From a virus, in IMG/VR virus record IMGVR_UViG_3300035070_003385, positions 1 through 64,000 of that record: a DNA stretch of 64,000 nucleotides; one strand, 5' to 3'. Of this stretch, positions 1 to 64,000 are shown in pieces. The notes beneath the pieces were generated by a model. That model saw nothing but the letters and a program-made list of their open reading frames with translations, did not search any database and was not told where the DNA came from. A program made the translations under genes and the position numbers. Numbering within the stretch: position 1 is the stretch's first letter; the number at the start of each line of letters is the position of its first letter.

Positions 1-694
1 ATCTACCCTGTGTTAAATCACCGACGTCAGTTGCATTTGCATCTGTAGCAAAAGGAAACTTGTCAATTACATTTAAAGTCGTGTTTAATGGCCTGTTTAC
101 CCCGCCTGAAGTATAACCGGAAACGTTGCTAGATTGACCAGCAGTGCGGCCGCGACCTTGTGTGAGATCGCCAACATCTGTTGCATTTGCATCTGTAGCA
201 AAAGGAAACTTGTCAATTATGTTTTGAACTGTATCATCAGGATATGCTCCAGACGCATATCCTGATTCTGAACTCGATTGTCCTGCTGGTAGTTCACGTG
301 ATGCCGTTAAATCCCCAACATCTGTTGCGTTTGTATCTGTAGCAAAAGGAAACTTTTCAATTATGTTAGAAGCGGTTGGAGGCGTTTTACCTCCCGAAAC
401 GTAACCTGATACTGTACTAGATTGGCCTGTGGCGCCATCACGCGCGGCGTTCAAATTTCCAACGGTTGTTGCGTTTGCATCCGATGTAAACGAAAACTTT
501 TCAATTCTCTCTGATGCAGAGCCATACAGGTTACTAGCAGTATATCCGCTTACAGAGCCCTGAAATGAGTACGGTATTTCGTATCCAGTCGCTAGAATAG
601 CTCCATCGAACTCAAACCCTTCGTCAGTAAAGGTAAGAGTGTAGTCTCCGAAGTTAATCGTGCCGTCAGCGTTAAATTTAATCTCAGTTGCCAA
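1..694 (-). CDS. Kelch-like repeat tail adhesin, partial (copy 1 of 5)
   Basis: The C-terminus runs off the left edge. I chose a TTG start at 694: an AAAGGA ribosome-binding site lies about 10 bases upstream, and no ATG precedes the conserved reading frame. The N-terminus (ATEIKFNADGTINFGDYT) is a short unique module ending in QGSVSGY. About four repeats follow in the visible part, of the form SGYxSGG-loop-N-x-IDKFPFATDANATDVGDLTxxR. The GG, aromatic and closing arginine spacing resembles kelch beta-propeller blades. Its N-terminal module differs from the two types in the downstream paralogues, so it is a third type. I infer a virion surface adhesin from its place among fibre genes; no enzymatic motif is seen. 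Confidence 0.8.
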   Translation of the reverse strand, partial: MATEIKFNADGTINFGDYTLTFTDEGFEFDGAILATGYEIPYSFQGSVSGYTASNLYGSASERIEKFSFTSDANATTVGNLNAARDGATGQSSTVSGYVSGGKTPPTASNIIEKFPFATDTNATDVGDLTASRELPAGQSSSESGYASGAYPDDTVQNIIDKFPFATDANATDVGDLTQGRGRTAGQSSNVSGYTSGGVNRPLNTTLNVIDKFPFATDANATDVGDLTQGR

Positions 695-711
695 GAAGGT
701 CTATCCTTTAC

Positions 712-840
712 TTAAATGTCTTCAACTAACTCTTGTAAAAGATTAAACGCATCACGGTCTTCCATTTCAAATTTTCGTAGGACCTCGAGTAATTCATCGA
801 AGTCAAGGTCCTCAATCTTTTTTGCAAGAATTAATTCCAT
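712..840 (-). CDS. Small acidic hypothetical protein (42 aa)
   Basis: This short reading frame starts with ATG (MELILAKKIEDLDFDELLEV) and ends 17 bases before the TTG start of the adhesin. It begins three bases after the stop of the 111-residue gene upstream, so it looks translationally linked. The protein is acidic and predicted alpha-helical, with heptad-like leucine and isoleucine spacing. I recognise no family. A small helical assembly factor for the fibres is possible but unproven. Confidence 0.55.
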   Translation of the reverse strand: MELILAKKIEDLDFDELLEVLRKFEMEDRDAFNLLQELVEDI

Positions 841-842
841 GA

Positions 843-1178
843 TTAGCTACCGTTCTTGGCAACAAAGTCGTCGTACCAAGCTTCAGCCATCGTAGTCACT
901 TCAGCGTCAGTCATATTCGTTGAATCCGCACCTGGGTCTTCCATATTCATATTCTGAAACGGTGTTGTCCCATGCATTGTAAGTAGACGAGTTACGAACT
1001 CGGCTTTTGTAAAAGATGTAACTGTGTCGGGTACGTAGTAATCACGAACGTCGTCTACCCAACCGATGTATGTGTTGTCCGCTGGGTTGAACCAGTGACC
1101 GCGATCGCCGACCCAACCTGGTATTTCAGCGCGTGCACTTCCATTAATTCTGTGAAGCATATATTCTATTACAGCCAT
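843..1178 (-). CDS. Hypothetical protein, 111 aa, in fibre operon
   Basis: This is the first gene after a consensus late promoter (TATAAATA about 43 bases upstream of the ATG), and GGAGG sits just before the start codon. The product is acidic, rich in Trp, Tyr and Asp, with no signal peptide or membrane segment. The middle contains WFNPADNTYIGWVDDVRDYY. I do not recognise a family. Co-transcription with the 42-residue ORF and the adhesin suggests a virion or fibre-assembly role, which is inference. Confidence 0.65.
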   Translation of the reverse strand: MAVIEYMLHRINGSARAEIPGWVGDRGHWFNPADNTYIGWVDDVRDYYVPDTVTSFTKAEFVTRLLTMHGTTPFQNMNMEDPGADSTNMTDAEVTTMAEAWYDDFVAKNGS

Positions 1179-1220
1179 TTTTTCCTCCGGGTGTTATAGT
1201 TTGAATAAGGTTTCTTAATG

Positions 1221-1228
1221 TATTTATA
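1221..1228 (-). promoter_or_regulatory. T4-type late promoter TATAAATA
   Basis: The minus strand reads TATAAATA in the 50-base gap between the methyltransferase-like gene and the 111-residue gene. This is the T4-family late promoter -10 element. It would drive the leftward group starting at 1178. Confidence 0.7.
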
Positions 1229-1229
1229 A

Positions 1230-2000
1230 TTACAATGATCTTATATTTTTCCTTGGATATGGAAAAATATCTATTGGTGTTAATGTAATACAACAAGTAC
1301 TGTTTTGATCTCTATCTTTATTCTCGACCATATGTTCTACGCTAAATGTTGTATTTTCAACTTTTTGTTTTAAATTTTCAATATTATATTCTTTTTGTAA
1401 ATTATTTTTGCTTTCAAATACTTCGTAAAACGTTCTTGGTATTCTTCCACTGTTTAATATATCAACTATACGATTGATTGCCATATAAGAAGAATAATGA
1501 GTACTTGCGCTATCAATATATATTTTAGAATGGTCGTTCATCTTTGGAATATAATCCACGAGCAGTTTCGTAACATCAAAGACTCCGTGAGCAAAGTCAG
1601 AAAAGAGTATATCAATGTTCTTTAGATCCAATACATCGATCCTTTGGTTCAAAAAGTTAACTTGATCCTGTACCTCGTACTTTTGAACTAGACCTGTTAT
1701 GAAATCATTGTAATCATCATGATAATGATCGCCCATTGCATTCTTTGCAGTCTTAAGGCGATACCACTCACTTCCGTCGTCTATCGTATGTATTGTCCCA
1801 AACTCATTTTCCTCAAGCGCAAGTCCGGACCATAACATAGCAGATCCAAGACCGGTTCCTAATTCAACTACGGTCTCGGGTTTCATCATTTTAATTATAG
1901 AATAAAGGTACACCGAAAAGTCTTCTGTTCCGTATATAGATCCAACTCTATCAGTGTACCTTTTTAATTCTACAAACCTATCGTAGAAGTTACTCTTCAT
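1230..2000 (-). CDS. Class I SAM-dependent methyltransferase-like protein
   Basis: I place the start at the ATG at 2000 (MKSNFYDRFVELKRY). It overlaps the upstream stop by 11 bases, and the longer in-frame start would overlap far more. Near residue 45 VVELGTGLGSAMLWSG matches the glycine-rich SAM-binding motif I (E/D-x-G-x-G-x-G). An acidic strand end, IHTIDD, follows at the expected distance, and ILFSDFAHG resembles the motif IV region. The fold resembles class I small-molecule, protein or sugar methyltransferases. No NPPY or PC motif is present, so DNA methylation is unlikely. It lies among fibre and oxygenase genes and may modify a virion glycan or protein; the substrate is unknown. Confidence 0.6.
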   Translation of the reverse strand: MKSNFYDRFVELKRYTDRVGSIYGTEDFSVYLYSIIKMMKPETVVELGTGLGSAMLWSGLALEENEFGTIHTIDDGSEWYRLKTAKNAMGDHYHDDYNDFITGLVQKYEVQDQVNFLNQRIDVLDLKNIDILFSDFAHGVFDVTKLLVDYIPKMNDHSKIYIDSASTHYSSYMAINRIVDILNSGRIPRTFYEVFESKNNLQKEYNIENLKQKVENTTFSVEHMVENKDRDQNSTCCITLTPIDIFPYPRKNIRSL

Positions 2001-2940
2001 TATTCTCTTCTGACCCAAAATTGCCAAGTAATGCAACCTTATTTGAGAAAGAAATAGCTTCGTTTGGTTCTGGGTCGTATCCTAAAAGTTCCATGCGGGT
2101 TACATCAACTTTGTGTTTGTCTATCAATTCGTGAGCAAGACCATCAACAAATTCAAATAAACCTTCACTACCCCAAGAGTCTTGTTCAACTTCTTTCTTT
2201 ACATATTCTTGAATGATACGTTGCATTTTACTTGGGTTAACACCAATTTGCTCCATATATTCTTGCTCACCTTTTGTAATTTTTCCACTTTGGCGAACAT
2301 CCCGAATACATTGCACAATACTTCTTTTGAGGTGAGTAATTGACTCTTCTCTTTCGATGTCATGTTCAGAAAAACCACTCACTTTTTCTTTAAGATCTTC
2401 ATATATTTCTTGTAAAGCAAGAACGTCTTTCATTGCTCCTTCAATATATGTCATACCTTCAATAGCACCTTCTTGAAGTTCAGCTAGCTTAATCTTAAGA
2501 TCCACCTCTCTCCAATAATCAAGGTTTTCAGATTCTCCTAGCTCTTCTTGCAATTTACGAATTTTTGCTTCTTTTTTAATATGACGCCATTTTGCTTCAG
2601 TTAATGCTGATTTCTTTTTTGATAATTCGGCAGAAATTTGGCGCATATTTTTATGAGGGCTATGGTAACTGAAGTTAATATGCTTCCACATCCATTGTGT
2701 ATGACTGTGATTCCAAATATTTCCTAGTTCACCTACATTTTTTAATGCAGCGTCAACTAATTGTGAATTTTCATTAAGAGTTTTGTTACCAAAACTTGGA
2801 AGATTGCCAGTGGTGCCATGACCAAAAACCATAGCCATTGGCACCTTCATTTTTTCAGCATCTTCAGCTGTAACCATACTACTCTTACGAATTTCTTCAA
2901 ATACTGCAAGTTCGCGAGCGTTCTTTTTTTCTTCTTCCAT
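1990..2940 (-). CDS. Hypothetical coiled-coil protein, 316 aa
   Basis: The start at 2940 (MEEEKKNARELAVF) is chosen because AAGGAG lies 11 bases upstream; the earlier in-frame ATG at 2964 lies inside the upstream gene. The product is highly charged. Residues from about 100 to 190 look like long alpha-helix or coiled coil (KKKSALTEAKWRHIKKEAKI and following). No catalytic motif, signal peptide or membrane segment is visible. It sits between a tandem oxygenase and a methyltransferase in the late region. I do not recognise the family. Confidence 0.6.
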   Translation of the reverse strand: MEEEKKNARELAVFEEIRKSSMVTAEDAEKMKVPMAMVFGHGTTGNLPSFGNKTLNENSQLVDAALKNVGELGNIWNHSHTQWMWKHINFSYHSPHKNMRQISAELSKKKSALTEAKWRHIKKEAKIRKLQEELGESENLDYWREVDLKIKLAELQEGAIEGMTYIEGAMKDVLALQEIYEDLKEKVSGFSEHDIEREESITHLKRSIVQCIRDVRQSGKITKGEQEYMEQIGVNPSKMQRIIQEYVKKEVEQDSWGSEGLFEFVDGLAHELIDKHKVDVTRMELLGYDPEPNEAISFSNKVALLGNFGSEENNEE

Positions 2941-2941
2941 G

Positions 2942-4282
2942 TTATTTAAATCTCCTTGGTCCATGTATCCAAATTACGAGTGCATAGCGATTTCCAGTTT
3001 TAATTGGAGTAACTACATGAGGCATATAGCTCGGGAATAGAGAAATAGATCCTCTTTCTCGAACTGCTTGTATTTTATTTCCGTGGTCATCAACAACTAA
3101 ATCGCATCCAGTATAAGAATCTGAATTAGATAATTGAGCTGTAAACGATATTTTTCTTGTTGCTACTGTTCCGTTTCCAGCATCAACATGCCAATCGTAG
3201 TGTCCTGGCACTTCCGCATCGGAAGGATAATGAATAAGCTGCAGTGAGTGCTCGATATGAGATATATCATAGTCGAAGTGAACAGCGTTTGCGACTGATA
3301 CCGCCTTTGCTACCTTATCAAAGATCCATTTATTCTCTTCTATATTTTCAACAGAATAGATTTCAGCTGATCGTATCTTACGAGCAACAGTTCCTTTCGA
3401 GTCTCCACCTACGCTCGCGGATGCAGCATACGAATCGTTCGCTATCTGAATAATACGATCACATTCTTCCTCTGTAAACATCATCTGCGGAAAGGTTTCG
3501 CTGTTAACTGGAAAATATCCAGGCAAAGTGTTGTCTCGGCCTGGAAGTATAACGCCGCCGAATACAGGATCTGGAATAAGCATTTCCTTCTTCTTTTCGA
3601 GCATTTCTTTTAGCGGTGCTTGGTTGTGTTTGTGAACGATAGTTGTATTTTGTTCTTGTTCCTGAGGTTTTGGCTGTTGAACTTGATTTGATTTTACCAT
3701 AGTTTCAGAGGTTTTGTCAATACCTAAACTTGTTCTACCATCCATTGCTTGGTCGGCATGCGGGCCATTTGCATCTACGTAATGTAGGAACACTTGGCAA
3801 TGCCAATTGCCTTTAAACGGCCTTCTCCAATGAACCATTTCAGTACCTTTGTACGCAGCCATTTCTCCTGGTTCCATGGATACTGCCTTTTCTACAGTAC
3901 CATCATCATTCGAAAAATGAATAGGCCAATTTACTTTCGCATCATAACCTAAAGTTAAAGTAGTACTAATTTCACATGCAGGACGGTCCTTATGCTTTTT
4001 GAGTACGTCTCCCGTGCGATAGATGCGCGCATAGGAATATGTTGGAAGTAATTTTTTTCCAACAGCTTTACCTAGCGGTTCAACAATGTTTTGTAAAAGT
4101 GTATCAAACTTCTCATCACCGTATACAGCATCCGAGAGTGGACACTGATCGTCTTGAATAAGTTTTCCATCGGCGTGTAGTTGAAACATATGTTCGACTA
4201 GAGAGTCGCATTGTTCCTTTGTTAAAACATCTTGTAAAACTACATAGCCATTTTCTTCAAAATAATTTGCAGTATCGGTCAT
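2942..4282 (-). CDS. Tandem 2OG-Fe(II) oxygenase (two domains)
   Basis: Two oxygenase domains lie in one chain. The N-terminal domain has iron ligands H97-x-D99 (KKHKDRP) and H151 (MVHWRRPF), with the following arginines as likely 2-oxoglutarate contacts. The C-terminal domain is prolyl-4-hydroxylase-like: H365-x-D367 in HYDWHVDAGNG, H422 in SYMPHVVTP and R432. A Gln/Pro/Lys-rich linker (about 195-235) joins them. Both domains keep their ligands, so both should be active. Such enzymes hydroxylate proteins, sugars or small molecules; the substrate here is unknown. It is followed by two more single-domain oxygenases, apparently one transcription unit from the late promoter at 5453-5460 despite the structural neighbourhood. 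Confidence 0.85.
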   Translation of the reverse strand: MTDTANYFEENGYVVLQDVLTKEQCDSLVEHMFQLHADGKLIQDDQCPLSDAVYGDEKFDTLLQNIVEPLGKAVGKKLLPTYSYARIYRTGDVLKKHKDRPACEISTTLTLGYDAKVNWPIHFSNDDGTVEKAVSMEPGEMAAYKGTEMVHWRRPFKGNWHCQVFLHYVDANGPHADQAMDGRTSLGIDKTSETMVKSNQVQQPKPQEQEQNTTIVHKHNQAPLKEMLEKKKEMLIPDPVFGGVILPGRDNTLPGYFPVNSETFPQMMFTEEECDRIIQIANDSYAASASVGGDSKGTVARKIRSAEIYSVENIEENKWIFDKVAKAVSVANAVHFDYDISHIEHSLQLIHYPSDAEVPGHYDWHVDAGNGTVATRKISFTAQLSNSDSYTGCDLVVDDHGNKIQAVRERGSISLFPSYMPHVVTPIKTGNRYALVIWIHGPRRFK

Positions 4283-4288
4283 AATAAA

Positions 4289-4861
4289 TTATTCTCCATT
4301 CGTATATTGAAATTTGCAAGTCACAACGTATCTTTTATCTTGAGCGCCACTAAAGGGCGGTGAACCACAGTGTGGAATCAATCCATCGAAAACAACCAAC
4401 CGCCCTGGTTTATATGCTGCAGCATATTCTATATTATCGAGCGTCTCATTAAAGAAGAACGTATGTCCTCCCCAATGAATGTTCCAATCCGGATGCGGAT
4501 AGTATAGAGCAGTCTTTGGTTTTTCTAGATGGTTATCATCGATATGAATCGTATCGAAATCGCTCGTTGTAGCAAGATTTACATACTGGCGATGAACTAT
4601 ATAATTCTTAGCGATGTTTTGATCCACGCTATTGAGCCTATTTATAATTCCAAACTCAGTTGCTTCTTCACGCGATCCAAAGGTATACTTAAGTTTATGT
4701 TTTTCGCCGTATATATGAGAACGGAACCCGTCACTAAAGTTTGTTGCAGTGTATGCAAACTGACGAACCTTAATGAACATTCTTGCTACTTCGTCAAAGG
4801 AAAAGAGATCATCGTATATATCGATATTACGGCCGTTTATCTGTATCTTTTTATGTTTCAT
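4289..4861 (-). CDS. 2OG-Fe(II) oxygenase, 190 aa
   Basis: A compact double-stranded beta-helix oxygenase is indicated by H106-x-D108 in DTIHIDDNH, a distal H164 in DGLIPHCGSPP and R177 in DKRYVVTCKF. The sequence between them (WNIHWGGHTFFFNET) matches the core strand before the distal histidine in the 2OG-Fe(II) superfamily. There is no signal peptide. Its start overlaps the stop of the upstream oxygenase gene (ATGA type, positions 4858-4861), implying translational coupling. The substrate cannot be deduced. Confidence 0.8.
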   Translation of the reverse strand: MKHKKIQINGRNIDIYDDLFSFDEVARMFIKVRQFAYTATNFSDGFRSHIYGEKHKLKYTFGSREEATEFGIINRLNSVDQNIAKNYIVHRQYVNLATTSDFDTIHIDDNHLEKPKTALYYPHPDWNIHWGGHTFFFNETLDNIEYAAAYKPGRLVVFDGLIPHCGSPPFSGAQDKRYVVTCKFQYTNGE

Positions 4862-5418
4862 AATTTACCTACGTTAAAGCTAATGCTAACTCTTGCTTCA
4901 TCTGACATGTTTGGCTCTACATAGTGTTCTAACCAACTCGGGAAAACAATACAAGCGAGTTCTTGTGGAATAATCGGATAGTTCTTTTGTCGAATAGGGT
5001 GGGACTCGCTACGAACGGCCGGATTTGTAAATATTAATCTACCGCTGTTCTGTGGAACCTTTAGATAATATACACCCGAGAGATAACCCTCGTGAGTATG
5101 CTGATAGTTAAATGAATACTTTTGGTTGACATTTGCCCACATGCTTTGAATACCAAAATCTTTAATTCCGTATTCTTCCAGGATTGGCTGTGAGATTGAT
5201 TTTAAGAGAGTGTTGTTTATGAACTCTTTAAAGATGGGTTCTTTGTGAAGATCGTCTCTCGACTGCCATCCACCACCCGCGTTACTCTTTTCTGCGGATG
5301 GTTCGTTGTTATAGATCTCAAGGACTCGTTCAAGGTAGTCCTCGGTCTGATACTTTTCATGACTTAATACGTGACCCCAAAGAGGTGTATTAAATACATT
5401 AAACTGGTGTTCACTCAT
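4858..5418 (-). CDS. 2OG-Fe(II) oxygenase of the cyanophage type
   Basis: The sequence matches the short 2OG-Fe(II) oxygenase family common in marine T4-like phages (PF13759/TIGR02466 type). QHTHEGYLSGVYYL carries the proximal histidines 107/109, and CIVFPSWLEHYVEPN gives distal H165, followed by R176 in the closing strand VSISFN. It is the first gene after a late promoter 35 bases upstream and is coupled to the next oxygenase by a 4-base overlap. In related phages this family is widespread but its substrate is not established. Confidence 0.85.
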   Translation of the reverse strand: MSEHQFNVFNTPLWGHVLSHEKYQTEDYLERVLEIYNNEPSAEKSNAGGGWQSRDDLHKEPIFKEFINNTLLKSISQPILEEYGIKDFGIQSMWANVNQKYSFNYQHTHEGYLSGVYYLKVPQNSGRLIFTNPAVRSESHPIRQKNYPIIPQELACIVFPSWLEHYVEPNMSDEARVSISFNVGKL

Positions 5419-5452
5419 TTTATTCCCTCATAATATAGTAATACTGTATTGT

Positions 5453-5460
5453 TATTTATA
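5453..5460 (-). promoter_or_regulatory. Late promoter embedded in stop codon of the propeller gene
   Basis: The minus strand reads CAA-CAA-GTA-TAA-ATA. The last codons (Q-Q-V-stop) of the gene at 5456-6448 overlap a perfect TATAAATA. It lies 35 bases before the start of the 186-residue oxygenase and would drive the three-oxygenase unit. Confidence 0.75.
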
Positions 5461-6448
5461 CTTGTTGGCCTGCTGCGGTGCTTCGGGCTACTGTTAGATC
5501 CCCAACGTCTGTCGCATTTGCATCAGTGGCAAAAGGAAACTTTTCAATCGTATTTACATTAGGCGGCGCTATTCCTCCAGAAGCATATCCTGATACTGTT
5601 GATGATTGACCTGCAGCAACTTTTTTTGCTTGAGTTAAATCACCAACATCCGTTGCATTGGCATCAGCAGCAAAAGGAAACTTATCAATCGTATTTACAT
5701 AACTAGTTGGGCCCCCTGAAGCACCTCCTGAAGCATATCCGTTTTCAGTACTGTTTTCCGAGTTTCCTCCGTTTGCAGATCTCCCTTGCGTTAGATCCCC
5801 AACGTCTGTCGCATTTGTGTCTGTTGCGAAAGGAAACTTTTCAATCCTATTAACATCTGGAAATCCTCCTGCCGTATATCCTGATACTGTACTCGAAGTA
5901 CCTCCTATCCCAAATCCTAAAGTCCCAGGCAAGTCACCAACATCCGTTGCATTGGCATCAGCAGCAAATGGAAACTTATCGATTGTATCAACGTATGAAG
6001 GAACCCACCCGCCTGAAGAATAACCGGACGCCGTACTCATTTGACCAGTCAAAGATTTTCTTGTCTGCGTTAGATCTCCAACGTCAGTTGCATTTGTGTC
6101 TGTCGCAAAAGGAAATTTATCAATAGTATTAAAACGTATTGGCCCTGTGCCACCAGAAGTATAACCTGAAACGTCACTCGATTGACCTGCTGTTTCTCCT
6201 CTCGATTGAGTTAGATCCCCAACATCCGTTGCATTACCGTCAGACGCAAAGGGAAATTTATCAATCGTTGTTTGAAAGGGCGTACCGGCAGAAGTGTACC
6301 CACTCACAGAACCTTGTGCTTGGGTTGGCGGCGGTGGAGTCGCATAAGATCCATATTTAAACTTACCGTCGATCTCTATCCCACCGGGATGCAACGAGAT
6401 ACTATACGTCCCGAAGTTAATAGAGTTTTTATTAATTGAAATCGGCAT
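5456..6448 (-). CDS. Kelch-like six-repeat tail adhesin (copy 2, N-terminus type A)
   Basis: The N-terminal 45 residues (MPISINKNSINFGTYSISLH, then GIEIDGKFKYGSYA and a proline-rich hinge) form a likely attachment module. Six repeats of about 46-49 residues follow, each with SGYxSGG, a variable 5-12 residue loop, IDKFPFA-x-DANATDVGDLT and a spacer ending in GQSS. The chain ends abruptly with AAGQQV, as in its paralogues. The pattern fits a six-bladed kelch-type propeller. Loops between GG and IDKF differ in length and sequence in each blade, as expected for ligand-binding surfaces. It has its own late promoter at 6477-6484. The adhesin role is inferred. Confidence 0.85.
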   Translation of the reverse strand: MPISINKNSINFGTYSISLHPGGIEIDGKFKYGSYATPPPPTQAQGSVSGYTSAGTPFQTTIDKFPFASDGNATDVGDLTQSRGETAGQSSDVSGYTSGGTGPIRFNTIDKFPFATDTNATDVGDLTQTRKSLTGQMSTASGYSSGGWVPSYVDTIDKFPFAADANATDVGDLPGTLGFGIGGTSSTVSGYTAGGFPDVNRIEKFPFATDTNATDVGDLTQGRSANGGNSENSTENGYASGGASGGPTSYVNTIDKFPFAADANATDVGDLTQAKKVAAGQSSTVSGYASGGIAPPNVNTIEKFPFATDANATDVGDLTVARSTAAGQQV

Positions 6449-6476
6449 TTATAAAATCCTTGGCAAGTCTTTAATC

Positions 6477-6484
6477 TATTTATA
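6477..6484 (-). promoter_or_regulatory. Late promoter overlapping propeller stop codon
   Basis: A perfect TATAAATA on the minus strand contains the TAA stop of the gene at 6480-7478 and lies 29 bases upstream of the ATG at 6448. Confidence 0.8.
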
Positions 6485-7478
6485 CTTGTTGGCCTGCCGG
6501 CCTTTGCACGGTTTGTATTAAATCACCAACGTCTGTTGCATTACCATCAGAAGCAAATGGAAATTTATCAATCGTTGTAGAACCTCCGGAATTATAACCT
6601 GATGCATTACTTGATTGGCCCGCCGCGGATTGCCTTGCTTGTGTCAAATCTCCTACATCGGTTGCATTAGCATCTGATGCAAAAGGAAATTTTTCGATCG
6701 CATTAAATACCGCTGGGGTGAATCCGGGGTTGCTCCCACCTGCTACGTATCCAAACTCGGTAGAATTTTGGCCTGAAGGGCCATTGAGTCCTCGTGTTAA
6801 ATCTCCTACATCGGTTGCATTACTGTCTGATGCAAAGGGAAATTTTTCGATCGTATCGATCGGCGCGCCTGGCGGCGCGCCGCCAGAAATATAACCACTT
6901 CCTGTACTCGATTGACCTGCGATATTGTATTTAGCTGCTGTTAAATTACCAACGTCCGTTGCATTAGCATCTGAAGCAAAGGAAAATTTATCAATCACGT
7001 TTGAAATATTTGGCCAAGTTGAAACACCCCCAGAAGTATAACCAGATGCTGTACTCATTTGCCCAGCTGCGGTACTAGTTTTTACTTCAGTTAAATCGCC
7101 AACATCAGTTGCATTCCCATCGGTAGCAAAAGGAAATTTATCAATAATGTTGGATGGGGTGCCGGCCCCAAGATATCCACCCGATGTATAACCAGATACG
7201 TCACTTGATTGTCCAGTCACTGTCCATCTCGTTCCAGTTAAATCACCAACATCCGTTGCATTTGCGTCGGTAGCAAATGGAAACTTTTGAATTATGTTTA
7301 TGGGCCCCGGTGTCCCGCCAGACATATAACCACTTACAGAACCCTGAGCCTGCGTAGGCGGCGTCGGCAGAGCATAAGATCCGTACTTAAACTTGCCGTC
7401 TATCTCTATCCCATTAGGATGCAACGAGATACTATAGGTACCAAAGTTAATAGAGTTTTTGTTAATCGAGATTGGCAT
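6480..7478 (-). CDS. Kelch-like six-repeat tail adhesin (copy 3, N-terminus type A)
   Basis: Its N-terminus is nearly identical to copy 2 (residues 1-46) and is followed by six kelch-like repeats. Repeat 6 has an unusually short loop (SGYNSGGSTTIDKF), while repeat 5 has a long one with Pro and Phe (GGSNPGFTPAVFN). It ends RPAGQQV. The lysine-phenylalanine core and DATDVGDL segments stay conserved while the loops diverge, which points to selection on a fixed scaffold with variable contacts. Its promoter is at 7507-7514, inside the stop codon of the next propeller gene. It is probably a distal tail or fibre component. Confidence 0.85.
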   Translation of the reverse strand: MPISINKNSINFGTYSISLHPNGIEIDGKFKYGSYALPTPPTQAQGSVSGYMSGGTPGPINIIQKFPFATDANATDVGDLTGTRWTVTGQSSDVSGYTSGGYLGAGTPSNIIDKFPFATDGNATDVGDLTEVKTSTAAGQMSTASGYTSGGVSTWPNISNVIDKFSFASDANATDVGNLTAAKYNIAGQSSTGSGYISGGAPPGAPIDTIEKFPFASDSNATDVGDLTRGLNGPSGQNSTEFGYVAGGSNPGFTPAVFNAIEKFPFASDANATDVGDLTQARQSAAGQSSNASGYNSGGSTTIDKFPFASDGNATDVGDLIQTVQRPAGQQV

Positions 7479-7506
7479 TCATAAAATCCTTGGTAAGTCT
7501 TTAGAC

Positions 7507-7514
7507 TATTTATA
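7507..7514 (-). promoter_or_regulatory. Late promoter overlapping propeller stop codon
   Basis: A perfect TATAAATA on the minus strand contains the TAA stop of the gene at 7510-8589 and lies 29 bases upstream of the ATG at 7478. It has the same arrangement and spacing as at 6477-6484. Confidence 0.8.
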
Positions 7515-8589
7515 CTTGTTGTCCTGCTGCTCGATATCTACCTTGGGTTAAGTCCCCAACATCTGTTGCATCGGCATCAGCTGCAAAAGGAAATTTGTCA
7601 ATTGTAGTAAACCTATCCGGGTGGCCACCAGAACTATAACCACTTGCTGTGCTTGATTGGCCTGCTGACCCCCACCTGGTTTGTGATAAATCACCTACGT
7701 CTGTTGCATTTGCGTCCGTTGCAAATGGAAACTTGTCGATAGTATTTGCCGCCCCGCCAGAGGCATAACCACCCCCCACATAGCCAGACACTACACCGGA
7801 TTGACCGGCTGCAGCATATCTACCTTGTGTTAGATCACCTACATCTGTTGCATTCGCATCGGCCGCAAACGGAAATTTATCGATAGTGTTCACCAGGCCT
7901 GGGTTACCACCAGAAGTATAACCAGATACTGTACTTGATTGGCCGCTGCCAGGGCGTCTACTTTGTGTTAAATCACCTACGTCTGTTGCATTAGCGTCAG
8001 CCGCAAACGGAAATTTGTTTATATCATTATAGAAAGAAGGGACCCATCCACCTGAAGTGTATCCTGAAGAATTACTAGACTGGCCTGCAGGGTCATGAAC
8101 ATCTCTCGTAAGATTTCCAACATCTGTTGCATTACCATCAGAAGAAAACGGAAACTTGTCAACGGTGTTTGTCCTCCCTGAACCACCAGAGGTATAACCA
8201 GAAACTGAACTTGACTGACCTGTCATGGCAAATCCAGCTACAGACAAGTCACCTACGTCTGTTGCATTACCATCAGAAGCAAATGGAAACTTGTCAATAG
8301 TTACTGTGCTAGGTGCATTACCCCCTGAAGTATAACCACTAATAGACCCCTGTGCCTGTGGCGGTGGCACCGGGCTAAAGCTGATCGACTGCTCTTCTGC
8401 ATTAAACTGATTAAACGCAAAGCCGTCATCCGCTATCGCTTTTGTATCTGATATCGAATAACCATCAGAAGAAACCGTATCGTTATTTGCGATTAAGATA
8501 TATGCGTCATTTGCCAACGCGGTGTTTGCCGTTGCGCTATAGTTTCGATTGTCGTCTAGGAACGTTGATCCGTTTGATTTTAATGCCAT
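7510..8589 (-). CDS. Kelch-like six-repeat tail adhesin (copy 4, N-terminus type B)
   Basis: The N-terminal module is different from copies 2 and 3: MALKSNGSTFLDDNRNYSAT, continuing to about residue 80 and ending in a proline-rich hinge before QAQGSISGY. Six repeats follow and the chain ends RAAGQQV. The start lies four bases after the stop of copy 5, and no TATAAATA lies between, because the corresponding sequence has changed to TATAACAA. This copy is therefore probably co-transcribed with copy 5 rather than separately promoted. A virion adhesin role is inferred from repeats and context. Confidence 0.85.
   Translation of the reverse strand: MALKSNGSTFLDDNRNYSATANTALANDAYILIANNDTVSSDGYSISDTKAIADDGFAFNQFNAEEQSISFSPVPPPQAQGSISGYTSGGNAPSTVTIDKFPFASDGNATDVGDLSVAGFAMTGQSSSVSGYTSGGSGRTNTVDKFPFSSDGNATDVGNLTRDVHDPAGQSSNSSGYTSGGWVPSFYNDINKFPFAADANATDVGDLTQSRRPGSGQSSTVSGYTSGGNPGLVNTIDKFPFAADANATDVGDLTQGRYAAAGQSGVVSGYVGGGYASGGAANTIDKFPFATDANATDVGDLSQTRWGSAGQSSTASGYSSGGHPDRFTTIDKFPFAADADATDVGDLTQGRYRAAGQQV
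8337..8589 (-). repeat. Duplicated N-terminal module, copy in 7510-8589 (partner 9427-9679)
   Basis: About 250 bases encoding the type B N-terminus are repeated with high identity at 9427-9679. A similar duplication of about 138 bases encodes the type A N-terminus at 6311-6448 and 7341-7478. These are in-frame duplications within the adhesin array and likely sites of homologous recombination. Confidence 0.8.
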
Positions 8590-8593
8590 TTTG

Positions 8594-9679
8594 TTATACC
8601 TGTTGTCCTGCAGTCATGTTTCTAGCTTGGGTTAGATCGCCAACGTCGGTTGCATTTGCATCAGTAGCAAAAGAAAACTTGTCAATTGTGTTTCTCTCCG
8701 GTGGTGTTCTTCCCCCAGAAGTATATCCTGAAACGGTGCTAGACTGGCCAGCCGGGGAATCTCTACTTTGCGTTAAATTACCAACGTCGGTTGCATTTGC
8801 ATCAGAAGCAAAAGGAAATTTATCAATTACGTTTACCCTGGCTGACCCTTGAAATCCACCAGAAGTATATCCAGAAATGTCACTAGATTGTCCAGCTGCG
8901 TACGCTCTTGCTTGTGTCAAATCGCCAACATCAGTGGCGTTTCCATCGGTAGCAAAAGGAAATTTATCAATTAAATCAGCTACTGGGTTTTTCCCGGAAA
9001 CATATCCTGATACTTTACTAGATTGCCCGGTAGTTGCAAATCTAGTCTGCGTTAAATCGCCAACATCAGTGGCATTTCCATCAGCAGCAAAAGGGAATTT
9101 ATCAATTGTGTTTCTAGCGCCAGGTGCATACCCTCCTGCGGTATAACCAGAAACATCACTAGATTGACCCGATACATAAAATCTTGCCTGCGTCAAATCG
9201 CCAACGTCAGTTGCATTTGCATCAGCGGCAAAGGGAAATTTGTCAATCGTGTTTACTGAACCAGGAGAAGTCCCTCCCGAGGCATAACCTGAAACACTAC
9301 TCGATTGTCCGGCCGGCCCTTCTCGCCCGTCTGATAAATTACCAACATCAGTCGCATTACCGTCAGATGCAAAAGAAAATTTATCTATAGTGTCAACTTG
9401 GCCAGGCACGCCGCCCGAAGTATAACCACTAATAGAACCTTGCGCTTGCGGCGGAGGCGGTGGACTAAAGCTGATCGACTGCTCTTCCGCATTAAATTGA
9501 TTAAACGCAAAACCATCGTCAGCGATTGCTTTCGCATCAGATATCGAGTATCCGTCAGAAGAAACACTATCGTTATTCGCGATTAAGATATACGCATCAT
9601 TCGCTAGTGCCGTATTGGCACTAGCGCTGTAGTTTCGATTGTCGTCTAAGAACGTTGATCCGTTTGATTTTAATGCCAC
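8594..9679 (-). CDS. Kelch-like six-repeat tail adhesin (copy 5, N-terminus type B)
   Basis: It shares the type B N-terminus with copy 4 almost residue for residue (about 84 residues), then six diverged repeats, ending MTAGQQV. Repeat 4 is degenerate (SGYVSGKNPVADLIDKF loses one glycine of the GG pair). The start is the first ATG after the stop of the collagen-like fibre, three bases away, so the two are likely translated from one message. The N-terminal module probably docks the propeller to the tail; this is inference. Confidence 0.85.
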   Translation of the reverse strand: MALKSNGSTFLDDNRNYSASANTALANDAYILIANNDSVSSDGYSISDAKAIADDGFAFNQFNAEEQSISFSPPPPPQAQGSISGYTSGGVPGQVDTIDKFSFASDGNATDVGNLSDGREGPAGQSSSVSGYASGGTSPGSVNTIDKFPFAADANATDVGDLTQARFYVSGQSSDVSGYTAGGYAPGARNTIDKFPFAADGNATDVGDLTQTRFATTGQSSKVSGYVSGKNPVADLIDKFPFATDGNATDVGDLTQARAYAAGQSSDISGYTSGGFQGSARVNVIDKFPFASDANATDVGNLTQSRDSPAGQSSTVSGYTSGGRTPPERNTIDKFSFATDANATDVGDLTQARNMTAGQQV

Positions 9680-9682
9680 GAG

Positions 9683-12247
9683 TTAAGATTCCTCGATTTT
9701 TGAAACGCGTTCGGCCAACTGCTTGTAACCCTCGATAAGGAATGCGACCAACGGTATATAGTTAACGTACTTCTTGTTATCCATATTCGTAACGAGTTCT
9801 GGTAAAACGTTCTCAAGTTCTTGAGCGATCACACCGTAACTGTTCTTTCCGTTATCTTTCCATTTGAACTTATATATGTCAATCTGATTTAAGATATCAT
9901 TCATATTATCGATCGGAGTAAAGTCTTTCTTTGCACTTATGTCTGATAGCGAATTAAAGTTTGTAGCTGAAAGAGTACCAGTTGAAGGATTAAAGTATAG
10001 TTTAGTGCTTGTTGCGTTAATTGTTTGAATTGACCCAACATTTTGAACAAACACTGGGAAAAACGATGCGTCTGTAGAGGTATCATTTGTAGCATTCATT
10101 TCTGTTGCTGAAGCACCGGCCGACTCTGGTCCTTGAATACCTTGTTCGCCAGTAATACCTTGAATACCTTGTTCGCCAGTAGTACCTTGAGTACCAGCGC
10201 CAGTAGTACCTTGTGTTCCTTGTTCGCCAGTAGTACCTTGAGTACCAGTTCCAGTTATACCCTGAATACCTTGAATACCTTGAGCACCTGTTGCCCCGTC
10301 ACCACCAGATGGCCCGCTGGTAGTTACCCATTGTTGAGTATCTCCATCGTCATAATATACATTTAATGTAGAATCTGTCGTGTCAAACCACATTTGTCCA
10401 TCTACAGGAGAACTTGGCGCAGTATTAGAAGTTTCTGTAATTGTGCCAACATTTCCAGTAATACCTTGAATACCTTGTTCACCAGTAATACCTTGAATAC
10501 CTTGTTCACCAGTAGCACCTTGAGTACCTTGAGTACCTTGATTACCATCTCCTCCAGTACCTTGAATACCTTGTTCTCCAGTAGTACCTTGAGTACCAGC
10601 GCCAGTAATACCTTGAATACCTTGTTCGCCAGTAGTACCTTGTGTTCCTTGTTCGCCAGTAGTACCTTGAGTACCTTGATTACCATCTCCTCCAGTACCT
10701 TGAATACCTTGTTCGCCGGTCGTACCCTGTATACCTTGTTCTCCAGTAGTACCAATAGTACCTTGAGTACCTTGAGCACCAGCCCCTCCAGTACCTTGAA
10801 TACCTTGCGCACCAGTGTTACCTACGATACCTTGGGCCCCAGCCTCACCGTCTTCACCCTGAGTACCTTGTATCCCTAACGGGCCCTGAATGCCAATCCT
10901 ACCTTGAATACCTTGTTCGCCAGTTGTACCTTGAGTACCTGCTCCGGTGATACCTTGACTACCTTGTGCACCTAAGAATCCTTGAATACCTTGTTCACCA
11001 GTTGTACCTTGAGTACCTGCTCCGGTGATACCTTGACTACCTTGTATACCTAAGAAACCTTGAATACCCTGAATACCTTGAGCACCAGCGCCAGTAATAC
11101 CTTGAATACCTTGCGGGCCAAGATCACTAATCTGTAGCTCTCCACCCATTGCAGAGTGAATGGAACACTGATAGTATAAGGTATTAGGCGCATTATAAGG
11201 TACTGCAAAAGTAACAGTGCCTACTTCTGTTCCGTTTCCTGTTACTCCAGTCGTATATTGGTTGCCAGTACCAGTTGTTGCGCTAGATTTTATATAAAAA
11301 GGATGGCCTGATGCGTTTACAATAAATCTATACGTAAATCCTCTAATTAATTTAATATCTGCATTACTTACTGAAAAGTCAATTAAATATGCAATATTTC
11401 CGGAACTATCAACATTTATATCACGAGCACCTTCAAGACCTTGAACACCTTGTTCGCCAGTGATACCTTGAATACCCTGAATACCTTGTACTCCGATTGT
11501 ACCATCTATACCCTGAATACCTTGTTCACCGGTAATACCTTGTATACCCTGAGCACCAATAATACCTTGCCGGCCTTGAATACCTTGCGATCCTTGAACA
11601 CCTTGCGATCCTTGAATACCTTGCGAACCAATTGTACCTTGTGCACCTAAAGTACCATCGATACCTTGGATACCTTGCTCGCCAGTAATACCTTGAATAC
11701 CCTGAGCACCCTGATCGCCTCGTAGCGATGTACCTTGAATACCTTGAATACCTTGCCGGCCTTGATTGGCAGTGCCTTGGATACCTTGCTGGCCAGTGAT
11801 ACCTTGGATACCTTGAACACCCTGTGTTCCTCTAAAATTTCCAATGTTTACCCAAGTGCTAGAACCTGTATAAGCCCATAATTCATTTTCAGCTTGGTCT
11901 ACAACCGTGTTGCCAACTGTAGCTGATGGAAAGTTTGCATTAAGTACTGCTTGAGGATCTCCGGAGTAATTTACGTCAGATTCAGATCCGATGATATTAA
12001 TAGCAGGTCCAAAATCACCCTGAATGCCTTGAAACCCTTGAATACCCTGAATGCCTTGAATACCTTGAATACCGCCAGTTCCAGCTAAATTCCAACTTAC
12101 ACCATCTGAAGAATATAAGTTGTCGTCGGAACCATAAACTAACACATACTGGTGTGCAACAGGATCCAAATCTATTGGAAGCTGCTTAAACAGTAATTTT
12201 TCTGGCTGGCCAATGGGCGATCCTCGAAGTGTTTTAAACGACATCAT
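9683..12247 (-). CDS. Collagen-like tail fibre with cupredoxin-like insert and S74 chaperone
   Basis: Residues 1-60 form the N-terminal domain. Long collagen-like G-x-Q-G-I-Q-G triplets run from about 59 to 275 and 377 to 740, broken by small globular segments (about 80-140 and 615-655). Between the two tracts lies a cupredoxin-like domain (about 277-375) with candidate type-1 copper ligands H315 (SGHPF), C361, H364 and M367 (YYQCSIHSAMGG). The C-terminus (about 765-854) is a peptidase S74 intramolecular chaperone (DISAKKDFTPI, then SYGVIAQELENVLPELV), which trimerises fibres and is usually cut off. The gene is a virion fibre; its start overlaps the upstream gene by 14 bases. Confidence 0.88.
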   Translation of the reverse strand: MMSFKTLRGSPIGQPEKLLFKQLPIDLDPVAHQYVLVYGSDDNLYSSDGVSWNLAGTGGIQGIQGIQGIQGFQGIQGDFGPAINIIGSESDVNYSGDPQAVLNANFPSATVGNTVVDQAENELWAYTGSSTWVNIGNFRGTQGVQGIQGITGQQGIQGTANQGRQGIQGIQGTSLRGDQGAQGIQGITGEQGIQGIDGTLGAQGTIGSQGIQGSQGVQGSQGIQGRQGIIGAQGIQGITGEQGIQGIDGTIGVQGIQGIQGITGEQGVQGLEGARDINVDSSGNIAYLIDFSVSNADIKLIRGFTYRFIVNASGHPFYIKSSATTGTGNQYTTGVTGNGTEVGTVTFAVPYNAPNTLYYQCSIHSAMGGELQISDLGPQGIQGITGAGAQGIQGIQGFLGIQGSQGITGAGTQGTTGEQGIQGFLGAQGSQGITGAGTQGTTGEQGIQGRIGIQGPLGIQGTQGEDGEAGAQGIVGNTGAQGIQGTGGAGAQGTQGTIGTTGEQGIQGTTGEQGIQGTGGDGNQGTQGTTGEQGTQGTTGEQGIQGITGAGTQGTTGEQGIQGTGGDGNQGTQGTQGATGEQGIQGITGEQGIQGITGNVGTITETSNTAPSSPVDGQMWFDTTDSTLNVYYDDGDTQQWVTTSGPSGGDGATGAQGIQGIQGITGTGTQGTTGEQGTQGTTGAGTQGTTGEQGIQGITGEQGIQGPESAGASATEMNATNDTSTDASFFPVFVQNVGSIQTINATSTKLYFNPSTGTLSATNFNSLSDISAKKDFTPIDNMNDILNQIDIYKFKWKDNGKNSYGVIAQELENVLPELVTNMDNKKYVNYIPLVAFLIEGYKQLAERVSKIEES

Positions 12248-12656
12248 CTTGCTCCGCTTGTCCTACTGTATATGATATAGTAACATCAACGCTGTTATTT
12301 GATGTGGCTTTCATTTCAAGAATATCACCAGTATATATAAACTGCCCATTCATAGGAAAAGAAAGAACATCAAAACTTGGAATAGGAATTTCGTTTGCTA
12401 AATAAAATACACTATTTGAACTCGCGCGATATATCCTTACACTTACATCAACTGTTACAATGTCGCGATTTGCAATAATTAATGGCGTAATTATTTCTCC
12501 CACGCCTGGAACCGTTACATTAGTTCCACCAAAAACAAGTTCAGGAATAGAATAGCTAGGTACTTCAATAATTGGATCCCAGCTTTCTGATAAAGTAACA
12601 CTGAGACCAACTGGTTTTGCGTCTGGCGCTTGTGTAGTGGTAATAATTGTTGTCAT
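12234..12656 (-). CDS. Hypothetical virion-region protein, 140 aa
   Basis: The predicted protein is beta-rich and Thr/Ser/Val-rich, beginning MTTIITTTQAPDAKPVGLSV. It lacks a signal peptide and membrane segment. It overlaps both neighbours by a few bases (the upstream fibre stop at 12653, the downstream fibre start at 12247), so it belongs to the same fibre operon. A small beta-sandwich virion protein or fibre-associated factor is plausible. I do not recognise a named family. Confidence 0.6.
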   Translation of the reverse strand: MTTIITTTQAPDAKPVGLSVTLSESWDPIIEVPSYSIPELVFGGTNVTVPGVGEIITPLIIANRDIVTVDVSVRIYRASSNSVFYLANEIPIPSFDVLSFPMNGQFIYTGDILEMKATSNNSVDVTISYTVGQAEQDDVV

Positions 12657-15600
12657 GTTGATGTCCTACTGTTTGCGGCTCTACGAGCTAACTTTCTTAC
12701 TGAAGATGTAAACGGCCTACCTTCAATTCTACCGGTTCTACCGTTAATTCTGAGACCTTTTGCAAAATATTGATTATTTAATTCGTCTGCTCCAGACCAC
12801 CTTACTCTCCCACCATTTTCTTCAAGAACAGATGATGCTGCGGATATAGGCTGGCCCAATCTCCTAAAGTTTATAGGAAGAGCGTTAACATTAACACCAG
12901 CGCTAGCCAAATTAAATTGATGCGAAAGACTTTCTACTAAACTTCCAAAATTAATAACGGTTGGGTTTCGTACGCTTGCAATTAATACTTCGTCTACAAG
13001 GCCATCTAACATAGCCTCTTCTCCAGCGGTTAGAGTAAATGTACTTTTAATTGTATCACGCATCCGGTCCCATGAATTTGTAAATGCGTTTAATAGCGAT
13101 ATATCATTTGCTCCATCTGAAATCCAAGCAGATCCGTTCCAATAATAAACTGTTCCATCGTATACGTTCGTAACACTTGTATATACAATATAAGCATCTT
13201 TAATTGCTACGGTTGATCCGGCCGGTAAATTGCCGACAGCAGCAACACTCCCAACATAATTAAGACCGACTGTTGTTGGGTTAAATACTGAAAAAACATG
13301 CTTACCTTTGCTAGTAAATAATCCAGCCGTAAATATACGAGTGCCAGTTTGAGTTCCACCCCTAAAGTCATTTGTAATAGAACGAAGAAAGTTTAACGAG
13401 TCTCTACGCGTGAGTTCTTCATCTATAAAATCGTATGTTGCATTTACATAAGCAACTGTAGTTTTCTGAAGCTGGGCTTTGTTATTATCTATAATTTCTT
13501 TACCGTTTACATAATTAGTGGCCACCCAAGTTAAATCAGGTTCTTCTCTCGCCTGAAGATGTGTAAGGGAATTATATTTTATAACGTCTTTTAACATATT
13601 CGCAAGCGATACACACTTAAGTGCTTCAACTTGAGACGCTGCACCAGATGCAGTATCTTGTGACGGATACGTTCCTAATATGATAGATGAACAAATCGAC
13701 CCAAGCTGTTCATAAATAGCAGCAGTTGGTGCTCTTTGGGCTGTTGATAAAGAACTACCAGCTTCTCTATAATAATTTTCAGTGTTTACGATTGATGCTA
13801 TGTTTGTTTCGTAGTTTAAGTCGTGTGTTAACGCATCGATTTTATACCCAATGTCTCGCGTATATGCTGCCACGTTATAGACAAGACTAGGATAATTTGT
13901 ATTAATCCAAGCAATTAAGTCTGTTTGGATTAAAGATTTATTTGCAATTAAAAGATCTCTTGCATTTGCGTGATTACTAATTCCTGTACCCGAAAATGTA
14001 AGTGTATCTGCATTGCCAGTTCCATTTTCGAGAATGTCTATAATTTCATCAAAGGACGCGTCTGTTCTTGTTTCGCTAGCAGAGTTTTGAAGAAGATCTT
14101 TAACAGATGTTTTAAGAAAGGTAATTGCCCCTGATGTTTCAGTTAACTGATCGTTAATAACAACCTGCGAGTTTGCGGTTCTGTATGAATTGCCGTTTAA
14201 TACTGCCCAGTAGTTAGTACCAAGGACTAGATCATTTCCAACACCGTCAAGAATGTATCCAGTGTCTCTTTTACATTTTACTGAGTTATACCCCTCGTAA
14301 CCAAGAGTAGTAGTTAAGTGACTCCATAAATCGTCTATAACAGTATTTGAAGAATTAATAATAGTATCAGCAAGAGTATTATTTGCAACTAAAGTTGCTG
14401 TAGTTTGCGCTGGATTAAATATTGGAGTACTACCCTTGGCCCGCATCGATATATCACCAAACTGCGTACCTGAATTATTGAGTGTAATTTGACCGCCATC
14501 TAAAGCATAAAACGAACAGCGCGCAAAAATTGATAATGACGAAATTCCATTAATCCCAGCTCCGTTCTTTGCAACATATCCTATTCCATTTTGAGTACGA
14601 GGAGTTGCACCAAAACAAAGTATATATGGAAAAATAGAATCTGTATCTACAATTTCGCGGTCGGCAAGAATCATACCACCGCCACGCCCAACATTTTTGT
14701 TCGGAAAGTCTTCTTCGCCGACAACAGTGATCGTTGCGCTCCCACCTGAAGAAGAAGTGATTGTAGTATTAGATGTAAAACCCTTTGTGTTGTTTCTTAC
14801 ATAAATTGTACCTGAGCCAATTTCGTCAACTCTTGAAACAAATCCATTTACGTCGTCACTTGTTTCAATTGCATCACCTTCTTTAAAAGTTCCGGTTACG
14901 CCAGATACAGTAAGCTCATATCCCAAATCGTAAATAGTTCCACGGCTGTTAAGCGGATTTAATAGAGGAGGAATTTCTTTTTCAAAATAGTTTGATATTT
15001 GGCTTGAGTCTCTTACATAAGGAGATCTTGTAATTTTTGTACCGGGTCTAAATGCAAATGCAAACCCGCCAGTTGGATAATCAAAGTTATCAACTTTTAA
15101 ATTAAAGAACGAAAATCCTTGCACGTAACAGCCTGAACCTAAAAGAATACAGTTTTTGTTTTCGTATCCGTCATTCATTACAATGGTTGTTGAATATTGG
15201 CCTGAAGAACCTATCATAGAGCAAAAGTCTGGTAAAGCTAATTCACCGTTTGTATAATAAGTTCCTGGCCCGACTGTAATATTAATAATTTGTCGATCAA
15301 GAACACCTGGTCTTATTGTTTTTGCTTTTTCTTGAGCAATTGTTACAGCACGTTCAAGGGTCGCAACCGGGGCCAAATAGCTACCAACATTACTATCATT
15401 ACCGTCAGAGCTTACATATACTTTAAAAGCCTTTTCGGAGGACTTTGCGATTTCTTTATATAATTGAGAATAAGAAAATGCAACAGTTATTCCAGCCGAT
15501 ACATCCTTTAAAGTAAAATAATCTTCGTTTTGGATATCATCGGTTAACGGTGTTGTTACTGTTATGTTTGGGTTTTTAATTGGTGTATTATCTATTAATC

Positions 15601-15772
15601 CACCAGCTACTTTAATATCACTGAACTGCTCTTTTTGTAGAGCCTTTAAAAGTTCATCTCTCGTGATGCTTCTTGTGCCGTCATCACCCTGATCAAGGCT
15701 AACCATAACAAAAAGATCATTCGATTTTGTATTAGCACCAGAAATCTGTTCAAGATCTGAAATTTTTGACAT
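12653..15772 (-). CDS. Large tail fibre protein with pectate-lyase-like segment
   Basis: This 1039-residue protein is the first gene downstream of the late promoter at 15795-15802. Residues about 110-220 (VSSDGNDSNVGSYLAPVATL, then VGPGTYY and GSSGQYSTTIV) resemble the N-terminal region of right-handed parallel beta-helix (pectate-lyase or DUF1565-like) phage proteins. The rest is mixed, with helical stretches around 470-760 (RDIGYKIDALTHDLNYETN, repeated in form near residue 500). The C-terminus is arginine-rich. It is likely a structural fibre or tailspike-like adhesin. No catalytic residues are identifiable, so I do not call it an enzyme. Confidence 0.7.
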   Translation of the reverse strand: MSKISDLEQISGANTKSNDLFVMVSLDQGDDGTRSITRDELLKALQKEQFSDIKVAGGLIDNTPIKNPNITVTTPLTDDIQNEDYFTLKDVSAGITVAFSYSQLYKEIAKSSEKAFKVYVSSDGNDSNVGSYLAPVATLERAVTIAQEKAKTIRPGVLDRQIINITVGPGTYYTNGELALPDFCSMIGSSGQYSTTIVMNDGYENKNCILLGSGCYVQGFSFFNLKVDNFDYPTGGFAFAFRPGTKITRSPYVRDSSQISNYFEKEIPPLLNPLNSRGTIYDLGYELTVSGVTGTFKEGDAIETSDDVNGFVSRVDEIGSGTIYVRNNTKGFTSNTTITSSSGGSATITVVGEEDFPNKNVGRGGGMILADREIVDTDSIFPYILCFGATPRTQNGIGYVAKNGAGINGISSLSIFARCSFYALDGGQITLNNSGTQFGDISMRAKGSTPIFNPAQTTATLVANNTLADTIINSSNTVIDDLWSHLTTTLGYEGYNSVKCKRDTGYILDGVGNDLVLGTNYWAVLNGNSYRTANSQVVINDQLTETSGAITFLKTSVKDLLQNSASETRTDASFDEIIDILENGTGNADTLTFSGTGISNHANARDLLIANKSLIQTDLIAWINTNYPSLVYNVAAYTRDIGYKIDALTHDLNYETNIASIVNTENYYREAGSSLSTAQRAPTAAIYEQLGSICSSIILGTYPSQDTASGAASQVEALKCVSLANMLKDVIKYNSLTHLQAREEPDLTWVATNYVNGKEIIDNNKAQLQKTTVAYVNATYDFIDEELTRRDSLNFLRSITNDFRGGTQTGTRIFTAGLFTSKGKHVFSVFNPTTVGLNYVGSVAAVGNLPAGSTVAIKDAYIVYTSVTNVYDGTVYYWNGSAWISDGANDISLLNAFTNSWDRMRDTIKSTFTLTAGEEAMLDGLVDEVLIASVRNPTVINFGSLVESLSHQFNLASAGVNVNALPINFRRLGQPISAASSVLEENGGRVRWSGADELNNQYFAKGLRINGRTGRIEGRPFTSSVRKLARRAANSRTST

Positions 15773-15794
15773 GATTAGTTAACCTTTTTTCTTA

Positions 15795-15802
15795 TATTTA
15801 TA
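15795..15802 (-). promoter_or_regulatory. T4-type late promoter TATAAATA
   Basis: A perfect TATAAATA on the minus strand lies 22 bases upstream of the ATG at 15772, in the gap after the glycine-rich adhesin. Confidence 0.75.
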
Positions 15803-15844
15803 AAACAAAACACATCGCTTGTACGAATTTAAAAATATTTAAAT

Positions 15845-16885
15845 TTACACAAGCCCGTAAATAGTGCCAGTATTTACTATACTTACATTAGGACTAGTTG
15901 TTTCTACAGCTTTCCCGCCAGTTCCACCGAGTTTCCCACCCCGGCCACCATTAGCACCCCAACCGCCACCTCCGCCACCGGATCCTGCGGCGGGAGTTCT
16001 ACCTTGACCCGATGCGCCAGCACTTCCTCCTGGCATGCCTTCATAGTCGTCACTGCCGGTGGATCCTGCCCCGCCAACACCAGGTAAAATACGGCCGCCG
16101 CCGCCACCTGAACCAGCATCTGGATCATTAAACAATCCGGAACCATTATCATATCCGCCGCCGCCACCGCCAGCTCCGCCGCCCTTGCCGCCACCTGCAT
16201 CCGAATCGTTTGGCGCAGTACCGCCAGTAGCGCCAAGTATACCACCTACACCTGGGCGACCTGCCCCGCGGAAGCCAGATCCACCAGCACCACCGCCAGC
16301 ACCGCCACCGCCGCCTGCGCTTGCCCCAGGGTCTCCACCGCCACCACCACCGCCTCCGCCAGCAATGTATGCATTTATATTATTAAGAATTGTAACATTT
16401 GCATTTGTTAATATTTTTATCGCAGGTCCACCATTTTCACCGGCAACGCCGCCATTTCCGCCTTTACCACCGCAACCAATGATATTGCCATTGTTTCGAA
16501 TGATTATGTCGCCAGTCATATTCGATGGTATAGTTAATCCTGCGTTAGCCGGGCTATCGCCCCAAAACCATACATTTAGTGGAATTGATAAGTCATAGCG
16601 CAAAGATGGATCTGTAAAACCAATTCCAGTTAATAACGTCCATAAATTACAATTTTTAATATTGTCAAAACCGTTTATTCTTGGGTCGTACAAACCGCTA
16701 ATAGCGTTTGATGCAATTTCCCGAACATCTGATGTGCCATAAAAATCACTAAATTTTATTGTGCCTGAAAGCGGAATTTCTGGAGCAACACCGTAAAATT
16801 CTCCAAGGGACCAAGGTTTAGGATTATCAAATTCTGCCTCGATTTCAGTAAATGAAAGAGTTCCAAATGCTGCTTTAATTGGCAT
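15845..16885 (-). CDS. Glycine-rich adhesin-like tail protein
   Basis: The N-terminus (MPIKAAFGTLSFTEIEAEF, then GTIKFSDFYG) is a module shared by many phage tail proteins. From about residue 140 to 330 the chain is dominated by glycine with short poly-Gly runs broken by Ala, Asn and Asp. This resembles the poly-glycine sandwich of distal adhesins such as T4-like gp38, although homology cannot be proved from composition. The encoding DNA is locally GC-rich against an AT-rich background, and its complement has a long proline-rich open frame that is not a gene. It starts one base before the stop of the S74 fibre upstream. Confidence 0.7.
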   Translation of the reverse strand: MPIKAAFGTLSFTEIEAEFDNPKPWSLGEFYGVAPEIPLSGTIKFSDFYGTSDVREIASNAISGLYDPRINGFDNIKNCNLWTLLTGIGFTDPSLRYDLSIPLNVWFWGDSPANAGLTIPSNMTGDIIIRNNGNIIGCGGKGGNGGVAGENGGPAIKILTNANVTILNNINAYIAGGGGGGGGGDPGASAGGGGGAGGGAGGSGFRGAGRPGVGGILGATGGTAPNDSDAGGGKGGGAGGGGGGYDNGSGLFNDPDAGSGGGGGRILPGVGGAGSTGSDDYEGMPGGSAGASGQGRTPAAGSGGGGGGWGANGGRGGKLGGTGGKAVETTSPNVSIVNTGTIYGLV

Positions 16886-16886
16886 A

Positions 16887-17939
16887 TTATTTACCTATTT
16901 TTTCGTTTAATTCTTTGATAGCCTCAATTAACAACCCAACTAAATTTCCATGGCGAACTGCATAAACTTTTTCTTTAGTTTTAGGATCGTCGTGTTGATA
17001 TACTATACCGGGCAATACATCAATAATTTCTTGGGCTATGACGCCAGTCATAGGATTATCATTCCCTATATAATTAAACGTGTATCCACCGAGTTGTAAA
17101 ACTTTTTCTAGAGCATTTGAAATTGGAAGTATGTTTTCTTTCATTGTAATGTCTGAAACAGACCCATAAGCCGTTACATCACCCCCAGCAACAACCTGGC
17201 CTATTACACTGACATTCCCATTACTAAGTATATCATTAAATGTTACATTAGATGTAGTTGCCACGTCTTGACCTATGCTTATAACACCGGTTGAATTATC
17301 ATAAGTAATACCAGTTCCGCCAGAAATTGATGATCTAGCTCTTGCTGCAGTAAAATAAAGATTGTTACTACCTTCAGTCAAGTCATCCGAATTGTGATTA
17401 GATATATCACTTACAGTACCAGTAATATCTCCAGTCACATTACTGGAAATCTTAAACGGAGCTGGTACTTCAATACCAGCCAGCGCTATGAATTTTCCTG
17501 AAATTGTTAAATCACCTGTTGGCGTTAATACTAATCTGCGAGGGGTAGCGCCGGTGTCAATAATAAAATTGTTATTAATTGTATCTTCAAAGCCGGTCAA
17601 CCAGGTAGAAGAGCCAGACGAATATTTAAACCTAGGGCCTGCTGGGCTAACCGTAGTTTGTGCAATTACACCGGAGGTGTTAATTTCAATAGGTGCAGTA
17701 TATGATACTTTAGTAAAACCACTTCTTGGCATAACAGTATTTACCTGGAGTGAATCATGGGCAATTACATTATTTGCGGTGAATGTGCCTACAAGAGTTG
17801 AGTTACCTGTAGTTGAATCGCCGAGCGCGGATGCCGACATAACATCAGTTTCCAATAGCTGCACTATGTCATTAGTTTTATCTAGCCACGATTGAAAGGT
17901 TTGTGTTGTTGTGACTTGGCCTATAATTGGTTTTGACAT
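16887..17939 (-). CDS. Tail fibre protein with C-terminal S74 chaperone
   Basis: The N-terminal half is beta-rich (SKPIIGQVTTTQTFQSWLDK, then many Thr/Ser/Gly strands). The last 95 residues match the peptidase S74 endosialidase chaperone: SDITMKENILPISNALEKVL, then NPMTGVIAQEIIDVLPGIV and a final helix LVGLLIEAIKELNEKIGK. This domain drives trimerisation and normally self-cleaves. The gene follows a 58-residue coiled-coil ORF by three bases and precedes the glycine-rich adhesin, suggesting a fibre shaft, helper and adhesin tip arrangement. Confidence 0.82.
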   Translation of the reverse strand: MSKPIIGQVTTTQTFQSWLDKTNDIVQLLETDVMSASALGDSTTGNSTLVGTFTANNVIAHDSLQVNTVMPRSGFTKVSYTAPIEINTSGVIAQTTVSPAGPRFKYSSGSSTWLTGFEDTINNNFIIDTGATPRRLVLTPTGDLTISGKFIALAGIEVPAPFKISSNVTGDITGTVSDISNHNSDDLTEGSNNLYFTAARARSSISGGTGITYDNSTGVISIGQDVATTSNVTFNDILSNGNVSVIGQVVAGGDVTAYGSVSDITMKENILPISNALEKVLQLGGYTFNYIGNDNPMTGVIAQEIIDVLPGIVYQHDDPKTKEKVYAVRHGNLVGLLIEAIKELNEKIGK

Positions 17940-17942
17940 ATC

Positions 17943-18119
17943 TTAAATACTTTCTATTCGATCAAGTCTTTCGCAAACTGAAGTAAGAACTTTTTTAATT
18001 TCCCTTACTTCTTTTGAAAGAGATTCGATTTTTCTGATGCGATTTCTTTCTAGCTTGTATTTATTTAAAGACGCAATATCGCTGTTTAGCAATGCTTTGG
18101 TTTTTTCATCTCTTATCAT
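17943..18119 (-). CDS. Small coiled-coil protein, 58 aa
   Basis: The ATG overlaps the stop of the 1792-residue structural gene (ATGA), which supports coupled translation. The peptide is very basic and helical, with heptad-like leucine and isoleucine spacing (IESLSKEVREIKKVLTSVCE). It may trimerise and support the adjacent fibre; no family is recognised. Confidence 0.6.
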   Translation of the reverse strand: MIRDEKTKALLNSDIASLNKYKLERNRIRKIESLSKEVREIKKVLTSVCERLDRIESI

Positions 18120-21100
18120 GTTAGTGAAATTCCTCTGTAGTCTAATAACCTAGGTGCTTTAAATATATTTTCGGAATGTAATTCTATTTTAATTGCAAAC
18201 CTACGATAACCTTCAAAAGTTGATATATTATTTGTATATGTTAATACTTCTGAAGCATTTTTATCCGTATCTTTAACTTTATATGTGAATTCTTTAAAGT
18301 CGTTTACATTACTTATCGAAGAATATAAATTTATGCCTTCTGAAAGTTCCAATTCTATCCAATCGTTAGTATCAAATACACTTGCGTCATCAACAGATTG
18401 TGGTTTAATGAATACTTTTATATCTGTTCCACTTGGGCGATATGCTGTGGCTAATAATGTAAAGTCTTCAGCATCTAAGTTTTCCGACAATTCAACAGTT
18501 TTTGAAATATATTTAGCTGTTGTATTTGAGTCGTTTGTAATTTGCCATTCACTTGCAAGAACCGCTGCAGTTTCAATATCTACCATCGGGGATGATGTTG
18601 CATTTGATCCATTTGCCAAAGATATTGTTAAATTCAAAGATTTTGCGCCAGCTATATCGTTAGACTTACTATGTATGGCTATACCATTTTCCGCAAATAA
18701 TGTTTTATCATTAAAGGCAACATTTTGATTATATGCAGCACCTGTAGTAGAGTTTGCAAAGGTTCCAGCCAATGTTGTACTTGATGCAATATCATTTGTT
18801 CTTGTAATCATTGGCTGTATGTAACTGATTTTCTTATTGTCAACAGACACAATTTCAGCCGTAGATCCACTATCAAATCCGTTAATAGTATCCCCAGCTT
18901 CAAATTTTCTGGTTGAAATTGCTGACGAACGTTCTAATATCATAGCTGTTGGGTATCTGAAATCGTAATGCGATATAACACCAACTGTAATTGGGTTTGA
19001 ATTTATCGAGGCTGTAAAGAATGCATTTCGATCTGCGGTAATTGTAGAAGTTGTTGAGGATACAACTTTAAGTATTTGTTTATTCGTAGATCCGTCATCT
19101 AATAAAATATAATCCCCGGCAGAATATGTATCAGATAAGCTTGTACCAGTTATTATATTGCTCCCAGCAGTAACACTTACTGAAGCCGTAGTGGACCCAA
19201 TTAATATCTCATTAGTATAAACAAATTCACCAACTTCAAAACGTCCTACATTATTTACCGTAGTAAAGAATTCATTATCATCGTTTGTAAGTGTTATAGA
19301 TCCAGTATTAGCACCAAAGTTGTGACGATGCAAAGTAAATTTAACATCTTCATCTTGGTAAGATTTCCATGCTCTGTTGTTGGTAGATGTAAAGAGAACC
19401 CCGTCTCCCCAATCCTGAACAATTGTAAGGCCTTGTGTTGCACCTGGGCTAAGATTTTTTCCACCAACCTTGGAAGTAAAGAGCAGGTAATCTGGATCAT
19501 TTGCGTCTGGTTTAACTACGAATGCGTATTCTTTTTCGGCGTCTAATCGTATAGGAGATTTAAATGTTACAGTTGTAGCAACAGAAGCATCATCTGAAAC
19601 TCCTATTTCAGATGGGTTTAAATGAACATCTGATAATGGCACAGATACATTTGAAGGATAACCATTAATAACTTCTCTAATGTCAACCAATAAGCCGTTT
19701 AATGTGCTTTTTCTTTTAAAGAATATATCTAATTTTGATATAAACACGGTATCAGATCCCCGGCCCATGCCAGTTTTAATAAAGAATGTTTGCGATAACG
19801 GATCTGTGTTGACCCCATTATCATTATCTGGTATTGGCGCGGTTCTCCGAGTGACAGTTCTTTCAGTGGTTGTAGTTTGTATAAAGTTTGAAGGTGATCT
19901 AGTTGAAACTGATAAGGAAGATTTTTCAACAGAAAAGTTATATGCACGATACACTAATGAACCGTATGATGTTTTTGCTGAATTAATTGAAGCATACGTA
20001 TCAACATCTACTATTTCAAGTTTTCTATCACCTACAAAAAAGGTACCTTCTGGTATTTTAAATATCGCTCTTACAATTCCATTTCCATCCGATGTTACGG
20101 CCGATGCAATAACTCCACTTCTTGTGAAAGAATTAGGATTGTTTACGTCACCTGGAGATCCTTGGGCAGGATATATATGTGCATTCACGTCATCTTCATC
20201 AAAGAAAAAGTAATGCCGAGTATTAGGTCTTAAACCTGACATAAACACGTTTACTTCTCTAGATTTCATATATGGATTAAAGCTAAAGTTTGTAACAAAA
20301 TCACCAACTTTTTGTTCGTTTACGTTTTCGCCAGACAATTGTATATTGCTGACCGTATCGCGAAATCTGGTAGTTGCTGTTGTACCAGTGCGGCGAGTGC
20401 CGGTGCGGACAGTACCAAGATTTTCCGTTAAAGTGGATGTCAAAGGAATAAATTCCTGTATTGCATCAACTAGTTGAGTCATCGGCGTTGTTATATCTAT
20501 ATCTATGTTAAGTGGATTCGTGACAGTATCATACAATGCATCATATTCTGGTACTAAGGTTCCTGTGCCAAAATAGTTATAAAAATTACTTACACAGTTT
20601 CTAAACCCTGTCGCATATGGTTGAGATATAATTTCTACATCAGAATCTCTTTGTAAAGATCCGAGAATAGGATTTGTTGCATTAGGAAATACCGTTGCAT
20701 TTGAAACACTTTTAAGCTTTAGGTTAATCGGAAATGATTTCACTGACGGCATAAGTGATTTTTCTGTAAAATCTATGGCCGCATTATATTCTACATTTTC
20801 CAAGTTTGCTATAGTAAGGTCATTAAACGGATCTACAATAATACCATTTTTAAATCTACTTAAACCGTTTTCATCAGTGATATTTAAATTTTTAGTGTCT
20901 GCTTCTAATGTACTTAAAAGAACATAATAACGCAATTGATCTACTTTTTGTTCTATATTTTCTATAGCTTTCATGTCGTATCCGCGAGTACCTGTTTGTT
21001 TGATCGTTGCGGAGTAATCAATTCTGTTTTGTGCATATGCCTCACTTGGTGAAAGAGCAGGCTTTCCTGGAATAAAGATTTCTGCGATTTTTAATTGATC

Positions 21101-23494
21101 TTTTGGAGTAGTTTCAGGAAATGGTTTTTCAGATTCAGTTCCTTTAATTACTGAAATTCTTGAAAACGAATCCATGACAACTATATCTTTTCTTGCAAAA
21201 TAATACTGATAATCTACATCTCCAGTCTGATTATACGCAGGAGTAAGAATTTCATAAGAACTAGAAAAAACAGGAGGAACATTTACACCGGTTGTAGAAT
21301 CACTAACTGACGGAGCAGTTCCAACCGAAGCTGCGTTTGTATATGTGGCTGGAGACAACGGCTCTGCATATGGTCTAAAGTCTAAACAGTTTCTGAGGTT
21401 ATATGTATCCCCGGATGCTGAAATATAAGGCTGAAGCTTATTCTTAGCGAATGAAACCGGGTAACTGTTTATATTAAAGAAATAATTTCCAGTTGTATCT
21501 CCAAGTTTAAAGGCATTCATTTCAACTGTCATATCTCCAGGAGCCGGTATCGTACGCCCTGGTATAAACTCAATGTAAGAATGACCGTAAAAATTATCTC
21601 TTTGGTTTGTTTTTAATTTAAAACTACTTGTGACATCGTTTCCAAGTGAATCTGTAATTGTTACAATTTCATATACATCTGGAAATCCTAAATTATATAT
21701 CGAATTTGCAGATGTTATTGGAGGATTTGCGAAATCACATTTTACATAAAGAGTTTCGGAAGTTTTTGTAAACGGTGATGCATTTTGAATTCTTTTATTA
21801 TGATAAAGAGTACCGGTTGCAGAAGGAGTTGAACTTAATGTTAAATTTAATAGCGATCCAGCCAAAGAATTATTTAAAATATCTATTCTTGTGTTTGTTG
21901 CGTCAACAAATAATGCGTCATCGTTATTAACAACAAAATCTTCTCCAGCATTTGGGGATAATATAACAGTAGTACTAGACAGACCAGACAAAGCTCTTTG
22001 AGCTCTTACAGGAATTGAAATATTACTTAGCGAATTAAGACTTGTCATTCCACTATCAAATATCATCGCCGATTTGCTAGCATCTTGAATTACAGAGTTA
22101 TTGCTAATCGGTATAGATCCGCTAGATCCTACTACTTCCTCTACGTCTGAAAATGTTTGGCCAGGTAAAACGCGAATATCAAATAGAAATATTTTATCAT
22201 TTGTTATATTGCGAACTCTTGCCGTACCAGCTGCATCACCGTCATGGTCTTTAAGTTGAACAGTTCCAAATGTTCCAATATCAACTGTGCCTGATGCAGA
22301 ACTATTTGTTGTCTTTGCATACGATCCGTAGTTAAAGGAAATTGGTTGGTTTGTTCTTTGACCTATTGATGTGTTAGCTATTTCGTCAATAGGCTTAAAA
22401 ATTTCAGCTGCAGTTTCAACACGATAACCTTTTATATATGCTAAACCTGGAGATATTGTAGCAGTAAGAACACCGTTCTTTCTTACTAAGTTTGGTTTAA
22501 ACCCGCTTACCGTATAATCTCCAGATTCTTCAAATGTGCGACGAGCCATTTCATCGCCAAGAACGTTATATTGAGAAACGTTTCTTAAAACAACCTGGTT
22601 TCCATCCGAATATCTAACTAATGAGAAAAAGTCTGCATTATTTGCGGCCTGTGCATTCGTAAGAGATTTTAACACTGGGATTAATTTAAGACGATCTGCA
22701 CCAGGTGCGTTTTGGTTAAAAGAGCCATTAGCATTATCTAAAAGTGATCTATCTGTGAATGAATCTATAATTTTTTCTTGAACTTCATAACCTATTGAAA
22801 TTCCAGTTGGAATATTGTTATATTTAGAAACAATAATCAACTGCTCTTCTGCATATAAAAAATGACCACGCTGATAAATAACACCAGGCGCAGAGCGAAG
22901 ACCAAAGGAATTGCCAACAGCACCAACAAAAGAAGTGACGTTGATAGAATCTACTAGCGTTTCTGTTTTATCAACACCGGAACCAACTTCAACAGTACTT
23001 ATTTTATAAATTTCTAAAAGTTCACCGGTTTGAAATTGCTTATTTGTTCCGGCCGTTGACGTGTAGTCAATAAAAAACGTATTTAAATCAGGGTTTCTGG
23101 TTTCAAATCCAGATACAGCCGCAACAACAGATGCGCTTATACCTGAAACTGAACCGCGCAATTCGTAAGAATTCGTACGCACATATTCTTCGCCCAATAC
23201 GGTTACAGTATCATCAAATCCAATATATTTTGAAATATCAAATCCAGTTTTATCACCAAGCTTAACAAACTTTAGCTCATCAAGTTCTGTAAAATTACAT
23301 CCGTTAATAATAGAACCTTCTTGAAAGATATTGTCGCCAAATTGTTCTATTTGATTTTGCAGCGTAGTCTGCAGCTGAGTAAGTTCTCTAGCTTGTACAG
23401 GGTACGACGGCTTAAAGAGAATTTTATAAAATTGTTTCTCTAAGTTGTAATCATCAAAATATGGATCAACATTAAGATCTGTGTTAATTGGCAT
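18116..23494 (-). CDS. Giant virion structural protein, DUF4815-like (baseplate-fibre connector)
   Basis: This is the longest gene in the window (1792 aa). Its N-terminus (MPINTDLNVDPYFDDYNLEK, then QARELTQLQTTLQNQIEQFG and FQEGSIING) matches the DUF4815-type structural proteins found after gp8 in marine T4-like phages. The rest is strand-rich, with many Ser/Thr/Gly/Asn segments and repeated beta modules. There are no enzymatic motifs. Its position between gp8 and the fibre genes is that of T4 gp9/gp10, so I infer that it links baseplate wedge to fibres. It is probably co-transcribed with gp8 from the late promoter at 25259-25266. Confidence 0.72.
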   Translation of the reverse strand: MPINTDLNVDPYFDDYNLEKQFYKILFKPSYPVQARELTQLQTTLQNQIEQFGDNIFQEGSIINGCNFTELDELKFVKLGDKTGFDISKYIGFDDTVTVLGEEYVRTNSYELRGSVSGISASVVAAVSGFETRNPDLNTFFIDYTSTAGTNKQFQTGELLEIYKISTVEVGSGVDKTETLVDSINVTSFVGAVGNSFGLRSAPGVIYQRGHFLYAEEQLIIVSKYNNIPTGISIGYEVQEKIIDSFTDRSLLDNANGSFNQNAPGADRLKLIPVLKSLTNAQAANNADFFSLVRYSDGNQVVLRNVSQYNVLGDEMARRTFEESGDYTVSGFKPNLVRKNGVLTATISPGLAYIKGYRVETAAEIFKPIDEIANTSIGQRTNQPISFNYGSYAKTTNSSASGTVDIGTFGTVQLKDHDGDAAGTARVRNITNDKIFLFDIRVLPGQTFSDVEEVVGSSGSIPISNNSVIQDASKSAMIFDSGMTSLNSLSNISIPVRAQRALSGLSSTTVILSPNAGEDFVVNNDDALFVDATNTRIDILNNSLAGSLLNLTLSSTPSATGTLYHNKRIQNASPFTKTSETLYVKCDFANPPITSANSIYNLGFPDVYEIVTITDSLGNDVTSSFKLKTNQRDNFYGHSYIEFIPGRTIPAPGDMTVEMNAFKLGDTTGNYFFNINSYPVSFAKNKLQPYISASGDTYNLRNCLDFRPYAEPLSPATYTNAASVGTAPSVSDSTTGVNVPPVFSSSYEILTPAYNQTGDVDYQYYFARKDIVVMDSFSRISVIKGTESEKPFPETTPKDQLKIAEIFIPGKPALSPSEAYAQNRIDYSATIKQTGTRGYDMKAIENIEQKVDQLRYYVLLSTLEADTKNLNITDENGLSRFKNGIIVDPFNDLTIANLENVEYNAAIDFTEKSLMPSVKSFPINLKLKSVSNATVFPNATNPILGSLQRDSDVEIISQPYATGFRNCVSNFYNYFGTGTLVPEYDALYDTVTNPLNIDIDITTPMTQLVDAIQEFIPLTSTLTENLGTVRTGTRRTGTTATTRFRDTVSNIQLSGENVNEQKVGDFVTNFSFNPYMKSREVNVFMSGLRPNTRHYFFFDEDDVNAHIYPAQGSPGDVNNPNSFTRSGVIASAVTSDGNGIVRAIFKIPEGTFFVGDRKLEIVDVDTYASINSAKTSYGSLVYRAYNFSVEKSSLSVSTRSPSNFIQTTTTERTVTRRTAPIPDNDNGVNTDPLSQTFFIKTGMGRGSDTVFISKLDIFFKRKSTLNGLLVDIREVINGYPSNVSVPLSDVHLNPSEIGVSDDASVATTVTFKSPIRLDAEKEYAFVVKPDANDPDYLLFTSKVGGKNLSPGATQGLTIVQDWGDGVLFTSTNNRAWKSYQDEDVKFTLHRHNFGANTGSITLTNDDNEFFTTVNNVGRFEVGEFVYTNEILIGSTTASVSVTAGSNIITGTSLSDTYSAGDYILLDDGSTNKQILKVVSSTTSTITADRNAFFTASINSNPITVGVISHYDFRYPTAMILERSSAISTRKFEAGDTINGFDSGSTAEIVSVDNKKISYIQPMITRTNDIASSTTLAGTFANSTTGAAYNQNVAFNDKTLFAENGIAIHSKSNDIAGAKSLNLTISLANGSNATSSPMVDIETAAVLASEWQITNDSNTTAKYISKTVELSENLDAEDFTLLATAYRPSGTDIKVFIKPQSVDDASVFDTNDWIELELSEGINLYSSISNVNDFKEFTYKVKDTDKNASEVLTYTNNISTFEGYRRFAIKIELHSENIFKAPRLLDYRGISLT

Positions 23495-23505
23495 TTTTTT
23501 CTCTC

Positions 23506-25233
23506 TTAAAATTCAAGGATGATTTTATATTGTTCTCTTGAGTTTGCTGTCCTAGTAATAGGAACAAACCTGTGCATATAGTATACTTCACCAGTCCTTT
23601 GGACATACGGTGACAGCTTGAAACCAGGATAATTAGAATCATAACCACCAGTATATGCCGGATTATTATCTGTATTTATCTGTATTATTTGGCCTTGCGA
23701 AGTAATTAACGGCAATGTAACATCTAAAGATATGTCACTAAAATCTGTATTTGCATATACACCTTGGTCGTTTGGATAAGGTCCTAAATATTCAGCAAGA
23801 TAAATAAAATCGCCAGATACCTCATGAACCTTTGCGCTAAATCTAACATCGCCAAAGAAATCACTAGCCGTGTTAACAGTTTCGATTTGAGTGATAGTTT
23901 CGTTAACCGTAAACGGGTTTGCATCTACTGCCAATTCTATTCTGTTATCAAAAATGGTAGGATACGAATAATCTTTAAATTCTGGATTTTTTACAATACC
24001 AATGCTTCCATAAGTATTTGTATTTGAAATTAAAGCATTGTCTACTGCATCTATGTCTGTATATGCTAAGACACGGGTGCAATTAAACTCTTCTACTAAA
24101 TTGGACCCGTGGCCACCAACAGGAGAAAGGACTGGTCTTAATACAGCTCTTACATCTAAACTGTCTGTTAAATTTGGATCAAATGCAAAAGGGTCAACAA
24201 CTTTCGCTGTTGCATTTGTATAATCGGAACCAGAGTTTAATACTGTTACACTGGAAATAGATCCGTCAGCGGCAACGCTCGGAATAGCTATTGCGCCAGA
24301 GCCATCTCCTTGTATTTCAACTCTTGGAAGCAAATTAAAAGTTGCCGTGTCGACCAAAACACCGTCGGTAGGAGTTCCTTCAATCAACGTAATTGTTGCA
24401 CGCCCTGTAACTGGATCATACGTGTATGTATCAACCTCGTATGTTTGTGATCGCACATTTTGGTTTGTGACATAAAACGTATATCCAGAATAATAATTAG
24501 TAATCCCATTTAAGGTATTGGTTGTGTTTGGTATAATTGTAATTTCATTTACTGGAGATCGTGCAACTTGAAAAATAGTACCTATTATACTTTCATACCC
24601 AGTGTTTTGATTTAAATTTTCAACAAATATTTGATTAATTGAACTTTTACTTGTGATTGCGGAATTATTTGCAGAATAAACTGAATTATTTGCAGAAGAA
24701 ACGGAATTATTTGCGCTATCCCTATTCACGGAAACATCTATAATTGGTATATAACCTCTAGTGTTATATTTTTCAAATTCCGACACAGAAAGAGAGTACA
24801 TATATTTCCAAGTGTAACCATCTGGCATAATATAAATTTGATCTGGAGTGGATGATTGATAATTTGGAGGATTTATTGATGCGCCACCGTAATTGTTAAA
24901 TAAACACTTATAAATTTTATAATCACCGGTTGCACTATCTGCTGGATAAACTGTTACATAATATCTTTTATCTGACAAATCACTTTTATCATCGTATTGT
25001 GTATAAACTGTACCGGTTTGCCATACGTTATTTTCTATCACATAAAATAGGTTATCAGCAGGCAATTTTTTTCCAAAAATAGTTTTTTCTAAAAAAGATC
25101 TTTTTGAAACTGCGGTGTTTTCAACAGCAGTATTTGATATGCTTGATGCAAAAAGATAATAATCGTTAACAGTGACGTCTTCTACAAAAAAACGTGCAGC
25201 ATCTGATCTATATTTGCTGGTGATTATTGTCAT
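23506..25233 (-). CDS. gp8: Baseplate wedge protein gp8
   Basis: The N-terminal region (TIITSKYRSDAARFFVEDVT, LFGKK-like FGKKLPADNLFYV, and PDQIYIMPDGYTWKYMYSLS) is characteristic of T4-family gp8. The length of 575 residues is longer than T4 gp8 (334), as is usual for cyanophage versions. gp8 is a wedge component that with gp7, gp10, gp6, gp53 and gp25 forms each of the six baseplate wedges. A triple Asn-Ser repeat near residue 170 (SANNSVYSANNSA) suggests slippage in a surface loop. A late promoter lies just upstream. Confidence 0.82.
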   Translation of the reverse strand: MTIITSKYRSDAARFFVEDVTVNDYYLFASSISNTAVENTAVSKRSFLEKTIFGKKLPADNLFYVIENNVWQTGTVYTQYDDKSDLSDKRYYVTVYPADSATGDYKIYKCLFNNYGGASINPPNYQSSTPDQIYIMPDGYTWKYMYSLSVSEFEKYNTRGYIPIIDVSVNRDSANNSVSSANNSVYSANNSAITSKSSINQIFVENLNQNTGYESIIGTIFQVARSPVNEITIIPNTTNTLNGITNYYSGYTFYVTNQNVRSQTYEVDTYTYDPVTGRATITLIEGTPTDGVLVDTATFNLLPRVEIQGDGSGAIAIPSVAADGSISSVTVLNSGSDYTNATAKVVDPFAFDPNLTDSLDVRAVLRPVLSPVGGHGSNLVEEFNCTRVLAYTDIDAVDNALISNTNTYGSIGIVKNPEFKDYSYPTIFDNRIELAVDANPFTVNETITQIETVNTASDFFGDVRFSAKVHEVSGDFIYLAEYLGPYPNDQGVYANTDFSDISLDVTLPLITSQGQIIQINTDNNPAYTGGYDSNYPGFKLSPYVQRTGEVYYMHRFVPITRTANSREQYKIILEF

Positions 25234-25258
25234 TTTTTCCCCGGTGTTTTCTTTAATT

Positions 25259-25266
25259 TATTTATA
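25259..25266 (-). promoter_or_regulatory. T4-type late promoter TATAAATA
   Basis: A perfect TATAAATA on the minus strand lies 25 bases before the gp8 start, in the gap between gp7 and gp8. Confidence 0.75.
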
Positions 25267-25283
25267 ACAAAAAAACTTGCTTA

Positions 25284-28200
25284 TTATTCTTCAGAGCGAT
25301 TAATAACAACTTTAGTTGATATTGGTGTAGATATAAATTCTTCCAAATTGAATTTTGCAAACACCTTTGTGCCAGCGACATGAGTAATTTCTTTAAGAGA
25401 TTCCTCGTAATTTTCAATGTTTAGTTTAGATTGAATTTCATAAGAGTATTCTTGATAATAATTGCTGTCTTGAATATATTTATCCGAATTATAATATTTT
25501 AATTTGCCGTTTACATTTGTGTATCCATTAAGATGCGAATTATAAGTTGACCAAAATCCTGAACTTTTTCCTTGGCCCTGTGCAGATAAAATTCCGCCAG
25601 AAACTACAACTCCGTTTTTAAGAACTTCAGCCTGTGTATTATGCACATAATTATAACCTGAATCTAATATCTCTACTTCTTCTATGATACCATTTTCAAA
25701 AATTACTTCTGCGCGGGTTATTGCATTACTTCCTGCAACCTTATTACTTGTAAAATCTTTAGACACGGATACTATTGAAAAATTTATTCCACCATAAGTG
25801 ATTGGTGTTGAAGAATTGAAACCGTAGTATGCATACGGTCTTACTGTTAAAGTATTGCTGTTAATTGCAACAACCTTTCCGTTGATAAGACCTTGGGTTA
25901 TTTCATCACCTACACTTAAAGCTGAAGGAACTGAATTTAACGTAATTAATTGATTTCTCCTATTAAAATTAGATAAACGCGTATCGTGTGTAAAAGTAAC
26001 TACTTCATTAAGATAATTTAAGCCAGGATTTATATTGTCAAACCTAACAATAGAACCAATATTAGTGTTTGTCAAATCAAATGCAACATCCAACCTAGTG
26101 TTGATATCCGTTGGGTTTACATTTCCAGACATTGAACCCAACGCAGGTGGAATATCATTATAGTTTAATGCATCAAGTGGAACATTCAAAAAATTTCCAA
26201 TTACGTCAAATATAAGATCTATTGATTCTATATTTTCCAATTCACCAACTATAACCGGAGTTCCGCCTACTAATTCATCAACAACATATCCTGACACGCC
26301 TGTATCATTTTCACCAAAAATACTTTCTATTGTAGCAAAATCTGGTTTGCTTAATACTTGAGCAAAATATGTATTGAACAATGCATAACCTAATGGATTG
26401 TTTGCTAACATACCTGCTGGTGTTTTTAAACTATCATCCCATTCAGGACTAAGACTGCCGCCATCCCAGTATACACTCATATCCCACATTGACCAGTTTA
26501 CCAAGTAGGTGTATTCTGTATATGCAACTGCCGCTTTCTCTGGATCTGTATTCCAATCAGGAGCATAACCACTTGGATCATATAATCCTGCGTCAATTGC
26601 TTCTTTCATAGCAAGATGCAGTGCTGTGTTTTTCCAATCGAAACTTGGTTCATTACCAATTCTAATATCTGGATTCATTTCCACCGCGTCTGAACTACCA
26701 GGCACTGCACCCGGAATACCAAATGCGTGTATGGTGTGGAATATGTGTTCAAATATTTCTTCTATATCCCTACGCTGTGTTGGAGGATTGTTTCCGTTAA
26801 TATTCTTATACCATACCATATCCTTTTGAGCAACACTGTCATTGAATGCTTGTAGTCCTGCATAACTTGGTATGCCGGCATCTTCTAACCAGTTAGGTGT
26901 ATATGTACTTCCGCCGCCATAGCCAACTCTTTGTACTGTAGGTATTCCTGCGTGTTTCGTTCCAGCGTCACCTTTTAGTGTTTTAAGAAAATTGCGTTGA
27001 TGTGTAGTGTTAATGCCAGCACCGTTAGGATCGGTCATTAATTCAAATGTTCTTGCTGTTTTCAATGCCCATTCATCTGGTACTGCTAGTTGTCCGCCTA
27101 CTGCTCCTGCAACAACTAGTTTCAATCCGTTTACAGTTAAGGCTCTGTCAAACACTGTACCATTGTTCTCAGTAATTAATGCACCATTGTTGTATTCTGC
27201 ATCTGTTTCCGGATATAGAGGACCAGGGGAGCTTTCGTTTTTTTCGGATACTTTAAGAGTTACTCCAGACAACGATTGTATATTAATGTTTGGCGATCTA
27301 TCAACAGTGCTAATAATGGATGTATTTGAAAACTCTTTACCGGCCTCCATTCTCACGCCGACGAAAAAATCACCTTGGTTGATGACGGCTCCTCTATTAC
27401 CATCGCTGTCTTCAAGGGTTTCTAAATTAATAAAATTATTTGGAGTGTTTTCTAAAAAAATAATTTGGTTTGACACATATAAATGAGTAGATTCTATAGT
27501 GTAACCCCATCCGCCATCTATAACATCGTAATCAATTGAACCAGTAGTTTTTGGTTTTACTTTAGACACTCTTCCAGTAGCAGCAATGCCATCGGGTGAT
27601 CCTCTAAATGTAACAATTTCCCCAACAGAATTTCCGCCAGGACCATTTACATTAATGTTGATAGAATCTAAGGAGCCATTTACAATTCCAAAATTAGCTG
27701 GCGAACCATTTATTTGCGCGGTGATTCCTTCAAGTCCTAAAAATTCGCCACTTATATTATTAATAAAAATAATTGGTACAAATGTGTTATTTAATATAAA
27801 AAAGTTTATTTTGTCAACTGTTGCTCTTGCGCCGGATGTGTCCCCAGTAATAGTAGTATTAATAATATCGTCATACGGAAATTTATTATCTACATTAACC
27901 GATGTGAATATTCCCGCGTTTGGAAATAATTGAATATAATTACCGGTCTGCCATTTTGAATCTGATGCTTTAAATATATTTTTTGCTGGATAATATATTT
28001 TAATAAACTCGTTATAAAAAAGCCTAAAGAATAACTCAAGCCCGCCTTCAGAACCTTTGCGGCGATAAAGTCCAAGTATATTTTTAACAATGATGCGAAG
28101 GGTAGTATCGTTGAGTGGAAGATCTGAAAGATATTTATTTTTAAAAAATATTAGCATTCTTTCAAGAGTAGTATCAATATCCTTATATTCAAATAATCTT

Positions 28201-28352
28201 CTACCATTATAAAGGGATTGGTTTGAATTAGTTTCAAGAAATTTATAATATTCCTTTACGAATTGTATAAGATCTTGCCCCTCTTCACGATATATCGCTG
28301 GGAATTGTTTTTCAATATGAAATGAAACTAACTTATCTACTGGAACTGACAT
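25284..28352 (-). CDS. gp7: Baseplate wedge protein gp7 (VrlC-type in marine phages)
   Basis: At 1022 residues it is close to T4 gp7 (1032). The N-terminus (FPAIYREEGQDLIQFVKEYY, then GLYRRKGSEGGLELFFRLFY) is the conserved opening of gp7-position proteins in marine T4-like phages. The gene overlaps the gp6 stop by one base. A large internal segment (about 390-680) has different character: Trp/Tyr/Pro-rich, with HIFHTIHAFGIPGAVPGS near residue 530. It looks like an inserted globular domain relative to the beta-rich flanks. This may correspond to the VrlC-like part named in cyanophage annotations, which I cannot confirm here. Confidence 0.75.
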   Translation of the reverse strand: MSVPVDKLVSFHIEKQFPAIYREEGQDLIQFVKEYYKFLETNSNQSLYNGRRLFEYKDIDTTLERMLIFFKNKYLSDLPLNDTTLRIIVKNILGLYRRKGSEGGLELFFRLFYNEFIKIYYPAKNIFKASDSKWQTGNYIQLFPNAGIFTSVNVDNKFPYDDIINTTITGDTSGARATVDKINFFILNNTFVPIIFINNISGEFLGLEGITAQINGSPANFGIVNGSLDSININVNGPGGNSVGEIVTFRGSPDGIAATGRVSKVKPKTTGSIDYDVIDGGWGYTIESTHLYVSNQIIFLENTPNNFINLETLEDSDGNRGAVINQGDFFVGVRMEAGKEFSNTSIISTVDRSPNINIQSLSGVTLKVSEKNESSPGPLYPETDAEYNNGALITENNGTVFDRALTVNGLKLVVAGAVGGQLAVPDEWALKTARTFELMTDPNGAGINTTHQRNFLKTLKGDAGTKHAGIPTVQRVGYGGGSTYTPNWLEDAGIPSYAGLQAFNDSVAQKDMVWYKNINGNNPPTQRRDIEEIFEHIFHTIHAFGIPGAVPGSSDAVEMNPDIRIGNEPSFDWKNTALHLAMKEAIDAGLYDPSGYAPDWNTDPEKAAVAYTEYTYLVNWSMWDMSVYWDGGSLSPEWDDSLKTPAGMLANNPLGYALFNTYFAQVLSKPDFATIESIFGENDTGVSGYVVDELVGGTPVIVGELENIESIDLIFDVIGNFLNVPLDALNYNDIPPALGSMSGNVNPTDINTRLDVAFDLTNTNIGSIVRFDNINPGLNYLNEVVTFTHDTRLSNFNRRNQLITLNSVPSALSVGDEITQGLINGKVVAINSNTLTVRPYAYYGFNSSTPITYGGINFSIVSVSKDFTSNKVAGSNAITRAEVIFENGIIEEVEILDSGYNYVHNTQAEVLKNGVVVSGGILSAQGQGKSSGFWSTYNSHLNGYTNVNGKLKYYNSDKYIQDSNYYQEYSYEIQSKLNIENYEESLKEITHVAGTKVFAKFNLEEFISTPISTKVVINRSEE

Positions 28353-30148
28353 TAATTTGACTCTTCAAAATTAATTTTAATATCTTCGCTTCTGATAGAC
28401 AAAATACGATTTTTTGGAGCAGTAATATTTGGGGACATTGACGCCGCATATATTTTAATTGCATTTCCTGAAAACGCTTCTACACCAAACTTAATTAATT
28501 TAACTTCGCCTGTATCGTAATTTACTGTACCTATCGAAGGATTTATTATTGCTTGTGTTGAATTTCCAGTGTTTACAACTGAATTAATAATAGCAATCTT
28601 TCCTGCACCATCATCAATTAACTTTGCCGAAATGCCTTTATACGTAAACACAGAACTTGTTATTGATGGCTTAAATCCAATTAATCCAGTTTCTGCATCG
28701 TATGGATATGGTTTAATAAGCTGAGTAGTAAACTTAAATGCTGGGTTTAATTCTAAGTTAAGAACTGGCGCATATTCAATAATAGGATTTGCACAAACGT
28801 TATTACTTAATATTCCATCATCAACACCATCTATGATAGACATAAGTTTTGAAACTCTTAACGTTTCGCCAAATTCATCTAGGTTTGCAGCGTTATAACT
28901 AGTAATTTTTTCTCTTATTAAGGTTTCGAGAGCTTGTGTTGATTTTGTTGTGAATTTTTTTGAATAAATTACATCCACTATAGTTTCAGAATATAAAAAA
29001 TCTGGATCAATGAAAATAGGTTCAATTGAAAGCGGAGTTTTATCAGCCAAATATCTTAAATACGAGTTTTTACGGGTTTCTGACAAAAATCCTTCGCCTT
29101 GTAAGTTTACAGAAATCGCAACTCGCCCGTATTGAGGAGGATCTAATTCATCACCGCCGTATGCTGATACACTTTTTATTTCTGGAAATCTTTGTGATAA
29201 TATAATTTTATAATCGCCTGCAGTAATTGCTCTTTCTTGAACTTGAATTGATTTAGGAGCAAAGAACTTTATATTTTCTAAGGTTTCGCGCTCTGAACCG
29301 CCGGCCGCAGGTGATACTGTTGTTACAGTTGAATTCGGTTTAAACGAAGTCGCAAATACATTAGCCCCGTTTACTTCCGGTCCATTACATACTCGATATT
29401 GTATTTTTACGTCAATGTCTCTTTTTGGCTGTTCACCAAATACATTTCCACCAAAATAAACAGAATATCTGTTATCTAAATGCGGCTCAAGGTAAAAAAC
29501 TTTGCTCGTTGGCGTAACACCAAATATGTCGGCCGTATAGAAAAATTGATTTTTTCCAAGAGTTGCATCATCATCAACATATACTTCAATGGTATTTGTA
29601 TCGATGTTATCGTTTATTAAATTACATTTTAAAGAATTTGTTTCATCAACAAAAAAGCCGTCCTTTTCAAATATATCTAATATGTATCCTTCGAATATTT
29701 CAACATTTGTTGCTACAAAAACTCCATCTGACGTTTTTTTAGCAATGTAAGATTGATCTGTAATAAATGTATAATTATTACGTTCAAAATTAGCCGTAAA
29801 TTCCGTAAATCTTGGTATAGTAATTATTGACGCGGTTTCAAGTGGATCTCGTAATGTTACATTTACTACGGCTTTTGCCGATTTTCTAGATCGAGGTAAA
29901 TAATTTAATTCTTTGGCGTGTGAAACAACAGAATTTTTAATAACAGCAGAATCAAGAAACATTTCATTGATTGCCATATTAGTATAAAAATTATTCATGT
30001 GTGTATTATAGGATAGAACATCAAGTAAGACATTCATATTTGCACCAGTAAAATCGTAATCTTTAAATTGCGTTTGATTTTGCAAGTGCGTTATGAATTG
30101 ATCCTTAATGGTTGTAAAATCAAGCTCATTAATCTGTTTAGTAGCCAT
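28352..30148 (-). CDS. gp6: Baseplate wedge protein gp6 (baseplate J-like)
   Basis: The N-terminus (INELDFTTIKDQFITHLQNQ, then FTGANMNVLLDVLSYNTHMN and LNYLPRSRKSAKAVV) is diagnostic of T4 gp6 and the baseplate J superfamily. The middle carries the expected ITAGDYKIILSQRFPEIKSV segment. gp6 dimers form the inner ring that joins the wedges around the hub. It lies between gp25 and gp7, as in other T4-like genomes. Confidence 0.9.
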   Translation of the reverse strand: MATKQINELDFTTIKDQFITHLQNQTQFKDYDFTGANMNVLLDVLSYNTHMNNFYTNMAINEMFLDSAVIKNSVVSHAKELNYLPRSRKSAKAVVNVTLRDPLETASIITIPRFTEFTANFERNNYTFITDQSYIAKKTSDGVFVATNVEIFEGYILDIFEKDGFFVDETNSLKCNLINDNIDTNTIEVYVDDDATLGKNQFFYTADIFGVTPTSKVFYLEPHLDNRYSVYFGGNVFGEQPKRDIDVKIQYRVCNGPEVNGANVFATSFKPNSTVTTVSPAAGGSERETLENIKFFAPKSIQVQERAITAGDYKIILSQRFPEIKSVSAYGGDELDPPQYGRVAISVNLQGEGFLSETRKNSYLRYLADKTPLSIEPIFIDPDFLYSETIVDVIYSKKFTTKSTQALETLIREKITSYNAANLDEFGETLRVSKLMSIIDGVDDGILSNNVCANPIIEYAPVLNLELNPAFKFTTQLIKPYPYDAETGLIGFKPSITSSVFTYKGISAKLIDDGAGKIAIINSVVNTGNSTQAIINPSIGTVNYDTGEVKLIKFGVEAFSGNAIKIYAASMSPNITAPKNRILSIRSEDIKINFEESN

Positions 30149-30151
30149 ATC

Positions 30152-30568
30152 TTATCTAGTCCTCTCTAGAAACACCGTGAGTGTAATTGGGTCTGCAACA
30201 TTATTTATGTAAAAATATATATCTATTTTGACAGTGTTATCGTCTAATGAAGATAACACATTTACATCAATAAGTGAGCACCGCGGTTCGTATGTTTCGA
30301 TTGTAATTCTTACTTGCTCTTGTATCATTTTAATTACGGCAGGAGTATTGTTTTCGAATAACATTGCCCGAATATTGCCGCCAATAAGAGGCTGCATAAG
30401 TCTTTCACCTTTATCTGTAAGAATAAGATTTTTTATTGATTCCTTAACAGCTTCTTCATTTCTTTTTAAAGCAATATCCTTAGATATAGGATTCACGGAC
30501 AAGTCTTTGTGAACGTCGGCATATAAGTTCATCTTTTTTAATTTTGGAGTTATGAGTTGTACTACCAT
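30152..30568 (-). CDS. gp25: Baseplate wedge protein gp25
   Basis: This is the GPW/gp25 family: DLSVNPISKDIALKRNEEAV, then LTDKGERLMQPLIGGNIRAM and the conserved EPR motif (ETYEPRCSLIDV). T4 gp25 is 132 residues; this one is 138. It is a lysozyme-like fold without activity that binds gp6 and initiates sheath assembly. A second in-frame Met at residue 13 (MNLYADVHK) is an alternative start. It is directly upstream of gp6. Confidence 0.9.
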   Translation of the reverse strand: MVVQLITPKLKKMNLYADVHKDLSVNPISKDIALKRNEEAVKESIKNLILTDKGERLMQPLIGGNIRAMLFENNTPAVIKMIQEQVRITIETYEPRCSLIDVNVLSSLDDNTVKIDIYFYINNVADPITLTVFLERTR

Positions 30569-30573
30569 TTATT

Positions 30574-32259
30574 TTACCTATAAGTTGCAGGATCACGAGG
30601 ATTTACGCCGTCTACAGATCCCCAATACCGTGCGTGCCCTTCGTCTATATGAACAAAGTCTGTATAACCACCAATTCCAACCATACCTTCTTGTACTGCA
30701 ATTTTTAAAAATTCTTTGCGGCCTGCTGGGTAACCAGCCCATTGTATATCATATGCATGACCCTGTTCGTGCTTTGAATTTCCGGGTTTGGCTACTTTGC
30801 TCTTATCTTTAGTACGGTCATATATAGCTTTTTGTTCTTGATAAGTTCTTCTTAAGCTAATCATCGTTAATTGTTTGCCAAACCTTTTTTGTATTCTCAT
30901 AACCTTAACACGTGATGCCATTGACTGAGTTTCCCAGCGCCAAGCAGGCGGTTTTTTACCTTCTCTTGTGATTGCTGGTCTTAATGAACCCCCGGTAAAT
31001 GTAATTCTTGAATCGCCTTTACCTTCATTGTATTTTGTAACACTATTAAGTTCTTCTGCTGAAAGTGGAGCAATGTCACCAGATTTAACTGATGTTATCG
31101 GTGTACTATCAGCGCCTGCTCCACCAAAAGGCTCGAGTTCGCTTGCATTACCTGTTGCTGCGCTTATTGCCGCCGATCTTTGCTCTGGTGAAATACGTAT
31201 TGCACCAGCTCTTATAGCACGCTCTGTATTTACGTTTGAGGATGACTTTAACGTATTTAAAGAAGACTGATAATTATTCGTGTAGTCTGTTAAAGGGTTT
31301 ATAAGACCTTTAATGCCATTTTCTATTTGGGCCCCAAAACTACAAAAGCGATATATTAAAAATTGTATTTCATCTAATGATGGGTTTTTAAATAAATTAA
31401 GAGCATATTCTATTATACCTTTTATTTTATTTTTAAAACTTTCAATATTAGATGGACTAAAAAAGCTTAACGCTTTTTCTTTAATATTATAAAATCTTAA
31501 TATTACGTTTTGTTGAAAATACGTTGTGGCATCTTTGATGATATTTTCTATACTAAAATTTTCAATAATATTTTTTACATTATCAACAACTCTTTCAACC
31601 ACATTTATTATTTGATCTTTAATTTTATCAATAAGCAGCTTTAAAGATAAGTCTTGGACTGAAAAGTTTTTAATTGCACTTACAAAATTTTGTATATCGT
31701 TAAGAGTGTCAAAAAATCCATCAATTGCCCCAAACACAGATGGCATAATAGAGCAAAAACTATCAAGTATTCCGTTAGAAATACTACTTCCATAAAAATC
31801 TTCTACTTCGTTTAAAAGTTTTGGTGTAATTGTGTTTGCTTGGTCTTTAAGTGTTATTGGTATATACTGATAGGTGTTTGTAAATTCTGCCACTTCAATA
31901 GGCGTAAAGATAAGATTTTGATTAATTCTTTTTGTAATATTTGGGTATCTTTCAGTATTGGTAATTAGTTTTTTTATTTCACTATTTTCAAAGTATGTGT
32001 TAAATGTAGAAACAGATTCATAGAAAGGTGTTTCGCCATATTGTTGAATTAACAGTTCAGTTGTGCTTATTGGTTTAAATACTGCACCTTGCTGGAAGTT
32101 ATTACTTAAAGAATCTGCATTATTAATTGTATATGTCCCAAAGTTTAATTCGTTTGCGAAGGCTGCAACCACATCATTTACTGCAGCTTCAGGATTTGAA
32201 GCTGTTGATCCTATTCGGATAACGCAATGATTTCTAGTTGATATGTTCGACCCGGACAT
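30574..32259 (-). CDS. Baseplate/tail protein with C-terminal M15 peptidase domain
   Basis: The first 340 residues are mainly alpha-helical, with long amphipathic Ile/Lys/Asn-rich stretches (about 180-320). The last 120 residues form a zinc D,D/L,D-peptidase domain of the M15 (VanY-like) type: SKHEQGHAYDIQWAG gives the H-x6-D ligand motif and DFVHIDEGHARYWG supplies the third histidine. It would cleave peptidoglycan stem peptides during DNA injection. It sits between gp5 and gp25, so it is likely a virion component rather than a lysis enzyme. The N-terminal part is not a family I recognise. Confidence 0.75.
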   Translation of the reverse strand: MSGSNISTRNHCVIRIGSTASNPEAAVNDVVAAFANELNFGTYTINNADSLSNNFQQGAVFKPISTTELLIQQYGETPFYESVSTFNTYFENSEIKKLITNTERYPNITKRINQNLIFTPIEVAEFTNTYQYIPITLKDQANTITPKLLNEVEDFYGSSISNGILDSFCSIMPSVFGAIDGFFDTLNDIQNFVSAIKNFSVQDLSLKLLIDKIKDQIINVVERVVDNVKNIIENFSIENIIKDATTYFQQNVILRFYNIKEKALSFFSPSNIESFKNKIKGIIEYALNLFKNPSLDEIQFLIYRFCSFGAQIENGIKGLINPLTDYTNNYQSSLNTLKSSSNVNTERAIRAGAIRISPEQRSAAISAATGNASELEPFGGAGADSTPITSVKSGDIAPLSAEELNSVTKYNEGKGDSRITFTGGSLRPAITREGKKPPAWRWETQSMASRVKVMRIQKRFGKQLTMISLRRTYQEQKAIYDRTKDKSKVAKPGNSKHEQGHAYDIQWAGYPAGRKEFLKIAVQEGMVGIGGYTDFVHIDEGHARYWGSVDGVNPRDPATYR

Positions 32260-32280
32260 TTTACTTTTTCCTTTATAATC

Positions 32281-32288
32281 TATTTATT
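32281..32288 (-). promoter_or_regulatory. Probable late promoter AATAAATA
   Basis: AATAAATA on the minus strand differs from the consensus only in the first base and lies 22 bases upstream of the ATG at 32259, in the 57-base gap after gp5. Confidence 0.5.
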
Positions 32289-32316
32289 CGCGATTGAACT
32301 TGCAATAGTTTAAACA

Positions 32317-34167
32317 TTAGGTAAGGCCCCAATTTTTATTATAATAGGCATTAATGCTTCCTACTGTGATCCTGCCATCAGAACCGCGCCATGGCGGATT
32401 TTGCTCATATGCTTTTGAGCCTCTTTTGTAAACTTCAAAATTATCAGGACGGCCATAATAAGCCGGAGCTGCTTGAATAATTCCAAGATCGCCACCTTTA
32501 TATTTAGCACTTGCAAGATATTTGTCATATACTTCTAATTGCTGAGTTGGGTTCATATTACGAATTTGACTCGTTGTATAACCAAGGCCTTTTGCCGTGG
32601 CAGGTACAAACTGAAACAAACCCGATGCCCCAGAATTTTGATTATATGCAGCAGTATTAAATGCGCTTTCACCGCTAATGATTGCATATAATTGCTGCTT
32701 TTCGAGGCCGGGATATTTACTTTGCATTTCCGCAAGTTTTGTTTGAAACGCTTGATCATTTTCGAGTTCGGCCACGGATGTTTTAACTCCACTGGATGAT
32801 TTTTTAATTGCATCTGCTGCAGAAGAAGTCGAAGCTTCACTGGGTGTTTCTGCTGCGGCCGATGAATTAACTGATTCTTCACCTTCATCTTGTGACGCAT
32901 AACCGCTCGAACCAATCATGCCGCCATCGTAGCTTTCGTTTCTTGTTATACTTATAGATTTACTTACAGGTTCTGGAGCGTCTACAGCTTCAGCTAAACC
33001 TGCGCCTGCAGAATTTGGTTCAACCGCTAAACCTTCTGCCATACGTACGTAATCATCAATGGCAGTAAGTGCAGCACTGATACTCACCTGCGATTCTCCA
33101 CCAATTTTTACGTGCTCAGATTTAATACTTAAATCACCTAATGCATCAAAATACATTATTTCCGATTTTAAATTAATATCATTATTAGCCTGCAGATTTA
33201 TTTTTTTATTTGCTTTTAAATTAATGCCTTCTACATTTGATTCAAGACGTAGCTTTCCACCTCTTATTTGAATTTCTTCACTTGCATTAATAGTAGATTG
33301 CCCGCCAACAGAAAGATAATGATTCCCTCTAACGTTTTGTATTAAATCGCCAGTGATTTCTTCTATCTTATTTCCTTTTACTAAAACCTGTGAATCGCCT
33401 TCTATAGTAACTATGTTTCTACCTTTTACATACACATAATTATTTCTATCATTTATTTGCATTTTATCAGAAATAGATTTATGAATAGTGCTTCCTCGTG
33501 CATCAATCGTGATATAAGAGCCTTCACCGTGATATATAGTAATTCTTTCAGAGCCTGGTGTATCATCCAATTCGATAGAATGATTAGCTGTTTCTATTAC
33601 TCTATTGAATGGGTATTGTGTATTATATGCAGGTGCTGGTTCTGCAAAAAATTCTCGATCTCCGCTATCGGCTTTATCTGGGTTTTGGTCTGCAATACCG
33701 ATATCTTTTACACGAGACATTTCCTGCTGGTGAACATAAGTTTGTTCAATATTTTCCCCGCGCGCCAATTTTGAATTTGCTGGTTGACCCAAGTCAGGCG
33801 GCATTGATCCTTTTGCGAGAATTCTAGAATTTGTTTCTGGTATTTTACCCCAGCCTGTCAAATCCGGATTTATTATTTCAGTCATTTGTGTTGGAATTAA
33901 ACCTAATATCATTGGCTGCTGCGCATCACGTCCGTCAACGAAAAATCCAAATACAAATGAGTTTAAACGCGGTATTTCAGCGTTAGGGTCGTAACTTCCA
34001 TGTATCAGTGTTGCCCAAGGAAGATCTTCAGTTGGGACTTGCTGGGTCGTTCCATGTACTCCAAAGGCACGTACTTGAACTCTTCCTTCAAGGCGATCGT
34101 CGACGTTATTTTCTACAACCCCTATAAAAAATAAAGGATTTAAAATCCCTACGCCAGTTTCCATCAT
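32317..34167 (-). CDS. gp5: Baseplate hub spike gp5 with C-terminal lytic transglycosylase
   Basis: An N-terminal OB-fold (GVVENNVDDRLEGRVQVRAF, then PMILGLIP, about 1-105) is followed by a linker and a triple-stranded beta-helix region (about 200-370), with repeats such as INLKANKKINLQANNDINLK. A Ser/Glu/Ala-rich linker (about 385-460) leads to a C-terminal SLT-type transglycosylase: ISGESAFNTAAYN with its catalytic glutamate and SGASGLFQFVPATA. In T4 gp5 the lysozyme is unrelated and sits before the beta-helix, so domain type and order differ. It punctures the outer membrane and digests peptidoglycan. Confidence 0.88.
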   Translation of the reverse strand: MMETGVGILNPLFFIGVVENNVDDRLEGRVQVRAFGVHGTTQQVPTEDLPWATLIHGSYDPNAEIPRLNSFVFGFFVDGRDAQQPMILGLIPTQMTEIINPDLTGWGKIPETNSRILAKGSMPPDLGQPANSKLARGENIEQTYVHQQEMSRVKDIGIADQNPDKADSGDREFFAEPAPAYNTQYPFNRVIETANHSIELDDTPGSERITIYHGEGSYITIDARGSTIHKSISDKMQINDRNNYVYVKGRNIVTIEGDSQVLVKGNKIEEITGDLIQNVRGNHYLSVGGQSTINASEEIQIRGGKLRLESNVEGINLKANKKINLQANNDINLKSEIMYFDALGDLSIKSEHVKIGGESQVSISAALTAIDDYVRMAEGLAVEPNSAGAGLAEAVDAPEPVSKSISITRNESYDGGMIGSSGYASQDEGEESVNSSAAAETPSEASTSSAADAIKKSSSGVKTSVAELENDQAFQTKLAEMQSKYPGLEKQQLYAIISGESAFNTAAYNQNSGASGLFQFVPATAKGLGYTTSQIRNMNPTQQLEVYDKYLASAKYKGGDLGIIQAAPAYYGRPDNFEVYKRGSKAYEQNPPWRGSDGRITVGSINAYYNKNWGLT

Positions 34168-35492
34168 GTCGTGTTCCAGTCGTACTTAATTAATTTAAGA
34201 GCAGTAGTGTGTACATCTCTTACAAAGTTATGAGTTACCGTATCTATCATATAGTATCCAGATAGTTGTGGATTTAATCCTTTTTTAGATGAGGCAACAA
34301 ATTGAGGTATTTTAATATTTATCATGCCTCCTGCGTTTAAATCTAATCTACCGTTAGCTGTTGCATGGACCATAGTGTTATTTAAATGATGTCGATAAGC
34401 TGTTCTATTTGCAACTATTTCTGGAAGAAACTGATTTCCTCTTAATTGAAATTCTCCGCTATCATCTGCATAATCACGAATTACCATATAACGTTTTTCG
34501 TTTTCTTGAGTAAAATAAGTACTTTTAAATTCAGGAGAATGAATACCTTCATCGGTATTACGCCCCGAGGTGGACAGATATTTTGTTTTTTCTGTTTCAA
34601 AATTATAAGAGTGTGTTGTAGATTTAGTAGGAAGATTTACTCGGCCTCTTACTAAATCTATTTCAATAACGTGGCTACGATATGCGCCAGAACCAAGATC
34701 TTTCATTGTGTTAACGCGATCTTCGTTTTTAATAGTTATAAAATTTTGCATTTGCTGCGAATATTCTTCGCCTGATTTGTCTAAAGCATCACTATAAGTA
34801 AATTCTTTAATGTCGTTAACATTTTTTAATGCCTGATTAATTAAATATTCGTCTGAAACAAAAAAGTGATTGTGAACTGTTTCAAAAAATCTAAAAGAGC
34901 ACGATGGGCTTGTTGTGCTATAAGCACGCTGTGATAAAAAGTTCATTGCTTGAATCGGTGTGTAGTTTGGAATTACACAACGAAATATACCTTCAGTTGG
35001 TTCGACAATTAATCCTGAAGAGTTTTGCGGTGGGCTATAATAATTATCAAAAATAGTTGATGCTATAGTTGATATTTTGTCTTCAAAAGGAGCTGTTATG
35101 CGTCGTGAACTTACATTAAATCTTGATTTTGAAACAAAGTGAATTTCATATCTTAAGCCGTCGTTTGCGTCGTTAATTTCTACATTTTGAATTTTATATA
35201 TTCGCATTTGATAAATTCTACGATTTTTCATAGCGTCTTCAATAGTAAAAATTAAATGTTCCTCGCCGCGAATTGGCAAGTCCTCAAGAAAACCTATATT
35301 ATCAACTATTTCCGCATAACCTTTTATGCAGTCGGAATTAATAGATTCTTCAATCACAAAAACAGGTATGAAGCCTGAAAATTCATTTGAATTTCCTTGA
35401 CCTGAAACTCCTAATTCGATAGATGCAGCTGAATCGGAAACTAATACAGCACTTAATAGCTTGTATTGTCCTGGTAAAATAAATTCACTCAT
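34164..35492 (-). CDS. Baseplate hub protein, gp27-like
   Basis: A 442-residue protein overlapping the gp5 start by 4 bases (ATGA), consistent with stoichiometric hub partners. The sequence is beta-rich with IFTIEDAMKNRRIYQMRIYK and YEIHFVSKSRFNVSSRRITA, typical of the tube-like hub domains of gp27/gpD. T4 gp27 is 391 residues. The assignment rests on gene order and general character, not on an unmistakable motif. Confidence 0.6.
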   Translation of the reverse strand: MSEFILPGQYKLLSAVLVSDSAASIELGVSGQGNSNEFSGFIPVFVIEESINSDCIKGYAEIVDNIGFLEDLPIRGEEHLIFTIEDAMKNRRIYQMRIYKIQNVEINDANDGLRYEIHFVSKSRFNVSSRRITAPFEDKISTIASTIFDNYYSPPQNSSGLIVEPTEGIFRCVIPNYTPIQAMNFLSQRAYSTTSPSCSFRFFETVHNHFFVSDEYLINQALKNVNDIKEFTYSDALDKSGEEYSQQMQNFITIKNEDRVNTMKDLGSGAYRSHVIEIDLVRGRVNLPTKSTTHSYNFETEKTKYLSTSGRNTDEGIHSPEFKSTYFTQENEKRYMVIRDYADDSGEFQLRGNQFLPEIVANRTAYRHHLNNTMVHATANGRLDLNAGGMINIKIPQFVASSKKGLNPQLSGYYMIDTVTHNFVRDVHTTALKLIKYDWNTT

Positions 35493-35739
35493 TTAATTTA
35501 TTCGTAATTTCTTTTTCAATTTTTGATACTAAATTTCTATCAATAAGTTGAATATTTCTTTTATTGTCATTTATTGCTTCCTCAAAATCCCAAATGCGAT
35601 ATGGTTTCCACTCAGCTGGGATGATTTTTTGTAATACAATTCGCTTGCCTGCTTCGCTTCTTAATATGACTCTATCTTCTTTGCGGAGGTAAAGAGTTCT
35701 AAAACTGTCAGGACTAATCTTTATTATATCAATTGCCAT
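35485..35739 (-). CDS. Hypothetical baseplate-region protein, 84 aa
   Basis: This short basic protein (MAIDIIKISPDSFRTLYLRK) lies between gp53 and the gp27-like gene, overlapping the latter by 8 bases and following gp53 by one base. It has no signal peptide or membrane segment. It is strand-rich at the N-terminus and helical at the C-terminus. The tight packing indicates co-translation with baseplate genes. Function is not recognised. Confidence 0.6.
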   Translation of the reverse strand: MAIDIIKISPDSFRTLYLRKEDRVILRSEAGKRIVLQKIIPAEWKPYRIWDFEEAINDNKRNIQLIDRNLVSKIEKEITNKLNE

Positions 35740-35740
35740 T

Positions 35741-36124
35741 TTATACCTCTTTATAATAGTAAACTATATTATCCGTGTTAGTAGTAGTTCTGGTCCAATC
35801 AATTAAATCATAACCATTTAACCCCCCAGCTTGATCACTATATTTACTAATTAAATATTGGTTAAATGTGTATTCGTCCATCGGCCATTCATTATACGGG
35901 TCAATAATATTGTTTGCTAAATATATTAGCCAAGTATAGTTGGAGTCGCCGTAATAGTGATACGCAATATCCTCAGCTCTTTCGCCTTCCTTAATAGTAT
36001 ACGGCAAAAAAGAATACGGATCTTGCAAAGTTTCCTTTAGAAAATTTACTCTTTTTGTTATGTCTTTTACTAAAACATTATTATAACTTATATCTGGAAA
36101 TTTATCAAAATATTCTCCGCTCAT
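35741..36124 (-). CDS. gp53: Baseplate wedge protein gp53
   Basis: The LysM-like core IKEGERAEDIAYHYYGDSNY, followed by TWLIYLANNIIDPYNEWPMD, is the signature of T4 gp53 (the final wedge protein that joins wedges to the hub). Length is 127 residues against 196 in T4, typical for marine relatives. It is placed beside gp48. Confidence 0.88.
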   Translation of the reverse strand: MSGEYFDKFPDISYNNVLVKDITKRVNFLKETLQDPYSFLPYTIKEGERAEDIAYHYYGDSNYTWLIYLANNIIDPYNEWPMDEYTFNQYLISKYSDQAGGLNGYDLIDWTRTTTNTDNIVYYYKEV

Positions 36125-36129
36125 TTAAC

Positions 36130-37122
36130 TTACCCCGCTCCGCCGCTTATTATTTGATCACCAGCTGTTAAATTTGAAGCTGACGTATTAGTAGTTGATA
36201 CTCCGCCATAATCTTCAGATGTATGTATATCCATTTCCATGAGAGTCATATTCATTGATACCATAGCTGGTTTACCGCCAGTTACAACGGCCAATCCGTT
36301 TGGCGTGTAGTTATTTTGAAATTGCTGTACCATACATGTTTTATATTTAAAGAAATATCCATCATCAATTCCTAAAAAGAATATATCTACAGTACTAGGA
36401 TAATTTAACAATACCTTGTTAAAACCAACTGCACTCCCATAAGTAGGAAGAATGTTTCTTCGAATAGTTGTAATGATATCTCTTATTCTATCAGATTCTG
36501 CATTTTCTGTTGGCGCAAGTGTCCAATTAAAATCAAACTGTTTTAAATTTACACCTTCAAAAAACAGCGATGACTTTGGGTTAACCGTGTTTCCTAATCC
36601 TTGGTCAATTGCCTTTCCACTGCCGGCAAGTAACTTATCAATTGATCTTCTACCTAAAAACGATAAGTTTTTTGAAGCTTGGTCAATATCAGAATTAAGT
36701 ATTGAACTTAAATCTACGCCAGGTATCAAATTACCTAAAACATTTCCTAAATTTGAAACAGTAAGATCACCGGCTCCAGCAAATTGAGATGCCCCTGTAG
36801 CAACTGCTGACTGTGCAATACCCATATCACTTCCTGCTACTCTAACAGAATAAGTGTCTTGAATATTAGCAGGCAATGGGAGCTGAATTACATCTGTTCC
36901 GTTCGGTACCGGCCCAAATTGACCAGCACGATTTCTAGAAGAACCACCGGATAACGTATTTAACCCTCGTTCACCAGGTGGAACAAAAGAATATTTATTA
37001 AAAGCCAATAATACGCTGTGTGCACCAATATTCAGCGGAAAGTTTAAAAAATTAGAACTTTGCGAATTTTTACTGTTACTTATGACCTGCTCGGGTCTTT
37101 GACCAAAATCTTGATAGGGCAA
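36130..37122 (-). CDS. gp48: Baseplate tail-tube protein gp48
   Basis: A 330-residue protein with a Gly/Ser/Leu-rich low-complexity N-terminal half and a conserved C-terminal tube-type beta domain: LKQFDFNWTLAPTENAESDR, then IRRNILPTYGS and VVTGGKPAMVSMNMTLMEMD. This matches the gp48 baseplate cap that connects hub and tail tube. It is the first gene of the leftward late unit promoted at 37167-37174 and precedes gp53. Confidence 0.75.
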   Translation of the reverse strand: MPYQDFGQRPEQVISNSKNSQSSNFLNFPLNIGAHSVLLAFNKYSFVPPGERGLNTLSGGSSRNRAGQFGPVPNGTDVIQLPLPANIQDTYSVRVAGSDMGIAQSAVATGASQFAGAGDLTVSNLGNVLGNLIPGVDLSSILNSDIDQASKNLSFLGRRSIDKLLAGSGKAIDQGLGNTVNPKSSLFFEGVNLKQFDFNWTLAPTENAESDRIRDIITTIRRNILPTYGSAVGFNKVLLNYPSTVDIFFLGIDDGYFFKYKTCMVQQFQNNYTPNGLAVVTGGKPAMVSMNMTLMEMDIHTSEDYGGVSTTNTSASNLTAGDQIISGGAG

Positions 37123-37135
37123 ACCTAAATTCCTT

Positions 37136-37143
37136 TATAAATA
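37136..37143 (+). promoter_or_regulatory. Late promoter TATAAATA, rightward
   Basis: A perfect TATAAATA on the plus strand lies 52 bases before gp4. It is to the left of the leftward late promoter, so the two transcripts overlap at their 5' ends. Confidence 0.75.
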
Positions 37144-37166
37144 GAGATATACATTGGCTTTGATTC

Positions 37167-37174
37167 TATTTATA
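37167..37174 (-). promoter_or_regulatory. Late promoter TATAAATA, leftward
   Basis: A perfect TATAAATA on the minus strand lies 45 bases before the gp48 start and would drive the baseplate operon. Confidence 0.75.
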
Positions 37175-37194
37175 TTAAAATTTGGACAGCATAA

Positions 37195-37659
37195 ATGACT
37201 AGAGGACATAAAGGGCGATTTAGGCCAAAACACCCGGAGAAGTATAAGGGAGATCCTTCAAAGATCATATATAGATCTTTATGGGAATTTAAATTCTTTA
37301 GGTATATTGATATTCATCCTGATGTTATTTGGTGGCAAAGTGAAGAAGTTATAGTACCTTATATGTCTCCTATAGATGGAAAAAGACATAGGTATTACCC
37401 AGACGTAGTTGTAAGAAAGAGAACACCGAATGGCACAACTGAAACTATTATGATAGAAATAAAACCGCATGCACAAACCAAAGCTCCTGATATTCGGAAA
37501 AAAAACGCAACTCCTTCAGGAAGACTTTCGCGTAGATATATAAACGAAGTTAAAACTTACGGTGTTAACGAATCTAAATGGAAAGCTGCGCGCCAATATT
37601 GTGCAGATAGAGGATGGATATTTGAAATATTTACCGAACACGAATTGGGAATTAAGTAA
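37195..37659 (+). CDS. gp4: Head completion protein gp4
   Basis: The sequence RGHKGRFRPKHPEKYKGDPS, then WEFKFFRYIDIHPDVIWWQS and RRYINEVKTYGVNESKW, is typical of the gp4/gp50 head completion family, which has a TnsA-like nuclease core (YYPDVVV and IEIKP supply D and E-x-K). T4 gp4 is 150 residues; this one is 154. It prepares filled heads for tail joining. It is the first gene of the rightward late unit and overlaps the next gene by one base. Confidence 0.9.
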   Translation: MTRGHKGRFRPKHPEKYKGDPSKIIYRSLWEFKFFRYIDIHPDVIWWQSEEVIVPYMSPIDGKRHRYYPDVVVRKRTPNGTTETIMIEIKPHAQTKAPDIRKKNATPSGRLSRRYINEVKTYGVNESKWKAARQYCADRGWIFEIFTEHELGIK

Positions 37660-38267
37660 TGACTGCAAAAATATTTGACGAAATTCTTTTAAAAGGTATT
37701 CGAGCAGGCCAAGTGCCGGCACGTACAAAAGCAGCACGTGATTGGTATAGAAATCAAGCAAAAGCAGTATCACGTTCAAGTATAGAAGAAACAAAAATTA
37801 TCCGTCAAATGAAAGATAGACACGAAAGTAGATTTAGGCTTGGCCATATGTATACTTTTTTATACGATCCTAAACATAAAGAAACTCTTCCTTATTATGA
37901 CAGGTTCCCGCTTGTATTTCCAATAAATAAAGCTAAAGGCGGCTTTCTTGGAATGAACTTTCATTACTTACCGCTTCCTTTACGTGCGCAATTAATGGAT
38001 GCTTTATACGAAGTGACAGGAAACCAAAAATATGATGAAACTACAAAAATGCAAATATCATATAGTATCCTTAATGGTGCTTCAAAATATAGAGAATTTA
38101 AACCCACGGTGAAACATTATTTAACGTCTCAGATAAGAACAAAATTGGTATACATAAATCCTACTGAATGGGATATAGCATTATTCTTACCATCTGAACA
38201 TTTTGAAAAGTCTTCAAAAGGAAGAGTTTGGGCAGACTCAAGAAAAATAGCAAGAGGCGGGCGGTAA
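37659..38267 (+). CDS. Conserved T4-like virion-region protein, unassigned (202 aa)
   Basis: A basic protein translated from an ATG overlapping the gp4 stop (TAATG). The central segment MYTFLYDPKHKETLPYYDRF, then PLVFPINKAKGGFLGMNFHY, is of a type I associate with proteins conserved next to gp4 in T4-like phages, but I cannot attach a verified gene name. Gene order leaves gp2 (DNA end protector) possible. It has no membrane segment or signal peptide, and it is followed directly by the gp54-like gene with no gap. Confidence 0.6.
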   Translation: MTAKIFDEILLKGIRAGQVPARTKAARDWYRNQAKAVSRSSIEETKIIRQMKDRHESRFRLGHMYTFLYDPKHKETLPYYDRFPLVFPINKAKGGFLGMNFHYLPLPLRAQLMDALYEVTGNQKYDETTKMQISYSILNGASKYREFKPTVKHYLTSQIRTKLVYINPTEWDIALFLPSEHFEKSSKGRVWADSRKIARGGR

Positions 38268-39074
38268 ATGCCATTTAATATAAACGAATTTAAAAGTACT
38301 ATGAATAAGTACGGCGGCCCTGCGCGAAAAAACTTATACGTTGTTGAAATAATGAATGGGCCCGTGCAATCAGATGGCATGACAATGCAAGATCTCAGAT
38401 TTTTTTGTCAAACCGCTACAATTCCTGGTTTAAATTATACGGTAGCTGATTATTATCCAAATGCGTTTGGTGTAAAACAATCAATCCCAACAGCTGTTAC
38501 ACCTGACCAATTCAATGCAGTATTTATGCTAGACTCGGATCACATGGTGCTTCGGTTTTTTCATCAATGGATGCAATCTGTAATTAATTACAATTACTCA
38601 GACGGACCTTTTTCACAAATAAACGGGCAGCTGCCCTATGAGGTTGGATATAAAAAAGATTTTGCTTGTAACATAATAATTAAGCACTATAGTACTGACG
38701 GCGCAGATGGTATACCAAAATATTATGAATACACATTGTATGATGCATTCCCAACGCAGGTAAGCGGCGTTGATGTATCCTGGGCAGACAACGATTCTTT
38801 TGCAACTTCTACAGTTAACTTTACATATGCTCATATGTCAGTGTCAAGTTCAAGACAAGGTATTCCGACTGAAAGGTTTGCGCGAGGTACTGGCTTTGTA
38901 GAATATGTAAATACTTTAGGATCAAATGCCCAGGTAATTGGGCAGGGTAATTTACCAATTTCAGTTCAAGATTCAATAAATGCATTTACTAAACTTGGTA
39001 ACTTGAAAAATAACATAAATAATTCGTTTTCGCAAATCAAATCTGGACTAAACGGTTTGCGAAATATATTTTAA
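38268..39074 (+). CDS. Baseplate tail-tube initiator, gp54-like
   Basis: The protein has the tail-tube fold pattern of gp19/gp54: RKNLYVVEIMNGP, then CQTATIPGLNYTVADYYPNA, a central NAVFMLDSDHMVLRFFHQWM and a closing strand region FATSTVNFTYAHM. T4 gp54 has the same layout of a mid-chain D-S-x-x-x-x-x-R-x-x-x-x-W-M/V helix and closing strand and is 320 residues; this one is 268. It should cap the baseplate with gp48 and start tube polymerisation. A tail tube protein is the alternative. Confidence 0.68.
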   Translation: MPFNINEFKSTMNKYGGPARKNLYVVEIMNGPVQSDGMTMQDLRFFCQTATIPGLNYTVADYYPNAFGVKQSIPTAVTPDQFNAVFMLDSDHMVLRFFHQWMQSVINYNYSDGPFSQINGQLPYEVGYKKDFACNIIIKHYSTDGADGIPKYYEYTLYDAFPTQVSGVDVSWADNDSFATSTVNFTYAHMSVSSSRQGIPTERFARGTGFVEYVNTLGSNAQVIGQGNLPISVQDSINAFTKLGNLKNNINNSFSQIKSGLNGLRNIF

Positions 39075-39092
39075 TTGAGGAGATAATACACA

Positions 39093-39794
39093 ATGCCACT
39101 ACCAAAGATTGACATGCCGATATATGAGCTTTCGTTACCATCTAATGATAAAAAAGTTAAGTATCGGCCTTTTACAGTAAAAGAAGAAAAAATTCTTTTA
39201 ATTGCTCAAGAATCAAAAGACACAGAACAAATTATAAGTTCAATTAAACAAATTGTAAATAACTGCCTGCTTGAAGATAGTATTGATTCTTTATCACTTG
39301 TTGATTTAGAATACTTATTAATATCAATTCGTTCCAAGTCTGTTGATAATATTGTAAAGTTTAAAATAGAAGACCCAGACACTGAAGAATCAATTGAATT
39401 AGAATTAGATTTAACACAAGTAAAAATTGAAAAACCAGAGAACCATACAAACCAAATTGAAGTATCAAAAGATTATGTATTGTTTTTAAAATACCCTACG
39501 GCTGAAGACTTTTTTGTTCTTTTAAACGAGGATAAGTCTGAAACCGAAAGAAATTACGATATCATGCTTTGCTGTTTAGACAAATTAGCATCAAAAGAAG
39601 ATGTGTTTAACTTTAAAGATTTTAATAAAAAAGAAGTTGACGACTTTATCGAAAGTTTACATAACGACGTTGTGAAAAAAATGAAAGAGTTTTTTGACAC
39701 GATACCAAAAGTAAGACATGAAGTTGAATACGTAAATAAAAACGGTGATAACAAAACCTTTGTAATACAAGGAACCCAAACTTTTTTTATCTGA
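39093..39794 (+). CDS. gp26: Baseplate hub assembly protein gp26
   Basis: The T4 gp26 family (PF12322) is recognised from the N-terminus: PIYELSLPSNDKKVKYRPFT followed by VKEEKILLIAQESKD, and the LEYLLISIRSKSVDN motif. A strong GAGGAG ribosome site lies before the ATG. The family participates in baseplate hub assembly. The chain is 233 residues with an acidic middle. Its stop overlaps the start of a small gp51-position ORF. Confidence 0.85.
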   Translation: MPLPKIDMPIYELSLPSNDKKVKYRPFTVKEEKILLIAQESKDTEQIISSIKQIVNNCLLEDSIDSLSLVDLEYLLISIRSKSVDNIVKFKIEDPDTEESIELELDLTQVKIEKPENHTNQIEVSKDYVLFLKYPTAEDFFVLLNEDKSETERNYDIMLCCLDKLASKEDVFNFKDFNKKEVDDFIESLHNDVVKKMKEFFDTIPKVRHEVEYVNKNGDNKTFVIQGTQTFFI

Positions 39795-39967
39795 TGTTGA
39801 GCCATACGAACCTTTCGATTTATTATGATAAAATTTTTGGAATGGTTCAACATCATAAATATTCGGTCGATGAATTAGAAAAAATGATACCTTTTGAAAG
39901 AGATTTGTATTTTGATATGTTAATTAATTTTATAAAGCAACAAGAAGAAAAGCAAAGAAGAAAATAA
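39794..39967 (+). CDS. Small hub assembly protein at the gp51 position (57 aa)
   Basis: An ATG overlapping the gp26 stop (TGATG) opens a 57-residue frame that runs up to the base before the tape-measure start. It contains IFGMVQHHKYSVDELEKMIP and FERDLYFDMLINFIKQQEEK. The H-x-Y-S-x-x-E-L-x-x-M-x-P-F/W-E-R pattern is typical of the short gp51-like protein after gp26 in T4-like phages. In tail systems this pair is analogous to tape-measure chaperones. The +1/-1 overlap could also allow a fusion by frameshifting. Confidence 0.72.
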   Translation: MLSHTNLSIYYDKIFGMVQHHKYSVDELEKMIPFERDLYFDMLINFIKQQEEKQRRK

Positions 39968-42451
39968 ATGGCAACGTTTGAAGATCTTAAAATTGTATTA
40001 GACTCTATTGATATTAACATATCGCAGCAAGGTGCTATGTTATCTTCTATGGTGCAAATTGATAATCGGCAAGTTGATTTGCTTGCCGAACAAAATAGTA
40101 TGCTGCAGAAAATGTTATCGGCACAGGAAAGAGCAACAACCTTAGGGGATGCTAGTAGGGCGTCTGTAAGCCCACAGCCAATGGGTCAATCATCTTCGAG
40201 CGGATCCCCTGCAGCTGCGCCAAGCAATGCTAGTAAGGGTGGTTTTAGTCTTGGCAAAGGCCTTGGTATAGGTGCTGCCGGGATCGGCCTTGCAAAGGGG
40301 GCTAGCGGGTTAGCCATGATGGGTCTCGGCCTATCAGCATTTTTTGGTGGTTTAGTTGCTGGTGATGCTACTTTGGGTTGGCTTGAATCGATGGGAGCTA
40401 GTTTTAAATTCGACAATTTAAAATCTGCAGCATTGGGTTTTTCAGATATGATTGTTGGAATGGATCCCAAATCATTTATTGTTCTCGGCGGTATCATGGG
40501 TATATCTGCCATTGGTGGTAAGAAAGCTGCAATTGGATTAGGATCTATGGGATTTGCTATATCAGCATTTCTCGGCGGTCTTATGGCTGGAGATTTAATA
40601 TTTAGTGGTGTATCAGCTCTTGGCGGCGATATGAAATTTTCTTCTATGAAAGAAGTTATGTCAGGGTTCTCTGATATGATTTTAGAAATTGATCCTAAAG
40701 CCCTTGCAGTTCTTGGCGGTATTATGGGTATAAGTGCTTTAGCAGGTTTAAAGGGTGGTACGAGTGCTGCCGTTGGTTTAGGTGCTATGGGCGCAGGCAT
40801 TTCTGGTTTCTTAGGCGGATTGTTAGCCGGGGATCTATTATTCAGCGGCGTTTCTGCATTGGGTGGTGATATAAACTTTTCATCACTAAAAACAGTAATG
40901 GGCGGTTTCTCTGATGTAATTGGTGAATTGACGCCAGGCGCAATAACGGCTATGGTAGGTATACTTGGTGCTGCAACTGGAGCAGCTGTATTTGGGCGAG
41001 GATCTGGTGTAGCTGCAGCAACTCGAGTTGCCGGCACAATGACAGGAATTGGTGCAGGTATAGCAGGATTAATGCTTGGATTAGGTGTTGGCGGTGCTGG
41101 CCTAGACTGGCTCAATTCTGCAGTAGGGTTTTCAGGTGGTGGATTACCAACAGCTTTTAAAATGTTTAGTGATGCTATTGGCGAATTAACAATAGATGGA
41201 ACGGCGGCATTAGTAGGAATTTTAGGAGTTGGAGGTCTTGCAGCTGTATTTGGAAGCGGAACTGGTATAGGTGCGGCAACTCGAGTTACAACTATAATGG
41301 CCGGTATCGGTGCAGGTATATCCGGTTTAATGATAGGTCTTACAGCTGGCGACAAGACAATGTCTTGGATGAGCTCATTAAAATCAGGCAGTGGTGGATT
41401 AGTTAATGCGTTTAAAATGTTTAATGATTCTATCGGTGAATTAAATAACGAAAATTCTATTACTGCCCTCGTTGGAATACTAGGAGCTGGCGTAGGATTA
41501 GGAACACTCTTAGGAGTGGCTGGATCTCCAGCTGCTGCAGTAATGGCGGGTGTTGGTATATTTGCTATAATGACTGCTATCGGCGCAGGCATTTCTGGAT
41601 TAATGATAGGTCTTACGCTCGGAGATGTTGGCTTATCTTGGTTGGAAAAATTAAAAGGAAGTGGCGGCGGAGGATTAGTTAATGCATTTAAAATGTTTAG
41701 TAATTCTATTACTGCGATAACTCCAGACGCACTTAAAAGATTAACTGAAATTTCTAAATTAAACCTTGGATCTGGTATTAGCGATTTAGTATCAGCTGTT
41801 ACAAATTTTTTCGCAATAGATGTTAAAGAAGGCGTTGGCGACAGAGTAAGGGGGTTTTTCACTTCATTGTTTGGTGGAACAGTTGAAAAAGAAAGCATTA
41901 TATCAAAATTAATCAATGAATTTGAGCCATTAACTGGATCGAAAGGTAATGAATTAGTAACAGGAATGGAAAGATTTGCGATGGCGTTAGAACCATTGGC
42001 TAATGCGCTATCAACATTAAGTGGTATTGATCCAGGCTCTATTAATTTTAGAGAAATTTCTAAAAACTTGGCTGAAACTATTCCTATATTTAATCATCTA
42101 GCAAACGGTGGAGTTTACGATCCTTCGTGGATGCCTGGTAATGCTATTAATTTTGGAGATGGAATTTTAGATCCAAAACTAAAATTAGATGAAGTTACAA
42201 GTAAAATAGCCAGCGCAAGAAATGCGATAGTTGGAATTATAGATAATGAAACTATGCAAGCTTTAAATTTGGTTAGCTCTGGAGCTGGTGCTGCAACCGG
42301 CGGTAATCAAATTACACTTGCGCCAGTCACAGTATCCCCAACAACAAATAACAGTGTACAAGGCGGATCTTCAAGTACTGTAATAAATTCTATCGGAAAA
42401 GGTAATACGTCTGATTTGGATCAATTTGCACGCCCGGGCGGTGTGCATTAA
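39968..42451 (+). CDS. Tail tape measure protein (gp29 position)
   Basis: This 827-residue Gly/Ala/Ile/Met-rich protein begins with a helical N-terminus (LKIVLDSIDINISQQGAMLS) and a Ser/Pro linker (about 60-90). Hydrophobic segments then alternate in imperfect repeats of about 72-80 residues, each containing IMGISA-like, GLGSMGFAISAFLGGLMAGD and FSDMI-like blocks. About six such repeats fill residues 100-560. Hydrophobic repeats are usual for tape measures, which sit in the tail tube and may insert into the host membrane. The C-terminal 150 residues end in a Gln/Thr/Ser-rich tail. It is the last gene of the rightward late unit. Confidence 0.78.
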   Translation: MATFEDLKIVLDSIDINISQQGAMLSSMVQIDNRQVDLLAEQNSMLQKMLSAQERATTLGDASRASVSPQPMGQSSSSGSPAAAPSNASKGGFSLGKGLGIGAAGIGLAKGASGLAMMGLGLSAFFGGLVAGDATLGWLESMGASFKFDNLKSAALGFSDMIVGMDPKSFIVLGGIMGISAIGGKKAAIGLGSMGFAISAFLGGLMAGDLIFSGVSALGGDMKFSSMKEVMSGFSDMILEIDPKALAVLGGIMGISALAGLKGGTSAAVGLGAMGAGISGFLGGLLAGDLLFSGVSALGGDINFSSLKTVMGGFSDVIGELTPGAITAMVGILGAATGAAVFGRGSGVAAATRVAGTMTGIGAGIAGLMLGLGVGGAGLDWLNSAVGFSGGGLPTAFKMFSDAIGELTIDGTAALVGILGVGGLAAVFGSGTGIGAATRVTTIMAGIGAGISGLMIGLTAGDKTMSWMSSLKSGSGGLVNAFKMFNDSIGELNNENSITALVGILGAGVGLGTLLGVAGSPAAAVMAGVGIFAIMTAIGAGISGLMIGLTLGDVGLSWLEKLKGSGGGGLVNAFKMFSNSITAITPDALKRLTEISKLNLGSGISDLVSAVTNFFAIDVKEGVGDRVRGFFTSLFGGTVEKESIISKLINEFEPLTGSKGNELVTGMERFAMALEPLANALSTLSGIDPGSINFREISKNLAETIPIFNHLANGGVYDPSWMPGNAINFGDGILDPKLKLDEVTSKIASARNAIVGIIDNETMQALNLVSSGAGAATGGNQITLAPVTVSPTTNNSVQGGSSSTVINSIGKGNTSDLDQFARPGGVH

Positions 42452-42478
42452 AAAAGGGGAGCAATAAGCTCCCCTTTT
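42452..42478. terminator. Bidirectional intrinsic terminator
   Basis: AAAAGGGGAGC-AATAA-GCTCCCCTTTT forms a perfect 11-bp stem with A and T tracts on both sides. It ends the rightward tape-measure unit and the leftward Hsp20 unit. Confidence 0.9.
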
Positions 42479-42483
42479 CAATT

Positions 42484-42927
42484 TTATTCCATAAGAAGTT
42501 CTGGACCTTTTGAAATAGGTATTTTCTTAGGCTTCTTTTCCTCAGGTATTACATTGTGTAGCTGCACTGTTAACATTCCTTGATTTAAGGAAACTCCAGT
42601 TACTTGCACTGTATCGGCAAGAGTAAACTTACGAACAAAGTTTCTTGCGGCAATGCCTTTATGCAAATAATTTGTTGAAGTATCTGATTCTTTAACATCT
42701 GCTTGGATGGTTAGGATACCATCGTGTAGCTCAATGTCAAAGTCATCTTCGTTAAAACCTGCGACGGCTACCTCAATAAGAAAGGTATCATCACTAGTTT
42801 TAATTAAATTGTAAGGTGGATAATTTGATATATTGGTCTGCGTATGATTTAGTTTATCAAGTATTGAGTCAAAACCAATAAAAAATGGATCGTTTAATAG
42901 ATCCGTGTTGAACCTACGAGTGTTCAT
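42484..42927 (-). CDS. Hsp20-family small heat shock protein
   Basis: An alpha-crystallin domain runs from about residue 38 to 130: YPPYNLIKTSDDTFLIEVAV-AGF, then a start of the DGILTIQADVKE strand, FVRKFTLADTVQV and the G-x-L motif in NQGMLTVQLHNV. The C-terminal I-x-I motif is present (KKIPISKG). Length (147) matches IbpA/Hsp20 proteins carried by many T4-like marine phages. These are believed to assist folding of virion proteins such as the scaffold or capsid. An AAGGAG ribosome site lies before the ATG; promoters are at 43016-43047. Confidence 0.92.
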   Translation of the reverse strand: MNTRRFNTDLLNDPFFIGFDSILDKLNHTQTNISNYPPYNLIKTSDDTFLIEVAVAGFNEDDFDIELHDGILTIQADVKESDTSTNYLHKGIAARNFVRKFTLADTVQVTGVSLNQGMLTVQLHNVIPEEKKPKKIPISKGPELLME

Positions 42928-42985
42928 ATCGTTCTCCTTATATTAAGCGAGTATGTGAATTTGCCGTCAGTGACCGGCGATTAAA

Positions 42986-43014
42986 AAGTGGAGACCCAGG
43001 TGGCGCCTCCACTT
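42986..43014 (-). terminator. Hairpin upstream of Hsp20, probable terminator for early transcripts
   Basis: On the minus strand AAGTGGAG pairs with CTCCACTT and is followed by TTT. It would stop transcripts coming from the small genes at 43075-43502. The left arm starts just downstream of the late promoter TATAAATA, so late transcripts would begin in or after the left arm and escape the hairpin. Confidence 0.6.
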
Positions 43015-43015
43015 A

Positions 43016-43047
43016 TATTTATATAATACTTTTATTGTAAATGTCAA
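43016..43047 (-). promoter_or_regulatory. Overlapping early (TTGACA) and late (TATAAATA) promoters for Hsp20
   Basis: Minus strand: TTGACA at 43047-43042, then 16-17 bases to a TATATA/ATATAA -10, which itself overlaps TATAAATA at 43023-43016. The same site may serve host sigma-70 early and phage late polymerase. Confidence 0.6.
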
Positions 43048-43074
43048 TAGCCAAATGAAAATTATTTTAGAAAA

Positions 43075-43293
43075 TTAATCTTTTTTAGAAACAAAAGAAT
43101 ACATTTCTTTAGCTTTTTCCATTAATTCTTCCATAGAATACATTTTGTAACTTTCTCTTATTTGTTCTGCGGTTTTTTTACCTTCATTCACCATGTTTTC
43201 AGCAAATTGAATATTCATATGGTATTGTTGGTCCATATATTCTTTTGCAAGCTGTAACATTTCTGCGCGGATTTCAAAAGGATTCTTATTCAT
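43075..43293 (-). CDS. Small helical protein, 72 aa (phasin-like)
   Basis: A charged alpha-helical protein: MNKNPFEIRAEMLQLAKEYM followed by a repeat-like helix and YSMEELMEKAKEMYSFVSKK. A closely similar short protein occurs as a pair with a second helical protein in marine T4-like phages, as far as I recall. It starts 4 bases inside the upstream partner (ATGA overlap). No enzymatic motif is seen; function unknown. It is the last gene before the hairpin at 42986. Confidence 0.65.
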   Translation of the reverse strand: MNKNPFEIRAEMLQLAKEYMDQQYHMNIQFAENMVNEGKKTAEQIRESYKMYSMEELMEKAKEMYSFVSKKD

Positions 43294-43502
43294 TGTTTGT
43301 CACCCTTTGCCAAGTTTTCGCCAGCAGCATTCTGAAAAGCAAAAAAAGTTTTCATTGCTTCTTTAGTAAATTCAGTTTGTAATTTGATAAAATCGTTAAG
43401 AGGTTTGGAAGTATTTTCGTCCTTGAACCATGTTTTTACAAATTCAGATTTTGAATTCTGAATTGTATCAATAAACATGTTTGTCATAAATTCGTTATTC
43501 AT
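43290..43502 (-). CDS. Small helical protein, 70 aa (phasin-like)
   Basis: The sequence SEFVKTWFKDENTSKPLNDF, then LQTEFTKEAMKTFFAFQNAA, resembles phasin-type amphipathic helices. It is coupled to the 72-residue gene by a 4-base overlap. A consensus early promoter (43551-43579) and AGGAG site lie upstream. The resemblance is compositional, so function remains unknown. Confidence 0.65.
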   Translation of the reverse strand: MNNEFMTNMFIDTIQNSKSEFVKTWFKDENTSKPLNDFIKLQTEFTKEAMKTFFAFQNAAGENLAKGDKQ

Positions 43503-43550
43503 TTTAGTTCTCCTGTGTGTGTTGTGTTTAAATTGAGCTTTTATATTAAT

Positions 43551-43579
43551 AATATATCTGATTCTATATAAAATGTCAA
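43551..43579 (-). promoter_or_regulatory. Sigma-70-type early promoter
   Basis: Minus strand TTGACA (43579-43574), 17-base spacer, TATATT (43556-43551). It drives the two small helical genes. Confidence 0.8.
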
Positions 43580-43607
43580 TATAATTTACGTGGATTTTTT
43601 AAAATAT

Positions 43608-44093
43608 TTACGCATCCTCTGCCACGTCATCGGATGGTAATTTTGTAATTTCTGAAATCGAATATGTTAGCATTTTCTCAAGCTGACCAAGAGCAATGTT
43701 TTCACCAGTTTCAATAACAGAAACACCGTCTGTAATATTTGTAATCATTACATGTAATTCTTCATTTAATCCAGATCTAATTAATTCAACACCATTTGAA
43801 AGTACCAAACCTTTTTCATTTGATACGTCAGGATCTGAATATAATTTTAATACGCAATCCGACGGAACATCAAATGTCAAACCAGTTGGTATTAAAATTC
43901 TTTGTTGTGGATATACTTGAACACATGTTTTTCCACGGTATATTTTTGTTGGTGTATAGGTTTTTTTGTTTAAAGGATTAATTAAACGTACTTTACTGTT
44001 TGGTTCAAAACATGCTTTTAAATTAAAAATTGCATTTTCAGGCCTATCAAAAACTGGCTTTATTGCATTTTTATTTGCTCGAAAAACTTTCAT
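43608..44093 (-). CDS. dUTPase-like fold protein, apparently degenerate
   Basis: The layout follows trimeric dUTPases: AIFNLKACFEPNSKVRLI (motif 1 region, normally A-G-x-D-L-x-A), RILIPTGLTFDVPSDCVLKL (the I-P-T-G strand), GLVLSNGVELIRSGLNEELH (motif 3 region, normally G-V-I-D-x-D-Y-R-G-E) and GENIALGQLEKM (motif 4). Asp residues in motifs 1 and 3 are replaced by Asn/Glu/Arg, so hydrolase activity is doubtful. The C-terminal P-loop-like glycine motif is absent. It may be a structural or regulatory relative, or a nucleotide-binding protein. It lies directly downstream of regA. Confidence 0.65.
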   Translation of the reverse strand: MKVFRANKNAIKPVFDRPENAIFNLKACFEPNSKVRLINPLNKKTYTPTKIYRGKTCVQVYPQQRILIPTGLTFDVPSDCVLKLYSDPDVSNEKGLVLSNGVELIRSGLNEELHVMITNITDGVSVIETGENIALGQLEKMLTYSISEITKLPSDDVAEDA

Positions 44094-44109
44094 TATATAA
44101 TACTCCAGA

Positions 44110-44514
44110 TTATTTCTTTTTACCGATATTGTATTTAGGTTCCAGTTCCCAAGAACCTTTTTCTTTGTGCGATAATATTTTGATTTGACTTAAGGGGGCA
44201 ATCGGGGTTTCCGATTTCGCAGGATCTACAATTTCAAGAAGACCCCATTCTTCTAACAAATTAACAATAGTATTTCTTCTAGCACGGTCTTCTTCCGCGA
44301 ACGAATTTTCTTTACCGTCCAAAATAAAAAGTTCTTTAAAATGTACGATTGCATAAAAGCCTTGCTTGTGTAATATATGACAAGACTGATACAGTTTTTT
44401 TTCTTTTTTTGACGCTATCCCGATACGAGTCAAAGTTTCTTTTATTTTAAGAAAATTATCAGGATTTGGCAGTTTTAATTTTACTCCAACCCCTCTAAAC
44501 AAATCTCTTTCCAT
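44110..44514 (-). CDS. regA: RegA translational repressor
   Basis: Strong similarity to T4 RegA along the whole length: LKLPNPDNFLKIKETLTRIG, KLYQSCHILHKQGFYAIVHF, NTIVNLLEEWGLLEIVDP and the C-terminus ELEPKYNIG. RegA binds early mRNAs at their ribosome sites and represses translation. It follows gp62, as in T4. A TATAAATA motif in the intergenic gap suggests late expression in addition to readthrough from the clamp operon. Confidence 0.93.
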   Translation of the reverse strand: MERDLFRGVGVKLKLPNPDNFLKIKETLTRIGIASKKEKKLYQSCHILHKQGFYAIVHFKELFILDGKENSFAEEDRARRNTIVNLLEEWGLLEIVDPAKSETPIAPLSQIKILSHKEKGSWELEPKYNIGKKK

Positions 44515-44574
44515 AATGAGTTCACCTTTATTTTTTTTATTATTGTGATAATGCTCTCATTTAGACCATCTGAA

Positions 44575-44582
44575 TATTTATA
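44575..44582 (-). promoter_or_regulatory. Candidate late promoter upstream of regA
   Basis: TATAAATA on the minus strand in the 69-base gap between gp62 and regA, 60 bases before the ATG. It is in a low-complexity AT stretch, so chance is possible. Confidence 0.5.
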
Positions 44583-44583
44583 A

Positions 44584-44979
44584 TTATCCGCCTTTCTCTA
44601 ATTTTGTATGGATTGTTTTCAAATTTTCTTTAGTTAAAGTTTTAAGATACATTTTTGCGACTGTTCTATTTACTAAATATGTTTGCTGTATTACATCCAA
44701 GTCTTTATTCTTTTCAGCTTTATGCCATTTAGAAAATCGATTGCGTGGGCGTAGCATTCCTAAATAGTATCTATATTGAGCATCTTCAAATAAATGATGG
44801 CGCATATTCAATTCGTTTGCATGAAGAATAGTATCTTCAAAATATGAAAATCCGCGATTAATAATAAATGCATTATATTGTTTTTCAGTCTGTTGCGGGT
44901 AGTCAGAATCTAAAATTAAATCCTTTTTACTGTGTGAAACTGATTTAATAAAATCAAATGGAGTCAAATCCTTGGCCAT
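44584..44979 (-). CDS. gp62: Clamp loader small subunit gp62
   Basis: The position between gp44 and regA and the sequence pattern (MAKDLTPFDFIKSVSHSKKD, then INRGFSYFEDTILHANELNM and YYLGMLRPRNRFSKWHKAEK) match the phage clamp-loader subunit A family (PF16790 type), which is shorter than T4 gp62 (187). It pairs with gp44 in the 4:1 clamp loader that opens gp45. It starts 26 bases inside the preceding zinc-ribbon gene. Confidence 0.85.
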   Translation of the reverse strand: MAKDLTPFDFIKSVSHSKKDLILDSDYPQQTEKQYNAFIINRGFSYFEDTILHANELNMRHHLFEDAQYRYYLGMLRPRNRFSKWHKAEKNKDLDVIQQTYLVNRTVAKMYLKTLTKENLKTIHTKLEKGG

Positions 44980-45151
44980 ACGCCCTATCCTTTAAATCTG
45001 CGAGTTCATCAAAAGTTTTTGAACATTCACCACACATAGTCGCGGTATGTACACCATCAGCCGATGAATATTGAAGAGTGAAAGAATTATCGGCTGATAA
45101 ATTTACCTTACAGAAAAAACATTCTTTTACCTTTTTCTTTAGAAATTTCAC
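44954..45151 (-). CDS. Zinc-ribbon small protein within clamp-loader operon
   Basis: A 65-residue protein with C-x2-C (ECFFCKV) and C-x2-C (TMCGECSKTF) pairs spaced about 25 residues apart, a single zinc-ribbon. It overlaps both gp44 (4 bases) and gp62 (26 bases), so it is translated with the loader. It is not part of the T4 operon. It might bind RNA, DNA or the loader; function unknown. Confidence 0.7.
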   Translation of the reverse strand: MKFLKKKVKECFFCKVNLSADNSFTLQYSSADGVHTATMCGECSKTFDELADLKDRAYGQGFDSI

Positions 45152-46101
45152 TTGTAACTCGATTCAAACATTACTTCAGTTAAAAACGCAATCATATTAA
45201 TTTCTGTATCCGCAACAAAATGAGCTTTATACATATAATCAGCAAGTGTTACAATAAATCCTGGTAAACTTTTAAGTTCAACTTTATTCGTTGCGGTATC
45301 ATATATGTGGCGAAACATTTCGTTAGTATCTTGGTCACTGTTGTCCGCGCACCACTTACGCATTCCAGTAAAATTTTTTTCTTTTAACATAATGAACAGC
45401 TGTTCAATAGATTCTTCCTTTAGGTTTGTAAAAATACCTTCATCAATACGACCAGACGCAGCATATGTTTGAAGCTCAGTAAGCACGCGTCGGAAATCCG
45501 GAAAATGCTTTTCAATTACCTTTGCAACAACTGTTTTATCGTGATTAATGTTTTCTTGTTCTAAAATAGAAAGAACACGTTTATAGAATTGCGCTGCCAT
45601 TTTTGGCCTGTCGCTTTTTTCGATAGAAAAGTCTATTTCTGATAAACGAGAACGGAGTGGTTCAATAATACGATTTTTAAAATTACACGTAAAAATAAAT
45701 CCGCAATTCTTGGAATATTCTTCAATAAAATTGCGAAGAGCTGGCTGGACAGTTGTGGCGTTTAGATAATCAGCCTCGTCAAGAATAACAAATTTACGTC
45801 CACCCGTAAAAGATACAGATGAAGCAAATGTAGAAATTTCATATCGAAGAGTATCGATACTTACGTTTAATGATCCGTTCTTTACGATATAGTCACAACC
45901 TAGTTCGTTCAGCATTGCTTTTGCAACAGTTGTTTTACCCATACCTGGTCCGCCAGTGAGTAATAGGTTTGGCATATTATCGTCAGCAACAAACTTTTTA
46001 AAAATGTCTTTTGTTTTTTGTGGAAGAATTGTTTCTTCAATTGTATTTGGGCGATACCCTTCGACCCAAAGTACTTCATCAGCTTTTTTGTTCAGTGTCA
46101 T
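45148..46101 (-). CDS. gp44: Clamp loader ATPase gp44
   Basis: AAA+ ATPase: Walker A GGPGMGKTT (residues 50-58), Walker B FVILDEAD (104-111), sensor-1 region CGFIFTCNFKNRII and the arginine motif LRSRLSEIDF in place of the usual S-R-C. The N-terminus LWVEGYRPNTIEETILP is characteristic of the family. At 317 residues it matches T4 gp44 (319). It loads gp45 together with gp62. Confidence 0.95.
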   Translation of the reverse strand: MTLNKKADEVLWVEGYRPNTIEETILPQKTKDIFKKFVADDNMPNLLLTGGPGMGKTTVAKAMLNELGCDYIVKNGSLNVSIDTLRYEISTFASSVSFTGGRKFVILDEADYLNATTVQPALRNFIEEYSKNCGFIFTCNFKNRIIEPLRSRLSEIDFSIEKSDRPKMAAQFYKRVLSILEQENINHDKTVVAKVIEKHFPDFRRVLTELQTYAASGRIDEGIFTNLKEESIEQLFIMLKEKNFTGMRKWCADNSDQDTNEMFRHIYDTATNKVELKSLPGFIVTLADYMYKAHFVADTEINMIAFLTEVMFESSYK

Positions 46102-46129
46102 TCATAACCTCAAGAAATTTCATAATGTA

Positions 46130-46165
46130 AAATCAAGGCTGTTCAATTAAGAACTACCTTGATTT
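46130..46165 (-). promoter_or_regulatory. Large hairpin upstream of gp44
   Basis: AAATCAAGG pairs with CCTTGATTT and an inner GTTC/GAAC adds a second stem, in the 99-base gap before gp44. A short T run follows. It could be an attenuator or a translational control element for gp44, as a RegA-type target. Assignment as a full terminator is uncertain because the T run is short. Confidence 0.5.
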
Positions 46166-46200
46166 ATATAATATACCACTTTCACCAGTTTGTATATAGT

Positions 46201-46386
46201 TTATTTTGTTTTTGGATTGTCTGAAACATTATTGGTTTCTTGCTTTGCATAAGAATCTAACTTATCTCGGATTGCTCCGACAGCTGACAATTCACTACCT
46301 TCGATAGCTCCTCTTTTTACACAAATGTCAATAATTGCAATAACGTTATTAATATCCTGTGGTGTAATTTCAATCTTATCTGCCAT
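46201..46386 (-). CDS. Small hypothetical protein after sliding clamp, 61 aa
   Basis: A small acidic helical protein (KIEITPQDINNVIAIIDICV, then KRGAIEGSELSAVGAIRDKL) whose start overlaps the gp45 stop by one base. Similar short proteins accompany gp45 in marine T4-like phages, to my recollection. No motif indicates function. The operon position suggests a replication-associated role. Confidence 0.65.
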   Translation of the reverse strand: MADKIEITPQDINNVIAIIDICVKRGAIEGSELSAVGAIRDKLDSYAKQETNNVSDNPKTK

Positions 46387-47054
46387 TATTCACCTTTTTC
46401 ATATGTTGATTTTGTATCAATGCCAACATAATAAGATACATCAGCTCCTTTAAAATATGAAATTCCTTTAGCGCACAAAGTTATTTCATAATCCTGAGGT
46501 AGCAATTTGAGATTGTCGGTTTTAATGATAATAGTAAACTTATCATTTGTTGTGCCAATTTCAATACCATATGCATCGGCTGTTGGATTTTTACTATCAA
46601 TTGCTCGAAGAAAACATTTCCCATCTTCGCCAACAAACGCAATTTCCTCAAACTGTAAAACTCCAGCTGCTTTTAATACGGATTGGAAATCATCCCATAT
46701 AACATTTACCTTTACATCCTCAGAAGGAATAGATAATTCTTTTTCTGGTGGGGCAATAACCATAGATGGATCTGCATAGACGTATTTTGTTTTTTTCTTA
46801 TTTCCTTCAGAAATAGTAAAAAATTTATCGTTAAATTGAATATCCGGATCTTGGTGAAGGCTTAAAATTGAAAGGAATCTTGAAAGATCATAAACAACAG
46901 CTTGAGATGGAATTTCGTCTTCAAGATTTGCGATTGCGATTAAGGTTTTTTCGGGTGTTACAGTTTTCAATACATTGCCTGGCTTCATAATAATTGATTT
47001 ATTAATTGTTGCAAAGCTTTTGAGAATAGTTAAAGTACGGTCAGATAGTTTCAT
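46386..47054 (-). CDS. gp45: Sliding clamp gp45
   Basis: The start is placed at the ATG at 47054 (MKLSDRTLTILKSFATINKS), which has AGGAGA 8 bases upstream; the longer frame starts inside the promoter leader. Length 222 against 228 in T4. The pattern of two clamp domains (VVYDLSRFLSILSLHQDPDI, then VIWDDFQSVLKAAGVLQFEE) fits gp45, including YYVGIDTK near the end. It is the processivity factor for the polymerase and the co-activator of late transcription. It is driven by a perfect sigma-70 consensus promoter. Confidence 0.93.
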   Translation of the reverse strand: MKLSDRTLTILKSFATINKSIIMKPGNVLKTVTPEKTLIAIANLEDEIPSQAVVYDLSRFLSILSLHQDPDIQFNDKFFTISEGNKKKTKYVYADPSMVIAPPEKELSIPSEDVKVNVIWDDFQSVLKAAGVLQFEEIAFVGEDGKCFLRAIDSKNPTADAYGIEIGTTNDKFTIIIKTDNLKLLPQDYEITLCAKGISYFKGADVSYYVGIDTKSTYEKGE

Positions 47055-47085
47055 TATATAGTTTCTCCTGGTTGTCATTAATATA

Positions 47086-47114
47086 ATTATAACATAATAG
47101 TTTTAAAATGTCAA
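47086..47114 (-). promoter_or_regulatory. Perfect sigma-70 early promoter of gp45
   Basis: Minus strand TTGACA (47114-47109), 17-base spacer and TATAAT (47091-47086). It lies 32 bases upstream of the gp45 start. Confidence 0.9.
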
Positions 47115-47119
47115 TCATT

Positions 47120-47995
47120 TTATGGTCTAAAAGCTCGTTTTGTTTTTTTATAATTTTTAGGGTTAGAACTTTTTGAAGCTGTAGGAGTCATACCCAATGT
47201 GCTTACGGCACCTAAAGATCCTTTAAATATATAACTTCCTACATGTTGCAATTCCATCCATGGACACATATGCAATTTGATTCCAATTTTTGTAGCATTC
47301 CTACAAAAGAAATAATCTTCTGATAAATATCTTTTTGAATTTGGGTCTATTTCGCAATCAAAAAAAGCTGTAATTTCGTGAGTTCCGTCAAAGTTTTTTG
47401 TTCTTACATGGTCTGGAATATATTTAAGTTCTGGATATGCTTCTGAGTATTTTTCCAATACTTCACGTGGTATTAACATAAATCCTGTTCCTGCTTCGCT
47501 TACTGCAACAGGTTCGTTTATTTTAAATGATTTTACACCTTCCGCCATATTAAAAACGTAATCGCCAGCATAATAGTCAAGGTCAAACGGATTTTCATCA
47601 GCCTTTCCTAACTCAACTGCAGTCTTAATTTTTTCCCATGCAATAGTCTTTTTAGGATATGGCCCTGTCATAATATCGTAGTTTTCTGGTTGCATTGTTT
47701 GAATTCCTAATAACGTTAATACGTCATTAGCTTTAAATCCAATATCTGAATCAATAAACATCAAGTGGGTGCAATCCGAGCGAAGAAATTCATCTGCTAC
47801 GTAATTTCTTGCACGCTGAACTAAGCTTTCATTAAACAAATAATAAAACTTAAGCTCAATTCCGTATTTTGCACACATTGCCGAAAGATCGTTAGTCGAT
47901 TTACAAAACGACCCTGCGCATTGACCACCGTACATTGGTGCTCCAATAAATAATTTGTATTTTTGCAAATGTTCTGTTGTAATTTGGATATCCAT
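47120..47995 (-). CDS. GT-A-type glycosyltransferase
   Basis: A nucleotide-sugar-binding signature is clear: LVQRARNYVADEF, then CTHLMFIDSDIGFKANDVLT, with D-x-D as the metal-binding motif of GT-A enzymes. A later E-A-G-T-G-F-M-L segment and SEDYFFCRNATKIGIKLHMC match acceptor/metal regions of such enzymes. It has no membrane segment. It follows DexA and precedes the clamp operon. It could glycosylate modified DNA, virion protein or a host glycan; the modification-gene neighbourhood favours DNA, without proof. Confidence 0.75.
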   Translation of the reverse strand: MDIQITTEHLQKYKLFIGAPMYGGQCAGSFCKSTNDLSAMCAKYGIELKFYYLFNESLVQRARNYVADEFLRSDCTHLMFIDSDIGFKANDVLTLLGIQTMQPENYDIMTGPYPKKTIAWEKIKTAVELGKADENPFDLDYYAGDYVFNMAEGVKSFKINEPVAVSEAGTGFMLIPREVLEKYSEAYPELKYIPDHVRTKNFDGTHEITAFFDCEIDPNSKRYLSEDYFFCRNATKIGIKLHMCPWMELQHVGSYIFKGSLGAVSTLGMTPTASKSSNPKNYKKTKRAFRP

Positions 47996-48005
47996 AATAT
48001 ATTCC

Positions 48006-48632
48006 TTAAAGTAATTCTAAATCGTTTTCTGCACGATGTATTTGTTGAAATCTAATTACGTCAGCAAGAATATCCCAGGCACTATCGTGTTTTTTAAAGT
48101 TTTTATTCCAAGTATTTTCATCGATCATTGGAATAAAACCGTTTTGTTTTGGGAAGTTTAGCTTTGCATCAATATAAGTACGAGTATCGCGAACTTTCCA
48201 ATATTTAAGGTATTCCTCGAGATGAAGCAATTTATCTTCAGCTTCAAAAATACGAGAAAGAATGATTGGGTCAAACGTATTAGAACGGCTCCACCAATAA
48301 TCTATTTTTGGAGAATCAATTAAAAACTCATGAAAGCTTTTTACGAATTCTTTAACTGTTAGATCTGATTTTTTCGGAGAAACATTTGCACGGACCTCAG
48401 GATCTTGCTCTTCCCAAAATTGCAAAGTACTTTTATCAATTTCCCACCCATAGTTTTTAACCTGGTCAGCAACCGAAAGCTTAAACTTTTTTGTTTCGGT
48501 TATACTATTAAGTGTATATGGATTTGACAAAAAGCGATCCATATTAAATACCATTACAGAACAATCTACGATAGCGCACTTTGATGCGTCCTTACCCATA
48601 GTTTCAAAATCAATAATAAAGTGATTACTCAT
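48006..48632 (-). CDS. dexA: DexA-like DEDD exonuclease
   Basis: The first DEDD motif is at residues 8-10 (FIIDFETMG). Later WWSRSNTFDPIILSRIFE gives motif II and KKHDSAWDILADVIRFQQ motif III with H-D. T4 DexA is 227 residues; this is 208. It degrades single-stranded DNA 3' to 5', and in T4 participates in host DNA breakdown or DNA metabolism. It overlaps the C5 methyltransferase stop by 4 bases. Confidence 0.85.
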   Translation of the reverse strand: MSNHFIIDFETMGKDASKCAIVDCSVMVFNMDRFLSNPYTLNSITETKKFKLSVADQVKNYGWEIDKSTLQFWEEQDPEVRANVSPKKSDLTVKEFVKSFHEFLIDSPKIDYWWSRSNTFDPIILSRIFEAEDKLLHLEEYLKYWKVRDTRTYIDAKLNFPKQNGFIPMIDENTWNKNFKKHDSAWDILADVIRFQQIHRAENDLELL

Positions 48633-49843
48633 GCAAAGAATTCCTCCAATGTTGCCATATCAGTTTTCCCGAGCGGATCGTTTTCCATTCTTTCATAATG
48701 ATTATTTTGGCGTAAATAATTTGTATCAGATAGTTTTAATTCTCCACGAATAAACTTACCAATTTCAGTGTGTATATCTCGAGACGTAGGTACTGGCACG
48801 TTCTGGGCAATGTGGTTCATTTTTGCGAGGCCACCAACGAGTTCAAAGTCGTCAGGAAATCCCATCATGTGCAGTGCCTCACGTATAGTTAAAGAACGAT
48901 CGTGGATAGGATGAATAGTATCGGCAAGGTTTCTACCGATTACCGCATTCATACACTCGTTGAAAACATGAGTAGAGCTGTCCCATACTCCTTTACCAGC
49001 CGCAAACTTTTTAATTGCATGATCTGATACCTTAATTCCGCGTTCGTGGCCAATGTCTTTAAACCACTCGTTTGCTTCTTCGAGTAATCCTTGGCGTTGG
49101 ATATACGTAAAGGCAGTAATGTTTTGATTGCGAATTAAAATATCCCTTGGATTTTCGTTTGTTTTGGATTTAAGAAACTGGAAGTATGGTTCATCATCGA
49201 GCTTTTGGTTAATAATTAAATCCTGCTGTAGAGTCTTTTCATCAACCTCAGTTATATAGTCCCTAAAGTTTTTACGATCTCGTTTGTACCAGGACATGAT
49301 TGGAGCTTTTTCTGATTTCCAGCCGATCGCAAAGGTACGATCGCGAGCCTGAGGAATACCGTGATACTTAGTAGAAGTTTTATATAGAGTTAAACTATAA
49401 CCTCTTTTGTTGCAAATGTCAAACAAATTGTTCGCAACTTCACGACCTTTATTTGTATATAGCGCTGGAGCATTCTCAACTACAACTGCCTTTGCTCCGA
49501 ATAAATCAAAACCGTCCTCAAATACTTTGTACATCCATTCGTTTTTTGCACAACCTGCGCCTTTTGCTTCCTCGGTCTTACCAGTATTTAATTGCGATAG
49601 CGCAGCACAAGGTGGAGTACCCGATACAACGTCAACCTTATGAATAGGTGGACCTTCGTCTAGGAGTCGATATTCCAATCCACGACCTTTTACATTATTC
49701 TGATAGTTGACATAGTGACTATCATTTGCCTGAAATCCATCGTAGGAATAGATTGCCTCTGGCGGTTTACCAAAAGCCTTTTCCGCTCCTAGCATTTGGC
49801 CACCGATAAGTGGTATATGTGATGCCCATGTAATATTGCTCAT
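48629..49843 (-). CDS. DNA cytosine-C5 methyltransferase with clamp-like C-terminal tail
   Basis: Catalytic C79 lies in SGTPPCAALSQL (motif IV), followed by motif VI VVVENAPAL (E123-N124) and motif VIII QARDRTFAIGW. Motif I is weak (HIPLIGGQMLGAE). A C-terminal motif X-like segment sits near residue 320 (ADTIHPIHDRSLTIREALHM). The family methylates C5 of cytosine in double-stranded DNA. The last residues are DMATLEEFFA, nearly the same as the neighbouring glycosyltransferase. A candidate sigma-70-type promoter (TTGACA-17-TATAGT) lies inside at 49394-49422. No restriction partner is visible nearby. Confidence 0.88.
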   Translation of the reverse strand: MSNITWASHIPLIGGQMLGAEKAFGKPPEAIYSYDGFQANDSHYVNYQNNVKGRGLEYRLLDEGPPIHKVDVVSGTPPCAALSQLNTGKTEEAKGAGCAKNEWMYKVFEDGFDLFGAKAVVVENAPALYTNKGREVANNLFDICNKRGYSLTLYKTSTKYHGIPQARDRTFAIGWKSEKAPIMSWYKRDRKNFRDYITEVDEKTLQQDLIINQKLDDEPYFQFLKSKTNENPRDILIRNQNITAFTYIQRQGLLEEANEWFKDIGHERGIKVSDHAIKKFAAGKGVWDSSTHVFNECMNAVIGRNLADTIHPIHDRSLTIREALHMMGFPDDFELVGGLAKMNHIAQNVPVPTSRDIHTEIGKFIRGELKLSDTNYLRQNNHYERMENDPLGKTDMATLEEFFA

Positions 49844-49855
49844 TATTCTTATTCC

Positions 49856-51100
49856 TTATGCAAAAAAGTCTTCAAGTGTAGCTACAGTTTTCTTTTTATA
49901 CTTGCTAGTATCCGGGCGGGTATAACTTGGATCCACTGAGGACATAATCTTGTTGTTTATAAATGTACCGTCGTAATATTCTGGTTTAAGAATTGCTTTA
50001 CGCAAATTGGTAAGTACTTGTTCATACCGCTCTTTATTTTCAATAAGAGTCTGCATGCGTTCGTAAAACTCGGATGGAGTCTGTGGACGAAGAAACATCG
50101 GAATGGGCAGATGCCCTTGAGTATCATATGAAGGATGTAAAAAAGGAATTACACCTGCATGTATCATTTCAATATACTTAGATGTAGTCCAACCTTCTTT
50201 AATCGGAATGATGAAGGTAAACTTTACATCTTGTAACTTATTCTGCAGTTCACTAAGATGAAGGGATCCTTTGAAACGGCTGTCATCTCCAATTACATCT
50301 GACCATTTACCATATACTTCTACTTCATTAAACTTATTCAGGACCCATTCCTTGAGTAAGTTATAACGAGATGGTTTACCTTCGTTGAGAACGACCATAA
50401 AGTTTGTATTGCGATCTGTGTTTACTTGTTCACTATATTCATAATCACCACAGAACGCGGTTTCCATACCAGCATATTCTGATTTCACGATACGAGTAAT
50501 ACGTTCCTGGTCTTCGTAGTTACGAATAGCAAACGTCTCATATTCATAATCATACTGACCGAGAGATTTCATCGGCATATGGAATAAATCACGCGGTTGT
50601 TTTATCGTATAGCGAGGATCATTTACGATTTCAACGTAAGGTGGCTTTTCTTCATTCAGCCACGCGATAATTGGAGTCGTGTACCACTTGGACATATCAA
50701 GAGTTGCGGCAGGTTTTCCGTCGTTCCCTTCTCTTACCTTTTGAATACGATTTGGAATAGTTACGTTACTCATTTGACCAATCATCATAATTGTAAAGTC
50801 GAGTGTAATATTTTTTTCCTTAAAGTAGGTAATGATATGATTAAAATAAGCTTCTGACATAGACAATGGAATCCCTTGCCATATATCAATCACGTTATCA
50901 TATGTAAATAATTTGGTTTTTTCGGCATCAGATAGAGTAGCATAATCAGAACGACCTATGATATAAAAATTTTTATCCGGATTGTTATTTGCTACAGCGC
51001 GTAGAGTACACGATGCTTCGTTGTCTCCACCGATTGGAGAATACTTGTTTGTTCTAAATTTAATAGATTTGCCTACTTTTGCAAAGCCAATGTTTTTCAT
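49856..51100 (-). CDS. GT-B-like glycosyltransferase (candidate DNA glycosyltransferase)
   Basis: The 414-residue chain starts MKNIGFAKVGKSIKFR, a GT-B-like opening strand. The C-terminal half matches the layout of T4 beta-glucosyltransferase: EVYGKWSDVIGD, then FTFIIPIKEGWTTSKYIEMI and HAGVIPFLHPSYD, with regularly spaced helices before the tail. The region resembles the donor-binding part of GT-B enzymes (E in YIEMIHAGVIP). The tail is KKKTVATLEDFFA. It lies between the C5 methyltransferase and the HAD gene. A DNA glucosyltransferase role is inferred from neighbours and layout; a GT-B sugar transferase acting on glycans is the alternative. Confidence 0.65.
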   Translation of the reverse strand: MKNIGFAKVGKSIKFRTNKYSPIGGDNEASCTLRAVANNNPDKNFYIIGRSDYATLSDAEKTKLFTYDNVIDIWQGIPLSMSEAYFNHIITYFKEKNITLDFTIMMIGQMSNVTIPNRIQKVREGNDGKPAATLDMSKWYTTPIIAWLNEEKPPYVEIVNDPRYTIKQPRDLFHMPMKSLGQYDYEYETFAIRNYEDQERITRIVKSEYAGMETAFCGDYEYSEQVNTDRNTNFMVVLNEGKPSRYNLLKEWVLNKFNEVEVYGKWSDVIGDDSRFKGSLHLSELQNKLQDVKFTFIIPIKEGWTTSKYIEMIHAGVIPFLHPSYDTQGHLPIPMFLRPQTPSEFYERMQTLIENKERYEQVLTNLRKAILKPEYYDGTFINNKIMSSVDPSYTRPDTSKYKKKTVATLEDFFA

Positions 51101-51101
51101 T

Positions 51102-51464
51102 TTAATCCCATTCTATAAATTTGACAAAGTCTTGCGGTAGCATTGCTTTGTCATCAACATAATAAATGCCGTATGGTTTACCCCATACTATTTCGTCGTA
51201 TGGTACCTCGTGCTTTTCCAACCAATCAGTTGTAATTTTTCCGACATCATCGATGATTTTATTTATATCGCCGTCATGAGTTACCATCCTACGAGCAGTA
51301 TGAATAACTATCCTATAGCCTTTTTCTTTTGCCTTTTTTAAACTATTAATCATTTCTTTTTTGGGACTTGCCATTCCATACTTTTTATGGCTATCTTTTC
51401 TTCCGTGAATTGGAATGCAGATAGTATCGTCAAGATCCATTACTATTGTTTGTTGCGTATTCAT
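51102..51464 (-). CDS. HAD-family phosphatase (polysaccharide-type)
   Basis: HAD motif I is at residues 10-14 (MDLDDTI), motif II RIVIHTARR, and a D-D-K near the C-terminus (YYVDDKAM) as motif IV. At 120 residues it is a minimal capless HAD, similar to phosphatases in capsule and nucleotide-sugar clusters. The start lies inside the C-terminal end of the upstream nucleotidyltransferase gene (35-base overlap). It may remove phosphate from a sugar-phosphate precursor. Confidence 0.75.
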   Translation of the reverse strand: MNTQQTIVMDLDDTICIPIHGRKDSHKKYGMASPKKEMINSLKKAKEKGYRIVIHTARRMVTHDGDINKIIDDVGKITTDWLEKHEVPYDEIVWGKPYGIYYVDDKAMLPQDFVKFIEWD

Positions 51465-52920
51465 TCACATAATCTCTCATTCGTTTTTGCCTATCAGTAC
51501 AGTCATAATGCAGTTTAATACAAGTAGCAATAAGCAACGCACCGCCGTCAATAATTTCATTATACTCTGCTTTATAGTATTTGTCAACTAGTTTTTCAAA
51601 ACTTTTTGCAACATACTCTGGATATTTATGCCCGGTCACTAGTTCATTATAACCGTGGTAAAGATCGTGTGATAGTTTGCACATATCGTATAAGTGATCT
51701 CCACCACATCCTATATGATCACCATAAGAGCCTCGAGGGTCTAACAATGTAATACTGTCGTTGTATGGATTATATAATATGTTTGCGAAATGCAAGTCTC
51801 CATGCATAGCTGCAACTGGTTTTGCTTTTTCGAGACAACGTTTTGCCAAATCATTATAATAATCTTCAGAACATTCTAAACGTTCTGCTGTTTTATCAAC
51901 CCACATTTTTTTAGCATTATTTTGAAAGTCAACTGCAAACTTAAGTGTTGGTTGTTTATGAAAATGATTTTGCATTGCAATAATTACTTTTTCAATCAAA
52001 TAATCTATGGTGCTGTTTGATATATCTTCGTGTGCAAATAAATCAGACAATAAAACACCTGACTCATATGACATTGATAAAGCATAATCATCTTTAAGCA
52101 TCTTAGGAATAAACATACTTTGAACTGAATCGAGCGATTCGTACCAATTCTTTTCGTTCATTATGGTTCGTACCGCAAAGGTATTATTGTGAGATGGGAT
52201 TTTTGTAATAACGTTAATATCTGATTTGTATTCAAAAGAATTAAATTCACGTGCTTTGAATGTAAGGAACTCAGCGCAAGTTTTATGATATGACGCAATG
52301 TCTCCAATATCATACCAACGCTCAGTGCTTATATTATTAAACTTGACATTATATCCATACAATTCAAGCGCGTCGGATATATCATACTCTTTTGTATTAA
52401 TAAATGACTGCGCAGCTTTAAACCCATCAGCAAAACTATATAAACCTACGAGTGCTACCGCATCTCTAACAGTTTCTTTAGGTTTATTATAATACTGATT
52501 TCCATCCCACATACACCATGCAGAGTGATCTTCAACTTTTTTAGTTAAAAGAAAGTCTTCACCCAATGGCATGTTTTCTTCAAGGATAATAGCATCGCCT
52601 AACCAAACTACAAGAGGATTTGCAAAATCTAACAAAGATTGACATCCAACCGCTATAGCATCACGGGGACCGTTTAACGATCCCTGCTTTACACATTCAA
52701 TATTATTATATTTGCTTTTAGATGCCCATTCACGTATATCATTATGCTTGCCATCAACAATAATAATTTTACCTACATCAGGGGTGTTTTTATAAATGGA
52801 CTCAATGATATATTCAATTGTAGGCTTTCCGTGAACTCTGACCATAGCCTTTGAGCAATTTGATGTTAAAGGCCGAAGTCGAGTTGCTTCACCTGCTGCT
52901 GGTATTACTACATTGATCAT
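51430..52920 (-). CDS. Bifunctional nucleotidyltransferase/phosphotransferase (LicC/LicA-like fusion)
   Basis: Start at 52920 (MINVVIPAAGEATRLRPLTS), with GGAGAG upstream. The N-terminal domain (about 1-230) is a sugar-phosphate or phosphocholine nucleotidyltransferase: G-E-A-T-R-L-R-P and KAMVRVHGKPTIEYIIE. The C-terminal domain (about 260-480) is an APH/choline-kinase type phosphotransferase: HGDLHFANILYN with the catalytic Asp, then LLDPRGSYGD. Fusions of this sort make activated alcohol or sugar donors. A sigma-70 consensus lies inside (51559-51587). The substrate is unknown; a link to the neighbouring glycosyltransferases is inference. Confidence 0.78.
   Translation of the reverse strand: MINVVIPAAGEATRLRPLTSNCSKAMVRVHGKPTIEYIIESIYKNTPDVGKIIIVDGKHNDIREWASKSKYNNIECVKQGSLNGPRDAIAVGCQSLLDFANPLVVWLGDAIILEENMPLGEDFLLTKKVEDHSAWCMWDGNQYYNKPKETVRDAVALVGLYSFADGFKAAQSFINTKEYDISDALELYGYNVKFNNISTERWYDIGDIASYHKTCAEFLTFKAREFNSFEYKSDINVITKIPSHNNTFAVRTIMNEKNWYESLDSVQSMFIPKMLKDDYALSMSYESGVLLSDLFAHEDISNSTIDYLIEKVIIAMQNHFHKQPTLKFAVDFQNNAKKMWVDKTAERLECSEDYYNDLAKRCLEKAKPVAAMHGDLHFANILYNPYNDSITLLDPRGSYGDHIGCGGDHLYDMCKLSHDLYHGYNELVTGHKYPEYVAKSFEKLVDKYYKAEYNEIIDGGALLIATCIKLHYDCTDRQKRMRDYVNEYATNNSNGS
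51559..51587 (-). promoter_or_regulatory. Sigma-70 consensus promoter inside the nucleotidyltransferase gene
   Basis: TTGACA (51587-51582), 17 bases, TATAAT (51564-51559) on the minus strand. It would feed the HAD gene and the genes downstream. Being inside coding sequence it may be chance, but the match is complete. Confidence 0.5.
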
Positions 52921-53557
52921 ACTGTTCTCTCCATGCATCGTATTCATCTTCAAGATTAACCCACTGCATTTTTGTATATTGCGTTTTCGTAGAAAATCGT
53001 CTATCCCATATTATCCACATATAGGCAATCATCCCTCCTATTTGATCCTTCTTTTCAATAGGTTCAACAAGGCCAGAATTAAATTTAGCGCGATCTGATA
53101 AAAATATTATATCACTTGGTGGGTTATTTGTAAATAGTTTTTTTCTCTTTTTTCCTTCAAGAAACGTTAAGCGAAGAAACATTGCAGTATAACTGTATTC
53201 ATCAATCCACTTTTCAGCCAACTTACGAGGCAGGTCCTTATGATACGGTGGATTAGTTACTACACCTTCGGCAAAGTCTTGCTTTGGAGTCTCAAGAGCG
53301 TCGTGTGATGTATTTATGCTACATAGAGAGTCTTCGTATTCGTGTAGGTCATGACTTAAAACATTATGACCATTTCGAGCAAGTTCAACAGAAATGTTAC
53401 CCTTTCCTGCGCAGGGTTCAAAAATGTTTTGCGGTGGTCTATTATATTTGCATAACACGTGGGTAGCGAGCGGAGGAGTTGGGTAGAAATCGTTTTTCTT
53501 ACGATTTGGGTCGTTCTTTTTTACGCCAACGTATATATCGCTAAGACTACTTGCCAT
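52889..53557 (-). CDS. NPPY-type DNA methyltransferase-like protein
   Basis: The N-terminus KKNDFYPTPPLATHVL leads into the SAM-binding FEPCAGKGNISVELA, and the catalytic motif is VVTNPPYHKDL (NPPY). The order SAM region before NPPY fits N6-adenine or N4-cytosine amino-methyltransferases. At 222 residues there is no obvious target-recognition domain, so it might act as a small orphan enzyme. It overlaps the start of the nucleotidyltransferase by 32 bases and sits beside dCMP deaminase. Confidence 0.8.
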   Translation of the reverse strand: MASSLSDIYVGVKKNDPNRKKNDFYPTPPLATHVLCKYNRPPQNIFEPCAGKGNISVELARNGHNVLSHDLHEYEDSLCSINTSHDALETPKQDFAEGVVTNPPYHKDLPRKLAEKWIDEYSYTAMFLRLTFLEGKKRKKLFTNNPPSDIIFLSDRAKFNSGLVEPIEKKDQIGGMIAYMWIIWDRRFSTKTQYTKMQWVNLEDEYDAWREQYDQCSNTSSR

Positions 53558-53560
53558 TAA

Positions 53561-54070
53561 TTAAACCTCCAAAACAGTAACTTGCACGCCGCTTTCTTTA
53601 AACATTGGCAAACTTTGTTGTTCCCATACTTCTTGCCAATTACCTTTATCAGTTTTATCTGTTGGTATTACTACACGTTTGACACCAGCTTGAATGACGC
53701 ACTTAGAACATGAAGGGCAAACTGGCAATCCATAAACGTACAAAGTTGCATCTTTAAGACTTACACCTGAATACAAAGCATTCATAAGAGCATTCATTTC
53801 AGCATGAACAATACGTGGATATTTTTCATCTTTATTATTCAGACGTTCTTCAGTATCAGCAATACCTTTTGGAAAACCATTATAACCAGTAGCAAGAATA
53901 CGGCGTTCATCATTTACAGCCACTGCGCCAATTTTACTTGAAGGATCTTTGCTCCAAGTAGAAATCATTTTAGCCATATCCATAAAACGGTTATCCCATT
54001 TTAGTTCTTTTTCGTCTTGTTCTTTATGCATTCTTCGTATACTTTCCTCATAAAATTCATATTCAGCCAT
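53561..54070 (-). CDS. dCMP deaminase
   Basis: Zinc and catalytic residues are clear: H89-A-E91 (VHAEMNAL) and C118-x2-C121 (VCPSCSKC), with the family segment IGAVAVNDERRILATGYNGF. This is the cytidine/deoxycytidylate deaminase family, of the type encoded by T4 gene cd. It converts dCMP to dUMP and so feeds dTMP synthesis, and it balances dCMP use by the dCMP hydroxymethylase at 58424-59095. Its start overlaps a small upstream stop (TAATG). Confidence 0.92.
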   Translation of the reverse strand: MAEYEFYEESIRRMHKEQDEKELKWDNRFMDMAKMISTWSKDPSSKIGAVAVNDERRILATGYNGFPKGIADTEERLNNKDEKYPRIVHAEMNALMNALYSGVSLKDATLYVYGLPVCPSCSKCVIQAGVKRVVIPTDKTDKGNWQEVWEQQSLPMFKESGVQVTVLEV

Positions 54071-54135
54071 TAGGTGTTCTCCTTAATCCAAACGCATTCA
54101 CTAACTTTTTTATGCCACAAAGTATTCGGATTCAT
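54070..54135 (-). pseudogene. Short ORF or remnant sharing the SECVWIKEN tail (21 aa)
   Basis: MNPNTLWHKKVSECVWIKENT ends at TAATG with the dCMP deaminase start. Its last residues match the C-terminus of the 59-residue membrane protein at 57980-58159 (SECVWIKENP), with 21 of 23 bases identical. It may be a leader peptide, or the remnant of a duplicated gene. Confidence 0.35.
54077..54099. repeat. Direct repeat, partner at 57987-58009
   Basis: TTCTCCTTAATCCAAACGCATTC against TTCTCTTTAATCCAAACACATTC: 21 of 23 bases match. It is within the SECVWIKEN coding end and includes the ribosome-binding region of the next gene. Confidence 0.65.
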
Positions 54136-54172
54136 CAAAGACCCGGAATCCTTCCGCACCATCTAGTACTCA

Positions 54173-54286
54173 TTACTTCTCTCCTATGTAGCTATTTTCT
54201 ATTAGTTCGACAACGCCGGGCGCCACCATAAACAAAAACAAAGACAGTGAAAAAAAGAACATCGCCGCAATTAAATTACCGTTCAT
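54173..54286 (-). CDS. Single-span membrane peptide, 37 aa
   Basis: MNGNLIAAMFFFSLSLFLFM followed by VAPGVVELIENSYIGEK. One hydrophobic helix fills residues 5-25. The ATG overlaps the upstream stop (ATGA), and AAAGGAGAG lies 5 bases before it, so translation is likely. Early small membrane peptides are common in T4-like phages; function unknown. Confidence 0.6.
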   Translation of the reverse strand: MNGNLIAAMFFFSLSLFLFMVAPGVVELIENSYIGEK

Positions 54287-54483
54287 TTTGTCTCTCCTTT
54301 AATGGACGCATCTGTCACTTTCATCTCGTCCATAAATTCATACATTTCTGCGTTGGTGGGGCAATTTTGATAGTAGCTCCGAACGTTATATCGTGCCAGT
54401 TCACATATACTGTCCAAGTCTAGAGATTCAACATACCGTTGTACTGCTAGATCCAGTTTAGCTTGTGTTTTACTGTCCATCAT
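54283..54483 (-). CDS. Hypothetical protein, 66 aa
   Basis: A small acidic, helical protein (MMDSKTQAKLDLAVQRYVES, then YYQNCPTNAEMYEFMDEMKV). It overlaps the upstream gene by 14 bases and the following membrane peptide by 4. No known domain. It belongs to the accessory early gene block promoted from the right. Confidence 0.55.
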   Translation of the reverse strand: MMDSKTQAKLDLAVQRYVESLDLDSICELARYNVRSYYQNCPTNAEMYEFMDEMKVTDASIKGETK

Positions 54484-54724
54484 GAGTGTATCCTTTGCAT
54501 TTTTGACGAGTCTTCAGTTGAGGATTACCATCTTTATTGATCACCATATGGTATTCGATATCATCTTCAAAACGAGTTACAATACGCTCTAAGCTCTGAC
54601 GTTGAAAAATTGCTTCGCACAGGGGAAGCAATTTTTGCTGTATATTATAAACCTTTTCCAATTCATTTAGCGTGTCAATTTCTTCACGCATAGCGTCTAA
54701 CAGTTTCGCTAGATCATCACTCAT
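54470..54724 (-). CDS. Hypothetical coiled-coil protein, 84 aa
   Basis: It begins MSDDLAKLLDAMREEIDTLN, a helical stretch with Leu/Glu heptads, and ends with a Lys/Gln-rich tail with TRQKCKGYTHDGQ. The start shares MSDDL with the next gene upstream, which it overlaps by one base. Function not recognised. Confidence 0.55.
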   Translation of the reverse strand: MSDDLAKLLDAMREEIDTLNELEKVYNIQQKLLPLCEAIFQRQSLERIVTRFEDDIEYHMVINKDGNPQLKTRQKCKGYTHDGQ

Positions 54725-55053
54725 TACTCTTTTCCTTTAAGTTCTGCGAGGGCAGCGCGGGCAATCATGTTGCCATCGCTGTTGCCGTAAAGGTCGCCGT
54801 TACCCAGCCGTGCCAGCTTCTCTAAAGACTCCACCGCCTGCGCCAGCTTGGTCTCAAGTTCTTCGATTCGGTAAAACTTTAAAGCCGTCACCGCCTTTTC
54901 CAGCTTGGCTTCAAGTTCTTCAATCCGCTCCGCTGCTGTGTCTAGAAGGTTCTCGCTGTCGTATAATACGGGCCAGGACATTTCGTAAAAAACATTTGAT
55001 TTATTTCTCAACCGCTTCACTATATTTGAGTTATTTCTTAGATCATCACTCAT
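54724..55053 (-). CDS. Hypothetical protein, Ead-like coiled coil, 109 aa
   Basis: The middle contains RIEELEAKLEKAV and then RIEELETKLAQAVESLEKLA, a tandem copy of one helical motif. The same AADRIKELEAKLEEALEMAL is found in the next gene upstream, so the two are paralogous in part. Similar A-A-D-R-I-E-E-L-E-A-K-L motifs occur in phage Ead/Ea22-type proteins. The DNA here is visibly more GC-rich than the surrounding sequence, which suggests acquisition. Function unknown. Confidence 0.55.
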   Translation of the reverse strand: MSDDLRNNSNIVKRLRNKSNVFYEMSWPVLYDSENLLDTAAERIEELEAKLEKAVTALKFYRIEELETKLAQAVESLEKLARLGNGDLYGNSDGNMIARAALAELKGKE

Positions 55054-55463
55054 TACTTATCTCCTTTGAGTTCTGCGACCCTGTTGCGTCGTTCCTGCCA
55101 CCAGTTATCGTAGCTTTCTGATCGCCAGAAATACCCGCATTCATCAAGAGCCATTTCTAACGCCTCTTCCAGCTTGGCCTCAAGTTCTTTGATCCTGTCT
55201 GCCGCTTCATAACACAAAGCATCTGTTTTGAATTCGCTTATGACTCCAGATACACCTGCTGCGGGTGAGGCTACAAAGACCGTACCATCACGCAGCCGTT
55301 TTACTAATTCGTTCTTTGGCTCGTGCGTCCAACTATACCTTCCGTCAACGTGTGTGCAATCGTTACACAGAGGCTGGCCGCAAGTAAAGCCAGCTATATC
55401 CACATCACACCTCCCATTAGTCACACATCCGCATCCACTGCATTTCTTTAGACCGTCACCCAT
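55053..55463 (-). CDS. Cys-rich N-terminus plus Ead-like coiled coil, 136 aa
   Basis: The start at 55463 (MGDGLKKCSGCGCVTNGRCD) is preferred; the ATG 6 bases earlier is an alternative. Residues 8-40 contain seven cysteines and one histidine arranged as zinc-knuckle-like pairs (CSGCGC, then CGQPLCNDCTH). A helical AADRIKELEAKLEEALEMAL segment follows. It overlaps the downstream start by one base. The sequence is GC-richer than its neighbours. A zinc-binding protein of unknown role. Confidence 0.55.
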   Translation of the reverse strand: MGDGLKKCSGCGCVTNGRCDVDIAGFTCGQPLCNDCTHVDGRYSWTHEPKNELVKRLRDGTVFVASPAAGVSGVISEFKTDALCYEAADRIKELEAKLEEALEMALDECGYFWRSESYDNWWQERRNRVAELKGDK

Positions 55464-55465
55464 TA

Positions 55466-55708
55466 TCAATACCTTCTTTGTCTGTGAAGTTTATCTCTTA
55501 CTCTATTAGTATACACGTTATTGTTATTCTTGTCAACCAGCTCCAATAACAAATCAAGGTCATCGTCATCTAGTTTGTCATCCCATCCCATAACCTCTTT
55601 GAGAGATTTTTTCTGTACATAATATCCACGAGCTTTAAGTTCGCGTACAATCTCTTCGTCACCGAACTCGTCCAAATCTACGTCTACTTCAACTGTTACA
55701 TATGTCAT
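55466..55708 (-). CDS. Hypothetical acidic protein, 80 aa
   Basis: MTYVTVEVDVDLDEFGDEEI and then ELKARGYYVQK are seen in widely spread phage proteins whose function is unknown. A very acidic middle (DDDDLDLLLELVDKN) precedes a basic C-terminus. A complete sigma-70 consensus promoter lies within its 3' end (55508-55536). It is adjacent to the tetrapeptide-repeat gene upstream, with no gap. Confidence 0.6.
   Translation of the reverse strand: MTYVTVEVDVDLDEFGDEEIVRELKARGYYVQKKSLKEVMGWDDKLDDDDLDLLLELVDKNNNNVYTNRVRDKLHRQRRY
55508..55536 (-). promoter_or_regulatory. Sigma-70 consensus promoter inside coding sequence
   Basis: Minus strand TTGACA (55536-55531), 17-base spacer, TATACT (55513-55508). 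It lies within the last 70 bases of the 80-residue gene and 45 bases before the Cys-rich gene. Confidence 0.6.
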
Positions 55709-56218
55709 TTATGTATCCTTATACTCTAAGCTAGTCCAGTACTTCCCTGCGATCTGACCATGAACATTACCAAAGACATTACCTAAGACACTACCTTTGA
55801 CAGTACCTCCGACACTGCCTCCGATGCTGCCTACAACATCGCCTTTGACATTGTAATAGACGTGACCTCCGACATCTCCACAGACATTGCCTACAACATC
55901 GCCTTTGACATTGTTATGGACATCACCTCCGACACTGCCTCCGACATAACCTCCGATATCACCATAGACATCACCCAAGACATTACCTTCGACATTGCCT
56001 TCGACATTACCTTCGACATTACCATAGACATTACCATAGACATTACCCAAGACATTACCTTCAACATAGCCTTTGACATTGCCTTTCACAGTACCTACAA
56101 CATCGCCTTCGACATTACCTAAGACATTCTTAATAAACAAAACTCCGTCTTCGTTCTCATTGAATGTAATAAGCTTTGCGAGTTGATCTAGTTGGCTTTG
56201 AGTTAAATTAGTTTTCAT
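55709..56218 (-). CDS. Tetrapeptide-repeat (G-N/D-V-x) protein, 169 aa
   Basis: The start at 56218 overlaps the upstream stop (ATGA). After a 35-residue N-terminal segment (MKTNLTQSQLDQLAKLITFN) comes a run of about 30 four-residue units of the form G-N/D-V-x (NVEGNVEGNVEGNVLGDVYG), then a short tail GKYWTSLEYKDT. No membrane segment. Alternating Gly and Val at period four suggests a beta-solenoid, comparable in texture to bactofilin-type V-x-G-x repeats, although this is inference. Function unknown. Confidence 0.7.
   Translation of the reverse strand: MKTNLTQSQLDQLAKLITFNENEDGVLFIKNVLGNVEGDVVGTVKGNVKGYVEGNVLGNVYGNVYGNVEGNVEGNVEGNVLGDVYGDIGGYVGGSVGGDVHNNVKGDVVGNVCGDVGGHVYYNVKGDVVGSIGGSVGGTVKGSVLGNVFGNVHGQIAGKYWTSLEYKDT
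55770..56130 (-). repeat. Twelve-base tandem repeat (minisatellite-like)
   Basis: The coding strand contains many copies of a 12-base unit similar to GGCAATGTCGAA, and GGTAATGTCTTG, in frame with the G-N-V-x repeats. Copies differ at third positions and at the last codon, so the array is old or under drift rather than freshly duplicated. Confidence 0.75.
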
Positions 56219-56385
56219 GTGCAACTACCTTCTATTAAGGTTTTACCTGCGTTGATACAAGCCATTTTTAATTCGTGTTCCAATCGCCGTTCTAGGTTCA
56301 TGTCCATGTATCGGCCAAGGCCGGGCAACACTAAAGCCGAAGCAAAAATAGCGATAAATGCCAGGGTGATTAAATCATTTTTCAT
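56215..56385 (-). CDS. Small membrane protein, 56 aa
   Basis: Start at 56385 with GGAGA upstream. One hydrophobic segment (LITLAFIAIFASALVLPGLG) at residues 4-24, then a charged helix, and a C-terminal tail ending GSCT with two Cys (MACINAGKTLIEGSC). Probably a single-pass membrane protein with the C-terminus periplasmic. It is the first gene behind the consensus promoter 56433-56461. Function unknown. Confidence 0.6.
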   Translation of the reverse strand: MKNDLITLAFIAIFASALVLPGLGRYMDMNLERRLEHELKMACINAGKTLIEGSCT

Positions 56386-56432
56386 TTTGTTTCTCCACAC
56401 ATCACAGATTCTTCCTTTGATGTAACTAATAT

Positions 56433-56461
56433 ATTATAACACCAGTTGTTGAGTTTGTCAA
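56433..56461 (-). promoter_or_regulatory. Perfect sigma-70 early promoter
   Basis: Minus strand TTGACA (56461-56456), 17-base spacer, TATAAT (56438-56433), in the 79-base gap after the 214-residue gene. It drives the 56-residue membrane protein and the genes beyond it. Confidence 0.9.
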
Positions 56462-56464
56462 CCC

Positions 56465-57109
56465 CTAATCCCACAAATTTTCGTAATATTTACCAAATAG
56501 TTTCAGTCCATTTGATATACGTTTCTGGTGTGCTTTTCTTCCCTTAGGATCTTCCCATACTAATTTGTAACCACCCAGAAATCCATCACCGGCGCCCTCT
56601 TCAAACTTATAATAATCAGATTCCCAATCATCAAGACACTTTTGCTCAAAGGCCCATATCATTTCATCAAGTACATAGTCCCAACGTTTAAAATAGTTAT
56701 TATCAGGCAACCATCCATTCTCTTTGGGCGGAGCTGATGTGGATTTCAATTCCTTTGGTACATCCTTATCATCAACAGATGGTGCACCATGTTTAGTTTC
56801 TTTTAATTGTTTTAACATAGGCAGAATAATCAAAGAAAGAGTGTCATCCACTGACCACGTATCATAGCTATCAATACGGATTTTTACTCTACGTTGCTTA
56901 CGATCTAAATATAGATTAATGGTATGGTTATAGATCCATTGCAGAGTATCTTCTAGATTGCGAAGAAATGCTTCTTTAAATGGTTCAACCTTATTGTTTA
57001 AACCTTTTTGTCCGTACTCAGGCCAATAATGACCATAATGCTTAATCATATAATTGGTATATACGCTGCTTGTCCAACGATATACGTATGGTCCAATATT
57101 AACTTTCAT
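56465..57109 (-). CDS. Conserved phage protein of unknown function, 214 aa
   Basis: Start at 57109 (MKVNIGPYVYRWTSSVYTNY) overlaps the upstream stop (ATGA). The block VKIRIDSYDTWSVDDTLSLI, then LPMLKQLKETKHGAPSVDDK and DVPKEL, is a familiar phage signature: the M-L-K-Q-L-K-x-T-K-H-G-A-P motif with W-x-x-x-L-D-E-M-I-W-A-F in the C-terminal half. It is found in many T4-like and other large phages without assigned function. No catalytic motif is evident. Confidence 0.8.
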   Translation of the reverse strand: MKVNIGPYVYRWTSSVYTNYMIKHYGHYWPEYGQKGLNNKVEPFKEAFLRNLEDTLQWIYNHTINLYLDRKQRRVKIRIDSYDTWSVDDTLSLIILPMLKQLKETKHGAPSVDDKDVPKELKSTSAPPKENGWLPDNNYFKRWDYVLDEMIWAFEQKCLDDWESDYYKFEEGAGDGFLGGYKLVWEDPKGRKAHQKRISNGLKLFGKYYENLWD

Positions 57110-57300
57110 CCCCAGTCCTCCAATGTGCTTTTCAGTCCTTTTAAAACATGTTCCAACTTTTCCGCATCTAATGTACGACAAGATGTGATCTGATTTGGAC
57201 GGAACGTTCTGCCTTCATCAGTTTCTTCTGTGCGGTCAAGCAATACAAATAGTTCTTTTACCAGAACATCATACTGTTGTGCTTTACTTGTTAGGCTCAT
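57106..57300 (-). CDS. Hypothetical protein, 64 aa
   Basis: Start at 57300 (MSLTSKAQQYDVLVKELFVL), where AAGGAAAG lies upstream; a longer frame to 57396 would overlap the next gene. It is helical with a central RPNQITSCRT. The N-terminal SKAQ-x-Y is shared with the 91-residue protein at 57560-57835. Function unknown. Confidence 0.55.
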   Translation of the reverse strand: MSLTSKAQQYDVLVKELFVLLDRTEETDEGRTFRPNQITSCRTLDAEKLEHVLKGLKSTLEDWG

Positions 57301-57314
57301 GTTTCTTTCCTTAC

Positions 57315-57563
57315 TTAGAAAGTTGCTTTGAATTGTATTGGGCAGTCTTGTGAAGGGCAAACATATCCCATTGGGCCATTCCATTTCATGCCGCATTTAC
57401 GACAAGTGGTTAGCGCAAAGTAGGTTGGATCATGATCGGAGGGTGGCGGTTTATACGGTGATGGCTGAATAGGAACATCTTTTCTCAACAAATATTTAAT
57501 GATCCACTCAAGGTCACGTTCAATCTTATCTAATCTTCGGATATATTCGTCTTTATCGCTCAT
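57315..57563 (-). CDS. Small zinc-ribbon-like protein, 82 aa
   Basis: Helical N-terminus (MSDKDEYIRRLDKIERDLEW) then a proline-rich linker and a C-terminal C-x2-C...C-x5-C region (TTCRKCGMKW, YVCPSQDCPI), a zinc-ribbon pattern. It overlaps the upstream gene by 4 bases. Function unknown. Confidence 0.6.
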   Translation of the reverse strand: MSDKDEYIRRLDKIERDLEWIIKYLLRKDVPIQPSPYKPPPSDHDPTYFALTTCRKCGMKWNGPMGYVCPSQDCPIQFKATF

Positions 57564-57835
57564 TTCATATCCAATCCTTCTTCACAACTACAAGTATAAT
57601 ATTCTACAGTGTCTTCGGGATACCACACAATACATTCTTTAGCCACCCACTCAGTATATGGGATCAAACCTAAGAACTTGTTACGCACTTTTTGATATTC
57701 ATATGTGACACCCAAGCGAGTTACACTTTTACACTCTGGTAACAAATCCACCGGTTCGTATTCCAACCATTCAGCTGGGCAGAATTTGCTGGCATAAACT
57801 TTTTTATAGGCTTGTGCTTTACTTGTTTTACTCAT
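57560..57835 (-). CDS. Hypothetical protein, 91 aa
   Basis: MSKTSKAQAYKKVYASKFCP then WLEYEPVDLLPECKSV and a Cys-containing C-terminus. No known domain. Overlaps neighbours by 4 and 8 bases, indicating one translated run. Confidence 0.5.
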   Translation of the reverse strand: MSKTSKAQAYKKVYASKFCPAEWLEYEPVDLLPECKSVTRLGVTYEYQKVRNKFLGLIPYTEWVAKECIVWYPEDTVEYYTCSCEEGLDMK

Positions 57836-57980
57836 TTGTTTTCACCTCTAGCCATTCACGACAGATTTTAATATAATGATCTCTCTGCCACTTAACTTTC
57901 TCATGTGACAGTTCAGGACGATCAATAGCAATATATTGTATCAACTGTTCAGCAGTCAATGCTTTTGTATATGCGCTCAT
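57828..57980 (-). CDS. Hypothetical protein, 50 aa
   Basis: MSAYTKALTAEQLIQYIAID then a basic, Trp- and His-containing helix (KWQRDHYIKICREWLEV). ATG overlaps the upstream stop (TAATG). No recognised family. Its small size makes function hard to assess, but the coupling to both neighbours supports translation. Confidence 0.5.
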   Translation of the reverse strand: MSAYTKALTAEQLIQYIAIDRPELSHEKVKWQRDHYIKICREWLEVKTNE

Positions 57981-58159
57981 TACGGATTCTCTTTAATCCA
58001 AACACATTCTGAAATATCTTCAGGCGTGTCGTACATACGCTTACACTGTTCATAAGGATGACTCCAACTACCTAGTGATGTTCCGATACCAAGTGCTATA
58101 CCTATCCAAAAAAACTGCTTAAACCCTTGTTTGAAGTCACGCCAAAATGTTTTAATCAT
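57980..58159 (-). CDS. Small membrane-associated protein with SECVWIKEN tail, 59 aa
   Basis: MIKTFWRDFKQGFKQFFWIG and then IALGIGTSLGSW give a basic amphipathic start and a glycine-rich hydrophobic segment (residues 14-32), then a Cys-containing C-terminus ending SECVWIKENP. The same tail ends the 21-residue frame at 54070-54135. ATG overlaps the upstream stop (ATGA). A type II membrane protein is likely; function unknown. Confidence 0.55.
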   Translation of the reverse strand: MIKTFWRDFKQGFKQFFWIGIALGIGTSLGSWSHPYEQCKRMYDTPEDISECVWIKENP

Positions 58160-58404
58160 TTTTCTTTCCTTACTTTAGTCCAAGGGGTTGACCACGTCAT
58201 ACACGCCCACCATAAACACAGTGATACATGAGGTCCATCATAATACATATATTCATATCCAATAAAGCGATTCTCTTTCTTTTCAATCCGGTCAAACCAA
58301 TAGAAGTAATAGAAGTAATGATCAGTTCCGAGTGTTTTCTCAGACTGCCACCATTCAATGCCATTCCATTTGAGTTTGAACTTCCAAGGATACTGTTTCA
58401 TCAT
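58156..58404 (-). CDS. Hypothetical Trp/Tyr-rich protein, 82 aa
   Basis: MMKQYPWKFKLKWNGIEWWQ then many aromatic residues (HYFYYFYWFDR, MYYDGPHVSL). No membrane span is clear despite the aromatic content. It lies directly downstream of dCMP hydroxymethylase. No recognised family. Confidence 0.5.
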   Translation of the reverse strand: MMKQYPWKFKLKWNGIEWWQSEKTLGTDHYFYYFYWFDRIEKKENRFIGYEYMYYDGPHVSLCLWWACMTWSTPWTKVRKEK

Positions 58405-58423
58405 TTTTCTCCGTAATCAACAG

Positions 58424-59095
58424 TTATTTTACAAGATTAAAGTGGCGTTCGTAAACATGTAGGTTCATTACCTGCCAAGTAAGATCACCTTTTGTGATTT
58501 CATATCCTGCTTGATGCAAATCACTAACAGCACGATCCATAAGATGTTGAGCCCAAGCATAATCGTTCTTGTAACCAAAGACTACATCATTTGATCGCAT
58601 TTGAGATACCATATGCAACTTACCATCACGGATATAGAATGTTTGTGCATTGGTACAGATGAAATCAGACTTGCCACCTTCGTTGAATTCAACCCAGATT
58701 GATGGGCGATTGTAAATCATTTGAGCACGACGGCTATCTGGATTTGCAATCAGCTCATCAATTGCGTTATAATATTGATTATAAAACTTTGGCGAATTAA
58801 CTAGGTGGCCATAGTTCGAATTAATATTACCATGTGTATCTGCTGCGTATTTCCAAGCTGCAGGTGGTTCTTTACCTGCACCATGAATATCATAAATGTT
58901 AATAGATCCGCTTTCATACCAAGCCAACTCAGCATCAATATATTCCTGTTTTGGAGTACCAAAGATTGAAGGCTCGTCGGCAATAAAACTTGCACCTAGA
59001 ATTTCAATAGTTTTCTGACCAGTTTTATCGGTCGTAAACCGTTCTGCCTTGAGTTCTTCAATAAAATAGTTACGAATATCATTTACTTTTTGCAT
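58424..59095 (-). CDS. gp42: dCMP hydroxymethylase (T4 gp42 type)
   Basis: Close over its whole length to T4 gp42: TTDKTGQKTIEILGASFIAD, GNINSNYGHLV, NPDSRRAQMIYNRPSIW, SDFICTNAQTFYIRD and MRSNDVVFGYKNDYAW. The catalytic cysteine is C147 (T4 C148). D178 in KNDYAW corresponds to T4 D179, which selects dCMP over dUMP and separates the enzyme from thymidylate synthase. The chain stops at 223 residues, about 20 short of T4. It makes 5-hydroxymethyl-dCMP with methylene-tetrahydrofolate. It overlaps the next gene upstream by one base. Confidence 0.93.
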   Translation of the reverse strand: MQKVNDIRNYFIEELKAERFTTDKTGQKTIEILGASFIADEPSIFGTPKQEYIDAELAWYESGSINIYDIHGAGKEPPAAWKYAADTHGNINSNYGHLVNSPKFYNQYYNAIDELIANPDSRRAQMIYNRPSIWVEFNEGGKSDFICTNAQTFYIRDGKLHMVSQMRSNDVVFGYKNDYAWAQHLMDRAVSDLHQAGYEITKGDLTWQVMNLHVYERHFNLVK

Positions 59096-59580
59096 TATGC
59101 GTATTCCTTATAGTTAGAAAAGCTGTACTTTGTAATCTCATTATACAACTTATCGCTACGAATGTCAACAATTTTTGTAAATGTTTCTAATGGAAAAAGT
59201 GCAACCAACCTTCCATCGTGTTGATTTACAATAAATTCAAAATCGCGTTTTCCTAACGGCGCAGCTTCCCATAGGGTAACCGCGCTATCTTTGCCAGGAT
59301 TTTGAACTACGATAAGTCGTTCTACATTCATACATTTGTTGAGTTGGTTTTTTGTGATCCTACCGTTTCGCGTATTATATACAGGTATGGAAAAAGAATT
59401 AAATTTATGATATAGAGTCTCGAACTTTACTTCTGTTCGAACTCCATTGATAAACATATCTTTTTCTTGATCGTATGGATCTGTCGACATTTCAACCGTA
59501 TCGCCTTGCATCGTGAAATAGTCAGACACAACCGTTTCGGCAATGTCACCAAGAATTTTTTGTGATTTGGCTCTATTCAT
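59095..59580 (-). CDS. PD-(D/E)XK nuclease-like protein, 161 aa
   Basis: GDIAETVVSDYFTMQG gives the helix with E15, then DPYDQEKDMFINGVRTEVKF gives the D...E-x-K catalytic signature, followed by a helical/strand region. This layout fits the restriction-endonuclease-like superfamily; such proteins occur in many phages. It is directly upstream of dCMP hydroxymethylase, overlapping by one base. It could act on unmodified host DNA or have a repair role, but specificity is not visible. Confidence 0.65.
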   Translation of the reverse strand: MNRAKSQKILGDIAETVVSDYFTMQGDTVEMSTDPYDQEKDMFINGVRTEVKFETLYHKFNSFSIPVYNTRNGRITKNQLNKCMNVERLIVVQNPGKDSAVTLWEAAPLGKRDFEFIVNQHDGRLVALFPLETFTKIVDIRSDKLYNEITKYSFSNYKEYA

Positions 59581-59885
59581 TTTTTAAACCTATCATCGGT
59601 AGATGGATCGCCTTCGATCGTAGTCATTACAAGGATCATCATTTGCGTAAGAGCATGCGACAAGTGTGGTAAACCGGACTCAGGGTCTTCATCTTCACCT
59701 GACATATATGCCATAAGATGTCGTTGAATAGACGAATAATGCCGAGAGACAGGAAATTTGTCAATGTCCTGCCGCCAATTGTTTTCACCATACTTTTTTG
59801 CGCCAAAGCCAAAGACCCGAGCAGCTTCAATGATAGCCTCAGGTGGTACTAAGTGGATCTTTGGTTTACCTTCGTCATACTTCAT
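59577..59885 (-). CDS. dATP/dGTP diphosphohydrolase-like (MazG-superfamily) protein
   Basis: KYDEGKPKIHLVPPEAIIEA, then ARVFGFGAKKYGENNWRQ and HLMAYMSGEDEDPESGLPHL are the signature of the small phage dATP/dGTP diphosphohydrolase family (PF18909 type). E/D-rich helix segments would bind magnesium. The enzyme shapes the dNTP pool; the same family in other phages supports modified-base metabolism. It overlaps both neighbours. Confidence 0.8.
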   Translation of the reverse strand: MKYDEGKPKIHLVPPEAIIEAARVFGFGAKKYGENNWRQDIDKFPVSRHYSSIQRHLMAYMSGEDEDPESGLPHLSHALTQMMILVMTTIEGDPSTDDRFKK

Positions 59886-60390
59886 TACGAGAACCTCTAC
59901 CTTTAATTTCGTTATTCATTATAGGTTGAAAATGTTGGATTGATGCGTCCTCGATAATAGGAGCAATACTCAGATCACCATATTCGACCGTATTAATATA
60001 TTGTATCACAACATCCATAGAATGTAAACCATTTTGTTTTAGATATTCCCGATATTTACGACCTGAAGATTCATGCTGTTCATCAGGACGGCGGAACGAA
60101 CGAGTATGGTTACCTTGCCGCAGATGAATAGAGCTTGTCTTTCCATCGGTCTTACCAACATACAGGATTTTTCCTGTTTTCTTTTCAACCCAACGATAGA
60201 TACCCTTTGCGTAGTTTGCAGCAATGCGGTTTCCATCTTTAATGTGTGGAGTTAAAATCTCAGTTTCAAAACCAGAGTCGGTTTTTGAAAGACGGATTTC
60301 TCCATAGGATTTCGCTTCCGCCCAATAGTCTTCAATTTCGTTAAAGACAGTCTGTTCTATAATAGCGGCAAGTGATTGCAATTTAGACAC
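59875..60390 (-). CDS. GIY-YIG nuclease-like protein, 171 aa
   Basis: The GIY motif is at residues 63-65 (KGIYRWVEKKTGKILYVGKT) and YVG at 77-79, with R91 in LRQGNHTRSF as the catalytic arginine region. Acidic ends and the spacing fit the GIY-YIG superfamily. No helix-turn-helix or zinc finger for homing is seen, so it is more like a small free-standing nuclease. It is preceded by AATAAATA at 60402-60409 and has a 12-base leader. Confidence 0.75.
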   Translation of the reverse strand: MSKLQSLAAIIEQTVFNEIEDYWAEAKSYGEIRLSKTDSGFETEILTPHIKDGNRIAANYAKGIYRWVEKKTGKILYVGKTDGKTSSIHLRQGNHTRSFRRPDEQHESSGRKYREYLKQNGLHSMDVVIQYINTVEYGDLSIAPIIEDASIQHFQPIMNNEIKGRGSRNEV

Positions 60391-60401
60391 TGTGAATATC
60401 C

Positions 60402-60409
60402 TATTTATT
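60402..60409 (-). promoter_or_regulatory. Candidate late promoter AATAAATA
   Basis: AATAAATA on the minus strand is 12 bases upstream of the GIY-YIG ATG. It differs from the consensus only in the first base. It is weaker evidence because the spacing leaves a very short leader. Confidence 0.35.
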
Positions 60410-60410
60410 A

Positions 60411-60686
60411 TTAAGTACGGTTATAAACGTATACGTCAGCAGAAGTAGCCATCCCAAGTGGCAATGCTTGATGATAGCGGCGTGACTGGCGGGGTCCGCG
60501 ACCTTGTAGCTTAACGTATTTCTGTGGAGCGGAAAAGCGGTACTTACGATACTCAGCATTACGATTTTTAATAATATTGCGCATTTCTTCAACAGATTCT
60601 TTATCTTCAGGGGCGATTTGCCCATTAACCATTTTAACGGTAAAGCGGTAAGAAGTGGATGTGCGATTTGCAGACGTGATTTTCAT
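60411..60686 (-). CDS. Hypothetical basic protein, 91 aa
   Basis: MKITSANRTSTSYRFTVKMV and then KLQGRGPRQSRRYHQALPLG. It is basic and beta-like at the N-terminus, with a conserved-looking R-G-P-R segment near the end. First gene behind a strong early promoter (60717-60745). I do not recognise it. Confidence 0.65.
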   Translation of the reverse strand: MKITSANRTSTSYRFTVKMVNGQIAPEDKESVEEMRNIIKNRNAEYRKYRFSAPQKYVKLQGRGPRQSRRYHQALPLGMATSADVYVYNRT

Positions 60687-60716
60687 GTATGTATTCCTTT
60701 TTCATTTGATATATAC

Positions 60717-60745
60717 AATATAACTGATTCGCGATAAAATGTCAA
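60717..60745 (-). promoter_or_regulatory. Sigma-70-type early promoter
   Basis: Minus strand TTGACA (60745-60740), 17-base spacer, TATATT (60722-60717). It drives the leftward unit starting at 60686. Confidence 0.85.
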
Positions 60746-60824
60746 TAGGTAATTTCAAAATAGCTACAAAAATCTCTAACGTCATACCGATTTACTTTGT
60801 GCATATGCGCGATTTAGATAGATT

Positions 60825-60832
60825 TATAAATA
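60825..60832 (+). promoter_or_regulatory. Late promoter TATAAATA, rightward
   Basis: A perfect TATAAATA on the plus strand lies 77 bases before the chosen start at 60909 (33 before the earlier ATG at 60858). It marks the rightward pair as late genes, in the 223-base gap that also holds the early leftward promoter. Confidence 0.7.
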
Positions 60833-60908
60833 GTTATGATCTATACAATTAGCCGTTTTGAATTATATTATTAATTATAATTATTTAGTCAAATCAGGTT
60901 TATATAAA

Positions 60909-61391
60909 ATGATTGATCCGATTACAGCAATTACCGCTGCCACCGCTGCATTTAATACAGTCAAAAAATTTGTTCACGCTGGGCAAGAATTTGAAAACGT
61001 AGCAGGACAACTTGGTAAGTGGTATACAGCAGCGGCCGACTTTAGACATGCCCAGGCTGAAAGTAAAAACCCTCCAATTTTTAAAAAATTATTTCAAGCT
61101 GGAAGCGTTGAAGAAGAAGCGTTAGCAATCTTAATTCACGAAAAAAAATTAGTTGAACAAGAAAAAGAATTAGCACAATTACTTAATATGCGTTTTGGTT
61201 GGGGTACTATGGACGAACTCAAACAAATGAGAAGAAAAATTCGTGCCCAAAGACAAGAAACAGTATATAAACAAATTGAAAGAAAAAAAGCTTTAATGGA
61301 TGGGATTGTAGTCACAATCTTAATTACACTTTGCATAGCATTAATAATAGGTGGTGGTTGGCTAATAGGAATAGGTGCAGGATTGTGGTAA
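60909..61391 (+). CDS. Conserved late protein with C-terminal membrane segment, 160 aa
   Basis: I choose the ATG at 60909 (MIDPITAITAATAAFNTVKK) because related phage proteins begin with D-P-x-T-A-x-x-x-A-T-A-A-F; the frame extends 17 codons upstream to 60858. The middle is helical and basic (KKLVEQEKELAQLLNMRFGW, then RRKIRAQRQETVYKQIERKK). A single hydrophobic span fills about residues 130-155, with glycine-rich GGGWLIGIG. The function is unknown; late expression, the membrane anchor and the overlapping secreted partner fit a lysis or virion-membrane role. Confidence 0.75.
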   Translation: MIDPITAITAATAAFNTVKKFVHAGQEFENVAGQLGKWYTAAADFRHAQAESKNPPIFKKLFQAGSVEEEALAILIHEKKLVEQEKELAQLLNMRFGWGTMDELKQMRRKIRAQRQETVYKQIERKKALMDGIVVTILITLCIALIIGGGWLIGIGAGLW

Positions 61392-61576
61392 TATTATTAC
61401 TATATTCTGTCACTCTTTCTCATGCATGGATTAACAATAGCAATACTTTAGTAAAAATATGCAGATATACTGTTGCAAACGAAACAAGCATATATACTAA
61501 ACCAAGCCACAATCCTAGACAAATATCAATACATTATATGAGCAGTTGCCCAAAGACGCTCAGAGTTAAAAAATAA
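61385..61576 (+). CDS. Small secreted or membrane-anchored protein with overlapping start, 63 aa
   Basis: A GTG start at 61385 overlaps the stop of the previous gene; an ATG at 61331 in the same frame is an alternative that overlaps by 61 bases. The N-terminus VVILLLYSVTLSHA is signal-peptide-like, and the mature part has two Cys (VKICRY, SSCPKT) and a basic end TLRVKK. Translation is likely coupled to the membrane protein. It may be a periplasmic partner; no family is recognised. Confidence 0.55.
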   Translation: MVILLLYSVTLSHAWINNSNTLVKICRYTVANETSIYTKPSHNPRQISIHYMSSCPKTLRVKK

Positions 61577-61577
61577 G

Positions 61578-61694
61578 TTAAATTAATTTGTGTTGTTTCC
61601 ATTCAACTCTTATATAGTTTGCGTCGAGAATATCCCTGTATTCCATTGCATCAAGCACACAATTAAAATGTTTACCGTTAATAATGTAAAGCAT
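61578..61694 (-). CDS. Small ORF, 38 aa
   Basis: MLYIINGKHFNCVLDAMEYR then DILDANYIRVEWKQHKLI. ATG at 61694, eight bases after the stop of the next gene at 61703. It converges with the secreted-protein gene with only one base between the stops. The length is short, so coding is plausible, not proven. Confidence 0.45.
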   Translation of the reverse strand: MLYIINGKHFNCVLDAMEYRDILDANYIRVEWKQHKLI

Positions 61695-61702
61695 TCTTAA
61701 TA

Positions 61703-61975
61703 TTAACCCCAATCCTTAAAATCTTGATTAATAGTTTCGTTATATTCATAACCTGCATAATATGCTTCTTTTTCAATAACAGTCAAATCAGTAATTTTTT
61801 CTGATCTGTTAGTTCCACCAACAAAATAATGCGGTTCACGTGAACGCCTATAATAACTATCGGCTGATCCTCGGTCGAAAGGTCCTCCATGTCTAGTATC
61901 GTCAGATCCATGTTCAACATCGTACACTCTAGATTTGAATTCATATGTTTGCGATTTTGGACAATATCTTGGCAT
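61703..61975 (-). CDS. Hypothetical protein, 90 aa
   Basis: Start at 61975 (MPRYCPKSQTYEFKSRVYDV), which overlaps the upstream stop by 1 base; a longer frame would run further into that gene. Arg/Tyr/Gly/His-rich middle (SADSYYRRSREPHYFVGGTN) and an acidic end. No recognised family. Confidence 0.55.
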   Translation of the reverse strand: MPRYCPKSQTYEFKSRVYDVEHGSDDTRHGGPFDRGSADSYYRRSREPHYFVGGTNRSEKITDLTVIEKEAYYAGYEYNETINQDFKDWG

Positions 61976-62202
61976 TAGTAAATGACCTCCATTCCAGTAA
62001 AACCTTCTTGAGTCCAGCCACGAACGACTGCATGGGCTGCGACCATATGAATATAGTCCATATGCGGCCAATGGCCTTCTTTCAAAGCCCACGTTTTCAT
62101 ATCAGATTGAACATCAATTGATTGCTTACCTCCAACTAATTCGGGGTTAACGCGGCGGATTTCTTCTTCGATGAACATATCATCCATTATGCGTTGATTC
62201 AT
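61975..62202 (-). CDS. Hypothetical protein, 75 aa
   Basis: MNQRIMDDMFIEEEIRRVNP and then DMKTWALKEGHWPHMDYIHM. A compact mixed protein with His/Trp/Met cluster. It is coupled to both neighbours by 1-3 base overlaps. No recognised family. Confidence 0.5.
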   Translation of the reverse strand: MNQRIMDDMFIEEEIRRVNPELVGGKQSIDVQSDMKTWALKEGHWPHMDYIHMVAAHAVVRGWTQEGFTGMEVIY

Positions 62203-62480
62203 TATGCTGCCTCCATACCAAGATAATCTGTTTTTAAAACTTGTAGGCGGTCGTATGCGACGTTCAAGTCATGTTCAGCGGATAATATTTTCACACATTC
62301 TTCAATATGATGGAATTCATAGAAAGTTTCTAAATCCCAGGCTATATCTGAAGTGATAGAATTCCAATTAATAGAACCACCAGCGTTAATGTTTTCTTTG
62401 CTTTCAACAGCAATATCAAACGCAGCGATGATATCACTGTGGATTGCTGAACCATTTGGAAAATGTACGATTCTAGACAT
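62202..62480 (-). CDS. Hypothetical protein, 92 aa
   Basis: MSRIVHFPNGSAIHSDIIAA and then WDLETFYEFHHIEECVKIL. Helical, no signal peptide. First gene after the early promoter at 62515-62543 with the ribosome site AAGGAA before the ATG. No recognised family. Confidence 0.55.
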   Translation of the reverse strand: MSRIVHFPNGSAIHSDIIAAFDIAVESKENINAGGSINWNSITSDIAWDLETFYEFHHIEECVKILSAEHDLNVAYDRLQVLKTDYLGMEAA

Positions 62481-62514
62481 AAGACTGATTCCTTTTGTTT
62501 TACCTTATAGAATC

Positions 62515-62543
62515 AATATAAACTAATTAAAAAAGAATGTCAA
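62515..62543 (-). promoter_or_regulatory. Sigma-70-type early promoter
   Basis: Minus strand TTGACA (62543-62538), 17-base spacer, TATATT (62520-62515). It lies in the 119-base gap before the 92-residue gene. Confidence 0.85.
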
Positions 62544-62599
62544 CAATTAATTTCAGTTATAATGCATTATTTTGTTATGATTAAAAACTTTATGATTTA

Positions 62600-62848
62600 T
62601 TAATCATAACCTCTTACCGCAACTTTATCAATATCTTCATCTTCATTTATGATCGTATCTGCACGAGCCTTGTACGCGGCTTCAAATCCTGCTTCGTGAA
62701 TATAATTTTCGTTATTACCCCAAAGCCTTTTAAAATATGAATCATAAATTTTTTCTACTTCTGAGTCAGACCATGACGAATCAATAAGTTTGCCTTTAAT
62801 CATCCAATAATAACGATTAGCTTCTTTACGAATGCGTGGGCTACACAT
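62600..62848 (-). CDS. Hypothetical protein, 82 aa
   Basis: MCSPRIRKEANRYYWMIKGK then WSDSEVEKIYDSYFKRLWGN. Helical; no membrane span. Its ribosome site (TAGGAG) is inside the 3' arm of the hairpin at 62855-62891, so translation is probably regulated by whether transcription begins upstream or inside the hairpin. Function unknown. Confidence 0.6.
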   Translation of the reverse strand: MCSPRIRKEANRYYWMIKGKLIDSSWSDSEVEKIYDSYFKRLWGNNENYIHEAGFEAAYKARADTIINEDEDIDKVAVRGYD

Positions 62849-62854
62849 AAAAAA

Positions 62855-62891
62855 TCTCCTACCGATTATACTTTTATTTATCGGTAGGAGA
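62855..62891 (-). terminator. Perfect 12-bp hairpin: pstS terminator and ribosome-site switch
   Basis: On the minus strand TCTCCTACCGAT pairs perfectly with ATCGGTAGGAGA, loop 13 bases, followed by TTTTTT and directly by the ATG of the 82-residue gene. The stem and T run look like an intrinsic terminator for pstS. The 3' arm contains the AGGAG ribosome site of the next gene. Confidence 0.8.
62875..62882 (-). promoter_or_regulatory. Late-promoter-like GATAAATA in the hairpin loop
   Basis: GATAAATA runs from the stem into the loop on the minus strand, 27 bases before the ATG of the 82-residue gene. A transcript starting a few bases downstream would lack the 5' arm and leave the ribosome site free. 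Confidence 0.5.
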
Positions 62892-62914
62892 CATAATTGT
62901 TATAAGTATCGCGC

Positions 62915-62932
62915 CATGTTATCGATAACATG
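62915..62932. other. Perfect 18-bp palindrome between pstS and its terminator
   Basis: CATGTTATCGATAACATG is a complete palindrome, 14 bases after the pstS stop in the transcribed direction. It could be an operator or a small extra hairpin. Confidence 0.5.
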
Positions 62933-62946
62933 CAACATAATGTTAC

Positions 62947-63921
62947 TTATTTGTTTGCCACTTTTGCTTGTGTGGTTGCTAGTTCTGGGTCGCTCACTAG
63001 ACCATATTGTGCTAATGGGCCGGATGGTCCTGCAATACCATCTGCTACAAAGAAACGAACATAGTCATACAATCCTGGGATTGTGCCTGCGTGTGCGTCT
63101 TTCACATAGAAGAACAATGGACGACTAACCGGATATTCAGCACTTGCGACGGTGGCTGCGCTTGGGCGAACACCATTAATAGTTGCTACTTCAATAATGT
63201 CTGTGTTGTTTTCATAGAACGCTAGTCCAAATACACCAAATGAGTTTTGGTTAGAAGAAATATTTGCTAGTGTTTCTGTATAGTCACCGTCAATGTCAAT
63301 ACTACGACTATCTGTGCGGGTTTTAATGCACATGGATTCTGCTTCATCTTCACCGTGCGCCGCTTCAAACTTCTCAAAGTCACCTACTGCTTCACAGCCT
63401 AATAATAGAACCTTTTCTTCAAATACTTCACGTGTTCCGTGCTTGGTGCCTGGGATAAACATTTTGATTTCATATGCTGGGAAACTTGGATCCACTTGAT
63501 CCCATGTTGTTAGTTCACTGCGATTGTTGAGTGCAAGGTAGATATGCGCTGGTGTAAATGCAAACCGTTCATCTTCGATTGAGTTGGCAAATACAATACC
63601 GTCATAACCAAACATAACTTCTGTTATTTCTGTTACGCCATTGTCTGCACATACCTTTACTTCTTTTGGTTTGATAGGACGACTTGAGTTTGCAATGTCG
63701 ATTGTGTTTTCGCCTACGCCCGTGCAGAATCGTTTCATACCCGAACTTGATCCGCCTGATTCAACAACTGGTGTTGGGAAGTCAAAGTTTTCACCAAATG
63801 CTTCTGCTACGATTGAAGCATATGGTAGGACAGTCGAACTGCCTGCAATCTGAATATTGTCTCGTGCTGATACAGTTGTTGCAGCCAATGCAATCCCTGC
63901 GGCTAAAATAAGATTTTTCAA
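62947..63921 (-). CDS. pstS: Phosphate-binding protein PstS (auxiliary metabolic gene)
   Basis: I choose a TTG start at 63921 with AAAGGA upstream; it gives a normal signal peptide (KNLILAAGIALAATTVSA, cleavage after ASA-like A). The mature protein is a type II periplasmic phosphate-binding fold: IQIAGSSTVLPYASIVAEAF, then VESGGSSSGMKRFC with the G-S-S-x phosphate loop, NTIDIANSSRPIKPKE and PGTKHGTREVFEE. Length (324) fits PstS. It raises phosphate uptake by the infected cell, a known phage-carried function in marine viruses. It is followed by the palindrome and hairpin. Confidence 0.92.
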   Translation of the reverse strand: MKNLILAAGIALAATTVSARDNIQIAGSSTVLPYASIVAEAFGENFDFPTPVVESGGSSSGMKRFCTGVGENTIDIANSSRPIKPKEVKVCADNGVTEITEVMFGYDGIVFANSIEDERFAFTPAHIYLALNNRSELTTWDQVDPSFPAYEIKMFIPGTKHGTREVFEEKVLLLGCEAVGDFEKFEAAHGEDEAESMCIKTRTDSRSIDIDGDYTETLANISSNQNSFGVFGLAFYENNTDIIEVATINGVRPSAATVASAEYPVSRPLFFYVKDAHAGTIPGLYDYVRFFVADGIAGPSGPLAQYGLVSDPELATTQAKVANK

Positions 63922-64000
63922 TTGGAATTCCTTTCCTAAAACATTAATGAGGCGGCACCCTGGCCACCCCATACTATATTATATATTATGCTTTTACTTT
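63922..64000 (-). promoter_or_regulatory. pstS upstream region at window edge
   Basis: A TATAAT on the minus strand at 63983-63978 could be the -10 of a pstS promoter; its -35 would lie outside the window. No Pho box (CTGTCAT repeats) is visible in the 79 bases present. A short inverted GGGTGGCC/GGCACCC texture occurs around 63950-63970. Confidence 0.4.

Follow-up and report, generated by a model that had tools for sequence, protein, structure and literature searches.

The 64-kb window, by which we mean the whole stretch of DNA analysed here, is one part of a 182.7-kb record of an uncultured T4-like virus, and all of the genes placed in this paragraph are on its minus strand. A dCMP hydroxymethylase gene of the T4 gp42 type lies at 58424..59095, with a GIY-YIG nuclease gene near it at 59875..60390. 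Set apart from gp42, which is 4.4 kb upstream and not adjacent, is a run of genes for a dCMP deaminase (53561..54070), an N6-adenine-type DNA methyltransferase (52889..53557), a fusion of a sugar-1-phosphate nucleotidyltransferase with an APH-like kinase that we call NT (51430..52920), a HAD phosphatase (51102..51464), a glycosyltransferase (GT, 49856..51100), a divergent C5-cytosine methyltransferase-like protein (C5MT, 48629..49843) and a DexA-type exonuclease (48006..48632), and within this run neighbouring genes overlap or have no more than 12 bp between them. The gene for a GT-A-like protein of phrog_1574 is at 47120..47995. Every gene listed in the original prediction was confirmed in ORF and profile checks as an intact ORF in its expected place, with a family or fold assignment. 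The donor genes had also been placed beside the glycosyltransferases, and NT, HAD and GT are indeed packed together, but gp42 is not part of that group.

The gp42 protein matches the Thymidylat_synt profile (E 6e-15) and is 50% identical to T4 gp42 as against 28% to RB69 p048. The catalytic Cys (C148 in T4) and the dCMP-selecting Asp (D179 in T4) are both conserved in the alignment, and at the latter position the separate true ThyA of the same genome (126416-127321) has Asn. FastTree puts this protein and T4 gp42 in one clade of 28 sequences with support of 0.996, with RB69 and JS98 outside it, and its motif is the T4-type GYKND where the RB69 type has VMQLD. On its sequence it is a T4-type dCMP hydroxymethylase, predicted to make 5-hydroxymethyl-dCMP. 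There is no match to PF12851 (TET/JBP oxygenases) anywhere in the record, and on this ground a TET-dependent route to 5hmC in this phage was rejected. The deaminase (E 3e-21; PF00383 and PF14437) is encoded next to NT in most relatives. PF00303, PF01503, PF00383 and PF14437 co-occur in contigs with experimentally shown cytosine modification (PMC8670742), and all four are present in our phage. A check of the genome for T4 DenB, Alc, Ndd and gp56 detected none of them. The GIY-YIG protein aligns with T4 DenA and matches PF09517 at E 0.002, which is below the cut-off, and is tentatively suggested as a possible EndoII/DenA-like nuclease for host DNA.

NT is a homologue of JS98 gp042 and a member of the RB69 ORF53_52c family. 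The ORF was first called as 51430-52953, but the start codon is likely to be the ATG at 52920. The N-terminal domain (NTP_transferase, E 4e-14) has UDP-glucose pyrophosphorylase as a structural match with a Z score of 24.6. The C-terminal, kinase half is recognised weakly, with protein-ribulosamine 3-kinase and maltokinase as weak PDB matches, and its kinase motifs HGDL..N and DPRG are invariant in 33 sequences. MurU and HddC are among the matches to NT but rank no higher than GalU or RmlA, so that the identity of the donor cannot be read from the sequence. The HAD protein has the HAD fold, and D10, D12, R58, K96, D104 and D105 are invariant in 28 sequences, those of RB69 and JS98 included. 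It scores 85.6 bits against TIGR01689 (the EcbF/BcbF capsule phosphatases), for which the curated cut-off is 162, and by this comparison it is a relative of those phosphatases and not a member of TIGR01689. The HAD gene adjoins NT in every locus with full flanks.

The GT has no match in Pfam or PHROG, or in a sequence search against PDB. An AF2 model (pLDDT 86) has a GT-B fold, and its best PDB match is T4 BGT, with Z 22.5 and an rmsd of 3.5 over 310 residues, followed among glycosyltransferases not from T4 by one at Z 19.2. GT-B folds are promiscuous. Identity to BGT is just 12%, and profile-profile comparison with BGT or AGT gives a weak signal, too weak to be used alone. There are six invariant residues in 23 sequences (E28, D161, R163, R245, K308 and E311), of which R245, K308 and E311 align with BGT R195, R269 and E272, while E28 and D161 were paired with BGT E22 and D100 by hand from strand order. 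The modelled fold and conserved residues, together with the exchange of families in this slot described below, make the protein a candidate DNA 5hmC glycosyltransferase.

In the comparison with related genomes 25 non-redundant NT loci had sufficient flanking sequence, and in all 25 NT is accompanied by HAD and a DNA-type glycosyltransferase. Most of the loci are from T4-like relatives, so that common descent explains some of the linkage. At 24 of the 25 there is either gp42 or a TET oxygenase, and never both. The glycosyltransferase slot is filled by three DNA-type families, that of our GT, AGT (PF11440/phrog_2888) and TAGT (PF20691/phrog_842), and in the TET loci it is TAGT, with TET in place of gp42. 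At one type of locus (L019) the NT fusion is itself replaced by a HAD-kinase fusion and a PF01467 nucleotidyltransferase, which indicates that the function has been retained through a change of parts. Pseudoalteromonas phage XG4 has gp42, HAD, NT, GT, a GT2 gene and C5MT as a single run. The donor genes thus track modification of DNA cytosine and not capsule loci, and this linkage supports the predicted hypermodification of cytosine with a donor made by the phage.

C5MT matches DNA_methylase (PF00145, E 1e-20), and to that extent the C5 cytosine methyltransferase of the original prediction is present, but as a divergent form tied to gp42. It is of a PCA/ENAP type. In all 26 sequences the motif IV Cys, the motif VI Glu and the motif VIII QxRxR are kept while motif I and the position of Q82 are altered. 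PLIGG stands for the canonical FxGxG of motif I and ENAP for the canonical ENV of motif VI, and the residue in the place of M.HhaI Gln82 is invariably Ala. Across 39 anchored loci its co-occurrence with gp42 is perfect, with both in 16 and neither in 23. An ordinary methylase, shielding residual unmodified cytosines or methylating host DNA and having no connection with the sugar, would account for the Pfam score above the cut-off and for the retained catalytic Cys, Glu and Arg, and we consider this plausible at somewhat less than even odds. It accounts less well for the altered motif I or for the Ala, as the Q82A change in M.HhaI considerably lowers methylation (PMC10666283), nor does it explain why the partner is always gp42 and not TET, the TET locus L087 having instead a canonical methylase with FAGGGG and ENV. 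The sequences suggest that C5MT should be treated as a constant partner of gp42 and should not be taken for an ordinary methylase. A bolder proposal, and one that we regard as rather unlikely, is that it belongs to a new kind of DNA-modifying enzyme, other than a methylase, that would act on 5-hydroxymethylcytosine by applying the covalent Cys-C6 chemistry of C5-methyltransferases to a C5 that is already substituted, and that the hmC hypermodification of aquatic T4-like phages would need it as a step or a partner.

Other genes of the region appear to be outside the pathway. Two glycosyltransferases had been predicted to take part, and while the GT fits, the phrog_1574 protein, assigned from a DSD motif and weak matches only, occurs without any modification genes: in 23 of the 39 anchored loci it stands without gp42 or C5MT, and in phiM12 and Cr30 its gene adjoins gp45, the stretches read from these phages containing neither gp42 nor NT. 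We have rejected it as a pathway member. The DexA-type exonuclease (PF16473; 30-32% identity to T4 and RB69 DexA) is a conserved neighbour outside the pathway. The N6-adenine-type methyltransferase (NPPY motif; phrog_799, E 5e-42) has its gene immediately ahead of NT in 35 of 92 loci; it is linked in part of the relatives and is probably a separate modification.

The gene identities, the BGT-like fold of the GT and the linkage across independent arrangements are computed results. From them we infer, with a probability of about 0.8, a hypermodification pathway of two branches in which an activated sugar made by the phage itself would be attached to the hydroxymethylated cytosines of phage DNA. 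In the base branch gp42 would convert dCMP to 5-hydroxymethyl-dCMP, to be phosphorylated and polymerised into phage DNA as in T4, with the dCTP pool presumably managed by the dCMP deaminase and a PRA-PH/MazG-like pyrophosphatase encoded just outside the window. In the donor branch HAD would take a phosphate off a host sugar phosphate, or off a bisphosphate as GmhB does, after which the kinase domain of NT may form the sugar-1-phosphate and its nucleotidyltransferase domain the NDP-sugar, by chemistry like that of MupP-AmgK-MurU or heptose activation. The BGT-like GT would then move the sugar onto the 5hmC hydroxyl in DNA.

As NT and HAD are homologous to genes of the RB69-type cluster, one may ask if the whole system is of that type, with 5-hydroxycytosine as the base and arabinose directly at C5. 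Mosigvirus DNA has 5-ara-dC, formed via a 5-hodCMP synthase, and arabinosyl-cytosine has been measured in relatives of the RB69-type phages (PMC13390438). But the gp42 of our phage is in the T4 clade, which makes the 5-hydroxycytosine base unlikely, and the GT is of a different family. No homologue of the RB69 arabinosyltransferase ORF003c was found in the genome (BLAST, 1e-4) or in 92 loci of relatives, both of which also lack any relative of ORF045c, which is TMK-like, and for the SIS sugar isomerase (arabinose-5-phosphate isomerase) there is no PF01380 match in the record, which may be incomplete. We judge this arrangement to be quite improbable.

We think it very improbable that the donor genes and GT serve to decorate virion proteins or the host surface, in the manner of capsule or LPS genes, with nearness to gp42 being incidental. 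The relationship of HAD to capsule phosphatases would fit, and to that extent the predicted resemblance to capsule donor pathways stands, but the donor genes of relatives are not with capsule genes. The genome does have surface-sugar genes (KdsA, KdsB, Gmd, DegT, GT29 and GT8), but these are in other clusters at 88-116 kb, whereas the NT-HAD-GT group keeps company with gp42 or TET and exchanges its glycosyltransferase with known DNA families. A UDP-sugar epimerase was considered as a pathway member and rejected, as the sole PF01370 gene, related to GDP-mannose 4,6-dehydratase, belongs to a separate surface-sugar cluster. Among 84,980 species genomes of bacteria and archaea a pattern scan found a single full-length relative of NT, on a stray contig of a T4-like phage that carries the same cassette, and this argues against surface decoration and also against a chromosomal, capsule-type origin for NT.

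The preferred reading, of a phage-made sugar on hydroxymethylated cytosine, suggests that phage-made DNA sugar donors are a widespread and interchangeable module and not an oddity of RB69, since in aquatic T4-like phages one kinase-phosphatase-nucleotidyltransferase kit is found with three glycosyltransferase families and two routes to hydroxymethylcytosine. The spread of the module predicts several further sugar-modified cytosines in abundant marine phages and offers biotechnology candidate 5hmC glycosyltransferases with new donors, and attention is drawn to a methyltransferase-like protein, tied to gp42, with a role that is open to direct test.

With regard to known systems, a phage-made donor for DNA sugars and donor genes homologous to ours are already known from RB69 and Thanatos (PMC6024577, PMC12838424), and what is new is the combination of a T4-type hydroxymethylase with a different glycosyltransferase, the isomerase not being found. 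RB69 and the Mosigvirus phages (ORF53_52c, ORF051c, ORF055c and the 5-hodCMP synthase) share with our phage the nucleotidyltransferase-kinase fusion, the HAD protein and a TS-superfamily enzyme acting on dCMP, and their pentose donor is likewise thought to be phage-made, but our phage differs in its T4-type gp42, BGT-like GT family and C5MT-like partner. In Shewanella phage Thanatos, where cytosine carries a deoxypentose (PMC12838424), TH1_060 is, like NT, a homologue of RB69 ORF53_52c, but there is a separate UDP-xylose pyrophosphorylase, TH1_063. The trio of HAD phosphatase, kinase and nucleotidyltransferase activities is also that of the MupP-AmgK-MurU and GmhB/heptose activation pathways, as an analogy of chemistry only. 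Phage DLP6 and several relatives of our phage have the NT-HAD pair beside TET and TAGT, whereas in our phage, without TET, hmC is predicted to be made at the nucleotide level. T4 itself has the related gp42 and a beta-glucosyltransferase of the same fold as our GT, and some relatives of our phage carry a glycosyltransferase of the T4 alpha family, but T4 takes UDP-glucose from its host and has neither donor genes nor a C5MT partner.

The virus is T4-like, with a record of 182,738 bases of which the window covers positions 1-64000, and the genes named in the original prediction are all present, intact and on the minus strand. The dCMP deaminase gene (53561-54070, -) is the first of a compact run, and is followed by genes for an N6-type methyltransferase, the nucleotidyltransferase-kinase fusion (NT, most likely starting at the ATG at 52920), the HAD phosphatase (HAD), a glycosyltransferase (GT, 49856-51100), the C5-methyltransferase-like protein (C5MT) and DexA, with neighbouring genes overlapping or at most 12 bp apart. 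A PRA-PH/MazG-like pyrophosphatase gene (64091-64501) is directly beyond the window end. About 400 bp of the window, at about 54282-55814, has 89% DNA identity to Roseobacter phage CRP-6, hinting, at the level of sequence, at a Rhodobacteraceae host. The window also encodes a 171-aa protein made of GNVxGNV-type short repeats (55709-56224, -) and, as an auxiliary metabolic gene, a PstS-like phosphate-binding protein (PF12849; 62947-63972, -).

The predicted dCMP hydroxymethylase gene (58424-59095, -) was recognised by homology to T4 gp42, with 50% identity to that protein as against 28% to RB69 p048, and in a tree it falls inside the T4 clade (support 0.996), separate from the RB69 and JS98 enzymes. 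It retains the catalytic Cys and the dCMP-selecting Asp, the latter within a GYKND motif. A true ThyA, of the Asn form, is encoded elsewhere in the genome (126416-127321). A 5-hydroxy-dCMP synthase has been assigned to Mosigvirus phages, RB69 among them (PMC13390438). The phage's domain set PF00303, PF01503, PF00383 and PF14437 is that found by MetaGPA to co-occur in experimentally cytosine-modified metagenome contigs (PMC8670742). Near gp42 is a GIY-YIG protein (59875-60390, -), with a sub-threshold Pfam score (Eco29kI), that aligns with T4 EndoII (DenA), also across the GxLTIAxI..FxPxxN region at the C-terminus; it may degrade unmodified host DNA.

GT (414 aa) has no match in Pfam or PHROG. 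The top PDB match of its AF2 model (pLDDT 86) is T4 DNA beta-glucosyltransferase (BGT; Z 22.5, rmsd 3.5 over 310 residues, 12% identity), with the nearest non-T4 enzymes at Z 19.2 and T4 alpha-glucosyltransferase (AGT) at about 18. R245, K308 and E311 align with BGT R195, R269 and E272 and are invariant in 23 family members. E28 and D161 are, by hand assignment, probably the counterparts of BGT E22 and D100, although a MAFFT alignment does not set D100 opposite D161.

With regard to the donor, NT has a sugar-1-phosphate nucleotidyltransferase as its N-terminal half (AF2 pLDDT 89; Z 24.6 against UDP-glucose pyrophosphorylase). Its C-terminal half, which weakly matches ribulosamine kinase and maltokinase, has the APH-type kinase motifs HGDL..N and DPRG, invariant in 33 sequences. 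HAD is a relative, at a sub-threshold score, of the EcbF/BcbF capsule phosphatases, and its catalytic motifs are all invariant in 28 sequences that include the RB69 and JS98 proteins. Phosphatase, kinase and nucleotidyltransferase are combined in the established MupP-AmgK-MurU and heptose activation pathways, which share this chemistry by analogy, as opposed to homology. A search of the whole record gave no sugar isomerase, and the sugar phosphate is thus presumably host-derived. Elsewhere in the genome there are a second donor-like pair, a HAD-IIB phosphatase adjoining an RfaE-II/TagD-like nucleotidyltransferase (74135-75279), a KdsA that scores over its curated cut-off with a KdsB-like CMP-Kdo synthetase (88013-88792 and 88931-89611; 5013-5792 and 5931-6611 of stretch L006), and a surface-glycan-like cluster (107357-116520) with GT29-like proteins, a GT8, a DegT aminotransferase and a GDP-mannose 4,6-dehydratase relative.

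The core of the original prediction, cytosine hypermodification with a phage-made donor, is supported by relatives. Scans of viral contigs with GT and NT gave 91 loci, and in all 25 non-redundant NT loci whose flanks reach at least 5.5 kb on the upstream side and at least 3.5 kb on the downstream side we find HAD and a DNA-type glycosyltransferase; 24 of the 25 have either gp42 or TET, an oxygenase giving another route to 5hmC, and none has both. The odd one is of the Enterococcus 9183 type, with a different TS-family protein that has Asp at the selecting position. The glycosyltransferase may be of the window's family, a T4 alpha-glucosyltransferase relative (PF11440, phrog_2888) or, as in the TET loci, the TET-associated type (TAGT, PF20691); gene order varies (NT-HAD-GT-C5MT, GT-HAD-NT-C5MT or AGT-HAD-NT-C5MT), and in loci L019, L022, L024 and L127-L180 NT gives way to a HAD-kinase fusion and a PF01467 nucleotidyltransferase, beside the same GT and C5MT. 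Since parts are exchanged while the unit is retained, this argues for a linkage that is functional, beyond common descent. Pseudoalteromonas phage XG4 has a single run gp42-HAD-NT-GT-GT2-C5MT, and Stenotrophomonas phage DLP6 has TAGT, HAD, NT and TET. Only one full-length NT relative was found in bacterial and archaeal genomes; its contig, catalogued with a Flavobacteriaceae MAG, is that of a T4-like phage and also encodes gp43, gp42, GT, HAD and C5MT. In one lineage of 12 loci a beta-ketoacyl synthase gene (L040:7666-8904) is between gp42 and dCMP deaminase, and the unrelated jumbo Bacillus phage G (L108, gp301-gp313) has two alpha-GT genes, a HAD, a nucleotidyltransferase and an ENAP-type C5MT clustered.

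The predicted gene set stands except in two places. The protein at 47120-47995 (phrog_1574), proposed as a second glycosyltransferase of the pathway, adjoins gp45 in phiM12 and Cr30 and in many contigs that lack gp42 and NT, which makes it one of the core genes of the phage group, outside the pathway. C5MT is better described as a divergent form. It scores above the Pfam cut-off, and the catalytic Cys, Glu and QxRxR are retained in 26/26, which speaks for a plain backup methylase, a reading that is quite possible if somewhat short of an even chance. The family departs, however, from the canonical form in motifs I (PLIGG for FxGxG), IV (PCA for PCQ) and VI (ENAP for ENV), whereas the methylase adjoining TET in locus L087 is canonical. 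The M.HhaI Q82A change considerably reduces methylation, with a slight gain in the transfer of bulkier groups (PMC10666283). When loci were anchored on phrog_1574, an unrelated gene, gp42 and C5MT occurred together in 16 of 39 non-redundant loci, were jointly missing from the other 23 and never occurred singly (raw counts, ignoring kinship). Cyanophage S-TIM5 shares the C5MT signature and has Asp at the selecting position of a TS-family protein. A role of C5MT on 5hmC, the boldest of the readings still standing, we consider possible but rather unlikely.

The closest comparison for the hypermodification system is with RB69. NT and HAD are homologous to JS98 gp042 and gp041, whose annotations are RB69 orf052c-like and orf051c-like, and the orf052c/orf051c module is the proposed maker of the RB69 arabinose donor (PMC6024577); the Thanatos TH1_060 family is related to NT via RB69 ORF53_52c (PMC12838424). 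The system of the window's phage would resemble that of RB69 in its working, with homologous donor genes, yet is not a member of the RB69 type, being set apart by its gp42 type, its glycosyltransferase family and the isomerase, for which the record has no counterpart that we could find.

Follow-up and report, generated by a model that had tools for sequence, protein, structure and literature searches.

Gene content of the locus

The window, that is the whole 64,000-nucleotide stretch analysed, covers the opening 64 kb of an IMG/VR record of 182,738 bases from a T4-superfamily (T4-like) marine phage. Two adjoining ORFs with a shared C-terminal tail had been proposed on its minus strand, and both were confirmed there. 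They encode a C5 cytosine DNA methyltransferase of 404 aa (48629..49843; PF00145, E=1.4e-20) and a GT-B glycosyltransferase (GT) of 414 aa (49856..51100), whose closest fold is T4 beta-glucosyltransferase (BGT). The methyltransferase ends in ATLEEFFA and the GT in ATLEDFFA, and the two enzymes are unrelated. The C-terminal sequences are KTDMATLEEFFA for the methyltransferase and KKTVATLEDFFA for the GT, with the tails TLEEFFA at 48632..48652 and TLEDFFA at 49859..49879 (both minus strand).

Six other genes of this region, also on the minus strand, have no such tail. A DexA-like exonuclease gene (48006..48632; phrog_255, 1.2e-33) overlaps the methyltransferase stop with its start. Beyond the GT lie a HAD-family phosphatase (51102..51464; weak PNKP/HAD match, phrog_1238; ending in FIEWD), which belongs to the sugar-supply genes, a sugar nucleotidyltransferase-type protein for sugar-donor supply (51430..52953; PF00483, 4.3e-14), a second DNA methyltransferase with an NPPY motif (52889..53557; phrog_799, 5.2e-42; ending in CSNTSSR), a dCMP deaminase (53561..54070; phrog_174, 6.6e-49) and a T4 gp42-like deoxycytidylate hydroxymethylase for hydroxymethyl-dCMP supply (58424..59095; 1b49, E=2.1e-64). 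The hydroxymethylase keeps the KNDYAW motif (T4 Asp179), and its gene is present in 7/7 genomes.

Since this hydroxymethylase is present and the genome has no Tet_JBP match, hydroxymethylcytosine is probably made at the nucleotide level and glycosylated later; the lack of a Tet_JBP match also rules out an MT-TET-GT pathway in this phage. It is the dCMP hydroxymethylase gene that points to the GT as a putative hydroxymethylcytosine glycosyltransferase, and the substrate assigned to the methyltransferase is putative as well. A T4 gp56-type dCTPase was sought in the phage and none was found, and complete replacement of cytosine is therefore uncertain.

The gene of the gp45 sliding clamp (46386..47078, minus strand; phrog_223, 6.5e-68; T4 and RB69 gp45 structures at E ~1e-25) had been placed 2-4 kb away, a distance to be corrected to ~1.6 kb downstream of the methyltransferase. 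Downstream of gp45, inspection of the minus strand revealed the clamp loader large subunit (gp44-like; 45148..46101), from its position and AAA+ sequence, and what is presumably the small subunit (gp62-like; 44584..44979), from the T4-like gene order. Between the exonuclease and gp45 lies a conserved 291-aa protein (47120-47995; phrog_1574, no Pfam family), and L368 and L353 have a similar gene immediately upstream of gp45.

Methyltransferase and glycosyltransferase

The PF00145 domain of the methyltransferase contains the motif IV Cys, the motif VI EN and the motif VIII QxRxR, its invariant sites being the catalytic C79, ENAP at 123-126, QxRxR at 165-169 and motif X N348. The top Foldseek matches were M.HaeIII, M.HhaI and DNMT1-type enzymes. 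A CmoX-type carboxymethyltransferase, in which Arg replaces the motif X Asn (M.HhaI N304) (PMC12783734), was ruled out, since every aligned homologue retains Asn348 in its AQNVP motif; the equivalence of Asn348 and N304 was set by the motif and not by superposition of structures.

The GT gave no match to Pfam, including its BGT family, or to PHROG, and no meaningful solved relative was found by sequence search. The top solved structure in a Foldseek search with its AlphaFold2 model (pLDDT 85) was T4 BGT (1nzd, E=7.8e-10), with a TM-score by target of 0.57-0.66.

Both models finish in a short helix that lies outside the enzyme body (residues 399-403 at the end of the methyltransferase model, 409-413 in the GT), and confidence is lower in the last blocks. 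The pLDDT by block falls toward the C-terminus from 92 to 76 to 72 in the methyltransferase and from 94 to 79 to 59 in the GT.

Conservation of the tails

The two tails were the top-scoring pair among the 28,441 pairs formed by the 239 C-termini of the genome. The strict tail motif is expected by chance ~0.01 times per genome from residue frequencies, a figure ~3.6 times higher by the internal density of the motif, and it was observed 3 times per genome in all surveyed genomes with gp43, the methyltransferase and the GT.

Loss of the tail among homologues would have spoken against the clamp-tether proposal, but the tail proved to be conserved, in 70/78 C-termini of the methyltransferase and 68/79 of the GT; distinct C-termini were counted, as IMG/VR contigs are redundant. 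Most of the 8 methyltransferase relatives without it have near-variants such as TLESFI and DTLEAFI, and the 11 GT relatives comprise one truncated ORF, XG4, an Enterococcus protein and a group at 28-30% identity. In representative alignments, the tail Leu is kept in 29/29 and 25/26 sequences, with F/W in 29/29 and F in 26/26 at the first aromatic position. Column entropy is 1.3-1.45 bits in the linker versus 0.6-0.9 in the tail. The tail appears as an added extension, and the distant relatives tested stop short of it. Neither the GT of Enterococcus phage 9183 nor the S-TIM5 methyltransferase has a tail, and both phages are without a phrog_223 (gp45) match, which does not prove them clampless.

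The adjacency of the two genes, together with a homing endonuclease beside gp43 that bears an almost identical copy of the polymerase C-terminus (L377), might suggest a recent, functionless copying of a C-terminal fragment between neighbours. Codon usage and conservation make this hardly credible: as already noticed for Leu, Phe and Ala in the first-pass annotation, the tails are written with different synonymous codons (methyltransferase/GT: Leu TTG/CTT, Glu GAG/GAA, Phe TTC/TTT, Ala GCA/GCT), homologues use more than one Leu codon and either Phe codon at the tail positions, and the motif is retained among sequences of roughly 50 to 100% identity whose linkers change. Small hydrophobic C-terminal residues can serve as protease signals, and the tail could in principle be a degradation or turnover signal, or a stabiliser of the fold, that resembles the end of gp43 by convergence. 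This is very unlikely, given that a nearly fixed L-x-x-F-F is followed by different final residues (A, G, V, T, S) or by none, that the polymerase has the tail too and that distant homologues manage without it.

The polymerase end and the clamp

The phage's own gp43, encoded just past the window (genome 64760-67288; phrog_262, 1.5e-289), ends in DTLESFFV. Across seven related genomes, the tail is consistent only on gp43, the methyltransferase and the GT, and gp43 ends within the lineage include TLEDFFG, SLESFFM and TIEDFFS. Isolates show ASLEFLFG (S-RIM2), TLESFFG (Vibrio R10Z), ATLFDMFDF (VR25) and the diverged CLEDFM (Milchi), and the motif is absent from the Kuttervirus polymerase C-terminus examined. 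In one genome (G001, L159-L161) gp43 is in two ORFs around an inserted 249-aa ORF, and in two others (G032, G034) it also matches in two pieces.

In T4, gp43 ends in SLDFLFG (ASLDFLFG), gp55 in SLDFLYEAND and gp33 in TLDFLL. These motifs are known gp45 ligands and freely interchangeable, with linkers that accept substitutions (PMC2988020), and RB69 gp43 has this motif at the same end, where it is the ligand crystallised with gp45 (PMC3012046, PMC2988020). The tails described here share with this T4-type motif the extreme C-terminal [S/T]-L-[D/E]-x-[F/L]-[F/L], a divergent, flexible linker and the presence on the phage's own gp43, and a gp45 with a hydrophobic pocket is encoded; they differ in being located on DNA-modification enzymes. 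The parallel drawn earlier with gp55 and gp33 holds for the T4 proteins but not for the lineage of this phage, since the C-terminal motif is absent from the gp55 and gp33 homologues in all genomes checked. In the present genome these tail-less proteins are encoded at 70120-70680 and 98125-98358 (L002:6120-6680, L003:15125-15358). The gp45 pocket of the lineage seems to be common to the polymerase and the modification enzymes, instead of gp55 and gp33, and late transcription may not be coupled to the clamp in the same way as in T4. An exchange of clamp ligands, as it appears here, prompts one to ask how these phages control their late genes.

The RB69 gp45 pocket is formed by Tyr39, Ile107, Phe109, Trp199, Val217, Arg32 and Lys204 (PMC3012046). 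Among 52 related clamps, position 39 is I/V/L, 107 I/L, 109 I/L/V and 217 Y/F, with rare exceptions, while RB69 W199 is replaced by C/S and R32 by I/V. The pocket would thus be hydrophobic but remodelled, which is compatible, though as a suggestion only, with a shift from SLDFLF to TLExFF. The change of these two basic or aromatic residues counts against docking in gp45 and leaves room for another replisome or host partner that is also touched by gp43 (e.g. SSB, helicase or RNA polymerase), the more so as the link between the tail and gp45 is one of sequence. Such a partner is nevertheless unlikely: the same motif at the end of RB69 gp43 was crystallised on gp45 (PMC3012046, PMC2988020), and the tested distant homologues without a tail come mostly from phages without a detected gp45.

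Proposed role of the tails

Taken at the level of sequence, these data support the clamp-tether interpretation of the first-pass annotation: the tail is very probably a gp43-type C-terminal gp45-binding address tag that would tether DNA-acting modification enzymes to the clamp. From this we infer physical binding to gp45, timing at the fork and the substrates of the two enzymes. The folded enzyme would be followed by a short variable linker and by [T/S/N/G]-L-[E]-x-F-[F/L/M], which would dock in the hydrophobic pocket of gp45, its proposed partner. With the GT and the C5 methyltransferase tethered to loaded clamps, new phage DNA could be modified quickly and processively, and the tether would aim the methyltransferase at phage, not host, DNA. 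Hydroxymethyl-dCMP made by the gp42-like enzyme would be polymerised into DNA, the tethered GT would glycosylate the hydroxymethylcytosine and the tethered methyltransferase would methylate leftover cytosines. Modification just behind the fork, as first proposed, is plausible, but a clamp loaded anywhere on phage DNA would serve equally.

Two further observations run counter to the clamp tether. The second methyltransferase of the operon (52889-53557) is DNA-acting yet tail-less. In XG4, gp45 and a polymerase tail (ASLDDLFM) are present, yet the GT (42% identity) and the methyltransferase (48%) are tail-less; at least one relative with a clamp can therefore do without the tether. No close IMG/VR relatives of the XG4 enzymes were found in a search for them, and the tail-less clamp-bearing branch therefore consists of one phage.

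T4 alpha-glucosyltransferase was reportedly found bound to gp45 by Sommer in 2004. This binding was shown in vitro and confirmed in 2026, in a study that judged it not to be the main determinant of the share or predominance of alpha-glucosylation and in which T4 beta-GT does not bind gp45 (PMC13216743); that judgement on alpha-GT also counts against the clamp tether. The GT described here would, like alpha-GT, be a phage hydroxymethylcytosine glycosyltransferase associated with gp45, which on the side of the present GT is putative; unlike it, the GT is BGT-like in fold, whereas alpha-GT ends in KEQFDIITK and has no such tail. DNMT1, a C5 cytosine methyltransferase with a PCNA-binding motif, binds PCNA (PMC9690074) and is a precedent for the clamp tether proposed for the phage methyltransferase. 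DNMT1 differs in being a eukaryotic maintenance enzyme with an unrelated regulatory region; what the phage enzyme carries is a short tail at its C-terminus.

If the clamp tether is true, phage DNA hypermodification would be physically coupled to replication via a simple, portable peptide. Such a coupling would account both for modification that does not fall behind the fork and for its targeting to phage DNA.

Tails on other phage DNA-modification enzymes

A scan of the collection for TLE[DE]FFx followed by TAA, a sample that is not random, yielded at least 81 stretches and at least 77 real ORFs; the 77 listed comprise 64 gp43 polymerases and 13 other proteins. Among the matches listed, the latter are one TET/JBP dioxygenase, one group 1 glycosyltransferase, one N6_N4 methyltransferase, 7 members of the unknown family phrog_13881, one GIY-YIG and one HNH endonuclease and one unknown protein. 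The genes neighbouring the matches add amino acid:DNA transferase (ADDT, PF18724) and GNAT proteins.

A survey of 52 TET loci plus isolates, again by distinct C-termini, found the tail on 31/33 TET, 13/17 ADDT and 11/12 GNAT proteins, and it is present on TAGT (PF20691) in 9/9; at the same TET loci it was found on none of 11 GATase and none of 17 gp46 C-termini. Within the annotated phage collection, the tail is present on the polymerase, TET and TAGT of the cultured phage DLP6; in C48C1 it is borne by a D12 adenine methyltransferase as well as by TET and the polymerase. The Cr30 polymerase (ADLSSLFD) has a variant motif in common with a TAGT-like protein that falls short of the family cut-off (SDLSKLF). 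No tail is present on TET from HTVC112P, P12024L or S-CBWM1, three phages that gave no phrog_223 match.

The tail is thus present on at least six unrelated families (C5 methyltransferase, BGT-fold GT, TET/JBP, TAGT, ADDT and GNAT), and also on single N4/N6 and D12 adenine methyltransferases. The families that carry it work on DNA after its polymerisation or have genes alongside those of enzymes that do, and the small-molecule neighbours tested are tail-less. It is likely that T4-type phages use the gp43-type clamp tail as a general address tag, which would place whole DNA-hypermodification pathways on the replication clamp. The TET/TAGT/ADDT enzymes share the clamp-like tail (TET and TAGT of DLP6, TET of C48C1) with the enzymes of the window, but their chemistry is different, the present phage being without a TET match and using a dCMP hydroxymethylase. 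In the open-access papers searched, no report of the tail on phage modification enzymes was found. Phages with a clear motif, the cultured DLP6 among them, open the old debate over T4 alpha-GT and gp45 to experiment. The tail also offers a sequence rule for finding DNA-modifying enzymes among hypothetical proteins, namely a C-terminus in common with the phage's own gp43.

By this feature phrog_13881 (~345 aa, ending in TLEDFF) is a candidate new DNA-modifying enzyme. It occurs in L353, where it is near gp45, and in L356, L357, L358, L374, L401 and L411, and Aeromonas T4-like phages (44RR, for example) encode distant relatives that have hypothetical annotations. GNAT, ADDT and TET/JBP genes lie in one operon, each with a clamp-like tail, in L364 (1766-5884) and L387 (4429-7389), and L364 also encodes a 117-aa protein with the C-terminus NTLEMFLA (4084-4437). 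The D12 class adenine methyltransferase of C48C1 (33480-34364; L470:14480-15364) adjoins gp43 and ends in STLDAFFG. Tails of the form TLEDFFG or TLEEFFV are also found on two homing endonucleases, a GIY-YIG/NUMOD3 enzyme directly beside the gp43 end (L377:4640-5455) and an HNH enzyme (L387:8005-8676).
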